Positions 1-64,000 of a DNA stretch of 64,000 nt are shown piece after piece. The stretch comes from Anadara kagoshimensis (lineage: Eukaryota > Mollusca > Bivalvia > Arcoida > Arcidae). The translations under genes and the position numbers were made by a program. The notes beneath the pieces were generated by a model. That model worked only from the letters and a program-made list of their open reading frames with translations. It had not been told where the DNA came from and searched no databases. The DNA is taken from contig JACFYK010000036.1 in the NCBI GenBank assembly GCA_021292105.1, positions 124,001 through 188,000 on the forward strand. The letters are read 5' to 3'. The stretch's first letter is position 1. Every line of letters starts with the position of its first letter.

Positions 1-157
1 CTCAAAGTATTAAAGTCGAACAATAAAAATTAATTCGCCTGTAATATATTACTTTATGGATGTATTGATTGATAAAAATAGATAACATACCAAAAACACA
101 TTAATGCTTACATTTACATTCATGATTAGGAATTGAAAGAGAATGCAATGAAAACAC

Positions 158-320
158 ATTGATCAAGCCCATGCTCAAATCACAATCGAAAAAGGCAAAA
201 TAAAACCTTTTAAAACTGGCAAATTACTAGTAATTGAAACACGTGATTTTCCACCAGGGTAGTGATGCCGGATGCTCCGGAAGAAAAAGCACGTCTTATC
301 TAGTTAGCTAAACTTGCCAA
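158..320 (+). repeat. Dispersed repeat R1, diverged copy
   Basis: Copy of the commonest dispersed family in this window (called R1 here). Recognisable blocks are CACGTGA, TTCCACCAGGG, GATGCTCCGGAAG, and an AGTTAGCTAA block. The family recurs on both strands about fifteen times. No coding capacity is visible, so it is a non-autonomous element. Confidence 0.6.
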
Positions 321-425
321 GTTGACAATTCCTCTTTGTTTTTTTTCATTTACATGATACTATAACAGGTTATGTGTTACTCTAATTTTACCTACCTATA
401 TTTTGTAACATTGTCTACATTACAG

Positions 426-553
426 TGATAACGGATTATCTTTGTCCCTGGTGTGTGATGAGCCAATGGTTTGGTTCCAAGTCAGCAAAGATGGCACCAC
501 AGGGACAACGATTATTACGTCAGTGGATGATTTACCACATCATATACAGGAGG
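426..553 (+). CDS. Gene 1 exon: last exon of first module (C-type)
   Basis: Acceptor TACATTACAG, donor GAGG|GTAAGT. Enters in phase 2 and leaves in phase 1. Encodes 42 whole residues beginning DNGLSLSLVCDEP and ending DDLPHHIQE. It aligns in position, phases and pattern (x-N/Y-G-L/I-S ... V-S ... T-G ... T-D/S-x-V/D) with gene 2 exon 43778-43890, so an upstream A-B pair of this module is expected outside the window. Confidence 0.72.
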
Positions 554-3500
554 GTAAGTGGATCTGTTTAACAAATAAACAAACATACCAATCCATGTCT
601 AAACCACAATCCCAAAACAAATATACCAAGCCATGTTCAAACCACAATCCTATAACAAACATACCGATTAATGTCCGAACCACAATCCTAAAACAAACAA
701 ACAAATCCATGTCCGAACCACAATCCTCAAACAAACAAATCCATGTCCGAACTATAATCCCGAAACAACCATACTAATCCATTTCCGAACCACAATCCCC
801 AAAACATACATACCAATCCATGTCCATACCACAATCCCAAAACATACATACCAATCCATGTCAGAACTACAATCCCAAAACAAACAAATAAATCCATGTC
901 CGAACTACACTCCTAAAACAAACATACCAATCCATGTTCATACCACAATCCCAAAATATAATACCAATCCATGTCCGAACTACAATCCCCCAAAAAACAT
1001 ACCAATCAATGCCCGAACCACAATCTCAAAAAACATACCAATCCATGCCCGAACCACAATTCCAAGGCAAAGTAAAAACAAACATACCAATGCATGTCCA
1101 AACCATCATCTCAAAAAAGTAAAAACATTGAAACTTGCACATTTAGTTAAACTCGTGAATTTCCAAAAGGAAAGTGAGCCCGGGAGCTTTTGAAGAGAAA
1201 AATGTAAAAAATAGTCCACACTTCCGTTAAAGGCCATATATAAGTGTCACTAGTTTTATTTATTTCGGTTAAGTTGTTTCCCAACTCCTGTTTATATATG
1301 CTATTTGAACCTGTAAAGGCCACTTTTACTTATTTCTTGGGTGGTATTTATATACAAATTTGACTGTATGTTTGAATATATTTGACGTTCCATAGTTCCT
1401 TTTACACAAATTTGATTACACACATGGCGAGTGTAGCTAACTAAACAGGAGGAGCTTACCTTTCCACAGCACCTCAAGTTGTTGAAGATAATACCCAAAC
1501 CAATATCTATTTCAGCAAATTTCGCTGAGGAAATACTTTGCATGGGGAAGTATACTTTAGATTTTGAGGAATTTCAAATTTTAACTAGCAGCAAATTTAG
1601 GAAGAAGTATATTTCTAGCAATGATACACAATTATTGCCTACCGAGTATGTGATATCTTAGGGGCACCAGCCACCAGCAGAGATACCGGCTTATTGGTTT
1701 AAATTACATATCATATCATTTTTAATTTTATAGCACTAAGTGGTGGTTAACAAAGATTGGGATATAAACACTTGTGGCATAGACCAGTTAAAATCATACC
1801 AAGTCCCAACTTGTATGGAGCTTGTTTAATGTAATCAATAATTAACGGAAATTAAAAACACTAATAAAGATTAACATCTCATTTTTTATCACAAGTTTAA
1901 AATGAGGTGTTACAAATTTCATGAAATTCTACTAACTTTTGATGTTTTCAACAAAACCATTCATAAAACATTTGAGATCAATCAAAAACAAATTTTGACT
2001 AAGCTTTTTATTTGAAAATAATCTCGTAAAATATTTTTCTTAGCACAGACTATGCACATTTATCCAACATTTGAAAAAAAATCACTATCCACACTTATAT
2101 ATTATTATTCGCATTATGTTCTTGGTATATTTTTCTAAAATGGAGCATAGCTTTGATTTTTTTTACAAAATGAGTATTTTTCAAATCTGATTGGATAAAT
2201 AGTTTTTGATTAAAAAAATTCATCTGGATAAATTTCGATTGGAATTCCAATTGGATTTCTTACAAATAGAATTGAATTTATTTAAATATCTAAAAAAATG
2301 GATTCAAATTAAATAATATTTTTTATTCAAATAATTAAATATAAGTAATCGGTACGAGTCTCCTGTTCACAGTACCAAAGCTCCACCTATTGTTTCCATT
2401 TTCCTTTGATGCCATTTATCCAATATCAATTTTATCTTTCCCCATATCTTGGATAAATGTGAATACTCCGTTTTCAATATGTAGCTTATATTACCAAAGC
2501 TGAATCCAAATATAATACCATATTACGTGTTAAAGGAAGACAGTCAAGTTAGAAGTGATGATCTTCGGAAATTCTACAATGGACAGTTTTCTTGAATTTC
2601 TTCTTCTCTTTATACGATTTTATTCTTATATATGATGTTAATGCTAAGTCATACCCATGATCACACTTTAGTTGATATACAAAAGAAGTCCTTAACATCA
2701 CCTGGTGTGTATAAACGTACCGCAAACAACGTCGATCTAGATATCTCCTCGCTTCAAAAGGAGTCTCAGATTTCATCTCTACACAGTACAATTAAGCAAC
2801 TGAACTAGGTCCTGGTTTTTGCTTTTAGGCAGCACAGCAAAGGCCTAGTTCTGAGATGGCCAAACATTGAATGGGCCGTGGTAAACAAAATTCTACACGA
2901 ATTAAACATTTAATATTTATATAACATTGCTCAAAAACTGTAATAATTTCACATCAGATTTTTAAAAACACGCAAGGACGGTTACTTCACAATAGTTATT
3001 CTAGAACCAGTTTTTACTGTGCCGCATTGCGGCTGCTTCTTATGTGACATTCAAAATTTCATTTGGTGTTGAGTTTATGATTTGCGCCGTAGATTCAAAA
3101 TTCCGATATGCTGCAAAGTATTACCTTGTATTCTTAGGCTATCACTGTAATTTAAATTATTGTTTTGCCTAAGTTGTTGCCTATTACGCATACCGCACGT
3201 AACAATTGTTAGAAAGTTAAACCAACATTTGGTGAATGAAAAAAGTCCTTGGCCAAGGACATGAAGCTGGAACTAGCAATATTGTTATCGGTTTAGAATT
3301 TTTTGTGATGGCGTATTTGTTATTTTTCTGTATATATTTCAGATTGGAGGGTGGGTTTTAAGCTTCCAAAAGGAGGACCATTACCAACCAATTTTAACAG
3401 TGTATATGACCTGTATATAAGTGAGGTGATCGCAGGTGATCTGACCACAGCGTGTGACGTCACAGCAGGCAGTGGAATATATAAATCATCATTAATTAAT

Positions 3501-6500
3501 GAAATGAAGAAAAGAAACATTAACAAGGTATAACAATTCTGTCTGAATTACTTTTTCTGTGACAGTGAATTTTGTTTTACTTCCATAAAAAAATAAAAAA
3601 AAGATAAATAATAAAAAGCAAACATACTTATCCATGTCCGAATCAAAACCCAGAATGCAAAGTAAAATTTCGAACTGACAAGTCAGGTTAGACAAGAGAA
3701 CTTCCACCAGGGAGGTGAAACCGGGTGCTCCGAAAGGGTAAGCACATCTTGTTTAGCTAGCTACACCCGCCACGTGTGTCATCAAAATTGTGTGAAAGGA
3801 ACATGGAACTATGGGACGTCAAATATATCCAGGGCAATCCTAGACACAGAGACATCAAACTTATCAACAATACTGTAATGGCGGCCAGAAAACTTTTTTA
3901 GGGACATTGATAATATTTGATATTATTCACTTACCTGTGTCTAGTCTTAACCCGAATAGCGTAGAATATTTCTGCACAGAGTAAAACGTTGCCATTTGAA
4001 TGGACATTTAACATATTGAAAACCGGGCAGATCCTTTTTGCATATGACGTAAAACAATTTTTACATGTAAATAATGCTAAAATCCCCACAACACCAACAT
4101 TTTCCCTTTATGGTAATCGCGCATGGGCATACATTCGTTCAGTTACGACTAAGCAAAAATAACTGAACAATGTAAATATTGGGTATATTCAATGACATAA
4201 TTAAAGGTTATTAGACTAAATGGAAAATCGAAATTATATTCACTTTCACAAAAAAACTTCCTGACAGTACTATATTCACTGATTACAAGATGTATTTTAA
4301 AACTTGTAAGTTCAAAGGAATGAAGCCCAATTTTGTATTTTGTTCTCCCTATCATGTTCAAGAAAATTGGTATGAACCCTGTTTTGTGCTTTAACATTGA
4401 AAAAATATTGCTTTTTAAGAGCATTTAGAATCAGTAACTCATTGATATCACGCTGGCATAATTCATAATTAATTTTTAATTTATTTGTGTTTTATTGAGA
4501 AATGTTTTTTCATCTTAAGACCATTTACAAATAAAACTGATTGATGTTTTTGCTGGCATAATTCATAATTCATATTCCTCGTCATGTTCCATCACATTGG
4601 GACATTGCTTTGTCTTACTCAATTAGCGTTTAGATTCTTGGTATAAAATATTCATTGTATAGTTCACCATGACTGACTAAAACATTTCATTATAAAGTTA
4701 TAAATTTAGAAATATGTAACACTCATCTATATAGCAAGACTTAAATAGAGATATCTTCTCTAAAATAAACAATTTTCCTCCCTTTTTAATCATCTTAATT
4801 AATTAAACAAAACCCGAATTACATTACTTTTCAACAGTAATAAAAAGACAGATGTTGAAAACAACGTCAAGCATTATAAATGAATGTCTAAAAATACTTA
4901 AAAGTAAAGTTATTTAAGTATCTTGTAGTATTACAAATCATTTTTTGCTATATATTTATGTATTGTATATGTGCCAGTTTTATTTTCTTTATGATTTCAT
5001 ACTCCTTATGTAAAATGTATTATTGTTTCAATTTGCCTTAACCGATTAATGCAATAGAGTTTGAGCAATAAAAATTATTAATATTATCATTGTAGTTTAC
5101 TGATTTCTGATGTTTAATTGTAGGTTAAACTTGTCCTATACGAAGGGAGAACTGAAAAGCTTGTTTTGGAGTTTAACACAACAGGAAAAGATAAAATGAC
5201 CTGGCTTGATTGTAACAATATATTGTACTCGCCATATAGTGATCTACAAGAGAGTGATAAAAACCATTGTTCTGTCACGTATGTATAAATGTTTTTTTTA
5301 TCATTTTTATCAATGTTTCTATCGTCAACGTTTCATTTCTATATAGCATTATTCATGCTTCCCTGCTTATGGTGAATTTGTTTCCCAATTAATACGCTAT
5401 GGCCGAGTTTGTTCCAACTACGGGGACTTTGACCAAGGCTTATCAAGGCCCTCAAAAACTTTTATGGCAGTATTGTTGATAATTTGATGTTTCCGTGTCC
5501 AGGATTACCCTGGATATATTTGACGTCCCATAGTTCAATTAACTTGTCAGTTTCAAAGTTTTTACTTTGCTTCTGGATTGTGATTAGTATGTTTGTTTTT
5601 GATGGTACTTATACATAGTAAATAGGTAGTTCTGCATGCTTTAATACGGCTCATACCATGTGTTCCATATCACCGGTCCCCGGTTTGATATTAATATCAG
5701 ACCAGCTACTCTCTGCAATTTCGTAGATTTTTGCCATCTTCTGTACAAATGTCGGTATTTGGTCAATACTAATATAAGGATAGGTCCCTACAAAAATACC
5801 ATAACACTCTGGATATTTGAAATTTGCATGTTTGTATATATCATATGATCTGTTTCCTTTTTTAACCTGGCATTTTGCTTGTATATGAGTTGTTGTTATA
5901 CATTCTATGTTTATATTGAGTAGTGGTGTTGGTACACGAATATTTCACATCAACAAGAACTATGGTGGTTGTCAGGTAGATAGAGGCTGGATCATGGTGA
6001 AAGATAAATGTGAAACCAGTGCTTGTACCTATGAATCATGTGAAAACATAAATATCCTTTACTCGGAAAAAGATACATCAGTCGTCTGGAATAACGGCAA
6101 GTGACTTATAGCGAGATGTTTAGACATACAATGGAACCGGTGAACACTGAAACTCTATCTTTACTGAACTCAAATTAAACTGAAACCTGTCTTAACTGAA
6201 CCCAATTAAACCAAAATCCGTCTCAACTGACACCTGATGAAACCGAAACCCTATTTGATCATCAACTGAAATCTAATTAAACGGAAAACCTGTTTTAACT
6301 GAACCCTGATTATATAAAAACCCAGTCTTATTTGAATCCTAATTAAACCGAAAACTTGTCTTACTTGAACCCTGATTAAACCGAAAACCTGTCTTAACTC
6401 CGAAAACCTTTTTAACTGACTCCTTATTGAACCGAAAATAATCTAACCCGAAGTAAACCGAAAACTTGTTTATACTGAACTATTTTTTAAGGACCTACTG

Positions 6501-6560
6501 TTAATATTATTTGCAAAAAAATCCTGTATACCATATCTATGTCTAATCACGGTAAAACAG

Positions 6561-6618
<58 letters not shown>

Positions 6619-9600
6619 TATATAGAGCACATGTAAATTAATGAATATTTACGTCTCAATTTTTATACTAATAAGTTAAGTTAGTGTGATTGGTTTAAAT
6701 ATCTTCAAAAGCCCTACAAAATTATTTCATTGGTCTTGTAACTATTCAAGGATTATGTAGGAAACTGGATAAAATGACAGCTGTGCAATGAAGCGCTATC
6801 AATTTGGCCTAAAAGAGTTCCATCAGTTAATGCCAAACAAATAGAGCTTATTGGAGCTCTATCTCACAACAACTGAAATCGGTTTTGAAAAGGGCACATC
6901 ACTCGCTTCAATGACGTAAAGAGCTAACCATCCATGAGAATCTTAATTTGGCTTACCAACCAGATTTGCCAAATCTTCATTTTTTTATTCTAATGAGGCA
7001 TGATTGATAACTAGTAATGTGCTATTATGTTATAACTTCTATAGCTTACAGTCGTTACATAGTTTGCTTTGCACGGCAGTTGAAAGTTTAATACAATTCA
7101 GTTGTAACATAACTTATTCATTTGTTTTTATTTATTACAGAACATTCGAAGGCAGACGCATTAGTTCTCTATCTTTATGGTTAGTATAAGCTTTGTCATA
7201 TTTTTAAATGGAAAATATTGTATGGTGAAATGTATCGCCCATGTCTTAAATATTTATTGTGGACCGAGCACATTTATGTATAGGAAATGCAAATTTTTAG
7301 TTAAATAATATTCATTATTACGAAAACCTCGTTTTGCAGAGAATGTAAGCACATTTTACTAAAAAAATTACAATTTTCCCCCAAGAGGAATTATTTTATT
7401 AGTGCAAGGTCATACTTTGCTGATGTCTTACCCTTCCTTCCGGAGCATCCGGCCTCACTTCTCTGGTGGAAGTTCACGTGTCTAAACTTGTCAGTTCCAA
7501 AGTATTATAGTTTGCTTATGGATTGTGATTCGGACATGGATTAGTATGTTTGTTTTTATTAGGAAGTGACCTGATCTACAGGATCAAACTGTGATCAAAA
7601 TTTATTATTTCTGAAAGTCTGTACACTCCGTAAAATTTTCAATTTTACTTCAAACTAAAAAATCTTAATTTCCGACAACTCAATCTTTTTATCCTTATAA
7701 AGAATAATGGATAACTGGTATTACAGATGACATCACAAATAACCTGACTTAGATTTGTTGTTGTTAGAGTGTTGAGTGCTTGGCGAAAGATTAGTCACTA
7801 TCTATTTTCAAGTCTTGGTCAGACCCTGCCCGGGATTCGAACCAATGACCTCCCACAAATGAAGGGAATACTATAAGTACAACTGGGCTGCCGTATTGGT
7901 TCTAAGGTTAGACGTTTACAATTAATCTTATGCTGTACCTTGCCCTAGCTTTATTTTTGTTTTGTTATTGTACGTCAGTCCTGCCTTAAAAGCCACTTCT
8001 ATATATGTCCCATTTGCTTTTAAAGTCTAGTAAAATTATATCCCGATAACTCTTTATTCATATCATTTGAACCTGTATATAAGAGCCACCTGTCCAGAAA
8101 GGCCACTTTTACTGGTTCCCTTGGGTAGCGTTTAGCTGTGAATGTTATTCAGCTAGTAAGTGTATTCAATAATATTTTTATATATTTTTATTTTTTAGAT
8201 CCAAAGATAAACTTAGGCTCTGGTGTGAAACGTGATATAGAATTAAGTGGCTCGTTTTCTCTGCCACGTACATTAAAGGTAAATTTAATGTATTGGAAAC
8301 CTGACATTGAACTTTAGTGCAAATTATGTTATCCTTTTGAAATTACATAAAATAATGCAATCAAAAGAAGCCCATGACACTAATATATCGGACAAAATTT
8401 GCTCTGTATTGATTCAGATATATTGGCAAAGTAATATACCATGTACTGTATCAGTGCAGATATATCGCCAAATTGAAACAATATATCGTTCAGAAATTGA
8501 TCTATACCAGTGCAGATATATCGAAGCAACATTCCAAATCGAAGCAACATTTCGATTCAGACCAGTGCAGATATATCGCTAAAGTGAAGCTACATTTCGA
8601 TCAAACCAGTGCAGATATAACACCAAAGTGAATCAAATTTTCGATCAGAATTTGTAAAATACCAATATTCAAGGCTATGTATTTGCTTCAGATCTATAGT
8701 ATTAAAGATTTTGTATAAATTTTCCATGGCGCTAAACTATTTGGATGGAATTATTTGTTATGGTTCTGTTAAAAAAGTCAAAACGTTCTGACTTCATTAT
8801 TGACGTATTTAAGAAACTCTATTTATCAAAGGTTGGAAAGTGAGAAACATTTTTGTTCACCCTGATGATCAATAATAATCCGTAATTACCTGTATATTTT
8901 TGACATTCCATAGTTCTGTGCCCCATTCATTCTCAATTTAGTATAGTTCTCAATAATTACAAACGTGGCGACTGTAGCTAGCTAGACAGAAGGTGTTTCC
9001 TTCAGAAGAATGGCCTCATTCCCCTGGTTGGAATTCGTGTGTTCAACTAAATTTTCCATGATTCGAAGCTTTTACTTTGTTTTGTTGCATTGTGCTTTGA
9101 TCACGTACTAGTATGTTTGTTTTGTTTTTGATTAAAAATTCATTTACGTAATGATCAAACAGTTTACATTTACCGCTTTCAATATTGTATATGTTTTTCT
9201 CTTAGTTGAACAACCTAAATTTTACAAGTACCGAAGGTATTCCACTATTTCTTGATGGTGTGTCAGTGAAGATTGGTAACAGCCTTGGATGTACGTTTGA
9301 GATGTTGTATTCAGTAGATACCTGTTCTGGTGACTTTGGCCAAACAACAACGAAACATATTACGACAGAAAACCAGGTATATATTATTATTCGATGTGAA
9401 CTTGTGAAGGCCATACTGACATCTCACCTTTTTACTAATCCGTCTGTACATATTGGTTAAGGTTCTTAGATACCGATTCTATGGTGACCAAACTTAAAAC
9501 GTCATTCGTTATAAAGACGAAACTGACCTGGAAAACGAATCTAAAGTATCATGCGTTGTATATATTTGGTTCACAATGCTATTGCTAGCCATGCTTGTGA

Positions 9601-12600
9601 TTCATCAAACTGGAGATGGTTAGTCATTTGGTTAACAATTTTACGGAAACTGAATGATTGAAAAAACATATGACTTTATTACACAATTGCTTTGAATTGT
9701 GTCTCTGAAAGTGCAGCATTATTGTAACTGTTTGGTCCAAACACTACTGATGAGGAATTATATTCCGAAACGGCCGTCTAGTGCTGTAAAATTGAAACTG
9801 GTATAATATGTAATTACATTGGTATCTCGTACTCCATAGCTCAGATACTATAGTGGTATTAAGTATCAATGATTCTCTGTTTTCTTAAAAGTCATAAACA
9901 TAATCTTACTTGAAATACTAAATATTAGCATTTACATTTTATAATGCATGCAGATAAGACATACAGAATAAATGTACATTTAACCTGCCTTAAAGGCTAC
10001 CTCTATATAAGGACCACCTACTCATAAAGGCCAGTAGAATTGTATACCAATTATTCTTTATATTATTTGAACCTGTATATAAAGGCCACTTTTTCTTGTA
10101 GACAGGTTTGACCGTTTTATGTTATTAATTGTGATATATTTATATTTTAAGAATATTAGCAAAAAATATATGTTATCAATGTAAATAATAATAATTTATG
10201 TCCTTATAACTCAAACTGTATGTATTTGTGTTCTTATCACATTTTATATCAGCTGAGCACGTTCCAAGCTGATGGAAACAGAATATCGTTCAATACAATT
10301 CCTTTCAAGTGCATATGGCTATTTCTCCGATCCGATGAAATGGTGGATCCAAATAGGGAGTATGACGTCCAGATTAAACTGTTTTATCCCGGTAGGTAAC
10401 ACACACACACACACACACACACATACGCGTATTTACCTGAAACCCACTACACATGATTTTACACCTGAAACCAACTACACCAGGTTATAGATACCCAAAG
10501 AATATTTTATTGTTATTTTTAGATTAAAGTTGAAGTAAACTTTGCCTTTATCGGTTGGAAGTTCAGAAATCATGAATATTTAGAGTTAGACTTTTGACAA
10601 TGAATCCACTACATCATTCCATGAACGCACACATTCTATCCACTACACTAATTGTATCATGTTACACACATTCTAGTCACTACACATGACGTAACCAAGT
10701 TACACACATGAAAGCCGCTACTCACAAATACATGCCTATAGAGCATTGAAATTAAATGAAGAAGTTATCTTGTGTTGTACAGATTGGAGTTAAATAACAA
10801 TGTGTTTCAAATAAATGCTGTGCATGTGTTTCAATTGCATATTTTTGCCTTTGGACCGGATGTTCATAACTAAACCATTGACAATTGTTATATTAATTAT
10901 TGGTTTCATCAATATCTCATTATATCAATTAATTACAAACACACCACTCCAAATTCAATCTCATAGTCCAAAATTGCAAAGAATTAAACTTTTCGACAAA
11001 CTGGCAAACAAAGTAAACCACTTGAACTTCCACACAGGAAGTGAGGTCGGGTGTTCCGGAAAGGTAAACACCTCCTGGTTAGCTAGCTGCATTCATCACG
11101 TGTTAATGTAAAGCCGAGAATAAAAGGAACATGAAACTATGAGATGTCAAATACATCCAAGATAATCTTAGAAACAAAGACATACTATTTGTCAAAAATA
11201 ATGTGATGACGACCACAGAACTTTTTAAGAGCTTTAACAAGCCTAGGTTTACAATAACCCTGACTCAACAACTTACTTGTGAGCAGTTTGCATCTTTGTA
11301 CAAAGTTTACATAATTGGAACTCGCATTAAACCCTGTTTTGCGTCACATACCTCACAAAAGTAGCAATCTGTTATATATATAATATTATGATATAATAAT
11401 AATATTAAGAACAGAACGTTTTAGAGTACCGGCTTAATTACACATCTCCGATTCCCCCCACCATCTCTGAACACACTTGATCGATATACAATGAGAACTG
11501 TCTTATACAAATTTAAGGCATCGGTACAGACAGTTCAACGGTTCGTGATATAAGGTTAGTTAGAGTGGTTTAAAAAAGAGTAGAGTTAGGTTACGTGTAA
11601 CAGGAAAGGGGAAGATGCAGCAACCTAACCGGGACTTCTCAATACAATGCTCTACCGATTGAACTATACGGTCACGTATCGAGACCGGTCCTCAAAAAAA
11701 TCGTGAGGCTATTTGACAAGACCTCGCATCAAATATTGTCCTATATTCAAGAATACTCCCTATTAGTCTATTAGTACTATTTTTTTTGTCTAAACTTTCA
11801 CGGTAATGCCAACATATCCCCGTCCCCAACATCACCAAACTAAGATTTGACCTCCTGACCTTGACCTATGCACATTTTGGTACGGTATAAATCCTCTCAT
11901 GTTGGTTTACATTTGTGCCAAGTTTGATCAAAATCCATCCACAGACATGAAAGATATAGAGCGGACACGATATTGGGACAGACGGACAGGACGATTCCTA
12001 TATATCCCCTTAAACTTTGTTTCAGGGTATAAAAACCGTGTGTACCTCTATTTATGGAAATGCAGCAGGTCTTGACCCATTTTATCTTTTCATATATTGC
12101 ACACAAGTCTTATGCATGTGACCTTGATCTTTGCGCCCCATGATCTTAATCTGTGTCGAAATGGTTGATATATCAATGCCTACAATATTCTAATATACAT
12201 GCCTGTATTTCCAGATAATTAACCATTTCAGTATTCTTACGCATGTGTTATTGACTTTCAAAACTCATGACCTTGAACTATACAGCATATCATTACCTAT
12301 CTACAATATTCCAGTCTACATGACTTAACATTTTCTGTATTACAAAATATTCAAGAAAATGATAGTAAATCTTATTATTCAGCTTTTGTACTAGCTCTTG
12401 AATATATAATGATGGACGAGTGGTTAAGGCATTAATTAGCTTTCAAATCCAAAACGTTTCACAGCTGTGGGTTTCAATCCAGTTCAACCGCAAATGGGTT
12501 TCCTTGCCATATGCCTTTAGTGGTTAGCACAATTCCAAATTAATGGAATTAATGGTCTGCAATCTTTATCTGTGATAATGGGGGCTAGTGTCTGAGCACT

Positions 12601-15600
12601 CTAAATTTCACTGTAAGTGCATTACATAAATGTAATATAAAGCAGATAAGAAACACTTGCACAAAGCTGATGCGCCACATGAACTTGTTTATAGATAAGT
12701 CCTCGAGATTAGATCAATAGTGTGTAGTTGCAAAAAGCTGAAAAATTTGCTGATGCGACATAAAACAACAAACAACAAACCAACCAAGAGTATGCTATTT
12801 ACTGCTATTAGCTATAACATATATAACAGTGAGAAAACCACTACAAGTGCAGTGTATGTTCTTTATAGGAAATGTTTCAAACAAAAATTCTGTGGAATTA
12901 GAATGTCTTGCCACCATAAGACTCAACATTAGTTTAAAAAAGGACTTCAACAGACAATTACACAATAATGCTGCCACCATCAACACCAGAAAAGTAAAAT
13001 GAGTCAAGTCTCACCTTATGGTGGCAGGACAAGATAAAATTACCCACTCAATGTGATACATTTTTAACAAAAATAACTCCTCTGCATTCCTATTTAAAAG
13101 AAGAGATTTTTATATTTCTAAACCATTATTTATTTCTGTTCATATTTAATACATATACAAAAGCTGATTCAATGCATTCAAAACAAGTACTTTATGATAT
13201 GGTCCCAATCAAAAATAACAGGAATAAAACTTTCACACATGTAAAAAATCATTGATTTTATAGCATTCATTACCAAAATACGAATGGAATTTTAATATTT
13301 TACAGAATTCTGTATTTGTTTGATGTTATACAGAATTATGTAATTTTTTAAATTTTTTTTGCATGATGGTAATTTAATGGTTAATAATCACTAAACTAGC
13401 ACTTCTTTAATGACCTTTGTCTTGAAGTTATCAAATTTTTAACCGCATACTTTATGTTCTTCCATGGAAATCTTGCCAAACACGATTGGTTTTCGATGGC
13501 ATTTAAACATTCTAATTTACAAGGGACCTTCTCCAAATTAAACTGGCACTCCAAAGCCATCTTTTCCTTCTTACTCCATTTATGTCTTGTCTTTTCCTTT
13601 AGAATTTTTATTGGCTGCATGATTACAATTTTCTTCTCCTTTCTGAGAACTGGAAAAATAGCACTTGTTTTATCTTCATTTTCACTTTCACTATCCGATA
13701 CATGTACATTTTCGTCGTTGGAATGCTGGAATTCAAAATTAAACCATAATGTATATATAGAAAACACAAATGTATTGTTTAAATATAGTCAAAAAGTTGA
13801 TATACAAATGGAATAACAATTCCAAAGGTAATAATTTACTGTTCATGTCCCCAAAACATTACTCTTATACATGCACATATGTGATATTTACTATATACAA
13901 CATGTTTTATGTGAATCAATAAGAACAGTGGTAACTCAGTGCTCACTCTGTAATTGGGAGATCATGGGTTCAAAACCTGACTGAAGTCTGACCCAAGACT
14001 TGAAAGTGGGTAGTGACTGTTCTTTCGCCAAGCACTCAGCTTTATGAAAAGAAAGTCAGTTCTTTCGTATGGGAACTTACAAAAATGAGGTCCTGTGTAA
14101 GGGTAGATTTGGCATGAAAAGAACCCTGCTGTGTAATGTCATCGGCGCAACGCACAGGCAAAATTTCTGCACCTTCGCCTATAGCTGGTGATGTCTCAAT
14201 ATAAGTGAAATATTTTTGACTAGGATGTTAAACACCATTACTCCAGTCCATTCTTACATGAATCATGGCAATCATTACAACCCATGTTACTGTATGATGT
14301 CCAATGTCTGCATTTATAATGTTGTATGCAAGGTCTACACACACAGTATGAGTGCAATATCTGAAATACTTCATATGCTCATGTCCGCATACTATGTGTG
14401 TGTAATGTGAATCAAGGGCACTACACTTTCAGTCCACTACATGTGTTTGGACTTTACAAACCATTAAATGTAGGCAATGTGGATCACAAAAATGCAGTAT
14501 AATAGTATCAATGTGAGTACACTTGTTTTCATGTTACAAGTCTAAGTTGTACAACATTTATAGCGGGAATTATTACTGGTACAGCAGAAAAGGTCACAGT
14601 AATAACCTATATGTACATTATATGCAAATTCTTGTATATCAACATTTTATATCAATATATAAAGTTAAATACCAATAAACATCACAAACGTCAATTGTTT
14701 TTTAGAAAAGATGCAGGAAATCAGTAGAATAAGAAAGCAGGTCACAGATCACTGCCCTATACATAGTTTGTAGTGCAATACATTTATATCAATCTAATGC
14801 AAAATGTTTCTAATGCAAGTCAAATATTTTTTTAAACTATTAAGAAAAATCAACAAAACACGAAAAGAAGTCAATGTCTATGATCTAACTTTAACAAAAC
14901 CGAGTTAATTTAATCTAAAACAATTATTATGATGATTGTCACAATACTTTGATATAAGAACAGATTATGATAGTCTACAGAGGTTGCGCCAAATACATAA
15001 TTATAATAGTTTCTGATAGTACCATATGAGAGGCATGTACCTTTATATCAACACAAAACATAAAATGCTTTCTTAGCATAAAACTACATCAAATTACCTC
15101 AACAGTCGCTTCAGTACCTTAAAAGGGTTTTATCTACCAATTAAAGATAAAATAAGTTTATGAAAGCAATGATATTTGACTAACATAATTCAACCTGTTG
15201 AAAAGTTCTGTAAAGGTGAAAAGACAAAGGTTTTAACTTATTGTAAAAAATACACTGTAGTAGGAAATTTGCATCTGAAAACATGTACATGGCAGCATCA
15301 AATGTAACCAAGAATACAAAACGCTACAATACAATATTCAAAAGCAAAGAAAATACAAACACATATAAGGACCAATGATTATATAAGCCCTGACTTTGAA
15401 CAGCATAGTAGTAAATGTCCAGCAGTGTGGTATAGTACTATCGGAGGCCATCCTACTATTATAACAACCAGTGGTCCACAAATACACACATTTAAAATTA
15501 AAAATAAACCTTACCTTTCTCAAAAGAACAACCGTTATTTGTTGATGACTGAGTTGGATAGTGTTTATTGTCATCCTCATCATCACACATATCCTCTTTT

Positions 15601-18600
15601 TGAATGAGATCTGGAAGTAAAGTAGATACATATATTGGGTATTAAAATATGCAAATGTAAGTTTACAATTGACAATAAACACTTAATTTCACAATATTGT
15701 ATGGTTTGACAAGTAACAAGAGTCAATATCCTTTTAAACAAGAATATCACGGAAATAGGTGTCTAGCTTGCCTTGGCAAATAGACTTGGACTTTCACATA
15801 AACTTTCACAGTTTGACCACTGTGACCAGAAAAGTAACAATTAGGGGTGTAACGATATACCGATATATTGGTAAGTCGTGTTTTTTGCACAGGATCAAAT
15901 TGTATTGTGATACACAAATGACAAACCAGTATTTTGCAATACACTGGCCTAACTCGGGTTATGAGCTCAAGACTGTAGAACATCACATTGAGGCTTGCAA
16001 ATGACTGTATAATTAATTAATGTTTTTGCGAGCCAAAAGGTGATAGAATCTTAGATATTTGTAATATATACATGTAAACGAAACACAAGACTTTCCAAGC
16101 GTCTATTTGAGAGTGACGTACAGCATAGTAACAACAACAGAGCAATACAGTCGCTATTGTTTTGACTTTCACATGACAGATTTGCAGAGGCAATATATCG
16201 TGATACTACACGTTACACCCCTACTAACAACCACATATAAGTCTCCCTTATACCAAGTAAGTATCTGGTCCCTACATCTTTAAAAGTGGATGTTAATGTC
16301 AACAGTTACAACAAGTGTATTATAAATTTAACCAAGTAAGGAAATCTTCATACATACACATATATTAGAAAATCTTTCTAGATCTTTTACACTCTTACCT
16401 TTCTCAGAAGCACTATCATCATCCGTTGATGATTCAATTGGACAATATTCATCATCATCATCATCATGAAGTCCATCCTCTCTCTGAATAAGATCTGAAA
16501 GTAAAGCAGAAAAAATTCATAAAAACTCTTAAACTAAATCACAATAACAGTTACAATTACAATGACAGTAACTTCTTTGCTTTATATTTGTATATCTTTA
16601 GTGAGGTTTACTTCATTGTTATTTGGAATTTGGAACAAAGAAACGTGAAAAACAAGAATACTATTTTTCTGCCTGTGATATACGTGTATGTACAAAAATC
16701 ATGATAAATTGTAAGTTGTGATATCACAATACATATTTGTCCACATCATCATCTCTAATGAATAATGCATCATAGCTGAGTCATTCTCAATAATTGGCTA
16801 AATTTCAGTTTGAAGAAAACTCAAAATATGACATTGAAAAATCTTAACTTTTGTTCACTGAAACTATAGCTAAGACATGAAATAACATAATTACAAAACA
16901 TGAAAGCTTACGGTGCTTTACTTTCAGTAAAAATCAAATCTGAAGAAAATTTTATTGCAAAAACTTCTATTCTGTTACCATTACACAACCCATAAAAAAA
17001 TCAAAAATTGTTTTTGTAAGTTTTAATTTTATGGATTAATTTGTTAGTTAATGTCACACTCTTTAAAGATAATACAAAATAATTGAAACAAATTTACAAC
17101 TTGTTAGGGTGTAATAAGATCAAATCTCGAAATGTGCTAAAATGAAATTTTCAGAAGACACGAATATTAAATATATCGAGGTAAGTAAACATCTAGGAAA
17201 ACTATATATAACATCTTGAATAAGGACAACCAATCTGTTTATTAACATAGATTTCAAATATGTTGTTCAGATTCTTAAGTATTGTTTGTTTAGAATTATG
17301 GGCAGTAACAGGATGGAATCCATGGTAACAGGACTGAACATAGTAACAGGACGGAATATGTCACTGACATATCTTTCTAAAATGGATCATAATAACATTT
17401 GATATATACATAAAAAGTACTCAAAAGTAGATATATCATCATTTGAAGTAATATTTGCTAATATTGACAAGTTATTCACATTAACACAAAAATATATTGC
17501 CAATTGGTTTGTATACCAATGTAAATGTAAAAAGTTTCTAACACTTTACCTCTAGCTGATGACATCAAGATATAAGTAAAATATACTTGACCGGTATGCT
17601 AAACCCCACTCAAAGAATCTTATTATGTATGTGAAGTGTCACTTATTTTCTCTGGATATGGAATTGATATCCTGTACTTGATTTCACCTTCAACTCATCC
17701 ACTAACTCATCCTTTACCTTGACCCCATCAACTACATCCACCTTGACCCAATCAACTATAACTATCTTCACCCCATCAACTACCTTATTCTTCACCCCAA
17801 TAACTACATCTATTTTCATCCCATCAATTAATTTATGCATCGACTGCATAGAAAGTAGCTTGGTGTTCATAACTCTGAACTTTTTTTTTTGCTACTGACT
17901 TTTCCATCATGTTACTTTACATAACATGCCCAAAATACTTAGAAATATAAATTAATTAACTCTATGTTCAAGTGATGAATGTACTTTAAAAAGAAATGAT
18001 ATTTATTTGTGGTTTACATTCAAGTCACAGTGTAAATAATACAGATTTTTATATTTCTAACAAGAACATTCCATCCTGTTACTATATCATTTCTGTTCTG
18101 TTACCAGATATGATTCAGTAATGAACCGCTAATGTCTAAATTTAATAAAATTCTTTATATGAAAAACTTATTTAGTGATACTAATCACAAATTCAATTTT
18201 TAATTTAGTTTGATGATATAAAAACAAATGGCCTATTAAGGATATTTATTCTGTTCTGTTACTTTCAATTTTCTCTGCCATTACTGTATATGACATGCCC
18301 CATAATAATTACAATTAGCAATCTATTATTGAGGTTTTTGAAGATCTAAGTGCAAAATTAAACATAATATTAATCCCAATACAATCATAAACATTAAAGT
18401 CACTATGAAGTATGTATTTAAAAGACATTAATTAAGATTCCTTTCTGTTACTATACATTTGCTCCTTCCTGTTACCAGATTAGTTTAAAAAAACTATAGT
18501 TATGAAATATACTGTTACATCAGACAAAATTGTTAATTGTTACAATTTCAAACAATTTTGAACTTAAATTCATCTGTATTATTTCTTATAAAGTCTAAAA

Positions 18601-21600
18601 GACAACGTTATTATACTTTTTACAGATATTTTTCTTTGCTGTTACATTTCTTCTGTTCTCTTCTGTTACTAAAATCAAAGTAACATGACGGAAAGTAACA
18701 GCAGAGAAATATTGGTACATAATTTGTGATCTGAATAATAACTGCTCCACATAATGAAGTTTTCTTATGGGGAAATTAAAATGTAACCATTAGCCATATC
18801 TGACAGTGAAACATAATTCAAATACTTTAATATTTACCACAATATTGTGGTAACAGTATGATATAAATAAAATATACTATAGTATTCAAACTTATCATTT
18901 ACATCTGTATTTTTAATGTGAAGATTAAGCCACACTATATGTTTTTCCATTGATAGATAGGAAGTAGTGTTACAAGATAGCAGTAGCAGCATTAGCAATA
19001 AGTCAAAGGAGCTTTCATTATTTCAAACTATTTGTAATGGTAACAGCAAGGAATAAAAATTTAGGGACTCAGATAAAAACATATATTTTTTATATAAACA
19101 TTCAAAATAAGATTATTTGTTGTGTAATATACTTTGGTCAATCATTTATTTACGTATTAGATACATTTTTCTAGTACTTATTCCATTATTTGTTTATCTG
19201 CTAATGCTACAAATAATGTACCCCTAAAGCTGGGTCAGGTTTAAATGGGGTATCTGATATGGAAACATTTCTAATATTCAAATTTAACAGATTTTTAAAC
19301 CAAACTAAACCAATGAGCATCTAGCATGACATCACATACCACTAGTAATATGGTAAAATAAATGTTTTATAGCATATTTTGTTCTAAAACTGACCAGGGA
19401 CACAAATTTAGCCATTTTTTGAGAATGACTCAGCTATGTGTATTTACTTATGCACTGGGTTGCATGTGTGTCATAGAAAATAGTGAGTTGCATGTGTGTG
19501 CATGCAATATTGCTAGGTACTTATGTACTGGGTTGCATGTGTGTCCAAGAAAGTAGTGAATTGAATGTGTGTGCTTGAATTATTGCTAGGTAATTATGTA
19601 CTGGGTTGCATGTGTGTCATAGAAAATAGTGAGTTGCATGTGTGTGCATGCATTATTGCTAGGTACTTATGTACTGGGTTGCATGTGTGTCCAAGAAAGT
19701 AGTGAATTGAATGTGTGTGCATGAATTATTCATCATGGCTATGTGTACTTACTTCTGTGTCTTACAGAAAGTAGTGAATTGCATGTGTGTGTATAGATAA
19801 TGCCTCGTGACTATTTGTATTTACTTATGTACTGAGTTGCATGTGTCTCAGAGAAAGCTTGGTGTTGCATATATATGTGTGCATGGATTACACATTATGC
19901 TATGTGCATTTACTGATATACATTGGACACCATGTCTTAATCTTTTTACACTCTTACCTTTCTCAAAGGAACTATCATCATCAGTTAATTTAGTTGATAA
20001 TTTATTGGAACAATCATGAATATCGCCATCAGCATCATCATGCCCATCCTCTTTCTGAGTAAGAACTGGAAGTGAAGCAGAAAATTTGCATAAAAAATCT
20101 GAAACCAAATCACAATAAGATATATATATTATATGATTTCTAAAATGTAACCTAATGACACTTTTTTGATACTGTAATTTTAAACACCTATTTGTGACTT
20201 AACTGCTTAGGGCTTACTGAATTTGAACCTAAAATTCCGGACATGATAGGAATCCATAATTAGTGATTACATTTCCCTAACAGCAAATGAAAATGAAAGC
20301 AAATAAGTTGCATCATTAGCATTTGGCATTTTGAATCTTATCATTTTTATCTTACCCCCCTCCATTTCATCTTCGCTCTCTGATGATGAATCATAATATT
20401 CACTGTCTGATGATGAATAATCACATTCGCTCTCTGATGATGAATCATATTCGCTCTCTGATGATGAATCATATTCGCTCTCTGATGATGAATCATATTC
20501 TCTCTTTGATGATGAAACATCACATTTATCACTGGATGAATTTGGATTACTTTTTGTAGCACTCACTGCTTTCTTTGGTTGATTTAGTTCAAATGGATCT
20601 GAATCTGCAAAAATATTTATAAAATACTAAATAATGAGGAATGACTAAAACCTTTACACCATAGCCAATAAGATTTCAAGTACTATATTTCGTCGCTTAT
20701 AACCCACAGTTTTAGACCAATAATAAAATTTTGAGGAGATACATGTTGAAAGGGGTCTACAAAAATTTATCTTGGCCATCTCTCATAATTTATCTTGTCA
20801 ATGTCTGTCAAGTATACTGAACATAGGCCACAATCGTCATCAGAAATAATGGATCAGAGTGGTGGATATTTAATTTAATTGTGAAGATTAATTAGGGTAC
20901 GGGTTTGCCCTAGGTTGGGTTATAACCAAAAAATATGGTATATGATTATTTAAATACTAGAAATCTTAGTAGCTACAATATAAAAGTTTTGTTATCTTTA
21001 CTCAAAAATCATCAAAATGAAAAAAAAAAAAACAATATATATATATATATATTTAACAAAGGTGAAAATGTTTTGACAGGACCACTAAATTCATCCCACC
21101 AACTGAGAAAAGCCTGATGAATAGGTTGGCTGAATATTAAAAATGGTATAATTAAAGTTGTGTACATGTAGCTGAGCTATATGTGGTTTGACAATGTCAT
21201 TGACCATTCTGATTATATTAAGAGAGGCTAATAAAATACATGATATCCAGAGATAGACTGATGACATTTCACACCAGAGACAAGATTTTTACTTATGGTC
21301 AATTTTGGGATGGAGGAAGAAACAGGAGTACCCAGAGAAAACCACTGAACTTGAGCAAGTTGACATATTTTTCACACTAGGATCTACACAAGGATTATTT
21401 GACATATTGTACAATCAGAAAGATTCCTGAAACCATGTTTGGTATGTTTGGAATAAATAGTGGACTAAATATAAAGCACTAATATGAGACTGAAAAAATT
21501 CTTAATTTCAATTCACCAAGATACATGTAAATGATACCCACATATTAATAAAAAATTGTTTAGTGACAATTATCAATTTAGTATATAGTACATTTGGTCT

Positions 21601-24600
21601 GCTCCGCTAAATTAAGAAAATAACCTACGATCAATGAAAGACATTACATGAACTAAAACAGCATGCTTAAGATTAAGATAACTATCAACAAAATGGACAT
21701 ACATTGTATACAAGTCTCACCACCAAATTTGGCTCATGGGCAAACTTTAAATTTTTTTTAAAATAACAAAATAAACAGCAATAAACAAATTCACCAACAT
21801 AGAACAATGTAGAAGCTAGTTTTCACTCAATTTACTGATTTATTGTTTGCCAGCACTAAATATTACTTTACTCTATTCAATTTAAACTTCAATAATAAAG
21901 ATACAACTTTGACTATACATAATATGTATCTGTAATGTTTTGATTGGCTCTGTTATTAATATGAACTAAAGAATTTATTGTTCAGACTATTTATGAGAAA
22001 TTGCTTGACAATGTTATGTATAGTTCCAAATTTAGCACATTCCTTGTTTTTTTTTACATGTATATTTTCTTGCCAATATTTTTAAAAACAAAAGATGATG
22101 TTCAGGAAGCACTGCTTTGCCTAGTTACTCTGAGAAAAAGTTGCCAGGTAGTCTTATTCAAAATTCCTAGAGCAATTGGCAAGATGTACACCTCCAATCT
22201 AAGCAATAATTCCTCATTTTATTTTCATATCATTTTAACATTACCCCCCCCCCCCCGCCATATATTGTACTATCAATTTATAAAAAGTTTAGAGGACATT
22301 GAGTTTTTTAGATGACCTGTCAAACACATAAACTTACCAGATTCCTCCATTCCAAGTTTTTGTCAGCATCGCCATAATCATAACGTATTTCTTGACCTTT
22401 AGGAATAGTTTTGGTCACATACAGACAGAGTCTTGGATAGTTGCTGTTAATGACTTTAAGCTTCATTTTTGAGTTGCATTTTGCACTTTTAACTGCTGAA
22501 TCATTCAAGTAGCGACACAATCTGTTATTTGTGTCAGTGGCATCAATACTGACAAAGACAATAATAATAATAATATAATAATAATAATAATAATAAACTG
22601 TAATTATTACTATTTTTATAATAATAAAAAACATTACATTACACAAAATTAAACATTCAATTCCAATTTTTTATATTTACTACATGTATATTGATAAAAA
22701 GATTGAAAACTGGTGCAAAAGAGAAAATGTGGAATATTTTCTTGGACAATCTTCTAATGACCAGAGAAATGATAATGCCTTTCCTTGATGAATATAAATA
22801 CATGTACAACCAGTCTTAGAAAGTACTGAAATCTGCAAAACTGAAATTAAACATATGTATGGAGCATCTGAACATGAATTTTGGTGTAAAGATCATTACT
22901 TCAATATTGTTTTAATTTGTTTTAAATCTGACAGAGACCATAGCAATAGAAACAATTATCAGGAACTGCATGTAGTTCTGTGATTGTTCCTTGGTCATGA
23001 CCTATCTAAAATAATACATTACCTTTTTAAATAAGGCCTTAATTTTAGTGATTTCTTCAATCTATTAATATCTTATTCTACATTTTTAAATATAATTCAA
23101 ATTTGCATAAACTTGATAAGAATTACATTGAAAATAAACTCCCAATTTGCATATGGGTCTGCAAATTCATCAGTGTATTTTATTCTATTTAACAGGAAAT
23201 CGCCCTTATAAAATGTCTTAGTAGCAAAAACCCCAAACCCTACCAAAATAAATCAAACAGTCTGAACATATTTGTGTAAAAAATGGTTCATACAAGTTTT
23301 GGGTAAAAAAAATTTAAGGATTTTTCAAGAGGTTTTCAAGACTACTGTCTAATGTAAGGATTTTCAAGGTCTTTATAAAATAATAAACAGAAAAACACTG
23401 TAATATCATTTACAATATACCTTTAATTTAATTTTTCAATTAATCCAGATAGTTAAGTTGCTGTTCAAGCCTTAAAAGATTTTGTTGAGAATTTAATATA
23501 TCCAAGACAGGCAAGTCAGGTTTCATTTCTATACCGTATTTTTGGGCTCACACTGCGTCAGCGTGTACCCTATATTTAACCTATGGTTTTAAATAACAGA
23601 TTTGGCATTTGTGTACACAAATAACTCCTAATTGTTTTAAAATTAATCCATGAAAATGATTGTTAGTAGTGCTCATTTTTCAGACATTTCAAGAGGAACT
23701 TATCAGATTATATCCCTTCCAATCATAATGTACCCATTAACATGTATTTTGACGTATGCAAAACATGATGAGAACTTTAGCAGTTTTAAAATTGGTACAA
23801 ATGCGCAATTCAATTTTTTTCACTTCTCTTACCAATGTACTGATTGATTAACATTTTGCAGAAGCCATCCTAGTCCAACCCACTTTCACACCAATATTGG
23901 TCACTACTGAGACTATCAATTCTAGGCACCTACAATCATAAATGTCAATATCTAAAAATCGCTGTATTTCAAATAACAGAATTTAAACTGATCTATGTAT
24001 ACATTTTACAGCACTTGCATTCTATAAATTGTGAGACAATAGAATATTATGGTCAGATGATTAAAAACTCATGGACTACTGGAAAGTTTCAAATTTCCTG
24101 TAATTGTTCACGCCATAGTAAAGTGAGTTTCTTTTGCAATAAAATAGCTCTGTTTATCTAGCATAAGTTTAAAACAATTGTGTTAAACTAGTTCAGTGTT
24201 GATGTAATTGATGAGTGATTGATTGATTAATGGTGTTTAATGTCCCAGTCAAGAATATTTCATTCATATCGAGACGTCGCCAGCTATAGGCGAAGGTGCA
24301 GAAATTTTGCCTGTGCGTTGCGCTGATGGCATTATACAGCAGGGTTCTTTATCGTGTCGAGCCTACTAAGACACGGGACCTCGTTTATTTCAAGTTCCCA
24401 TCCGAAAGAACTGTGACTTTCATTTTGTAATGCCGAGTGCTTGGCAAAAGAACAGTCACTACCCACTTTTAAGTCTTGGGTCAGACGCGGCCCGGGTTCG
24501 AACCCACGACCTCCCATTTACGGAGCGAGCACTCTACCAACTTAGCTACCGCAGTGGTCTGTAATTGATGAGAATAGAACTGATACACTAAGAGGTTGCA

Positions 24601-27600
24601 ACATCAAATTTATAAAAGTAAATGACTTTTGAAAATTGGCTTTGTCATGACCTGAATGGAAATAAATTAAAGAAAACATTACACATATTTCACAATTTAA
24701 AAAAAAAGAAATATTGTACATGTATATCGTTTGCGTTTGCCTACTTACTTTGGCTAATGTTTGACCTGATATGCTTGCTCTAAGCTGAAATGTAAATAAA
24801 AGAATATGTAAATTTTATTCATTTCAGATTGTTATATTGTATGTATCAAAAATACATGAAAATTCTTGTAGATCTTGCATGCATGATTGTATGTTATATG
24901 TAAGAATTAAGCATCATGGCTATTTGTATTAACATGAACCTTGCATGCATGTCATAGAAAGTAGTGAGTTGCATGTGTGTTTTTGGATAATACAGATAAT
25001 ATATTTCAAACACCTCAAGTATGCTTAGCACAATGAAATGAATAATCTAGCATTCATGAGTATTTTGTGACCATCAATGTTGATTGAAGTTTTTGCATTC
25101 CAAACATCCATCTAAACTTCCATACAGTTATGTCAAGAGACTTTATTTGGTATGAGTCAATAATAAAAGTTTTATTGAATCATCATCATCTTCATCATGG
25201 ATGTCACTGAATGAATGGGGGTTTACTTTCATATTGATGAACCAAAGTAACTAAATGGGTTACTATAGTGATAATTTATGCAAACTCTTAATTAGGGACT
25301 ATCTAGGTCAGATGAGCCTCCAAATATGACAAAAAATGAAAAAGGTGACTTTAAATCAGGATTTAAACCCTAGACATTCCCAATACTAGCAAGACGGTAT
25401 ACCAACTGAAACTATCGAACTATGCACAGCACTGCATTCCCCCAGTAATAAACCTAGCAGATATATTAGATGAATGATTAAAATTTTTCAAAGATTAGAA
25501 CTTTTCTAAATCCAAAATAAAATAATTACCAATTATTTCTAGTTGCTGGTTCTTCTGTCTATAGAGGGTTGCTGTTTTTATTTGTTCCCAAAGTGACGGA
25601 TGTGTATGTGTTATTCTAAAAACTGAACAAGAACCTGATCTCGCTTAAAATTCCGGTGGATGTAACCTACGCCATGTGTATGGAAAATACTTCTATTAAA
25701 TTTAATTCATAATATTACTGGAATTTTAATCTTGACTGGCATTAAACTAAAATAAGATATCTGGTGCCATAATTAGACACTATTCAATCTATAGTTTATA
25801 ACAGCAACAAGATTTTACTGTGACAGGACTTTTGAGAATATTTCACATTAATCCAGATGTGAATGATAACCAACTGACAGTATCAAGTTGGTCATTCATA
25901 ATATTATAACAAATTTTTTTCAACCCCTCTCCCTTCTATAGTTTACGCTGTTATGAAAAATAATTTCAATCTACGATGCTTCAGGCTTTTTTCACTAACG
26001 ACATTTAATACAGTATTTACAAAAAAAAAAAAATAAAAATAAACTAAAGTTCTATGACCTATGTTCGATATAATTGATACATTACATCTATCAAACATAT
26101 TTGTCATTGTTGAACTTTGGGCTTGCCAGTGCATTACTTACCATCTTTTTTCCATAGCTTTATGTAAAGCTGGTCATTTTTAAGTTTTTAAAACTGCAAA
26201 CATCTGCAATGGAATCTGGAAAAATAAGTAAATTTGGACGTTAGAAAAAAACTGATGACAGGCAAACTAATGTAACAGGAAAGAGAAAAATGTTGGGTTG
26301 GATCATGGATCAAACCCGGGACCTCCTGCACTATAGACGAGTGTCTACCACTGAGCTACCCAGACGGCTACATTCCTCACTTCATTATGTTATTCAATTC
26401 CTTGAAGTTGAATGGAAACCACCAGGTTCCCACCTGCTGGTCGGCCAATTCCCAGGGTAGGAAAAGCCCCAAAATATTGTTCAGGAAAGAAAAATGCAGT
26501 GCCGGATCGGGATCGGGACCTTCCTGCACTATAGGCGATTGCTCTACCACTAAGATACGCAGACCGCTACACTAATAACATCAGTGCTGAAAGACCATGC
26601 GAATTTTTCGTACGCTGCCATGACCGGTTCATGCTGATATGAACGTATGGCCGGTGACCTCCTTCCGTTAATCGATCCAATATATCCAAATATTTATAAA
26701 ATATAGTGGTATTAATCAACAAAACTCCACAAATCAGTAAATTGTTAAGTGGTTGGCTTAACTATGATCTAACATGTCGACCTGGCGACCATATAAGCAG
26801 TGCTTATTTTCAAATAATATTACAAGTTTCTGTGCTGAAAAAACGTCAATACCAAAATATATTAATTCTTTGTTATTCAATAAAACACTTATAACAGCAT
26901 TTAAAAAAAATCAAATATAATGTTAAAATACCGTTACTTACAGCATTCCTTTTTCTATCACATGTTGTTGACATTGACGTTTCCGGGAACATGGCCGAAT
27001 TTTACATGTCCTGCGCATGCGCGAGTCGTTGCCGAGTAAAGTGTGTAACTGTACAGATCACTGTGGGGATTGAATGTGGAAATCTACGGGTTTACACCGG
27101 AAACCCAAACATGTGAAAATTTTGTATTGTCTGAATAGGATACGGTCTAAATAGCATTTTCAGACGGATTTTCAACTCAACACACGAGTGTATGCGCTGG
27201 GTTGAAAATATGTAGTGACTTGCACGTGTGTATTCATTTTAGTGTAGTGGGAAGAAGGTAAATACAAACACACACACACACACACACACACGATAAAGAG
27301 ATATCTATGTCATTTAATAATCACACACGAGGTGAGATCGAATCCATTTGAGAGAGACAAGGAGTGAAAATTTCCGTGGCTTACCTAATTTGCCAGTTTC
27401 AAGTTTTTTGTTTTGGAATTAATGTTTTCACATGAATTAATATGTGCGTTTTTTATTACCAGATGACAGAATTGTGTCGCCAATTTATTTTGAACAACCC
27501 TTATGAAATGCCTTACTGTTTGTAATTTATCTCTTGATGACATGTTGTTTTTAGTTGATCGACGATGTCACAGTAATAATACAACAATTATGCCAGTTTT

Positions 27601-29153
27601 GGTTTAAAAAGTATAAAGTCTACATATTCACGCTTGATTTACCTCCATCTGATTGTTCCAGCACGCTTGGAAAGGCAGGTCAAGAATATGTCTGGAACCG
27701 GTTAAAATAAGTTAAAAAGAAATATTCCTAAATTTCACATGTGACTGTTGTAGCTAGCTAGACATGGCGTGCGTAACCCTTTGGGGCAATTGTCCTTCAT
27801 TGCGCTGGTGGAAGTACATGTGTTTAACATTAATGCCAGTTTTTAAAGTTTTTGTAATTTGCTTATGGGATTGTTTGGACATGAACCGGTGTTTTTGTGT
27901 TTGATACCACAATAATAAAAATCGCATGAAAAATATGTTTTAAAACTAACTTCAAAATTCAGCAGTATTGAGACATGCTTCGAGCCAATTCAATTCCGGT
28001 TAAATAATTTATTTTTTGAAAAATATCACGTCAAAAATATGTGGCAAGTTAAATTATTATCTGTCTAGTGAACATCTGAGGATTACCAGCCAGAAAGCCA
28101 GTAAAATACAGTCGTAGTGTATTGTGATTATCTTATTATGCTTAGGTTTCTTTGAATATACAAACGCGGTATATTTTCGCCAACCATAATGAGTACCGGA
28201 CCGGGATGTACTGTACTTAATTATTTAACCTTCCTTGATTTTTTGTATTTTAGAAGACAGACTGATGAAGGTCCCGTTCTTTGTAATTGAAGGTATATAT
28301 GCTTGTAAGTGTTATACATGTACTAAGGTGATATTAGTGTTTTAGACATATAATTGTACAATATATTCTGAAAAACAAACTATATGTTGCACTCATTCAT
28401 CAATTAACCAACAAATTAAAATGGAGTTATTTCCCTTTATGTATTATTTCAATATAAAGTACAACAATGCTTCGTAAAAGCAAACAGCGTTGACGTGTTC
28501 GCACGACCTTTAATTCACTATTTATTATGGACCAGTATATTTATATAGGGAGCATATGTGTTTATGCCGATTACATCTTGCAAAAACATGCATTATTTAA
28601 AGAGTAAATGTGATTCAGTTCTAACTATCAAAGGTAATTTATTTCGTTTTGGGGATCCTATCACAATTGATTTATATAAACACTTGTTAATATCGAAATA
28701 AAAAGAGGTTCAAAAGATGTAATTTATTCAAAATTTTGATTTATTTCAGACGCGTCGTCGACAATAGCGTCGACATCAGTTATGTCTGCATCTGAATCTA
28801 CACCAGGACAGAAATCGTCTGTTGTTTCATGTTATCCTAAAAGCGGCGAAATATGCACCTGCAAATGTTACGCTAAAGAAAATCATGTCAATTGGAATAA
28901 CATGACAACACAAGAAAAAAATGAGAAAATTGAGGAAGAAGTTCAGAAAATTAAAAAGGAATTATCTGTAAACAAGCAACAACTTTCGTCAAACCTTAGG
29001 AAGAAAATAAGTGCGTCAGACGAACGCCCATCGGCGCAATATACCGGGGGTATCGGTGTGTTCATGTTGTGTTTCGCTTTTGGGATTATAGTTATACCAG
29101 ACGCTATCCAACTTTTGTTTTATCTCAAGACGCTATTTGACCGATACGTCTAA
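426..29153 (+). CDS. Gene 1: 3' part of a predicted type I membrane protein
   Basis: Overall model; exons are listed separately (426-553, 3343-3527, 5124-5278, 5924-6096, 7141-7179, 8199-8278, 9206-9376, 10253-10391, 28254-28304, 28750-29153). The phases join without a stop and give 507 residues after a split first codon; the start lies left of the window. Order: end of a first module (1-42), a second A-B-C module with a YGGC/GW motif (43-226), a D-E-F region (227-357), the FFVIEG exon, a Ser/Thr-rich linker, a CTCKC stalk, a Lys/Glu-rich helix, an ERPSA motif, one TM segment (about 474-490) and a short tail. The protein is probably displayed outside the cell. I recognise no named enzyme. Gene 2 downstream has the same order and phases. 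Introns contain dispersed repeats and, in the 17.9-kb one, a whole antisense SET gene. Confidence is high that this is a gene and moderate for exact ends. Confidence 0.8.
568..1115 (+). repeat. Minisatellite, about 37-40 bp units
   Basis: Imperfect tandem units of the form ACATACCAATCCATGTCCG followed by an AACCACAATCCC block. The unit matches the left end of dispersed element R1, and R1-like sequence continues to the right of the array. The long reading frames across it are a by-product of the repeat. Confidence 0.9.
1116..1345. repeat. R1 fragment followed by R3 fragment
   Basis: The R1 internal block (GTGAATTTCC, GAAAGTGAGCCCGGGAGC) runs off the minisatellite. It is followed by a fragment of another dispersed family, R3 (TTAAAGGCCA ... 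TTGAACCTGTAAAGGCCACTT). No gene is seen. Confidence 0.55.
1380..1465 (-). repeat. R1 fragment (minus)
   Basis: Reverse-orientation R1: ATATTTGACGTTCCATAGTTC, then a CACATGGCGAGTGTAGCTA block and an AGCTTACCTTTCC block. Confidence 0.6.
1466..3342. other. Gene 1 intron, no gene seen
   Basis: AT-rich intron sequence. Open frames at 1479-1661 and 2549-2791 lack convincing splice sites or recognisable products. I see no coding or RNA feature I can support. Confidence 0.6.
3343..3527 (+). CDS. Gene 1 exon A (second module)
   Basis: Acceptor TATATTTCAG, donor AACAAG|GTATAA. Enters in phase 1 and leaves in phase 0. Encodes 61 residues after the split Asp, beginning WRVGFKLPKGG and including NSVYDLYISE and two Cys. 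It is equivalent to gene 2 exon 41605-41792: same entry and exit phases, similar length (61 versus 62 residues), shared VYD and a Lys at the exon end. Confidence 0.78.
3610..3910 (+). repeat. R1 element, long copy
   Basis: One of the fullest R1 copies: TCCATGTCCGAATC, TTCCACCAGGGAGGTGA, GGGTAAGCACATC, TTTAGCTAGCTACACCCGCC, GGAACATGGAACTATGGGAC, ATATATCCAGGGCAATCC, then a TTATCAACAATACTG block. Close copies lie at 29595-29885 and 36140-36450. Confidence 0.8.
3911..5123. other. Gene 1 intron, no gene seen
   Basis: AT-rich intron. A weak local duplication around GCTGGCATAATTCATAATT occurs twice (near 4450 and 4550). No other structure can be supported. Confidence 0.55.
5124..5278 (+). CDS. Gene 1 exon B (second module)
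   Basis: Acceptor TTAATTGTAG, donor GTCAC|GTATGT. Enters in phase 0 and leaves in phase 2. Encodes 51 residues beginning VKLVLYEGRTEKLVLEF, with a TGKDKMTWL core and two Cys. It aligns with gene 2 exon 42716-42873 (phase 0 to 2, with an F-x-T-x-G ... WL pattern). Confidence 0.78.
5430..5605 (-). repeat. R1 copy (minus, internally deleted)
   Basis: Reverse R1: GGCTTATCAAGGCCCTC, CCCTGGATATATTTGACGTC, CAGTTTCAAAGTTTTTACTT, GGATTGTGATTAGTATG. The central CCGG-rich block is missing compared with other copies. Confidence 0.7.
5924..6096 (+). CDS. Gene 1 exon C (second module, YGGC motif)
   Basis: Encodes 57 residues. Core motifs are FHINKNYGGC, VDRGWIMV and four Cys, ending VVWNN. It enters in phase 2 through a GAGTAG tandem acceptor (5918-5923), so a 5921 start would add one Ser. 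It leaves in phase 1 only if the donor is GCAAGT at 6097; the GT donor at 6101 would put the next exon in a poor frame. The F-x-I-x-N-Y-G-G-C ... D-x-G-W pattern resembles a cysteine-containing ectodomain block that I recall in other molluscan and lancelet surface proteins, but I cannot name the domain. Confidence 0.75.
6097..6103 (+). promoter_or_regulatory. Non-canonical GC splice donor (GC-AG intron)
   Basis: Sequence ACG|GCAAGTG. Joining 6096 to 7141 gives Glu then HSKADALVLYLY. This restores a hydrophobic ADALVLYLY strand that fits the end of the module and keeps phase 1 at the cassette border. GCAAGT is the classical GC-donor consensus. Confidence 0.6.
6130..6480. repeat. Diverged short tandem repeat, about 30 bp
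   Basis: Degenerate units built from AACTGAACCC, TAATTAAACCGAAAACC and TGTCTTAACTG. Followed at 6566-6614 by a long (CA)n microsatellite. Confidence 0.75.
6566..6614. repeat. (CA)n microsatellite
   Basis: About 24 consecutive CA dinucleotides. Confidence 0.97.
7141..7179 (+). CDS. Gene 1 short exon closing the second module
   Basis: Acceptor TTTATTACAG, donor TATG|GTTAGT; phase 1 in and out. Encodes HSKADALVLYLY between two split codons. It completes the YGGC module after the GC-AG intron. Confidence 0.65.
7435..7560 (-). repeat. R1 copy (minus)
   Basis: CTTCCGGAGCATCCGGCCTC, TCTGGTGGAAGTTCACGTG and ATTGTGATTCGGACATGG blocks in reverse orientation. Confidence 0.75.
7750..7905 (-). repeat. 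tRNA-derived SINE fragment, family S1
   Basis: The minus strand carries a B-box-like GGTTCGAATCCCGGGC block and the family's following blocks (reverse of CAAGTCTTGGTCAGACC and TTAGTCACTATC). Truncated copy. Confidence 0.65.
7975..8145 (+). repeat. Dispersed repeat R3
   Basis: TTTGAACCTGTATATAAG, GCCACCTGTCCAGAAAGGCC, GGTTCCCTTGGGTAGCG. Other copies lie at 9985-10115, 47625-48045 and 48355-48520. Confidence 0.75.
8199..8278 (+). CDS. Gene 1 exon D
   Basis: Acceptor ATTTTTTAG, donor AAAG|GTAAAT; phase 1 in, phase 0 out. After split Asp it encodes 26 residues, PKINLGSGVKRDIEL to FSLPRTLK. It matches gene 2 exon 49943-50028 in phases and place. Confidence 0.75.
8360..8640. repeat. Short degenerate tandem repeat around CAGTGCAGATATATCG
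   Basis: Five or more imperfect copies of a roughly 45-55-bp unit with CCAGTGCAGATATATCG and a GAAGCAACATTTCGAT-type block. The 91-residue open frame across it is repeat-driven. Confidence 0.7.
8895..9135 (-). repeat. R1 copy (minus)
   Basis: CCTGTATATTTTTGACATTCC, AACGTGGCGACTGTAGCTAG, TCCCCTGGTTGGAATTCGTG and TTGTGCTTTGATCACG blocks. It ends about 70 bp before exon E. Confidence 0.65.
9206..9376 (+). CDS. Gene 1 exon E
   Basis: Acceptor TTCTCTTAG, donor AACCAG|GTATAT; phase 0 both sides. Encodes 57 residues including EGIPLFLDGVSV and two Cys (SLGCTF, DTCSGDF). The paralogous gene 2 exon 51538-51699 has AGIPFFIDGIAV and a single Cys (DFCTL), at the same phases. Confidence 0.8.
9725..9820 (+). 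repeat. Dispersed repeat R2
   Basis: Blocks ACTACTGATGAGGAATT, TATTCCGAAACGGCCGTC, AGTGCTGTAAAATTGAAACT. Better copies lie at 32385-32550, 41375-41535 and 50465-50620. Confidence 0.75.
9985..10115 (+). repeat. Dispersed repeat R3
   Basis: AACCTGCCTTAAAGGC, CTATATAAGGACCACC, ATTTGAACCTGTATATAAAG, GACAGGTTTGACCG. Confidence 0.75.
10253..10391 (+). CDS. Gene 1 exon F
   Basis: Acceptor TTTATATCAG, donor CCCG|GTAGGT; phase 0 in, phase 1 out. Encodes 46 residues, LSTFQADGNRISF to YDVQIKLFYP. Gene 2 exon 58857-58977 is the counterpart, ending SVTLYYP. An (AC)n microsatellite starts about 8 bp past the donor. Confidence 0.8.
10399..10422. repeat. (AC)n microsatellite
   Basis: About a dozen CA units immediately downstream of the exon F donor. 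Confidence 0.9.
10960..11240 (+). repeat. R1 copy
   Basis: TTGAACTTCCACACAGGAAG, GGGTGTTCCGGAAAGG, GGTTAGCTAGCTGC, AACATGAAACTATGAGATG, and the AACTTTTTAAGAGC end block. Confidence 0.75.
11570..11690 (-). repeat. tRNA-like SINE head (minus)
   Basis: The minus strand reads like a tRNA-derived head: GTATAGTTCAATCGGTAGAGC, then a GTCCCGGTTAGGTTGC region. No intact cloverleaf is evident, so it is called a SINE remnant. Confidence 0.45.
11760..12140. repeat. Diverged dispersed repeat
   Basis: Blocks such as TGCCAAGTTTGATCAAAATC, TATAGAGCGGACACGATATTG and GACAGACGGACAGG resemble a kind of dispersed repeat I recall from bivalve genomes. Only one copy is here, so the call rests on recall. Confidence 0.4.
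12400..12800 (+). repeat. tRNA-derived SINE, family S2
   Basis: Head: GATGGACGAGTGGTTAAGGC (tRNA Ser/Leu-like A box) and GTGGGTTTCAATCCAG (B-box-like). Tail: TGATGCGACATAAAACAACA and ACCAACCAA. A second S2 copy is at 47105-47460 with the same tail. Confidence 0.65.
13396..13725 (-). CDS. SET gene terminal exon (basic, Trp-containing domain)
   Basis: Acceptor TGAATTCCAG, phase 0, 109 residues to a TAG stop. The acidic start (SDSESENED) is followed by a basic block, then a compact region with RHKWSKKEK, VPCKLECLNAIE, SCLARFPWKNIKYAV. I recall a similar W ... P-x-K-x-E-C ... L-x-x-R-x-W-K-x-x-K pattern at the end of uncharacterised fish, coral and mollusc proteins. No function is assigned. The entry phase does not match the preceding exon's phase 1. 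Confidence 0.68.
   Translation of the reverse strand, partial: HSNDENVHVSDSESENEDKTSAIFPVLRKEKKIVIMQPIKILKEKTRHKWSKKEKMALECQFNLEKVPCKLECLNAIENQSCLARFPWKNIKYAVKNLITSRQRSLKKC
13396..26992 (-). CDS. SET-domain (KMT5A/SETD8-like) gene nested antisense in gene 1's intron
   Basis: Reading down from about 27.0 kb on the minus strand: a candidate start exon (26942-26992), several uncertain small exons, a clear C-terminal SET half (22338-22548), a Ser/Glu-rich exon (20356-20604), three homologous acidic exons (19958-20065, 16399-16494, 15515-15610) and a terminal basic exon (13396-13725). SET proteins of the KMT5A type are lysine methyltransferases; here RLCRYLNDS replaces the usual R-x-x-R-x-x-N-H-S pattern and EIRYDYGD fits the C-terminal Y-D-Y motif. 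The N-terminal half of SET was not found. Phases agree across the Ser-rich and three acidic exons (all 1-1) but not across SET to Ser-rich or last acidic to terminal exon. Either exons are missing or the copy is decayed. The substrate is unknown. Confidence 0.6.
13925..14260 (+). repeat. tRNA-derived SINE S1, near full length
   Basis: Head GTGGTAACTCAGTGCTC and GATCATGGGTTCAAAACC (B-box-like). Body: CTTGAAAGTGGGTAGTGACT, TTTCGCCAAGCACTCAGC. Tail: CTTCGCCTATAGCTGG, CTCAATATAAGTGAAATATT, GATGTTAAACACCATT. Other copies lie at 24210-24556, 43488-43752, 49630-49905 and 30795-31050. Confidence 0.8.
15515..15610 (-). CDS. SET gene acidic exon 3
   Basis: Acceptor TTACTTCCAG, donor GAAAG|GTAAGG; phase 1-1. 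After split Asp: LIQKEDMCDDEDDN, then TQSSTNN and CSFEK. Homologous to exons 16399-16494 and 19958-20065. Confidence 0.72.
15840..16230. repeat. Possible inverted-repeat element bounded by GGGGTGTAACG
   Basis: Left end AGGGGTGTAACGATATACCG; right end reads CGTGATACTACACGTTACACCCCT, which is inverted relative to the left. Short terminal inverted repeats of AGGGGTGTAACG type suit a hAT- or MITE-like element of about 390 bp. Confidence 0.6.
16399..16494 (-). CDS. SET gene acidic exon 2
   Basis: Acceptor TTACTTTCAG, donor GAAAG|GTAAGA; phase 1-1. After split Asp: LIQREDGLHDDDDDEY, then IESSTDDDSASEK. An Asp run is encoded by GAT repeats. Confidence 0.75.
17280..18720. repeat. Region rich in GTAACAGGA / TCCTGTTAC motifs
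   Basis: GTAACAGG(A/C)(T/C)GGAAT-like motifs cluster on the plus strand near 17300-17360. Their complements (CCTGTTAC, TCTGTTACT) recur at 18070, 18250, 18440 and 18650. This may be an old inverted arrangement; there is no open frame of substance. It also contains a 228-bp AT-poor short-period repeat (17643-17870, unit like GATGGGGTCAAGGTG on the minus strand). Confidence 0.4.
19430..19900 (+). repeat. Degenerate tandem repeat, about 90 bp units
   Basis: Repeated blocks: ACTGGGTTGCATGTGTGTC, AGAAAGTAGTGAATTG, TGTGTGCATGAATTATTGC, TAGGTACTTATGTACTGGG. Isolated related pieces lie near 24940-24985 and 27200-27240. Confidence 0.8.
19958..20065 (-). CDS. SET gene acidic exon 1
   Basis: Acceptor TCACTTCCAG, donor GAAAG|GTAAGA; phase 1-1. 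After split Val: LTQKEDGHDDADGD, then KLTDDDSSFEK. It is the longest of the three homologous exons (35 versus 31 codons) and joins in phase to the Ser-rich exon upstream. Confidence 0.75.
20356..20604 (-). CDS. SET gene Ser/Glu/Asp-rich exon
   Basis: Acceptor TTTTTGCAG, donor GGGG|GTAAGA; phase 1-1. Encodes 82 whole residues: SDPFELNQPKK, a Ser/Lys part, then four to five tandem copies of a nine-residue unit (YDSSSESE), then EDEMEG. The unit is an exon-internal minisatellite (DNA period 27 bp). Such acidic Ser runs are typical casein-kinase-2-like tracts of nuclear proteins; this is inferred. Confidence 0.75.
20680..20940. repeat. Possible MITE with TIRs
   Basis: Left end TACTATATTTCGTCGCTTAT followed by AACCCA; the right end is the inverted form TGGGTTATAACC with ATATGGTA. 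Imperfect terminal inverted repeats of about 25 bp bound about 250 bp. Confidence 0.5.
22244..22256. repeat. Poly-C run
   Basis: A run of about 13 C on the plus strand, inside the SET gene intron between the SET exon and the Ser-rich exon. Confidence 0.85.
22338..22548 (-). CDS. SET gene exon: C-terminal half of SET domain
   Basis: Acceptor TCTTTGTCAG, donor AATCTG|GTAAGT; enters in phase 2, leaves in phase 0. Encodes 70 whole residues beginning IDATDTNNRLCRYLNDS and including NYPRLCLYV, IPKGQEIRYDYGD and LEWRN. This is the (C)IDAT ... N-x-S ... L-x-x-x-A/V ... I-x-x-G-E/Q-E-x-x-Y-D-Y-G order of KMT5A-like SET domains. The Asn-His pair usual in this family is Asn-Asp here. A trinucleotide (AAT)n run lies at the acceptor's upstream side. 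Confidence 0.82.
22561..22600. repeat. (AAT)n microsatellite
   Basis: AAT/ATA trinucleotides next to the SET exon acceptor on the minus strand; on that strand they read (ATT)n and may serve as part of the pyrimidine tract. Confidence 0.9.
24210..24556 (-). repeat. tRNA-derived SINE S1, full-length copy
   Basis: The minus strand starts CCACTGCGGTAGCTAAGTTG, with A-box-like TAGCTAAGTTGG and a perfect B-box-like GGTTCGAACCC. The body blocks of S1 follow (AAGTGGGTAGTGACTG, GCCAAGCACTCGGC) and the tail contains the CCTATAGCTGGCGACGTCTC block. It sits in the SET gene in sense orientation. Confidence 0.85.
24749..24784 (-). CDS. Candidate small exon of the SET gene
   Basis: Acceptor TTACATTTCAG, donor CCAAA|GTAAGT. 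Exactly 36 nt, phase 0-0, encoding LRASISGQTLAK. Only this frame is open. It does not phase-match the candidate exon upstream, so membership is uncertain. Confidence 0.35.
25530..25615 (-). CDS. Candidate exon of the SET gene
   Basis: Acceptor CAGTTTTTAG, donor AATTG|GTAATT. One frame is open (phase 2 in, 1 out): ITHTHPSLWEQIKTAT, then YRQKNQQLEII. Composition looks protein-like, but phases disagree with both neighbouring candidates. Confidence 0.35.
26142..26169 (-). CDS. Candidate very small exon of the SET gene
   Basis: LYIKLWKKD plus one base, donor AAGATG|GTAAGT (strong). The acceptor AATGACCAG is weak, chosen because it joins in phase 0 to the candidate start exon and because all longer versions meet stops. 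Tentative. Confidence 0.28.
26280..26375 (-). repeat. tRNA-like SINE head (minus)
   Basis: The minus strand reads GTCTGGGTAGCTCAGTGGTAG and CGGGTTTGATCCATGATCC: tRNA-like A and B boxes. A second, diverged relative lies at 26490-26580. The DNA is not a clean cloverleaf, so a functional tRNA gene is not claimed. Confidence 0.6.
26490..26580 (-). repeat. tRNA-like SINE head (minus), second copy
   Basis: The minus strand reads GTCTGCGTATCTTAGTGGTAG and ATAGTGCAGGAAGGTCCCG, parallel to the copy at 26280-26375. Confidence 0.55.
26942..26992 (-). CDS. Candidate start exon of the SET gene
   Basis: ATG in context GGCCATGT, 17 codons (MFPETSMSTTCDRKRNA), ending at donor AATGCT|GTAAGT in phase 0. It lies just downstream of a perfect NRF1-type palindrome, as expected for a housekeeping start. 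No transcript evidence. Confidence 0.45.
27012..27023 (-). promoter_or_regulatory. NRF1-type site, likely SET gene promoter
   Basis: TGCGCATGCGCG matches the YGCGCAYGCGCR consensus of NRF1. It sits 20 bp upstream of the proposed ATG in a local CpG-rich patch within AT-rich DNA. The site is palindromic, so strand is set by the downstream exon. Confidence 0.55.
27266..27292. repeat. (CA)n microsatellite
   Basis: About thirteen CA units inside gene 1's long intron. Confidence 0.9.
27690..27905 (-). repeat. R1 copy (minus)
   Basis: GACTGTTGTAGCTAGCTAGAC, GCGCTGGTGGAAGTACATG, TTGCTTATGGGATTGT blocks in reverse orientation. Confidence 0.65.
28254..28304 (+). CDS. Gene 1 FFVIEG exon
   Basis: Acceptor TTGTATTTTAG. 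Phase 1-1: split Glu, then DRLMKVPFFVIEGIYA. I chose donor GCTT|GTAAGT (28305) over GAAG|GTATAT (28293) because it is a better donor and keeps EGIY, matching EGVY in gene 2 exon 59351-59395. Both donors preserve phase. Confidence 0.75.
28750..29153 (+). CDS. Gene 1 terminal exon: Ser/Thr linker, CxCxC stalk, helix, TM anchor
   Basis: Acceptor TTATTTCAG, phase 1 in, TAA stop at 29151. Encodes 133 residues: Ser/Thr-rich linker, a Cys cluster (VVSCYPK, ICTCKCY), a charged helix (EEEVQKIKKEL), the juxtamembrane SASDERPSAQ, a TM segment (GGIGVFMLCFAFGIIVI) and a tail ending FDRYV. I recall the Cys-x-Cys / L-x-V-x-K / S-A-x-D-x-R-P-S-A / TM arrangement as a recurrent C-terminal anchor on diverse molluscan extracellular proteins. 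Type I topology is inferred. Confidence 0.85.
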
Positions 29154-29594
29154 TGCTTTTATCGTCATGCCACTCGATATGTTTGACAAATGCATGGTTT
29201 TGTTCAGCTATTTTGTACCATGGATATATCTCGGTGCACATGCTGTGTACATTAAACGTTCTTTTGCGGAAAGTCGTCGGTATGGTTTTGGTTTTGCCTT
29301 TGTTATTACAGACGAATTCAAACGTTTCTATTATATGAAGCCGACCATCTCTTCACGATCTAATTTGTGAGTGGTACGACAGACGGTTGTCCCTCCTCAA
29401 AATATACAAGTTCAAATCATAGCGTTCTCCGATGGTATATACTGCTCTAGCCGACCTATTTTCACTGAATGTTTCTGTTCATAAGTAATTCATCTTTGTT
29501 CGGTTTGACGTAGTGTGTTGATTGATGAAACTGACATTGTATTGGTCTGTATTTATTAAAGTTTTCAAGGTAAAATTACCCAAATATGTTTTGG
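29154..29594 (+). other. Gene 1 3' UTR region
   Basis: ATTAAA near 29547 and AATAAA near 30428 are possible poly(A) signals. The +1 frame stays open from 29137 to 29370 with a second hydrophobic stretch (see findings). Confidence 0.45.
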
Positions 29595-29885
29595 TTGTAT
29601 AATCAAAAACAAACATACTAATCCATGTTCGAATAACAATCCAGAAGCAAAGCAAACTTTAGAACCGACAAGAGAAGTGAGACCGAGTGCTCCGGAAGGG
29701 TAAGCACCCCCTGTTCAGCTAGCTACACCCGCCACATGTGTAAACAAAATTGTGTAAAAGGAATATGGAAATATGGGATGTCAAATATATCCAGGGCAAT
29801 CCTGGACACAGAGACATCAAACTTATCAACAATACTGTGATATCGGCCATAATTTTTTGAGTGCCTTGATGAGCCTAGGCTTGCA
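29595..29885 (+). repeat. R1 element, long copy
   Basis: Nearly the same block order as 3610-3910, including GAGTGCTCCGGAAGGG, CAGCTAGCTACACCCGCC, ATGGGATGTCAAATATATCC and CCTTGATGAGCCTAGGC. Confidence 0.8.
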
Positions 29886-30794
29886 ATATCCCTAATATTT
29901 ATTACTTTATTATATTCATGCGGACCCGTTGTAAAGAAACTTGTAAACCTGTGTTTGTTACTCATGTGTACAGTACTCGTGTATTTTTTCACAGTGTAAT
30001 GTTTAGTAATATTTAGTACGTACGTTTAACGCATAATAATATGTTAATATTGACATCTGTAGATATTAAGTAATTTGTTATTTTGAATTGTTTATTTGTT
30101 ATCTGATATCCATAACAATATTTTGTTATAATCGTATTTGGCATATGTTTAAAGTCGGGTGGCGATCGTCAAAGCGTTACCAGATTCTTCTTTACTACAG
30201 TTTTGTAGTTTTACTTATTATAAAGCAGGTTGAGGACAGTCGTTTATTGTGACGTCATGAAATGACAATGATCTTATTAAAACAACGTTTATCACGTGAG
30301 ATTTTATGAACATGTTCAGTTTGAAAATCAAACAGATACTATTATGTATGAGTTAATTATAGGTTTATACCAATGAAAGAGTATTATCAATCTTGATTTT
30401 GTAAATATGCTACTTTTGAAATTTTATGAAATAAAAAGTTAAAAAGCAGCATATTGTCATATATTAATATCATTTCACAAAAATAGCACATGACAAATAC
30501 AAATGAACACTGATATACATATTGTTGCAGTTGCTTTACATACAAAACAAATAAGACTCCTGTGTTTTAGCAGTGAGACAATAAACATAATCTTAATATT
30601 TGTATTAAGGTAATTAGATTTTTTACTCTTGAGCAAATGAACAAAATAAACACATAGAAATACTGTTCATTAACAAGACACAATATAAGCAATGGTCTCA
30701 TTATGGTTGTGTATACCGAACTGAGATTGTCAACATTATGTCAAAATCACATATTATTCTTATGTAATGTGACCTGAGATAGGTCTAGGAATTG

Positions 30795-31050
30795 AGTTGA
30801 GTTGAGTAATGGTGTTAAACGCCACAGTCAAGAATTTTTCACTTATATCGAGACGTCGTCAGCTATAGGCGAAGTTGCCTGTGCATTCCGCTTTTGGCAA
30901 TAAACAGCAGGATTCTTTATCGTGCCACGCATGCCGTGACACGAGGCCTTGTTTAATTTAAGTTCCCATCCAAAAGAACCGTGGTTTTCATTTTGTAACG
31001 CTAATAGTCACTACCCATTTTCAAGTTTTGGTTCAGACCCGGTCGCGGAC
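30795..31050 (-). repeat. SINE S1, 5'-truncated copy (minus)
   Basis: Tail and body blocks (GGTGTTAAACGCCACAGTC, TATATCGAGACGTCG, AGCTATAGGCGAAG, TTTCAAGTTTTGGTTCAGACC) are present; the tRNA head is missing or decayed. Confidence 0.7.
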
Positions 31051-31283
31051 CACATGCGAAGAAATTTAACTAAGATATATAAAAGATATCTAGATACACA
31101 AATAAACAAGACTATACAACATGTAGTATATTGAATATATATAAATATTTTTGTCCGAGATATCCAGCCGTTTTGATAACGATAAAATAATATTGCTTAC
31201 GAGTAAGCTGACAAGTAGTTGGTAGCTGTGTAACTCTTATGAAAATTCAAGTATGGTCGTCCTTAACAGATACAGGGTATATT

Positions 31284-32254
31284 TGACATTTCCAATATTC
31301 ACGGAGACGGACTTCAGAGACGGAGACGGTTAATTAGTGGTTTTCTCAAAATCATCATTTCATTTTATGCATTTGGTTTTTGTTTTCATCATCTCCTGCT
31401 GTACCGATAATATGGATAATTATTTAGATGTGTGCTCCCTGTATGCCTGCCTGTCTGTCCGTCCGTCACACTAGTTTGCGTAAAGTCTGAGCGCAATTTT
31501 CGCTATTTCGAGTCTCTTCATGAACGGATTAAACAGCAAAAACCACAGAATATTTTTAAGTTTTACTTCTGGCTTGCCCTGCACGAGATAATTTTATATT
31601 AAGAAGAATTCAAACAAGACAAAATGTTTTAAATAAAGAAAGTTTATTTCTCGAAAAAATTCGATAGCTCAATATGACCTGTTCGGAGCGTATTTGTACC
31701 CATTGATGACTCCATTCAAAACCCAGCAAATAAGGGCTGTTAATAGAAACACCCAAAGGAAGTATAGGAAACTTAATAGAGTGATAAATTAATACCGGGT
31801 TAGCCTTAAGGTTGAGCATGGAATAAGAGAAATGAAAATTTACCAATCAATCAGCTCATTATGGAGACACCCACGCTGGTATATCTCTATTGTCGATATT
31901 TTTGCAGCACTGGTAGTTCGTCGTCGTCGGTTGTTCAACTGAATAATTGAAGTTTAGTTAAGCAATAAATGTATGTTATTGAAATGGTTGTTCACTTTTT
32001 TTTAAACGATAGTTTATTATGTTAATACTTAACTAAAATGAATAGGTTGCCCTCTAATGATTATCAGTCGAGAAAGTAGTAGCATGTACCTATACCTTGT
32101 CTATAACGGTATAACGTTAGATGTATATTAGAAACAACCTTTACTAATAATTTACGAAGAAAAAAGTAATTGTTTCATTTTAAAATGTTTTGAGAAAACC
32201 ACTGAATTTATCGTCTCCGTCTCTGAAGTCCGTCCGTGAAAACTGGAAATGTCT
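31284..32254. mobile_element. TIR element of about 970 bp, non-autonomous
   Basis: Left end: ACATTTCC, then ACGGAGACGGACTTCAGAGA and CGGAGACGG, then GTGGTTTTCTCAAAA. Right end carries the inverted series TTTTGAGAAAACCAC, CGTCTCCGTCTCTGAAGTCC, GGAAATGT. Terminal inverted repeats are about 65 bp. The AT-rich interior has no transposase-like frame. Intergenic between the two receptor-like genes. Confidence 0.75.
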
Positions 32255-32384
32255 ATTGATCGCCTTTAGTAGACAAGAGAAGGTTTTGATCCCCAGACTA
32301 ATCTGTAAAATGTCACACTTCAAACTTATAAAAAGGGTGTTAATTTAAACAAGATATCTTTAAAATACAATGGTGTGAGTTACT

Positions 32385-32550
32385 ATAAGTAATTTGGTAA
32401 ACTTTATTTTGGTCCTTTGGGTAGCTTTTCAACATCTGAAAAATAGTTTTGGTTTCATGATTTTGGTTCAAGCACTACTGATGAGGAATTGTATTCCGAA
32501 CGGCCGTCTAGTGCTGTAAAATTAAAACTGGTATAATATGTAATCTCAAA
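32385..32550 (+). repeat. Dispersed repeat R2, good copy
   Basis: GGTAAACTTTATTTTGGTCC, GGGTAGCTTTTCAACATC, GCACTACTGATGAGGAATTG, CGGCCGTCTAGTGCTGTAA, ACTGGTATAATATGTAAT. A partial copy follows at 32645-32700. Confidence 0.85.
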
Positions 32551-32959
32551 CTACTTAGAGATGATCGAATGGTCAACGATCTACTACTATTGGTAGGTCA
32601 TAATTGAGTAATATTGTCAGAAATATACTATTGTATTGATAAAATTTGGCCGCCTAGTGCTGTAAAATTAAAATAAAAACTGGTAAAATATGTAATATGC
32701 TATATGACAATTGAATAATATCTCCAAATAAAACCGGAGACATTATTTTGTATGAATTACATAATTAGTCTTATTAGATGTATGGTTCTGTTTCTTAATA
32801 TATTCTATTGCAACACTTAAAATAATTAAATTAATTCACCAAACCAGGGTTATTAATTTCTAATAGACATAATGGAATTAAAAACCTTAAAAAATATAAA
32901 ATAGGTATAGCCTATATTAATTTATCGCCTTTACCTTTGTATTTAATAAAATTGACTAC

Positions 32960-33450
32960 AATTAAATACTGTCAACATAAAAAATTTCCTCTAATAAAAA
33001 CAGACTCTTTGCAATATAATTACAAAATTGAAAAAAGACAGAAAACAGAAAACTCGCCACAACAGAACAAGCACAACTAAACCAAAACAAAAACCACCAC
33101 AGCAATGCTTCATAATAAACAAAAACAGACCACACAACAAAGCGGAAACAGGTCATGTCAAACACAATCTGTGAAAAATCACTGTGCACACAAAACAGAA
33201 AACAGAACTTGCCACAAACAGAACTAAAGCAAAAACAACAAAACAAAAGCGGGGTTTGCTACAACAAAACGAAAACAGAACATAACAAATCACAACAAAA
33301 CGCCAATAGAACTTATCAAATCAAAACGAAAAAATCGTCAAGTTAAACAGAACAACAAAATAAAAACTCGACATACTAAAAGGGAAACAGAAACCGAAAA
33401 AATAACACACTGCAGTACACTTAAACAGAAACAGAAAACAAAATATGCCC
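32960..33450 (+). repeat. Low-complexity AAAAC-rich region
   Basis: About 490 bp dominated by AACAGAAAAC, AACAAAAC and ACCACAAC words on the plus strand. Open frames here have skewed composition and are not called. Confidence 0.7.
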
Positions 33451-33994
33451 CGGGAATCTATAATAGACACACATATTAGGTTACAGTTCTTAATAAATTA
33501 CCTCGTGTATAAATTCTGTTAGATCTCTTAAAAGTGTTATAGATTAGATATAGTGGTTGTAAGCAACTTCTTCTACTTTTAAAAAATACCTTTATTCGAT
33601 CAATAAATGGTTGCATGGAAGCATTAATATAATTTTAATTTAATTAGTAAAAATCAATTTATTTATTTATCAGTTTATTTTTTTAATCGCATGTTCATCA
33701 CATCTTTTAATAAAGTATATAGTATTTGTTTTAATAGAGATCAGTCGTTTTCTCCTCTGATGTACTCCGGTATCGAGTCTTTTTTACATTTTTCTTATAT
33801 TGCTTACACATCGTTGGAGGTTTTGAAACTCTTTGGCAAAGGAAGAAAATTTAAATGTACAGCGCCGGGTAATGTGGTTTATAACACAATCCATGACTGA
33901 TCGCATTAGAATCTAGACTTGTGTCAATCACTAACTAGCAACATTGAGTCATTACCTGTATGGAGAGCAACAGACTTATTAATTACACAGGAAA

Positions 33995-34064
33995 ATGATT
34001 TTATCGGTGATATTGAAGTATATTTTCTCTTTGGTTATATTTGCAAAGTCTACAATTTATGCTG
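33995..34064 (+). CDS. Gene 2 exon 1: signal peptide
   Basis: ATG in GAAAATGA context; MILSVILKYIFSLVIFAKS then TIYA, donor GCTG|GTAAGT, phase 1. Hydrophobic core with a probable cleavage after Ala. An upstream in-frame start is not required. No clear TATA box can be assigned. Confidence 0.8.
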
Positions 34065-37000
34065 GTAAGTTCAATTTTATATAATTTTAAGTTTTACAAT
34101 GATTTCGGTTTAAGAGTCAGTCGAAAACGCTAAATTGCACAGTAGTAGTATATTCATTAAAATAGATTTATTCATACCGTACATGTCTTTCATGAGCTAG
34201 TATTTGATCAAATTGGAAAAGGGGTAGTAATCTTCTTAAATGTAAATTTGCTAATATAAGTTTTGTAAAAGTTTGCTCAACGAAACATATTAAAAAGCCA
34301 ACGAACGACTCCGTTTAAAGCTGAATGACAATTTTATTCTATTGTCAAATTTTCTTTTCTATGCAGAAATATACGTGACTCACCTTTTTTGTTGTATTTG
34401 TTTCACAATTTATGTGGTAATGCTAAGGAGAGCTTGTAACCACTACCAGAACTTTATAAAACAAATCAAACTTGTTACAAATAAATCATTGACGCAAGCA
34501 CATTGCAGACCTAGGCTTATCAAGGTCCTCCAAAAGGTTTATGGCCGTCATCACAATATTGTTGATGGGTATGATGTCTCTGTATCCAAAATTTTCCTGG
34601 TTATATTTGAAGTCCCAAAGTTCATGTTCTTTTCATTCTAAAGTTTGATTGCGCACGTAGCGGGGGTAGGTAGCTAAATGGGCGGTGCTTACCCTTCCGG
34701 AGCACTTGGTCTCACTCTCTTGGTGGAAGTTCACCTTTTTAACCTAATTTGCCAGCTTGAAAGTTTTTACTTTGGAATTTTGGTATGGACAGGGATTGGT
34801 TTGTTTGTTTTTGATTGATGTACTGTACATTTCCGCAAAGTAAAGGTTTCATAAAGACCTATTAGTTTGATGAAAAGGTCTCTAAAATCAGAAATATACT
34901 TTTGAGTGTACTTAATCAACGAGACACATAGTCCGACTAATCAGACCACTAAACCCCCATTTTAATTTTTGACTTGTTGGAGGTTTGTGGTCTGACAGCT
35001 TCCATTATTGAATTCTTGAAATTTTTGGCGAAAACGGCAAAAACGAAAACACGCGTCGATAACTTTCAGTATTTCCTTACCTCGCTCTTGCTGACAACAT
35101 GGAACACTTCCTAAAACATTATTCTACCGATCCATGCTTAACTTTTAATTAAAATCCATCGATATCGGTAGAAATACAAGGTTTTGTGATGTCTCTTCAG
35201 CTCTCTGTCACTTTCGCATCGTGAAGACATTACTAATCTGCATTGACCAATCAGATCGCGTGTTGCATTTGGATGGTGAAACTCGCAGTTCTATCTTTAG
35301 AAAGCACACGGCGATGTTTATTTACATGAGTAATTCACGTTATCAATGGTATTGGTCAATGCAGATTAGTAATATCTTCACGATGCGAAAGTGACAGAGA
35401 GCTGAAGAGACATCAGAAAACCTTGTATTTCTACCGATATCGATGGATTTTAATTAAAAGTTACGCATGGATCGGTAGAATAATGTTTTAGAAAGTGTTC
35501 CATGTTGTCAGCAAGAGCGAGGTAAGGAAATACTGAAAGTTATCGACGCGTGTTTTCGTTTCTGCCGTTTTCGCCAGAAATTTCAAGAATTCAATAATGG
35601 AAGCTGTCAGACCACAAACCTCCAACAAGTCAAAATTAAAATGGGGGTTTAGTGGTCTGATTAGTCGGACTACGGGACACATACCGATTCAGAATCGAAT
35701 CATAATCCAAAAAGCAAGGTATTTTCTATGAAAACTGAAAAATTAAGTAAAATACAGGAAATGAGACCTGGTGATCCGGAGGGGTAAGTACTTACACCGC
35801 AACGCATGGCATTAAAATTAAAAAAGAAGGAACGTAAAACTTGAGGACGTCAAATATATCAAAGAACATTTTGGATACAGAAAAGCTATACGTGTGAACA
35901 AAATTGTGATGTCGGCCATATAACTTTTAAAACTTATTTTATATGCACTTTTGAAATATGTCATGTTACGACGCTGTCCTCCGTCGGACAATATGTACAG
36001 ACTGATCTGATATAATTTCTTCCTAAAAAAAAAAAGTTAATGAGGAAAAAGTTAGTGTTTATAATAGGGGTTCTTTTTGAAACATGTCTATATTCCGTCT
36101 GGTATCTTAAAAAAGTATTTTACCGTTTCGTATTCTTATAATCAAAAACATACTAATCAATGTCCGAATCACAATTCAGAAGCAAAGTAAAAACTTCGGA
36201 ACTAACGAGTCAGATTAGACACGTGAACTTCCACCAGTGAAGTGAGGCCGGATGCTCCGAAAGCGTAAGCACCTCCTGTTCACCTAGCTACACCCACCAC
36301 GTGTTTAATCAAAACTGTGTGAAATGAACATGGAACTTTAGGACGTCAAATATATCCAGGGCAATCCTGGACACAGAGACATCAAACTTATCAACAATAC
36401 TGACGGCCATAAAACTTTTTGAGGGCCTTGATAAGCCTAGGCTTGCGACAAATATATAATATATTGATAATTACATATGATACCAGTTTCAATTTTACAA
36501 CACTAGACGGCCATTTCAGAATTCGTCATCAGCAGTAATTGGACCAAAATTGTGAAACCAATTTTTTAAAGACCTTGAAAAGACATCCAAAGGACCAAAA
36601 CATATTTTACCAAATCTAGCTAGGGAACTACTTAAATACTTTGCATCAGGAAGTTTCAGATTTAAACTAGCAACAAATTTAGACAATACATGTATAATTA
36701 TATTTCTGATAATACAGAATTATTGCCTACTGAGTTGGTGATATCCTAAAGGCCACATCCAACAGCAGAGATGCGGCCTCAGTGGTTAAAATTACATATT
36801 TTACCAGTTTTAATTTTACAGCACTAGACGCTAATCAGCTGCACACATATTTTTCTTTTCGAATATTACTTTGGGGTATCCTAGGGGGAACACCCAACAA
36901 GAGGGGTTTAAATTACATATTATAGCAGTTTTAATTTTACAGCACTAGACGTTATTCAGCTGCAAACACATTTTTCTTTTTGATAATTACTTTGGGGTAT

Positions 37001-38689
37001 CCTAGGGGGATAGGTAATACGTAATTTGTCTGATAGACATATATTCCCTGGGTAGCAGGTTGTATCTATTTATCAGTAATTTCCCCCAGGGGTAAGTATG
37101 AAATAAAATTGGTTAATTTAGATAATAATGCTGTCCTTCAAAACAACATATCCACTTATCCTGATTTCATCTGATTGTTGTAGGCCACGCACGCATATTT
37201 ATGCATACCTGTATCTCTAATGAAAAAAACAAAAAACAATCAAACCAAAAACACATCCCTCAGACGAAAAATTAAAAAGTTTACTTTCAATAAACAACTG
37301 TCATGAAACGCGAGCGTTTTACAATGAAATAAATTGCATGCAATCATACATCATGCATAAATATTCCTAATTAAATTAGAATGAGAATGGACTAATTTTG
37401 GAGAAAGATAATGTATTCTCTTTTGATCTTGACATGTTTTTTGAAAAACGTACATAGAATATCACTTACTTAGACCATGCCTAATTAATTTGTAGTTCGT
37501 CTAACTCGCCCGACTGTAAAAATTCGAATGAAGAAAAAAATCAAATTAAGTTTCAAATGTTTTTTTCTGCCTGCCACCCCCCCCCCCAAAGACAAAACAC
37601 ACACCCGCATTGCAAGTAAGTCCATTGTTGTATTATAGATTTTTAATCCCTCGCTCGCCTCTATTTTTTTTTTTGAAAAATATATAAATATAAATAATAA
37701 TAAAAATACGAACTAAAAATTAATTTTGTAGGGCCCTATATTTTTTGTGAGGTGTATTATACTTTTTTGAAATTATAAAGATTCAGTAGATATCTTGGCT
37801 ACAATATTCTAAATGAAATATATCATACAAAGGATTACAAAAAAAAATACAAATAAAATAATAAATTAAAGAGAATACCCTGTGGAATTAAGAATTGTTT
37901 TTTCGTTTCATTTATATATTCATATATATGAATATTCCTGTTTGAATTACAATTAAAATGGTTTTCTCTTAGAGATAAATAATAAAATAATGTATTCTCC
38001 CTTTGAATTGTGTCAGTGACTTAGGCCATGCAAAATTAATTTGTAGTTCGTCGGACTCGCCCGCCTATAAATGTAGAATTAAGTAAAAACATGTCCCAAA
38101 ACAACTACCGCACATGGCGAGTTTGGTCCATTTTTCGGAGCTGTCATACTGCGATATAGAATTTTTAATCGCTCGCTCGCTTTTATTTTTTCAAGAATAA
38201 ATAAATAAATAAATAAATAAATAAATGAAATACGACGAAATAAAAATTAATTTGGCTGGGCCTTATATTTTTGTGAGGTGTATATTCTTTGTTGAAATTA
38301 TAAAGATTCAGTAGATATCTTGGTTACAATATTGTAAATGAAATATATCATACAATTTATTACAAAATCAAAAAATACAAATAAAATAATAAAAGAAAGA
38401 AAATACCCTGCGGAATTAAGAATTGTTTTTCTTTGATGAGAAATATTGTATAAAGCTATCCGAGTCGGCATAATTAAAATTTTAAAGTTTATCACAAATC
38501 AATATTTTATATGGAAATGATTGACAATGGAATAAAACCAGTATCAAGGAGAGTATATGAAGTTTCATTTTTTTCAAAGAATTCATAATCACCTCAAGTT
38601 GAATTGGCATTTTACTGTATACGTAAATTTGAAAAATGCATTAGGAAATATTATTTCTTACATTAAACATCACACACACACACACACAT

Positions 38690-38730
<41 letters not shown>

Positions 38731-38738
38731 ATATATAT

Positions 38739-38784
<46 letters not shown>

Positions 38785-41700
38785 TGGCAAACAATATTGA
38801 ACTGCCTTTTTGACCTTTTATTAGGAAAATTGAAACAGAAGGGTTCATCAAATAAATGGGTAGTGTCATAATTGGTAGTTAATACATAAACAATGCATTA
38901 TTTCAATAATGAAGACGAAATTAACATCTGTGTTTCATATACAATTCAATTTTCGTTTGTTTCAAGCATTTTGATTGTTCAGATCTTTTGTGTTATTTTT
39001 CCATGACAGAATTGGCTCCTCTCCAACTTTCATTGCCGGAACTACTTTTCTGACCGACATCCCAATGTTTACATTGTTGACACATTACACATAAGTTGTA
39101 AAAGTATCACATACACTTATTTGTTGTTTTTTTAAATTATAAATCGAATTATAAGAAAAAAGTTAAATTTTCTTTTTATTATGGAAGAATGAAAGAATTG
39201 GACATTGCACGCGTAACATAATTCGCTACGCGAATTATTCAGTGTGCAAAATGTCCAATTCTTTCATACTTCCATAACAAAAAGAAAATTTAACTTCATT
39301 TCTATAATATTATAAATTATACATGGTTGTGGCAGGTTACACGGCCCCATGTACACTGTCAAAGATTTATGCGGCTCAGGGTTCTGCCAAACCCTGTATA
39401 ACGTTTTTGTCACCTCTAAAAGCGTTACCAGTTAGATCTTTTTAACTTCCATTTTGTATTTTGTGTGACTTGCGTACGTTGTCGCCATGTTGGTTTACTG
39501 TAACTAGACGCTCGTGATGCACGAGCTACTTCCAATTTTTCGTTAAACGTCGCGTGCGTTTATGTACCCCGGCAGATTTCCGAACATAGTTCTATGTACC
39601 CCGGCAAGTTAAACAATCGCTATGAGAAAAATTTCTTTGAAGGGTTATGAACTTTGGTCCATAGTTAATATTAAAGGTCAAACAGACAATTCAATATTGT
39701 TTGACTATATCATCGATTTACGCGTGGTTTTTTATGATATTTTCTTCAAAACCCTCTTTGTAAAACCATAAACAGGAGAAAATGCAAAACCAATCTTCAT
39801 CTTGATGGAAATATTAATTGGTAAAAAATTATAAAATGTTTATAAAGATGGAAAGTATATTCACTATGTGGAATATACAATTTAATTTATCGACCGGTTG
39901 GATGATGCAAATTTAAGTGGGGTGATGATGTTCTTTTGTTCAATATATTACGCAATCATTGACCTTTGATGAAGTAGACATAAGGATTTATTAAACCTTA
40001 AAATTATGCATGATATTCACCAAGGTAGCAGGTAGATATTATGCTTTTGATACCTATCGAATGTCAACAATTGCTTTATTTATTATGACCAATGATTTTT
40101 AATTTACAAGCATTTTTACCTACCACCGAGAAATCGGTGAGAGATAAAGAAATGTCATGTGCTCCTTTTGAATGTATTATTTCATAACCATTCAAAAGAA
40201 GCACACGACAGTTATGCATTCCGTCCGTCTTCTTCGTCCTCTTCGTGCCTGGGGCACATAAGGCCTTTACCGAGGACCTCCATCTCTGTCTGTCGGGTGC
40301 CATCTGCTGTACTATGCCTCAAGTCCATCCCTGCTCCTTCCGTCCGTGCGTTATACTTTTTGTCTGGACCCGTCCTCCAAAACTGTCCATCGTATATTAA
40401 AGGAATTAAAAAAGAAAAGATAACAGGAAGGTGTTGTTGAGCATGTCGTTTTTCTGGTTCCGGTAAAATGATTTTTCTATAAGTTATTGCCCGTTGCATG
40501 CTTTCAGTGATTACTCTTGTTCGCTCCAGTCCTTCTTGGTGAAATTTTACAGGAAAGATCATTTCAAAGTGTAGTTGTGCATATAGTTTCATGTTCCGGT
40601 TCAACGATTTTAGATGTTATGTCCCTTGCATATTTGCAATCGTTATTGTTTCGACCAGTATTCCTATACCATTACATCAGATATTGATCAAACGTTACAG
40701 TGATGATCAGTGGGGCGTATTTATACCCAAGGTTCAAAGATAGGGAGTATACTGGTATACGTCTGTCATTCCGTCTGCCCGAAACAAAAATTTTTGTATC
40801 AGTTTTCTCAGCAATTGACGTATCGCCGGCCACGCCCACAATGTTCCGTCAAATGGCCGGATGCTTGATTTACACGCAAAAAAGAATGAAAACTTGGCCT
40901 GAATAGCGCCGTTTAATGACGTCACTGACACTAGTACGTCATTAGTGGACGTGACGCTGCTTTGGTACCGTGATGGCGGCCAGTGTCAGAACATTGTGGG
41001 CGTGGTTGGCGTTACGTCAATTACTAAACACAAATGCTTTAAATTTTTTATGCGAGTTTAGTATGAGGTTCCATACAGCAAGTGTCGATTTCAAGTCAGC
41101 CAGACATATGCAGAACATGTACTTCCTGTTACCGACTTAGTTTATCTGTCGACATTTACGGTCAAAGGTTGAAGTTAAAAGCTAGAGTATACTAAGTGAG
41201 CAGTAGCTCACAGATTTCTTGTTTGTTCCTGTTCTGGTAAAGCGGTTATTCTAGGAGTTATGACCTTCTGATTTTGTTTCATGGAATCGTTTTGTCTGTA
41301 TTAAAACTCTGTATTTCCTGCTCAAAATTTAATGAAACTTGGCGTGAATACTCCCTCATGCAAAGTTTTTCCTTAGCTATATTTGGTAAAATATATTTTG
41401 GTCCTTCTGGTATCTTTTCAACAACTGAAAAAACATTTTGGTTTCATAATTTTGGTCCAAGCACTACTAATGAGGAATTGTATTCCGAAACGACCGTCAA
41501 GTGCTGTAAAATGAAAACTGGTATAATATGTAATTATTAACATGATGCATACCTGTATATATCTTCATGTTTACTTTATTTTTACTTTACAATGTCCATT
41601 GCAGAAGAGGTAACCAAAATACTGTTGATACTTCAAGACCAGGGTAACTTTGAGGTCCGTACATTTTGGAACAGATCAGAAAAGGTTTATGATGCCAGTG

Positions 41701-44700
41701 TAGTAGACAGCATGACTTTTAGAGAAGCACTGTTACAACACAACTATAGATCACCATATATAGACACATGGGATGTATACAGCCCATACAAGGTAGTTAT
41801 TGAATAAAACAAAATACATCATATTACAGTGCATAATCTAATATATAGTTTATGAACATTGTACGTTTACCACGCCTATTTTTTTCCTGGCTATACGTTT
41901 CGACAGCGTGTCATGGGATAACCACAACGTGTGTTTATGTCACTTATTCTAGGAATAATGCTAGTTTTATTGGATATTCATATCTTATCAGATTCCATAT
42001 CCAATGGAAGCTAAGATCCACATAAACATGAGGTATCACATGGACAAATCCGCTTTTAAATACCTATGTAAAATTATAGCTTCCTTGAGGGAATTTACCA
42101 ACGGTCTGGTCTTTATGTATTTTCCATGCACATAGAACCACTAAAATCGACCCATACCAATTACGTTATGTCGGGAAATCAGTACAAATAATAGTTCTCT
42201 TAAACATTAGATTAAACCAAATGGTACGCTTAAAACAGAACCTGCTGCGATGGCTGAATGTAAACCATATGACAAAGCATCATCATGCACCAGCGACTAA
42301 ATTACAAAGGCAGTGACGGAGCACCAACATGAACCAACGACTTACTAAAATGGACAATGTCACAACACAAGTGTGCGCCAGCGACATAACCGCAGGAATA
42401 ATGTCAGAGCACGTTTATGAACCAGTGACTTAATCACAAGGACATGCGTCTTTTATATCAAACTTGAATTTTGGAAATAAAAATGTAATTAAGGTGCTAA
42501 AGTGTTTAATAGATTTAAACAATCTAACAATTAATAACTTAATACAAAAAAGCTTACCATCTCCATTTTAATTAGGTATGTTTACTTACTCTCTGAGGAT
42601 CCAATCTTCAATGACCACACAAGTACAAGCTACAAGTCAAAATCTTCTTGAAATTTATATCAAAAAACAAACAGACAAGTCAATGTCAAAACAACAAATA
42701 TATTATTTTTTACAGATAGTGATGGGGGCATATAACCTATTTGGGGATGTTTTATGGCAGTTTAGTTTTGACACAGTTGGATCTACGTCACAGCTGTCAA
42801 GCTGGCTTACCAACGCTAGATATTTACACAGTTACCCGGATGAAATTACTCAATCAACCATTAGCTTTAGTATGTAAGTCATTGATACAATCATCCGCTA
42901 GGAACAATTGTCTCCCCTTGGCCGATTTGTTACATTCACCCCACCTGTATTAACTAGGTTAACAGTTCTAGTTCTCAATCTGTAAAATAATACATAATGA
43001 CAAAATAATAATAAGTGTAAAAAGGCAGTGGCAACAGTGACATGAACTAACCGGCTATAGGGTTTAGTTTTTCTAAAAAAAAAAGAAGAAAAAAACACTT
43101 TTTTATAAAATATAATTTTATAACTGAATTTACATTTACAAACTAGTTGTATATACCGTAGCTAGTTGAGTGAGAATTGTAAACATTGTTTAAACGGTTT
43201 ACATATTAAAAATGCCAACATATGTCAACATAAGTATTTATAAAAACACCGACTAAAATACAAGGTACAAATTTTAACAGTTTAGCTGTCAGAGCTTTAA
43301 ACAACCAGGCTTAGGTAATTTTTAATATTTCTGATATGAAGGTGTATGAAATGTGACATGGGCTAGGATGTTTATAAGGTCAAGTGTACCAAAACACGGG
43401 GTTCCGTTATAAACAGTATATTTTTGCAAAAAAGCTGATAGGATACTTAGAAAAATATATATTACTTGTCTATAATTTGGTTTTCACTGTAGTAGCTGAG
43501 TGCGATTAGTTCTCACTCGCTTGGTAAGTGGGAGGTCAGAGCTCGATACCCTGCAGGACCAGATCTGAGACTTAACATGAACAGTAAATACTCTTTTGTC
43601 AATCGAATTTCAACAAAGAAATCACGGGTTCCGTCGGCTGACACCATAACGACTCATTTGTCATGGCATGAAAAAGGACCTTAATTTTGCAAATTTCTTC
43701 AATATCACACATAGCTGGCGACGTCTAAAAATTAATGAAATAATATAACCAAACACACCTACTGTATTTATTTCCAGAAATTATGGAATCAGTGTCATCG
43801 CCGGCAGCTCTGATCAGCTTACAACGCTACTGAATGTTTCCATGGCAACTGGTCAATCGTCTATCGTCATTTTTACTGATGAGGTACCGGGTAAGTGAAT
43901 TCATTTTGAGTCAGTGTATATTCTATTGATACATTCTTTTTTCATTTTATTGAGTGTCTGTCCGAAGTAGGGATTGGTAAAGTGAACTATATCTCTGAAG
44001 TAGCTATATATCGATCGACAGCTTTTTCGGCCACAAGGTGACCATGGTTCCATCACTCGGAAGTAGCTATATATCGATCGACAGCTTTTTCGGCCACAAG
44101 GTGACCATGGTTCCATCACTCGGTAGCAGCTTTATATCGATCGACAGCTTTTTCGGCCACAAGGTGACCATGGTTCCACCACTCGGTAGCAGCTTTATAT
44201 CGATCGACAGCTTTTTCGGCCACAAGGTGACCATGGTTCCACCACTCGGAAGTAGCTATATATCGATCGACAGCTTTTTTCGGCCACAAGGTGACCATGA
44301 TTCCATCACTCGGTAACAGTTATATATCGATCGACAGCTTTTTCGGCCACAAGGTGACCATGATTCCATCACTCGTTGACAGCTATATATCGATCGACAG
44401 CTTTTTTCGGCCACTAGGTGACCATGGTTCCACCACTCGGTAGCAGTTATATATCGATCGACAGCTTTTTCGGCCACAAGGTGACCATGGTTCCACCACT
44501 CGGTAGCAGCTTTATATCGATCGACAGCTTTTTCGGCCACAAGGTGACCATGGTTCCACCACTCGGAAGTAGCTATATATCGATCGACAGCTTTTTTCGG
44601 CCACAAGGTGACCATGATTCCATCACTCGGTAACAGTTATATATCGATCGACAGCTTTTTCGGCCACAAGGTGACCATGATTCCATCACTCGTTGACAGC

Positions 44701-45628
44701 TATATATCGATCGACAGCTTTTTTCGGCCACTAGGTGACCATGGTTCCACCACTCGGTAGCAGTTATATATCGATCGACAGCTTTTACGGCCACAAGGTG
44801 ACCATGGTTCCACCACTCGGTAGCAGCTATACTAGTATATCGATCGACAGCTTTTTTTGGCCACTAGGTGACCATGGTTCCACCACTCGGAAGTAGCTAT
44901 ATATCGATCGACAGCTTTTTTCGGCCACAAGGTGACCATGGTTCCACCACTCGGAAGTAGCTATATATCGATCGACAGCTTTTTCGGCCACAAGGTGACC
45001 ATGGTTCCACCACTGGGTAGCAGTTATATATCGATCGACAGCTTTTTCGGCCACAAGGTGACCATGGTTCCACCACTCGGTAACAGCTATATATCGATCG
45101 ACAGCTTTTTCGGCCACTAGGTGACCATGGTTCCACCACTCGGTAACAGTTATATATCGATCGACAGCTTTTTTCGGCCACAAGGTGACCATGGTTCCAC
45201 CACTCGGTAGCAGCTATATATCGATCGACAGCTTTTTCGGCCACTAGGTGACCATGGTTCCACCACTCGGTAGCAGCTATATATCGATCGACAGCTTTTT
45301 CGGCCACAAGGTGTCCATGGTTACGTTAGCTCAGTGTTAAACCTTTCACAGGTCTGCTTTATACTGCGTTTTCCTGAGAAATTTTCAATTAAAAAATCCA
45401 TGATGGCCACCGTCATCGATTTTGTTTACCTCTTTCCTTCCGTCCGAAAGAAACATTTTCGTAAGTTTTCTCAGCAACCACTTAAAGGTTATCAGTTTTG
45501 TATTTTGCATTCCTATGGGTAGAGATGTCAATATTGTTGTGTCTCATTGTTTTACCCTGTAATACACTAAAATCTTACCTGAACAAACTGCTTATACTCG
45601 GTAATTTCCGTCACCGCTCGTAATTTTC

Positions 45629-45661
<33 letters not shown>

Positions 45662-48600
45662 ATTAAATTATTATTCAGTGTGGCTAAATTGACTCTTTAT
45701 TATGTATTTTTTTCGGAAAATAGTACTAAATTAATTCGGTTTTTGGTGACCGGTGACCTTTAACACAGCCACTCTCTTGAAATATTGTATCCAAGTTCAG
45801 TATGAGATCCCATGCTACACGTTCCGATTTCAAGGCTGCCAGACATCCTCTTCCTGTTTACAGACCTAGTGTATTTTTCGATATTTACAGTCAATGGTTG
45901 AACTTAAAAGCGAGGTATACTAAGTGAGAAGTAGCTCACATATTTCTTCTTTATTTTAGAGTTTGTACCGCCTTATCAGAGTGCCGGGTGTTACCACTAC
46001 ACATCAGTTTCTGTTGATGCTTCTACGAAGTTTACAGATACCATGATGGATGTTGAAGTGTGTCTACAAGCGTGCACTTCTAATTCTGCATCAACTCACT
46101 TCATGATTGAGGTAGGCAACAGTAATCATTAATGATATGGCAAAACGTGTGTCCGTACATACGCCTAGTAAACGTGTGTCCGTACATACGTCTAGTTAAC
46201 ATGTGTTCGTACATGCGCTCATGTATTGTGTGCCCGTACATGTGCCCATGTAACGTGTGTCTGTACATGTGTCCTTATAACGTGTGTCCGCACATACGTC
46301 TAGTTAACGTGTGTCCGTACATACGTCTAGTCAACGTGTGTCCGTATATAGGTCTAGTTAACGTGTTTCCGTACATACGTCTAGTTAACGGTAACGTGTG
46401 TGTGTACATGCGTCTAGTTAACGTGTGTCCGTACATACGTCTAGTTAACATGTGTCCGTACATGTATACGTCTAGTTAACGTGTGTCCGTACATACGTCA
46501 AGTTTACGGTAACGTGTGTGTGTGTACATGCGTCTAGTTAACGTGTTCGTACATGCGTCCAGGTAAAGGTAATGTGTGTTTGTACATGTGCCCATGTAAC
46601 GTGTCTCCGTACATACGTCCAGGTAACGGTAAGATGTGTCCGTGCATACGTTAAGATTATCTTTATCCGTTACCAAGCGCATGTTTTACAGCAATATCAT
46701 GAAAATCTGTTTAGATTTGTTTACATAAAGGATGGTAATAAAAGTGTTAAAACTGTGTTCAAGACCTAAGTAAAAGACAAATCCTTATATACTTGTTTTA
46801 GAAAGGATAATATCCAAGCATAGGATAACATTTTATCATCATATTCGGATACTCTAAGCGAGTTTTAAATTTCATGCCCGATTCTTTTATTATCATTATT
46901 ATTATTTCATTTGTTTTACACTATGTTTAATGTCATGTGTTATTATTACAATAGTATGTAATCTCCTATATGTATGCTAATTAAGTATTATAGCCGTTAT
47001 GGGAGGGTGGTGTTGGTAGTGGGGCGGTTCGAATTTTATCTAAACAGTAGGTAACGAAACACTTATTTCATGTGTTTTTTTGGAACTGTCAAATCCCTTG
47101 TCCATTGGGCTGGCCTAATGGATAAGACGCCAGTCTACAAATCCAGGCTGAGTTCGAGCCCCACTCAGACAACATGTGGGAAAGTAAATTTTCCTTGCCG
47201 TTGGCCTTTACTGGTTCACCTGGTATCAGTATAACGTGACTGGGGAGTGGTACTGACGCTTGTCTGCGGCGTACTGACTCTAAGCTCTAAGCACCGAGTG
47301 CGCGCCAGTACAAGGCAAACCATGAAACACACTCGCACTTCACATGCATACACGAACTTGTTCATAGATTAATCCATAGAATTTAATAAAATACTTCTCG
47401 TCGCAAATAGATGAAAAATTATTGATGCGACGTTAAGCAACATTTAACCAACCAACCTTGTCCATTGGCCTAGCTGTCTCGAGCAACGGTTCTGTAAGTC
47501 ATCCCTGATATATCTAGGCAATAGATTTGTCTTTTCCAAAACACCTATAAAATAACTATTTATTAACACCTATAAAACAACTATTCATTTTCAAAAAAAT
47601 ATTTTACAGTTACATAAGTCTAACCTGCTTTAAAAGGCCGTCTCTATTTAAGGACCACCTGTTTATAAAGGCCACGAAAATTGTATCTCAATTGTTCTTT
47701 ATCTATATTATTTTAACCTGTATATAAAAGCCACCTGGCCCCCGTTTCACAATCATTCCTTAGCTAAGATTTCCCTTCACTTAAATTTAGCAAATTTTGG
47801 TAATCTTTTTTTGGAACTACTGATGAATATTTCTGTCAAAACTAAATGCAAATGTTTGAATCTTGAGATAATCTTAAAAATCACACCTTAAATTCCTGAA
47901 TATTTTGAAAAATAACAAAGTTTTGAAGATTTGAAATTTTGACAGATTTAAGTTAAGGAAAATCTTAGCTAAGGAATGATTGTGAAACCGGGGCCAGCCC
48001 ATACTTGTTCCATTGGTTGGCCTTTATAAGCAGGTTTGACTGTTTTCCATACTCCATTTCAGTATAGGAATTTTTGTTCGTGTGGTACAATGGTACATCC
48101 AGATCGGCTAATCGCAGATTCTCAATGCCTTTATAGATGTCCTGGTAACGAGTTCCAGAGTTGTGGTGGAGTTAGTGGTATATATAATGTCTACAGCAAA
48201 AGTAAGTTAATCTCAAATTTGCATTACATAAAGTTCTCTATAAAACGTCTTGTATGGTAGAGTGGAGTCTAAGCACCAATCAAGCGACATTTATTTACAT
48301 CGAGATGTAACCAGTTATAGGTGCAGTCATAGTGTGTATTATAAAAATAAAGTCCAACCCGAATTAAAGGCCACCTCTAAATAAGGATCACCTACTTATA
48401 AAGGCCAGTAGAATTGTAGCTCATTTGTTCTTTTTTCATATTATTTGAACCTGTATATAAAGGCCACCTGCCCATAAAGGACACTTTTGTTGGTTCCCTT
48501 GGATAACCTTTATAGAAGATTTGCTGTAGGGTGAACTCGAATTTATTTAAAAAAAGTTATTGCTTAAATAAATACTTTTATTCAATGTGACTTTTATATA

Positions 48601-51600
48601 TCCAGATGTTGGTAAAATTAACCTAGAAATTTTATTGCACATCGAAAGGGAGGCTACTCTGTACAAACGATTTGAAACCTGCAACAAAAAAGATTTCATT
48701 CCATTATTATGCTCTTTGCTGTGGTAGAATTATTGTTATGACATTGTGTTCTCATGTTGTCCCGGGAAGCTGACCCTTTCGTTTTCTAACAGGAAGTAGT
48801 CTAAATCACACAGGAAGTAGTCTAAATCACACAGGAAGTAGTCTAAATCACACAGGAAGTAGTCTAAATCACACAGGAAGTAGTCTAAATCACACAGGAA
48901 GTAGTCTAAATCACACAGGAAGTAGTCTAAAGGCAAACAGGAAGCAGTCTAAATCCATACAGGAAGTGACAGTTGCTCAGAAGAGATTTTAATTTATCCT
49001 TTGCCGTTCTCAAGTTCAAATTTGCACTTTTTCCCTTTTTAAAAATTATCAAATGTTGATCTTTGATCTCAGGTCAGTAATATGGTGACATTATTTGAGA
49101 TTCAAAACAGTTATTTGCAAAGTCATATCTTAATACCCAATTCTCTTTACTTTGATGCAGCTACAAAAATATATGTAATTCCAAAATAAAGTCAAATATG
49201 ACCTGTAACATTAACCAAATTTGCCCGAACTGCAACTTATTGATAAGAAACATATACATGTATTTGCAAAAAGGTAGCCTCCTTTTACATTGTTCTTTAT
49301 TTACGCAATCTATCTTCAATGATGTAACAAGAAACAAACGATTTCACGCAATTGTTTTCGTGAAATTGAAATTGAAATTGGTGAATTCATGATATTATTT
49401 TGGATGAAGTAAAACGAACATCGTTAGCATAGAGTAGCCTCCCTTTCCACATACAGTTAAATGCGTGAACGATTTTTCTCAACATTCGTGTTGACAGAAG
49501 AATCCCATACTGACAATACTGCTTTTGGGATCATTTTATCAGCACTCATATTCAGAATAAATAGAATACTCGACGACCACTTTTGGGATGGGGTAGAATT
49601 TTCTGAATACAAGTGTGTCTTAGTAGGATATAAGATATTAACGTCCCAGTCAAGAATATTTCACTTATATCGAGACATCACCAGAAAAAGGTAAATTGAC
49701 AGATTTTTTTACCTTTGCAGTGCCCCCAGGGAGGGTTCTTAAATGTACCACGCCTACCGTGACACGTTTTTGTGGTATCACTAGAGTGCTGGACGAAAGA
49801 ACTGTTGCTGCCTATTTTCAAGTCTTGGTCAGACACGGCCAGGGATCGAAGCCCGATCTCCCGCATTCAGAGCAATGATTCTACCAACTAAGCTAACGTA
49901 TAGGAAATATAATTCAGTATATCTAGTATCTAATGGTTTCAGATGTGGTTGCATCGCCTCTCTTTCAAAAAACAGATGAAGAAGTTCCTTCAAGTTCGAT
50001 CACATACTTAGAATCCAATCTACATCAGGTTTGTATATAAACATGTGTTCATTTTGCCTACGTTGTGATATGATGTCTCCGGATACCCACCTTTATCCGT
50101 GTTGTTCCTAGGGCATGCTATTCTCCAAATATTGTTGTGACGTATTTTCCCACAGAGTTTGATAATTACAGTAAAACCTCGATTCATCGCCACCATTTGT
50201 TCAGTCAAATTTTGGCGTTATAAAGGGGTTTGGCAATAAATTGGGGGAAGTGGATAAAGAAAAACATAAACAAAATGGATTTGGGACTTTTAAATAGTGT
50301 GGTGATAAGCGAGACGGCAAATTTATCGAGGGGCTTTATAACGAGGATTTACTGTACATGTATATTGTTCCTAGATTAATGAAATATGTATATCATGTTA
50401 AAACACATCTCTAAAGTAGTTCCTGCAACTTTGACAACATAATTACAGTCCAATATGCACTAGGTTTGGTAAAATATATTTTGGTCCTTAGGGTAGCTTT
50501 TCAACATCTTAAATAATTTTGGTTTCATAAGTTTGGTCCAAGCACTACTGATGAGGAATTGTATTCCGAAACGGCCGTCTAGTGCTGTGAAATTAAAACT
50601 GGTATAATATGTAATTTGATAATGTTCGAAACTTACTCCTGAAGCCGTCTAGCTTAGTACGTATTTTCACGTTCACGATTTTATTCCTGTCACGGCTTTA
50701 TGATTTGCAATAATGACACTACAACAGAAGCGTAAAGATACAAATCAACTTTAATGTCATACCCGTGGCAGGTAACATGGACTCAAATAAGTAAACTTTG
50801 AAGAAGTTTATACTACTAATCTTTGGATACTGGGTATACAGGTAACATTTGGATAAAAAACTAAATTAAAAGGGTTATATTGCAGGTTGAGAGCAGTATA
50901 TACATGAATATATGCACATATACATGTCAAATCTTGTCTGACTATCCCCAAGTACTAAAATGTAGTCGGAAATGAAAGTTGTACCGCTAACATGCTAAAC
51001 AAGATATATAATCTAAACTTAACATTCAAATCTATGTCCCAATCACGATATCAAACCAATGTAAAATCTTTGAAACTAACAAATTAGGTTAAACACGTGA
51101 AGTTCCACCAGGTAAGTGAGGCCGAGAGATCTGGAAGTGCAATTACCGCCTGTTTAGCTAGCTTCACCCGCCACGTGTGTAATCAAAATTGACTGAAAGG
51201 AACATAACAGACTAGGCCGAAACCTTGCAAGTTGAGTAGTATATAATTGAAAATTAAAATAGTTTTACATGTCAAAGCTTTTCTGTCACACACAGGCATA
51301 AAATGCAGTAACGGCAGAAAGTTGGGCCGCTAACAAGCTAAAACAAATACCTGACTAGTTCCTTGTTTCTTCTCATACTTTTATCTTTTGGTTTTGGTGG
51401 AGAATGTTGAAACGCTAACAAACTAAATAAATCTCAATAGCTCTTTGTTTCCTTTCAAACATTGATTGATTGATTCTATATATCCATGTGTATATCTATT
51501 ACTATGTACTTATTTATTTTATTTTAATACTTTGTAGATAAACAACAGCGCCGGGATTCCTTTCTTTATAGATGGTATAGCCGTGACGGGTCCTTCTGAC

Positions 51601-54600
51601 ATGCCAGCAATATACTCTCTGTATTACAGCCCAGACTTCTGTACTTTAAATTCATCATTAGAAGGTTTTTATAAGTACCAAGATAACAACAGCTTAACGG
51701 TAGGTTTGAAATAAAATATCATAAACTAATAATATAAGCTGACCAAAGTTCGATGATTTCTTTCTCCGGCATACATAAAACCATTACTCTATTTCTCTTC
51801 CCATGTACTGTTTATTTCATGCAACTATTTTGTGAAAGAAGTATAAACGTTTAGGATATTTTTTCCAAGGTCTAAACATTTGAGGATGAATGAAAAAAGA
51901 ACGCTTCAAATAAGTTACACTTTGCCATTTTTAATCTTGCATACTAAACCGTGTCCAAATCATATACCAAAGCAAAGTAAAAACTATGAAAAACACAAGT
52001 TAAACACCCGAACTTCCACTAGGGAAGAGCTATCCTCTTACTTTTCAATATTTTCTAAGATAATGTAAATTATAACGATGTGTATAATCATGAGCATCAG
52101 TTTACAAAAATCGATTAAGGCAATGCTAATTAATAATTATTTTTGGGCGTTTCCCGTAATAAAGACAATGCCAGTTAATTATTTGTTTCAGGAGTTTCAC
52201 GTAATTTAGGCAGTGATCATTTTTACGGGCGTTTCCTGTAGTTAATTGTTTCAAATTGTTCCCATAATTTAGGCAATTGTATTTTAAGGCGTTTCCCATG
52301 ATTAAGGCAGTGGTAGTTAATTATTTGTTTAGGAGTTTCACATAATCTAGGCAATGATCATTTTTACGGGCATTTCCTGTAGTTAAGACAATGCTAGTTA
52401 ATTATTTGATTCAAATTGTTCCTATGATTTAGGCAATGGTATTTTTAAGGCGTTTCCCATGATTAAAGTAGTGGTAATTCATTATTTGTTTCAGGAGTTT
52501 CACGTAATTTAGGCAATGATCATTTTTACGGGCGTTTCCTGTAGTTAAGGCAGTGGTAGTTAATTATTTGATTCAAATTGTTCCTATGATTTAGGCAATG
52601 GTATTTTTAAGGCGTTTCCCATGATTAAGGCATTGGTAGTTCATTATTTGTTTCAGGAGTTTCACGTAATTTAGGCAATGATAATTTTTACGGGCGTTTC
52701 CTGTAGTTAAGGCAGTGGTAGTTAATTATTTGATTCAAATTGTTCCCATGATTTAGGCAATGGTATTTTTAAGGCGTTTCCTATGATTAAGGCAGTGGTA
52801 GTTAAGTATTTGTTTCAGGAGTTTCACGTAATTTAGGCAATGATCATTTTTACGGGCGTTTCCTGTAGTTAAGGCAGTGGTAGTTAATTATTTGATTCAA
52901 ATTGTTCCTATGATTTAGGCAATGGTATTTTTAAGGCGTTTCCCATGATTAAGGCATTGGTAGTTCATTATTTGTTTCAGGAGTTTCACGTAATTTAGGC
53001 AATGATAATTTTTACGGGCGTTTCCTGTAGTTAAGGCAGTGGTAGTTAATTATTTGATTCAAATTGTTCCCATGATTTAGGCAATCGTATTTTAAGTCGT
53101 TTCCCATGATTAAGGCAGTGGTAGTTCATTATTTGTTTCAGGAGTTTCACGTAATTTAGGCAATGATCATTTTTACGGGCGTTTCCTGTAGTTAAGGCAG
53201 TGGTAGTTGATTATTTGATTCAAATTGTTCCCATGATTTAGGCAATGGTATTTTTAAGTCGTTTCCCATGATTAAGGCAGTGGTAGTTCATTATTTGTTT
53301 CAGGAGTTTCACGTAATTTAGGCAATGATCATTTTTACGGGCGTTTCCTGTAGTTAAGGCAGTGGTAGTTAATTATTTGATTCAAATTGTTCCCATGATT
53401 TAGGCAATGGTATTTTTAAGGCGTTTCCCATGATTAAGGCATTGGTAGTTCATTATTTGTTTCAGGAGTTTCACGTAATTTAGGCAATGATAATTTTTAC
53501 GGGCGTTTCCTGTAGTTAAGGCAGTGGTAGTTAATTATTTGATTCAAATTGTTCCCATGATTTAGGCAATGGTATTTTTAAGGCGTTTCCCATGATTAAG
53601 GCAGTGGTAGTTAAGTATTTGTTTCAGGAGTTTCACGTAATTTAGGCAATGATCATTTTTACAGGCGTTTCCTGTAGTTAAGGCAGTGGTAGTAAATTAT
53701 TTGATTCAAATTGTTCCCATGATTTAGGCAATGGTATTTTTAAGGCGTTTCCCATGATTAAGGCAGTGGTAGTTAAGTATTTGTTTCAGGAGTTTCACGT
53801 AATTTAGGCAATGATCATTTTTACAGGCGTTTCCTGTAGTTAAGGCAGTGGTAGTTAATTATTTGATTCAAATTGTTCCCATGATTTAGGCAATGGCATT
53901 TTTAAGGCGTTTCCCATGATTAAGGCAGTGGTAGTTAAGTATTTGTTTCAGGAGTTTCACGTAATTTAGGCAATGATCATTTTTACGGGCGTTTCCTGTA
54001 GTTAAGACAATGCTAGTTAATTATTTGATTCAAATTGTTCCCATGATTTAGGCAATGGTATTTTTAAGGCGTTTCCTATGATTAAGGCAGTGGTAGTTCA
54101 TTATTTGATTCAAATTGTTCCCATGATTTAGGCAATGGCATTTTTAAGGCGTTTCCTATGATTAAGGCAGTGGTAGTTCATTATTTGTTTCAGGAGTTTC
54201 ACGTAATTTAGGCAATGATCATTTTTACGGGCGTTTCCTGTAGTTAAGGCAGTGGTAGTTAATTATTTGATTCAAATTGTTCCCATGATTTAGGCAATGG
54301 TATTTTTAAGGCGTTTCCCATGATTAAGGCAGTGGTAGTTCATTATTTGTTTCAGGAGTTTCACGTAATTTAGGCAGTGATCATTTTTACGGGCGTTTCC
54401 TGTAGTTAAGACAATGCTAGTTAATTATTTGATTCAAATTGTTCCCATGATTTAGGCAATGGTATTTTTAAGGCGTTTCCCATGATTAAGGCAGTGGTAG
54501 TTCATTATTTGTTTCAGGAGTTTCGCGTAATTTAGGCAATGATCATTTTTACGGGCGTTTCCTGTAGTTAAGACAATGCTAGTTAATTATTTGATTCAAA

Positions 54601-57600
54601 TTGTTCCTATGATTTAGGCAATGGTATTTTTAAGGCGTTTCCCATGATTAAGGCAGTGGTAGTTCATTATTTGTTTCAGGAGTTTCACGTAATTTAGGCA
54701 ATGATCATTTTTACGGGCTTTTCCTGTAGTTAAGACAATGCTAGTTGATTATTTGATTCAAATTGTTCCCATGATTTAGGCAATGGTATTTTTAAGGCGT
54801 TTCCCATGATTAAAGTAGAGGTAATTCATTATTTGCTTCAGGAGTTTCACGTAATTTAGGCAATGATCATTTTTACGGGCGTTTCCTGTAGTTAAGGCAG
54901 TGGTAGTTGATTATTTGATTCAAATTGTTCCCATGATTTAGGCAATGACATTTTTAAGGCGTTTCCCATGAATAAAGTAGAGGTAATTCATTATTTGCTC
55001 CAGGATTTTCACGTAATTTAGGCAATGATCATTTTTACGGGCGTTTCCTGTAGTTAAGACAATGCTAGTTAATTATTTGATTCAAATTGTTCCCATGATT
55101 TAGGCAATGGTATTTTTAAGGCGTTTCCCATGATTAAGGCAGTGGTAGTTCATTATTTGTTTCAGGAGTTTCACGTAATTTAGGCAATGATCATTTTTAC
55201 GGGCGTTTCCTGTAGTTAAGGCAGTGGTAGTTGATTATTTGATTCAAATTGTTCCCATGATTTAGGCAATGGTATTTTTAAGGCGTTTCCCATGGTTAAG
55301 GCAGTGGTAGTTAAGTATTTGTTTCAGGAGTTTCACGTAATTTAGGCAATGATCATTTTTACGGGCGTTTCCTGTAGTTAAGGCAGTGGTAGTTGATTAT
55401 TTGATTCAAATTGTTCCCATGATTTAGGCAATGGTATTTTTAAGGCGTTTCCCATGATTAAGGCAGTGGTAGTTAAGTATTTGTTTCAGGAGTTTCACGT
55501 AATTTAGGTAATGATCATTTTTACGGGCGTTTCCTGTAGTTAAGGCAGTGGTAGTTAATTATTTGATTCAAATTGTTCCTATGATTTAGGCAATGGTATT
55601 TTTAAGGCGTTTCCCATGATTAAGGCAGTGGTAGTTAAGTATTTGTTTCAGGAGTTTCACGTAATTTAGGCAATGATCATTTTTACGGGCGTTTCCTGTA
55701 GTTAAGGAAGTGGTAGTTGATTATTTGATTCAAATTGTTCCCATGATTTAGGCAATGGTATTTTTAAGGCGTTTCCTATGATTAAGGCAGTGGTAGTTCA
55801 TTATTTGTTTCAGGAGTTTCACGTTATTTAGGCAATGATCATTTTTACGGGCGTTTCCTGTAGTTAAGGCAGTGGTAGTTAATTATTTGATTCAAATTGT
55901 TCCCATGATTTAGGCAATGGTATTTTTAAGGCGTTTCCCATGATTAAGGCAGTGGTAGTTAAGTATTTGTTTCAGGAGTTTCACGTAATTTAGGTAATGA
56001 TCATTTTTACGGGCGTTTCCTGTAGTTAAGGCAGTGGTAGTTAATTATTTGATTCAAATTGTTCCTATGATTTAGGCAATGGTATTTTTAAGGCGTTTCC
56101 CATGATTAAGGCAGTGGTAGTTAAGTATTTGTTTCAGGAGTTTCACGTAATTTAGGCAATGATCATTTTTACGGGCGTTTCCTGTAGTTAAGGCAGTGGT
56201 AGTTGATTATTTGATTCAAATTGTTCCCATGATTTAGGCAATGGTATTTTTAAGGCGTTTCCTATGATTAAGGCAGTGGTAGTTCATTATTTGTTTCAGG
56301 AGTTTCACGTTATTTAGGCAATGATCATTTTTACGGGCGTTTCCTGTAGTTAAGGCAGTGGTAGTTAATTATTTGATTCAAATTGTTCCCATGATTTAGG
56401 CAATGGTATTTTTAAGGCGTTTCCTATGATTAAGGCAGTGGTAGTTCATTATTTGTTTCAGGAGTTTCACGTAATTTAGGTAATGATCATTTTTACGGGC
56501 GTTTCCTGTAGTTAAGGCAATGCTAGTTAATTATTTGATTCAAATTGTTCCCATGATTTAGGCAATGGTATTTTTAAGGCGTTTCCTATGATTAAGGCAG
56601 TGGTAGTTCATTATTTGTTTCAGGAGTTTCACGTAATTTAGGTAATGATCATTTTTACGGGCGTTTCCTGTAGTTAAGGCAGTGGTAGTTAATTATTTGA
56701 TTCAAATTGTTCCCATGATTTAGGCAATGGTATTTTTAAGGCGTTTCCTATGATTAAGGCAGTGGTAGTTCATTATTTGTTTCAGGAGTTTCACGTAATT
56801 TAGGTAATGATCATTTTTACGGGCGTTTCCTGTAGTTAAGACAATGCTAGTTAATTATTTGATTCAAATTGTTCCTATGATTTAGGCAATGGTATTTTTA
56901 AGTCGTTTCCCATGATTAAGGCAGTGGTAGTTCATTATTTGTTTCAGGAGTTTCACGTAATTTAGGTAATGATCATTTTTACGGGCGTTTCCTGTAGTTA
57001 AGGCAGTGGTAGTTAATTATTTGATTCAAATTGTTCCCATGATTTAGGCAATGGTATTTTTAAGGCGTTTCCTATGATTAAGGCAGTGGTAGTTCATTAT
57101 TTGTTTCAGGAGTTTCACGTAATTTAGGTAATGATCATTTTTACGGGCGTTTCCTGTAGTTAAGACAATGCTAGTTAATTATTTGATTCAAATTGTTCCT
57201 ATGATTTAGGCAATGGTATTTTTAAGGCGTTTCCCATGATTAAGGCAGTGGTAGTTAAGTATTTGTTTCAGGAGTTTCACGTAATTTAGGTAATGATCAT
57301 TTTTACGGGCGTTTCCTGTAGTTAAGGCAATGCTAGTTAATTATTTGATTCAAATTGTTCCCATGATTTAGGCAATGACATTTTTAAGGCGTTTTCCATG
57401 ATTAAGGCAGTGGTAGTTCATTATTTGCTTCAGGAGTTTCACGTAATTTAGGCAATGCTCATGTTTACGGGCGTTTCCTGTAGTTAAGGCAGTGGTAGTT
57501 GATTATTTGATTCAAATTGTTCCCATGATTTAGGCAATGGTATTTTTAAGGCGTTTCCCATGATTAAGGTAGAGGTAATTCATTATTTGCTTCAGGAGTT

Positions 57601-59395
57601 TCACGTAATTTAGGCAATGCTCATTTTTACGGGCGTTTCCTGTAGTTAAGGCAGTGGTAGTTGATTATTTGATTCAAATTGTTCCCATGATTTAGGCAAT
57701 GTTATTTTTAAGGCGTTTCCCATGATTAAAGTAGAGGTAATTCATTATTTGCTTCAGGAGTTTCACGTAATTTAGGCAATGATCATTTTTACGGGCGTTT
57801 CCTGTAGTTAAGGCAGTGGTAGTTGATTATTTGATTCAAATTGTTCCCATGATTTAGGCAATGGTATTTTTAAGGCGTTTCCCATGATTAAGGCAGTGGT
57901 AGTTAAGTATTTGTTTCAGGAGTTTCACGTAATTTAGGCAATGATCATTTTTACGGGCGTTTCCTGTAGTTAAGACAATGCTAGTTAATTATTTGATTCA
58001 AATTGTTCCTATGATTTAGGCAATGACATTTTTAAGGCGTTTTCTATGATTAAGGCAGTGGTAGTTCATTATTTGTTTCAGGAGTTTCACGTAATTTAGG
58101 CAATGATCATTTTTACGGGCGTTTCCTGTAGTTAAGACAATGCTAGTTAATTATTTGATTCAAATTGTTCCCATGATTTAGGCAATGGTATTTTTAAGGC
58201 GTTTCCCATGATTAAGGCAGTGGTAGTTCATTATTTGTTTCAGGAGTTTCACGTAATTTAGGCAATGCTCATTTCTACGGGCGTTTCCTGTAGTTAAGGC
58301 AGTGGTAGTTAATTATTTGATTCAAATTGTTCCCATGATTTAGGCAATGGTATTTTTAAGGCGTTTCCCATGATTAAGGCAGTGGTAGTTCATTATTTGT
58401 TTCAGGAGTTTCACGTAATTTAGGCAATGATCATTTTTACGGGCGTTTCCTGTAGTTAAGACAATGCTAGTTAATTATTTGATTCAAATTGTTCCCATGA
58501 TTTAGGCAATGGTATTTTTAAGGCGTTTCCCATGATTAAGGCAATGGTAGTTCATTATTTGTTTCAGGTGTTTCTCGTGATTTAGCAATGTAAATTATTT
58601 GTTTCATGCGTTCCCCTATGATTAAGGCAATGATAGTTAATTATTTGTTTCAGGAGTTTTGTGTGATTTAGGCAATGGTATTTAGTTATTTGTTTCAGGA
58701 GTTTATCGTGATTTAGACAATGTTAATCGTTCCCGTATGATTAGGACAATGAAAATTAATGATAAGGTTAATTATTTGTTTCAGATGTTTCTCGTAATTT
58801 ATACAATGGTTATCACCACTATAAATAAGGCAATGATAGTTAATTATCTGTTTCAGGAGTTTCCTGCAAATGGTTCATTAATACCACTTCCTCTTTTACC
58901 ATACAGCTGTGTTAGACTAGCAATGACGTCCGCCACCTGGAAAGTCGACAGTATATCTGTCACTTTATACTATCCAGGTATGGTTAAATATTTTATTCGG
59001 ATTTCGGGAATATCAAATATAATAACCTTAACCAAAGGTTTACACAAATAATCTGAATGAAATATGAATGCTATATTCAAGAAATTTATTTAAATTTGTT
59101 CAGAGATCTTAGCTATATGTTTAAGAGGGGTATACAATAAATGTACAATTATATGTGTACGGATTCGCCTGTGATAAGCGCCGCCAGTACGACTGAATTG
59201 TCCTTGGTAGCGTTACAAATATTTTACACCATCCGACACGTGAATGTCATTGTAAAATAATCTATACCACTTTTTACTTTAAACTCATAATTTGGTAAGA
59301 AATGTGTAAGTTTTATTTTGTTTACTTACATTATGTACATTCATTTTCAGACAAGTATACGAATGCACCCTTCTTCGTCATAGAGGGCGTTTATG
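33995..59395 (+). CDS. Gene 2: secreted or membrane protein with signal peptide and WSC domain
   Basis: Overall model of ten phase-consistent exons: 33995-34064, 41605-41792, 42716-42873, 43778-43890, 45960-46111, 48063-48201, 49943-50028, 51538-51699, 58857-58977, 59351-59395 (411 codons plus one base; open at the 3' end). Order: signal peptide (1-23), A-B-C module (24-176), WSC domain (about 187-273), D-E-F region, FFVIEGVY exon. WSC domains are small Cys-rich modules linked to carbohydrate binding. The gene is a tandem paralogue of gene 1 but has WSC where gene 1 has a second A-B-C module. The stalk/TM exon expected from gene 1 was not found before 64000; it may lie beyond, or the protein may be secreted. 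The start is chosen by the hydrophobic leader and an excellent GTAAGT donor. Confidence 0.82.
34505..34815 (-). repeat. R1 copy (minus)
   Basis: AGACCTAGGCTTATCAAGGTCC, GTCATCACAATATTGTTGATG, GGTTATATTTGAAGTCCC, TACCCTTCCGGAGCACTTGG, TCTTGGTGGAAGTTCACC blocks in reverse order. Confidence 0.75.
34929..35672. mobile_element. 744-bp near-perfect foldback (inverted repeat) element
   Basis: Arms 34929-35251 and 35351-35672 are near-perfect inverted repeats of about 322 bp around a loop of about 99 bp. Ends are TAGTCCGACTAATCAGACC and its complement. Only scattered differences are seen between arms. It lies in gene 2's first intron. The frame at 35488-35682 is an arm artefact. Either a foldback/MITE-type element or a recent palindromic duplication. 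Confidence 0.88.
35690..35935 (+). repeat. R1 copy, diverged
   Basis: GAATCATAATCCAAAAAGCA, GAGACCTGGTGATCCGG, GGGGTAAGTAC, GACGTCAAATATATCAAAG blocks. Confidence 0.65.
36140..36450 (+). repeat. R1 element, long copy
   Basis: Full block order as in 3610-3910: AATGTCCGAATCACAATTC, CACGTGAACTTCCACCAG, GGCCGGATGCTCCGAAAG, CCACGTGTTTAATC, ATATATCCAGGGCAATCC, CTTGATAAGCCTAGGCTTGC. Confidence 0.85.
36475..37010 (-). repeat. R2 cluster: one copy plus two tandem partial units
   Basis: Reverse R2 (ACATATGATACCAGTTTC, CACTAGACGGCC) followed by two related blocks near 36785 and 36905, each with CAGTTTTAATTTTACAGCAC, GACG, CAGCTGCA, ACTTTGGGGTATCCTAGGGG. Confidence 0.75.
37340..38440 (+). repeat. Tandem duplication, two units of about 550 bp
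   Basis: Paired blocks include AATTAATTTGTAGTTCGTC (37485, 38036), CTCGCTCGC (37651, 38171), TTTGTGAGGTGTAT (37745, 38270), AAAGATTCAGTAGATATC (37778, 38304) and GGAATTAAGAATTG (37884, 38411). The copies are diverged and each has its own A-rich expansion. Confidence 0.8.
38670..38782. repeat. Compound (CA)n(TA)n microsatellite
   Basis: Long CA run followed by a long TA/TATA run. Frames crossing it (HTHTH / YIYIY) are not genes. Confidence 0.97.
39134..39320. mobile_element. Palindromic MITE of about 187 bp
   Basis: Arms of about 75 bp with GTTAAATTTTCTTTTT, TATGGAAG and GAAAGAATTGGACATT on the left and their complements on the right; the central ACGCG/CGCGT-like core is itself partly palindromic. 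Confidence 0.8.
40145..40200. repeat. Short hairpin
   Basis: TGTCATGTGCTCCTTTTGAATG and its near complement CATTCAAAAGAAGCACACGACA, separated by about 14 bp. Confidence 0.6.
40205..40445 (-). pseudogene. Non-LTR retrotransposon (LINE) 3' remnant
   Basis: On the minus strand one frame reads GRVQTKSITHGRKEQGWT, a stop, then IVQQMAPDRQRWRSSVKALC. The A-x-D-R-x-x-W-R-x-x-V-x-A-L-C pattern is typical of the extreme C terminus of LINE reverse-transcriptase ORFs as I recall them. The rest of the element is absent, so this is a 5'-truncated, stop-containing fragment. Confidence 0.6.
40700..41222 (+). repeat. Dispersed repeat R4
   Basis: Starts near GGTTCAAAGATAGGGAGTAT and ends AGTGAGCAGTAGCTCACAG. 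Internal blocks: CGTCTGTCATTCCGTC, GTTTTCTCAGCAATTGACG, GTTTAGTATGAGGTTCC, GTCAAAGGTTGAAG. A second copy at 45400-45955 abuts the WSC exon. Confidence 0.75.
41375..41535 (+). repeat. Dispersed repeat R2, good copy
   Basis: GGTAAAATATATTTTGGTCC, GGTATCTTTTCAACAACTG, AGCACTACTAATGAGGAATTG, AGTGCTGTAAAATGAAAACTG. It ends about 70 bp before gene 2 exon A. Confidence 0.85.
41605..41792 (+). CDS. Gene 2 exon A
   Basis: Acceptor TGTCCATTGCAG, donor TACAAG|GTAGTT; phase 1 in, 0 out. Encodes 62 residues after split Glu: EVTKILLILQDQ to WDVYSPYK, with EKVYDAS aligning to the VYD of gene 1 exon 3343-3527. It lacks the two Cys of the gene 1 exon. Confidence 0.8.
42716..42873 (+). CDS. Gene 2 exon B
   Basis: Acceptor TTTTTTACAG, donor AGTAT|GTAAGT; phase 0 in, 2 out. 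Encodes 52 residues: IVMGAYNLFGDVLWQFSF to TQSTISFS, with GSTSQLSSWL matching the TWL region of gene 1 exon B. Confidence 0.82.
43488..43752 (+). repeat. SINE S1 copy
   Basis: GTAGTAGCTGAGTGCG-like head, GGTCAGAGCTCGATACCC (B-box-like), CATAGCTGGCGACGTC tail. It ends about 25 bp upstream of the next exon's acceptor. Confidence 0.7.
43778..43890 (+). CDS. Gene 2 exon C
   Basis: Acceptor ATTTATTTCCAG, donor CCGG|GTAAGT; phase 2 in, 1 out. Encodes 37 residues after split Ile: NYGISVIAGSSDQ to SSIVIFTDEVP. Counterpart of gene 1 exon 426-553. Confidence 0.82.
43975..45322 (+). repeat. Minisatellite, 63-64 bp unit, about 21 copies
   Basis: Unit blocks: GGTGACCATGGTTCCACCAC, TCGGTAGCAGCTATATATCG, ATCGACAGCTTTTTCGGCCA, CAA. 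Period 63 (sometimes 64) bp. Variants AGTAGC/AACAGT/GACAGC and CCACC/CCATC define subfamilies, and a block of four to five units (44230-44490) recurs at 44545-44790. Because 63 is a multiple of three, 21-residue repeats are open in several frames on both strands. Not a gene. Confidence 0.95.
45400..45955 (+). repeat. Dispersed repeat R4, copy interrupted by poly(A)
   Basis: Blocks TTCCTTCCGTCCGAAAG, GTAAGTTTTCTCAGCAACC, CAGTATGAGATCCC, TATACTAAGTGAGAAGTAGC, CTCACATATTTCTTC. A run of about 29 A lies at 45630-45659. The copy's right end merges with the 3' splice site of the WSC exon. Confidence 0.75.
45960..46111 (+). CDS. Gene 2 exon: WSC domain, N-terminal half
   Basis: Acceptor TTCTTTATTTTAG, donor TTGAG|GTAGGC; phase 1 in, 0 out. 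After split Glu: FVPPYQSAGCYHYT, then FTDTMMDVEVCLQACTS. This is the G-C-Y ... D-x-x-M-x-x-E-x-C-x-x-x-C pattern that opens a WSC domain. Confidence 0.87.
46135..46650 (+). repeat. Minisatellite, about 26-27 bp unit
   Basis: Unit blocks AACGTGTGTCCGTACATACG and TCTAGTT, about 18 imperfect copies, starting only about 25 bp after the WSC exon donor. Confidence 0.93.
47105..47460 (+). repeat. tRNA-derived SINE, family S2
   Basis: Head GGCCTAATGGATAAGACGCC and GCTGAGTTCGAGCCCCAC resemble a tRNA-Arg A/B box pair. Body with CCTTGCCGTTGGCC, tail TTGATGCGACGTTAAGC and AACCAACC. The tail is shared with 12400-12800. Confidence 0.75.
47625..48045 (+). repeat. R3 copy interrupted by a MITE
   Basis: R3 left part (CTGCTTTAAAAGGCCG ... 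ACCTGTATATAAAAGCCACC) to 47736 and right part (GCCCATACTTGTTCC ... GCAGGTTTGACTG) from 47997. The gap is exactly the MITE at 47737-47996. Confidence 0.8.
47737..47996. mobile_element. MITE of about 260 bp with about 36-bp TIRs
   Basis: Left end GGCCCCCGTTTCACAATC, ATTCCTTAGCTAAGATTT; right end is the inverted AAATCTTAGCTAAGGAATG, ATTGTGAAACCGGGGCC. The insertion splits a copy of R3, so it is younger than R3. The target duplication is unclear (CTG on one side, CAG on the other). Confidence 0.85.
48063..48201 (+). CDS. Gene 2 exon: WSC domain, C-terminal half
   Basis: Acceptor ACTCCATTTCAG, donor CAAAA|GTAAGT; phase 0 in, 1 out. YRNFCSCGTM, DSQCLYRCPGNEFQSCGG, IYNVYSK: the C-x-C-G ... C-x-x-x-C-x-G-x-x-x-x-x-C-G-G ... 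x-V-Y end of a WSC domain. All canonical Cys of this half are present. Confidence 0.9.
48355..48520 (+). repeat. R3 copy
   Basis: GAATTAAAGGCCACCTC, AGGATCACCTACTTATAAAGG, TTTGAACCTGTATATAAAG, TTGGTTCCCTTGGATAACC. Confidence 0.8.
48606..48727 (+). CDS. Candidate alternative terminal exon after WSC
   Basis: Acceptor TTATATATCCAG. Joined in phase 1 to the WSC exon it encodes NVGKINLEILLHIEREA, then YKRFETCNKKDF, and stops at TAG (48725). It would give a short soluble WSC protein. KINL echoes KINLGSG of gene 1 exon D, so it may be a decayed D-type exon. Low confidence without transcripts. Confidence 0.28.
48783..48970 (+). repeat. Minisatellite, 21-bp unit, about nine copies
   Basis: Unit ACAGGAAGTAGTCTAAATCAC. 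The first seven are near-perfect; the last two diverge. Each unit holds a GGAAGT core. The Leu-Asp-Tyr-Phe-Leu-Cys-Asp frame on the minus strand is a repeat artefact. Confidence 0.95.
49630..49905 (-). repeat. SINE S1 copy (minus)
   Basis: TTAACGTCCCAGTCAAGAAT, TTATATCGAGACATCACCAG, TTTTCAAGTCTTGGTCAGAC, ACCAACTAAGCTAACG. It ends 38 bp before exon D. Confidence 0.75.
49943..50028 (+). CDS. Gene 2 exon D
   Basis: Acceptor ATGGTTTCAG, donor CATCAG|GTTTGT; phase 1 in, 0 out. Encodes 28 residues after split Asn: VVASPLFQKTDEEV to TYLESNLHQ. Confidence 0.75.
50169..50354. mobile_element. Tigger/pogo-like MITE with TA target duplication
   Basis: TIRs CAGTAAAACCTCGATTCATC and, inverted, ATAACGAGGATTTACTG; flanked on both sides by TA (50167-50168, 50355-50356). 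CAGT-x-x-x-x-CTCG-x-TTA-type ends and a TA duplication are hallmarks of pogo/Tigger elements. 186 bp, no coding frame. Confidence 0.8.
50465..50620 (+). repeat. Dispersed repeat R2, good copy
   Basis: GGTAAAATATATTTTGGTCC, GGGTAGCTTTTCAACATC, CGAAACGGCCGTCTAGTGC, ACTGGTATAATATGTAATTT. Confidence 0.85.
51030..51215 (+). repeat. R1 copy
   Basis: TCTATGTCCCAATCACGATA, CACGTGAAGTTCCACCAGG, TGTTTAGCTAGCTTCACCCG, CACGTGTGTAATC. A short fragment recurs at 51950-52025. Confidence 0.75.
51538..51699 (+). CDS. Gene 2 exon E
   Basis: Acceptor ATACTTTGTAG, donor TTAACG|GTAGGT; phase 0-0. Encodes 54 residues with AGIPFFIDGIAVTGPS, YSLYYSPDFC and NNSLT. Clear counterpart of gene 1 exon E. Confidence 0.83.
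52105..58856 (+). repeat. 6.6-kb satellite array, about 162-bp higher-order unit, carrying splice-acceptor copies
   Basis: Higher-order unit of about 162 bp = two subunits of about 81 bp, each made of two related monomers of about 40 bp. Subunit 1: TTTCAGGAGTTTCACGTAAT, TTAGGCAATGATC, GGGCGTTTCCTGTAG. Subunit 2: GATTCAAATTGTTCCCATG, TTTAGGCAATGG, GGCGTTTCCCATG. About 40 copies by length. The homogeneous core runs about 52180-58560; edges are degenerate. The last monomer's TTAATTATCTGTTTCAG|GAGTTT is the actual intron end and start of exon F. Fills the intron between exons E and F. Confidence 0.95.
58857..58977 (+). CDS. Gene 2 exon F
   Basis: Acceptor TTATCTGTTTCAG, donor CCAG|GTATGG; phase 0 in, 1 out. 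Encodes 40 residues: EFPANGSLIPLPLL, PYSCVRLAMT, SISVTLYYP. Its first six bases and its acceptor match the satellite unit to the left. Confidence 0.82.
59351..59395 (+). CDS. Gene 2 FFVIEGVY exon
   Basis: Acceptor TTCATTTTCAG, donor TTATG|GTAAGA; phase 1-1. After split Asp: KYTNAPFFVIEGVY. Same position and phases as gene 1 exon 28254-28304. The next exon was not identified with confidence. Confidence 0.8.
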
Positions 59396-59544
59396 GTAAG
59401 AGTAAAATTTACTTCTTGATTTATTTTAAAAAACAATATTCTTTTAATTCAATAAATTTCCTCTTGAAGTGATGTATATATGTGCTGTACAATAGTCCAA
59501 ACCGCTTATAAATCTACTGATATTTTATTGATGTGGGTGTCTGT

Positions 59545-61305
59545 TTAATGGACCCATGGTTGCCTTGTACGCTGGGTATGTTGGCCCTAGTAGGCTATCT
59601 CATGCACTCTGTTTAATGGACCCATGGTTGCCTTGTACGCTGGGTAGGTAGGTCCTAGTAGGCTATCTCACCCATGGTTGCCTTGTACGCTGGGTAGGTT
59701 GGTCCTAGTAGGCTATCTCATGCACTCTGTTTAATGGACCCATGGTTGCCTTGTACGCTGGGTAGGTAGGTCCTAGTAGGCTATCTCACCCATGGTTGCC
59801 TTGTACGCTGAGTAGGTTGGCCCTAGTAGGCTATCTCATGCACTCTGTTTAATGGACCCATGGTTGCCTTGTACGCTGGGTAGGTAGGTCCTAGTAGGCT
59901 ATCTCACCCATGGTTGCCTTGTACGCTGGGTAGGTTGGTCCTAGTAGGCTATCTCATGCACTCTGTTTAATGGACCCATGGTTGCCTTGTACGCTGGGTA
60001 GGTAGGTCCTAGTAGGCTATCTCACCCATGGTTGCCTTGTACGCTGAGTAGGTTGGCCCTAGTAGGCTATCTCATGCACTCTGTTTAATGGACCCATGGT
60101 TGCCTTGTACGCTGGGAAGGTAGGTCCTAGTAGGCTATCTCACCCATGGTTGCCTTGTACGCTGAGTAGGTTGGCCCTAGTAGGCTATCTCATGCACTCT
60201 GTTTAATGGACCCATGGTTGCCTTGTGCGCTGGGAAGGTAGGTCCTAGTAGGCTATCTCACCCATGGTTGCCTTGTACGCTGAGTAGGTTGGCCCTAGTA
60301 GGCTATCTCATGCACTCTGTTTAATGGACCCATGGTTGCCTTGTACGCTGGGAAGGTAGGTCCTAGTAGGCTATCTCACCCATGGTTGCCTTGTACGCTG
60401 GGAAGGTAGGTCCTAGTAGGCTATCTCACCCATGGTTGCCTTGTACGCTGGGTAGGTTGGTCCTAGTAGGCTATCTCATGCACTCTGTTTAATGGACCCA
60501 TGGTTGCCTTGTACGCTGGGTAGGTAGGTCCTAGTAGGCTATCTCACCCATGGTTGCCTTGTACGCTGAGTAGGTTGGCCCTAGTAGGCTATCTCATGCA
60601 CTCTGTTTAATGGACCCATGGTTGCCTTGTACGCTGGGTAGGTAGGTCCTAGTAGGCTATCTCACCCATGGTTGCCTTGTACGCTGGGTAGGTTGGTCCT
60701 AGTAGGCTATCTCATGCACTCTGTTTAATGGACCCATGGTTGCCTTGTACGCTGGGTAGGTAGGTCCTAGTAGGCTATCTCACCCATGGTTGCCTTGTAC
60801 GCTGAGTAGGTTGGCCCTAGTAGGCTATCTCATGCACTCTGTTTAATGGACCCATGGTTGCCTTGTACGCTGGGTAGGTAGGTCCTAGTAGGCTATCTCA
60901 CCCATGGTTGCCTTGTACGCTGGGTAGGTTGGTCCTAGTAGGCTATCTCATGCACTCTGTTTAATGGACCCATGGTTGCCTTGTACGCTGGGTAGGTAGG
61001 TCCTAGTAGGCTATCTCACCCATGGTTGCCTTGTACGCTGAGTAGGTTGGCCCTAGTAGGCTATCTCATGCACTCTGTTTAATGGACCCATGGTTGCCTT
61101 GTACGCTGGGTAGGTAGGTCCTAGTAGGCTATCTCACCCATGGTTGCCTTGTACGCTGGGTAGGTTGGTCCTAGTAGGCTATCTCATGCACTCTGTTTAA
61201 TGGACCCATGGTTGCCTTGTACGCTGGGTAGGTAGGTCCTAGTAGGCTATCTCACCCATGGTTGCCTTGTACGCTGGGTAGGTTGGTCCTAGTAGTCTAT
61301 CTCAT
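59545..61305 (+). repeat. Minisatellite, 118-bp higher-order unit (50 + 68), about 15 copies
   Basis: Base unit CCCATGGTTGCCTTGTACGC, TGGGTAGGTAGGTCCTAGTA, GGCTATCTCA (50 bp). Every second unit carries an 18-bp insert TGCACTCTGTTTAATGGA and the TAGGTTGG variant. Sub-variants (TGAGTAGG, GGGAAGG) alternate in blocks. Near 60380 two short units adjoin without the insert, breaking the pattern. Confidence 0.96.
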
Positions 61306-61309
61306 GCAC

Positions 61310-63660
61310 ACTTACTACACAGCGTGTCTAGTGTACTTCTAAAGTAGGTAGTTTTATAATGAATAGTCAACTTGTTTTGTTTCCTTTTAATATGTGGTAA
61401 ATATCACATAACTCCCCTGTGTATTGATGGAATAAAACAGTGTAATATTTTTCATATTACACAGGTACCAATGTAATATCACTTGATTGTGACGTAACCA
61501 GTTCTCACGCTTCTGATTAGTTTAAAGCGTGAGAAAATATTCCGACGCCATTCATGTACTTCTTTTTTAAAACTTTTACTACGTCAGGGCAAAATGACTG
61601 CTTTTGATGATTGGGATACCGTAAAAGTAGACAGAGAAGGAATTGGTATAAATCAGGCAAAATTCCCAGTGTTTAATACGTTCTATGATGTAATGAAATA
61701 TTGAACACAACAGTGACATCATTTACGTAGCGGTTGCGCTTAATGACGTCATATGAAAACTGTGTCAGTCTCTTGTTTATTTTTAGACTTTTGAAGGCTT
61801 TCCGATTCTTTGAAAAGTAATTTTGATAGATTCGAAAAAATATAACATAATTTGAACTTGCATACTGATTTTGTCTTAATTATTTTAGGTGATTACTTAA
61901 CTTTTACTATAACTAAATAGAACTATATTCTTACCTGCGCAGTTAATTTGCAGGTGATTTGTCTGACCTAAATAGAAATCCGCTGTTTCTATATGACATC
62001 AAATAACATGTAAAAGTCATTGTGTCTCGGTATTTTGAGTTATGTGATATATAGAATTTTAGACCCGCGCATGTACAGAAATCGAGGTCCGACCGTAAAC
62101 CAATGGTGCGTTAAGACGATGGTCTCAGCACCTGTATTAAGTCACCTGTGCGATCGCGAGCCCGTTAAGTTACAATGGGAACTAGAAATACCCGATTTTC
62201 AAATTTAAATTTCACCAACAATATTATTTTCTGAAAATGTCTGGTTCTCAGTGTAAAATACATACTGTCACGAATATTCAAATATAAAAATGATTAAAAT
62301 ATCTTGAAAAAAATCCATTCCACTTTTTGATTTAAAATATGGTGACTTTTTACTTAATTCCCCTATGAAACTCATTAGAAAGTGCACAGCACTGTTTTTA
62401 TAAACAGGATTTTTCTTATTAAAAAATATAGAAAAGTGAAAATGTCTGGTTTTCATGATAAAATTCACATCGTGATGAAAATTCAGTTATAAAAATCTTT
62501 GTGGTACCTTTAAAAAAATCCATTCCACTTTTAATTTGAAATTTAGGTGGTACAATATTTGTATCAATATTTCAGTCAGTGGATCAGGGTCAATAGGATA
62601 GACTATGTAGATACATGTACTATGGATATGTATAGACTATCATGGTCAAACACACTAGCCTACTGGATCTAATACAGCATTGTGCCCATTTCTATTTAAA
62701 ATATTATTAAAAAATTAAATCAAGTTAAAAAAAATAGGAAGTATTGAAATGTGCACATTTTCATTTTTCATTTTATCATAATTCTTATTTATCTAACTAA
62801 TAGAGTATGAGACTTTAAAATAACAAGAGTTCGGAAATTTATTTAAAAAGGAAAAAATATGCACATTTTTATTTAATATATTCCTTATTTATTTAACTAA
62901 TAGTAATAATAATGTCATATACCATTTTTTGAATTTAATCATAAAATACATTCAAAAATGGTATATGACAATAATAATAATATCTATTTTGTTAAAGTTT
63001 CAAAAGTAATCAATGCAATAAAACATTTTAACCTAAATGAAATACAATATGATTATTCCCAGCCGTTTTGACTTGATACACTAAAATTGAAGGAAACAAC
63101 ATTGAAGATGACTTAGTTAAAATTAACAATTACATTTAAATAATTATCTATTGAACGGATTTAATTATACTCAAATTAACAAAATATAGTGACGAAAAAT
63201 AAATTTATAACTAATATATTAGATTTTCAAACGGTTCGTGATAAAATTATCATTCAAATACATCACATTTAATAATAATAATAACAACAACACCACGCAG
63301 TTACTACCTCTAAAATGAATAAATCTGTGATGTTAGGTGCCTCCCATGACACAAATAACATGATCTAGGTAAAGTGATGGGTTAGGTTAGATTTTTAGTT
63401 AATTGGGAAATTAATTGATTATTGAAACAAGTAGGTAAACCGTCACGCATGAGTCCCTACTGTTCAATAGAAACATTATGTTCAAATTTTGTTTTAAGTT
63501 CTCATTAATTTTTGGAATATTATTTTGCTTTTCGACCATGCCTCGATCATGTCCTGATTGTAAAAATAAAAAGTAATATTCTTGTATATTGATCATACTT
63601 TTTGAACAATATTTGTGACTTGAGAGTGATAATTCTCTCTCTCTCTCTCCTAAATTGTTA
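61310..63660. other. Putative gene 2 intron or 3' region, no gene seen
   Basis: AT-rich. The frames at 62020-62208 and 62268-62468 lack splice context and recognisable content. A 55-bp hairpin (GTCATATACCATTTTTTGAA and its complement) sits at 62911-62969. A block around ATGTCTGGTTTTCATG is repeated (62235 and 62440). Confidence 0.5.
63632..63649. repeat. (CT)n microsatellite
   Basis: About nine CT units just upstream of the candidate acceptor at 63663. Confidence 0.9.
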
Positions 63661-63663
63661 CAG

Positions 63664-63725
63664 ATGGCCTTGTTCTTACCAGTGCCAGGTTTACATTGCA
63701 TTCTTTTCACAGTTCAGGTCGATGA
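63664..63725 (+). CDS. Candidate terminal exon of gene 2
   Basis: A very strong acceptor, (CT)n then AAATTGTTACAG. Joined in phase 1 to 59395 it encodes GLVLTSARFTLHSFHSSGR and stops at TGA; AATAAA overlaps the stop. This would make gene 2 secreted. It has no similarity to the gene 1 anchor, so it may equally be a decoy beside microsatellites. Confidence 0.25.
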
Positions 63726-63830
63726 ATAAAATAAAATAAAATAAAATAAAATAAAATAAAATAAAAAAAATAAAATAAATAAATAAACAAATAAATAAAT
63801 AAAATAAAATAAAATAAAATATTGCAATTA
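63724..63830. repeat. (AAAAT)n / (AAAT)n microsatellite
   Basis: Runs of TAAAA pentamers, then TAAA tetramers, then pentamers again. Confidence 0.95.
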
Positions 63831-64000
63831 ACTATTCAGCTCATTGGATTTGTCGGTTCAATTAGATGAATATCAAATCATCTAGTTATGAAAAAAACAT
63901 AAGAAAAATCATAGTATTTATTTATTTATTTATTTATGAAGTATATAATAAAGTTAAAATGTTTTAGAAAAAAGAAGATTTATTTCTTATTTAAAGTTCT

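Follow-up and report, generated by a model that had tools for sequence, protein, structure and literature searches.

Within the 64,000-nt stretch of the Anadara kagoshimensis genome analysed here (the window), one intron of a predicted gene contains a tandem array resembling the intron's own 3' splice site, and this array runs into the following exon. Two questions arise: whether the array was seeded from the intron-exon junction or the exon acceptor was captured from the array, and how an exon preceded by so many near copies of its own acceptor might be spliced. Like the mirages of amphioxus, the array repeats the end of an intron together with the start of an exon in tandem, AG signals included (PMC3087553). 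The explanation that we favor as a whole, and hold to be rather probable, is that of a mirage-type minisatellite, seeded from the junction, expanded as a 162-bp unit and carried as passive intron filler.

Predicted gene model and surrounding repeats

The predicted exons lie on the forward strand. Exon E (51538-51699, 54 codons) is an open frame between a consensus acceptor and donor (acg|GTAGGT), ends in phase 0 and has relatives at 9206-9376 and on C8. It would be joined to exon F (58857-58977), which starts with E-F-P-A-N-G, is entered in phase 0 and left in phase 1 (donor cag|GTATGG), as are its paralogs, here called F1 and F8. Exon G (59351-59395, donor atg|GTAAGA) has a similar stretch near 28253-28303 (9 of 16 residues). 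We infer from the sequence that exon F is spliced at 58857, an exon start supported by the two paralogs.

No Pfam family was found for the domain encoded by exons E, F and G, the best weak match (E=0.089) being to an unrelated model and at chance level. At least two such domains are present in the window (9206-10391 and 51538-59395), and another follows a WSC exon on C8; the prokaryote genomes scanned for relatives of exon E contained none. WSC matches number 45 in the genome, some of them clustered on C1 and C11, and the window contains the second half of a WSC domain (48063-48201), the domain being apparently divided between two exons. Otherwise this half-domain was the only Pfam match, scoring 26.6 bits, a little below the cut-off of 27.8.

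The locus has many local tandem arrays. A 21-bp repeat (48789-48967, 8.4 copies) begins after an acceptor-like TTTTCTAACAG and forms one open frame, which may be coding, with six GSSLNHT units that each contain an N-glycosylation-type motif. Upstream minisatellites are located at 44002-45322 (63-bp, 20.8 copies) and 46144-46651 (27-bp and multiples). Another array follows exon G (59540-61309) and is made of 50/68-bp repeats combined into a 118-bp higher-order unit that was found at this locus only. GTAGGT sites that look like donors number at least 33 in this array, and 15 score 4.7 or more; the donor of exon G itself lies outside it.

Anatomy of the array

Tandem Repeats Finder reported a single array at 52265-58683, with a period of 162, 39.6 copies and 95% matches. 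The motif TTATTTGTTTCAGGAGTTTC, allowing up to four mismatches, matched 44 times within the window, all on the forward strand between 52179 and 58844, and not once on its reverse strand; this count leaves out a copy near 52329 with a one-base deletion. The AG is intact in 43 of the 44 sites, that is, in 42 decoys and the predicted acceptor of exon F, and a single decoy has lost it. Thus the first-pass annotation, which had described about forty decoy acceptors over 6.6 kb ahead of the real one, is borne out by the count, and the repetition of acceptor signals expected of a mirage is present.

The 162-bp unit is itself a higher-order repeat, composed of submonomers of 37, 46, 34 and 45 bp that can be aligned with each other. 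Only the 45-bp submonomer has kept TTTCAG, with TTTCAGGAG; in submonomer B the motif reads ATTCAAA, and the segment is missing from A and C. The acceptor attributed earlier to each unit of roughly 162 bp is therefore right as a rule, with one TTTCAG-type decoy per unit on the forward strand, but holds for only one of every four submonomers.

Both edges of the array are irregular. On the left, a degenerate stretch of irregular monomers extends over 52110-52490 (limits set by eye). On the right, the 162-bp spacing holds as far as the site at 58555, after which copies are 40-86 nt apart, and the older period of about 45 bp persists beside the exon as irregular copies (58570-58815), with intact decoy exon starts at 58654, 58699 and 58785 and a broken one at 58608. 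The last monomer (58816-58864) extends across the predicted real acceptor, whose AG is at 58855-58856, and takes in the initial eight bases of exon F, GAGTTTCC. Between these edges the units are homogeneous, with a mean divergence of 4.2% among 35 regularly spaced central units, while the edge monomers are diverged. A homogenized interior from which the boundary units are excluded, the mark of concerted evolution in mirages, is what we found. For most of the 35 units the closest relative lies 1-5 or 12-25 units off, which is the pattern that repeated multi-unit duplication should leave. The progressive degeneration toward the exon that had been noted applies to the edge copies, which are degenerate indeed, but there is no smooth gradient and both edges are affected.

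Similarity between the array and the exon border

The junction, CCACTATAAATAAGGCAATGATAGTTAATTATCTGTTTCAG|GAGTTT, shares 43 of 47 aligned positions with an edge monomer (four mismatches, score 74) and 34 of 38 with the consensus 162-bp unit (four mismatches, score 56). A shuffle control, applied to the alignment with the unit alone, gave a mean score of 15.9 and a maximum of 25 in 500 mononucleotide shuffles. The similarity thus extends over 38 and 47 columns, far past a generic TTTCAG, and the match to the edge monomer agrees with the initial observation that the last unit is fused to exon F. As in a mirage, the repeat unit holds both sides of the predicted junction, exonic bases included.

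Two whole-genome DNA searches (1.115 Gb, 36 contigs), one with the unit and one with the right edge, found the array at this locus only; very common words are passed over in such searches, and their counts are lower bounds. A search of Rfam at gathering scores gave no match. To the left of the array, at 51940-52027, there is a short, unrelated dispersed repeat found on many contigs, with at least 504 first-look candidates, of which 40 were scored.

Direction of the resemblance

The paralogous domains offer a way to see which of the two, exon or array, had the shared bases before. The upstream domain of the window consists of exon E1 (9206-9376), which ends in phase 0, and exon F1 (10253-10391, LSTFQADG..., acceptor ATTTTATATCAG, sequence LSTFQADGNRISFNTIPFKCIWL), both on the forward strand and separated by a phase-0 intron of 876 nt. 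The paralog on C8 (L046) follows a WSC exon. Its exon E8, which ends in phase 0, is separated by a phase-0 intron of 793 nt from F8, which begins at TTTTTGTTCAACAG|GAATTTCCAAATGATGG and reads EFPNDG. Neither the E1-F1 nor the E8-F8 intron gave any match to the satellite sequence. In the predicted models, F, F1 and F8 are all entered in phase 0 and left in phase 1, and all three share one invariant phenylalanine, glycine and cysteine as well as two invariant prolines; the start of F1, which has kept the phenylalanine, is two codons before that of F and F8.

These two paralogous domains, the only ones found, are at 24 and 28% identity distant from the focal domain. Their relatedness was assessed by shuffling (n=5000, with a floor of p=0.0002). 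With E-F-P removed, exon F resembled F8 at p=0.003, and the F-F1 and F1-F8 pairs were both at p=0.0002. For the preceding exon the values were p=0.0002 (E-E1), p=0.003 (E-E8) and p=0.22 (E1-E8, not significant). A genome-wide search with exons E, F and G as the query recovered only its own exons. The C8 paralog came from nine regions beside WSC exons, chosen among the 45 WSC matches and examined with a query that included EFP; exons E and F were present in this one region and the other eight contained no convincing E or F exons. Weak protein matches on C5 (L049) and C13 (L053) were inspected and judged to be due to chance.

Both paralogs are free of the array, and the position of their phase-0 intron is that of the focal one or differs from it by no more than two codons; the first codons of exon F therefore look ancestral. 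The exonic bases in the repeat hence resemble ancestral coding sequence, an origin that the two distant paralogs suggest, and the junction probably gave rise to the array, instead of the array giving the exon its acceptor. The first-pass annotation had proposed such seeding and left capture open as the alternative; the similarity beyond TTTCAG, the single locus and the apparently ancestral codons speak for the former, and the paralogs make the latter the less favored.

Under capture, an older satellite would have grown in the intron until a deletion or fusion placed its last TTTCAG beside exon F. The resemblance of the junction to a whole monomer agrees with this, as a fusion would look locally alike, but both paralogs have the phenylalanine and the phase-0 intron and C8 even has E-F-P, so that the ancestral residues would have had to come from the array, and in the right frame, by coincidence; nor did the two whole-genome searches reveal a source array elsewhere. 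We regard capture as unlikely. An arrival from outside, by a dispersed bivalve satellite or a Helitron-type element with central repeats landing beside the exon, has a parallel in Pacific oyster elements reported to carry satellite-like repeats (PMC7492417). This origin was rejected: copies at several loci would be expected, and whole-genome DNA searches, for which unit, right edge and left flank served as queries, located the array at this locus only (counts being lower bounds), the left flank is a different dispersed repeat and the repeat includes coding bases of exon F, all of which leaves it very improbable. Equally little credence can be given to an exon F that starts elsewhere, for example after the pyrimidine-rich stretch ending in the AG at 58905-58906, in which case the array would not be at the exon border. 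By its sequence (it was not scored), CCACTTCCTCTTTTACCATACAG does resemble a good acceptor, but a phase-0 join with exon E would give CTG TGT TAG, a stop, and F1 and F8 put the intron at E-F-P or two codons before it.

The sequence of events that we propose for a junction-seeded array begins with a segment of about 45 bp, comprising the E-F intron's 3' end together with the first eight coding bases of exon F, which would have been duplicated in tandem away from the exon. Four diverged copies of it would then have become the 162-bp higher-order unit, whose number would have risen to about 38 through duplications of several units at a time.

Decoy acceptors and splicing

If exon E were joined to a decoy, translation would read exactly E-F-H-V-I and then stop in 36 of the 42 cases, and five others are variants ending in V-I and the stop, so that a stop at codon 6 is found in 41 of 42. 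The outcome foreseen in the first description is thus correct for nearly all decoys but not for the nearest one (exon start 58785), which has lost the stop, is located 72 nt upstream of exon F in the same frame and remains open into it, adding 24 residues.

By a rough acceptor profile, 28 of the 42 decoys score at least as high as the predicted real acceptor (median 4.49 against 2.43). The profile is weak, given that 114 of 2721 other forward-strand AGs outside the array also reach the score of the predicted real acceptor and that the scores of ten predicted acceptors extend from -0.86 to 6.44. To this extent the local sequence agrees with the earlier statement that the cell has to ignore about forty acceptors. 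The acceptor does not stand out as conserved within the unit: a 20-nt window at it ranks at the 34th percentile of variability, and a wider one of 28 nt is more variable than the remainder (0.037 vs 0.023).

Donors were scored with a likewise rough profile that separates sites poorly. None of the 596 GT sites of the array reaches 4 bits (best 3.52), compared with 4 of 303 in the 46.6-51.5 kb region and with scores of 4.75 for exon E and 5.59 for exon F. Three of nine predicted donors also fall below the best GT of the array (D1 1.70, E1 1.52 and F8 2.25), and the 596 sites are copies of a few, so that their weakness is not independent evidence.

The copies have acceptors without a strong donor and 41 of 42 stop after five codons, and for these reasons the array would most likely be passive intron filler. 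Exon F would be spliced at the last acceptor through exon definition, as most decoys have no good donor within normal exon length, the donor of exon F being up to 6.6 kb away. The three nearest intact decoys are not excluded by exon definition: from the exon starts at 58654, 58699 and 58785 the donor of exon F is at 324, 279 and 193 nt. The order of events, their neutrality and exon definition as the mechanism are what we infer for this array.

The decoys might instead regulate the gene, as the first-pass annotation had suggested in speaking of tuned expression, joins of exon E to the array giving a truncated mRNA that is destroyed, or the site at 58785 giving an isoform with 24 more residues. 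The 42 intact AGs, 28 of them scoring no lower than the predicted real site, the stop at codon 6 in 41 and the nearest decoy, in frame, open and with an exon of only 193 nt, are compatible with such a role. We nevertheless think it improbable: the unit shows no notable conservation at the acceptor positions, the acceptor survives in only one submonomer out of four, the array has no strong donors and the precedent of the amphioxus mirages, where Adh3 data and globin RT-PCR suggest that regular splicing is undisturbed, points to no interference (PMC3087553). For the Adh and TnC mirages the PGBD5 paper likewise states that no aberrant mRNAs are generated (PMC3902484). Still more doubtful is a working bank of splice sites in which the 42 acceptors compete with exon F, copy number sets the amount of productive mRNA and 58785 yields the longer isoform. 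Under that reading the acceptor array might also, in combination with the donor-like repeats that follow exon G, favor back-splicing of exons F and G into a circular RNA.

Comparison with known boundary repeats

The 31-bp VNTR of human CBS is reported to affect splicing, and Lievers reportedly linked it in 2001 to lower enzyme activity. This VNTR, c.1444_1467+7(16_21), has 16-21 copies with, by its notation, 24 exonic and seven intronic bases (PMC2630376). It is like the array described here in being a tandem repeat across an exon-intron border that repeats a splice site, but is found on the donor side and has a uniform 31-bp unit (PMC2630376). The VNTR of ABCA7, given as an example of an intronic VNTR that alters splicing, is likewise an intronic minisatellite, for which the text on ABCA7 mentions no origin from a splice junction (PMC5954066).

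The closer relatives are in amphioxus. Judged by its sequence, the array is a large, higher-order acceptor-side mirage, of a kind already described there. It shares with those mirages the homogenized center and the exclusion of boundary units, and with BflGb6 the duplication of the acceptor side (PMC3087553; PMC3902484). Mirages are also reported to be unstable in length; the copy number given here is that of one assembly. It differs from BflGb6 in size, with 42 decoys over about 6.6 kb against six and three units in the two BflGb6 haplotypes described, and from amphioxus mirages in having a 162-bp higher-order unit derived from monomers of about 45 bp, only eight exonic bases per monomer and in being known from genomic sequence. 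The literature searched, as far as its accessible parts go, contained no junction-built repeat in a mollusc nor one of such copy number, which does not prove their absence.

The intron is a natural experiment in splice-site choice, with 42 acceptors closely like the predicted real one placed upstream of it. If exon F is still cleanly spliced, local acceptor sequence can hardly be the selector, and exon definition or distance must be. The locus also suggests that higher-order satellites can arise from intron-exon borders in genes other than those of amphioxus for which boundary repeats were described.
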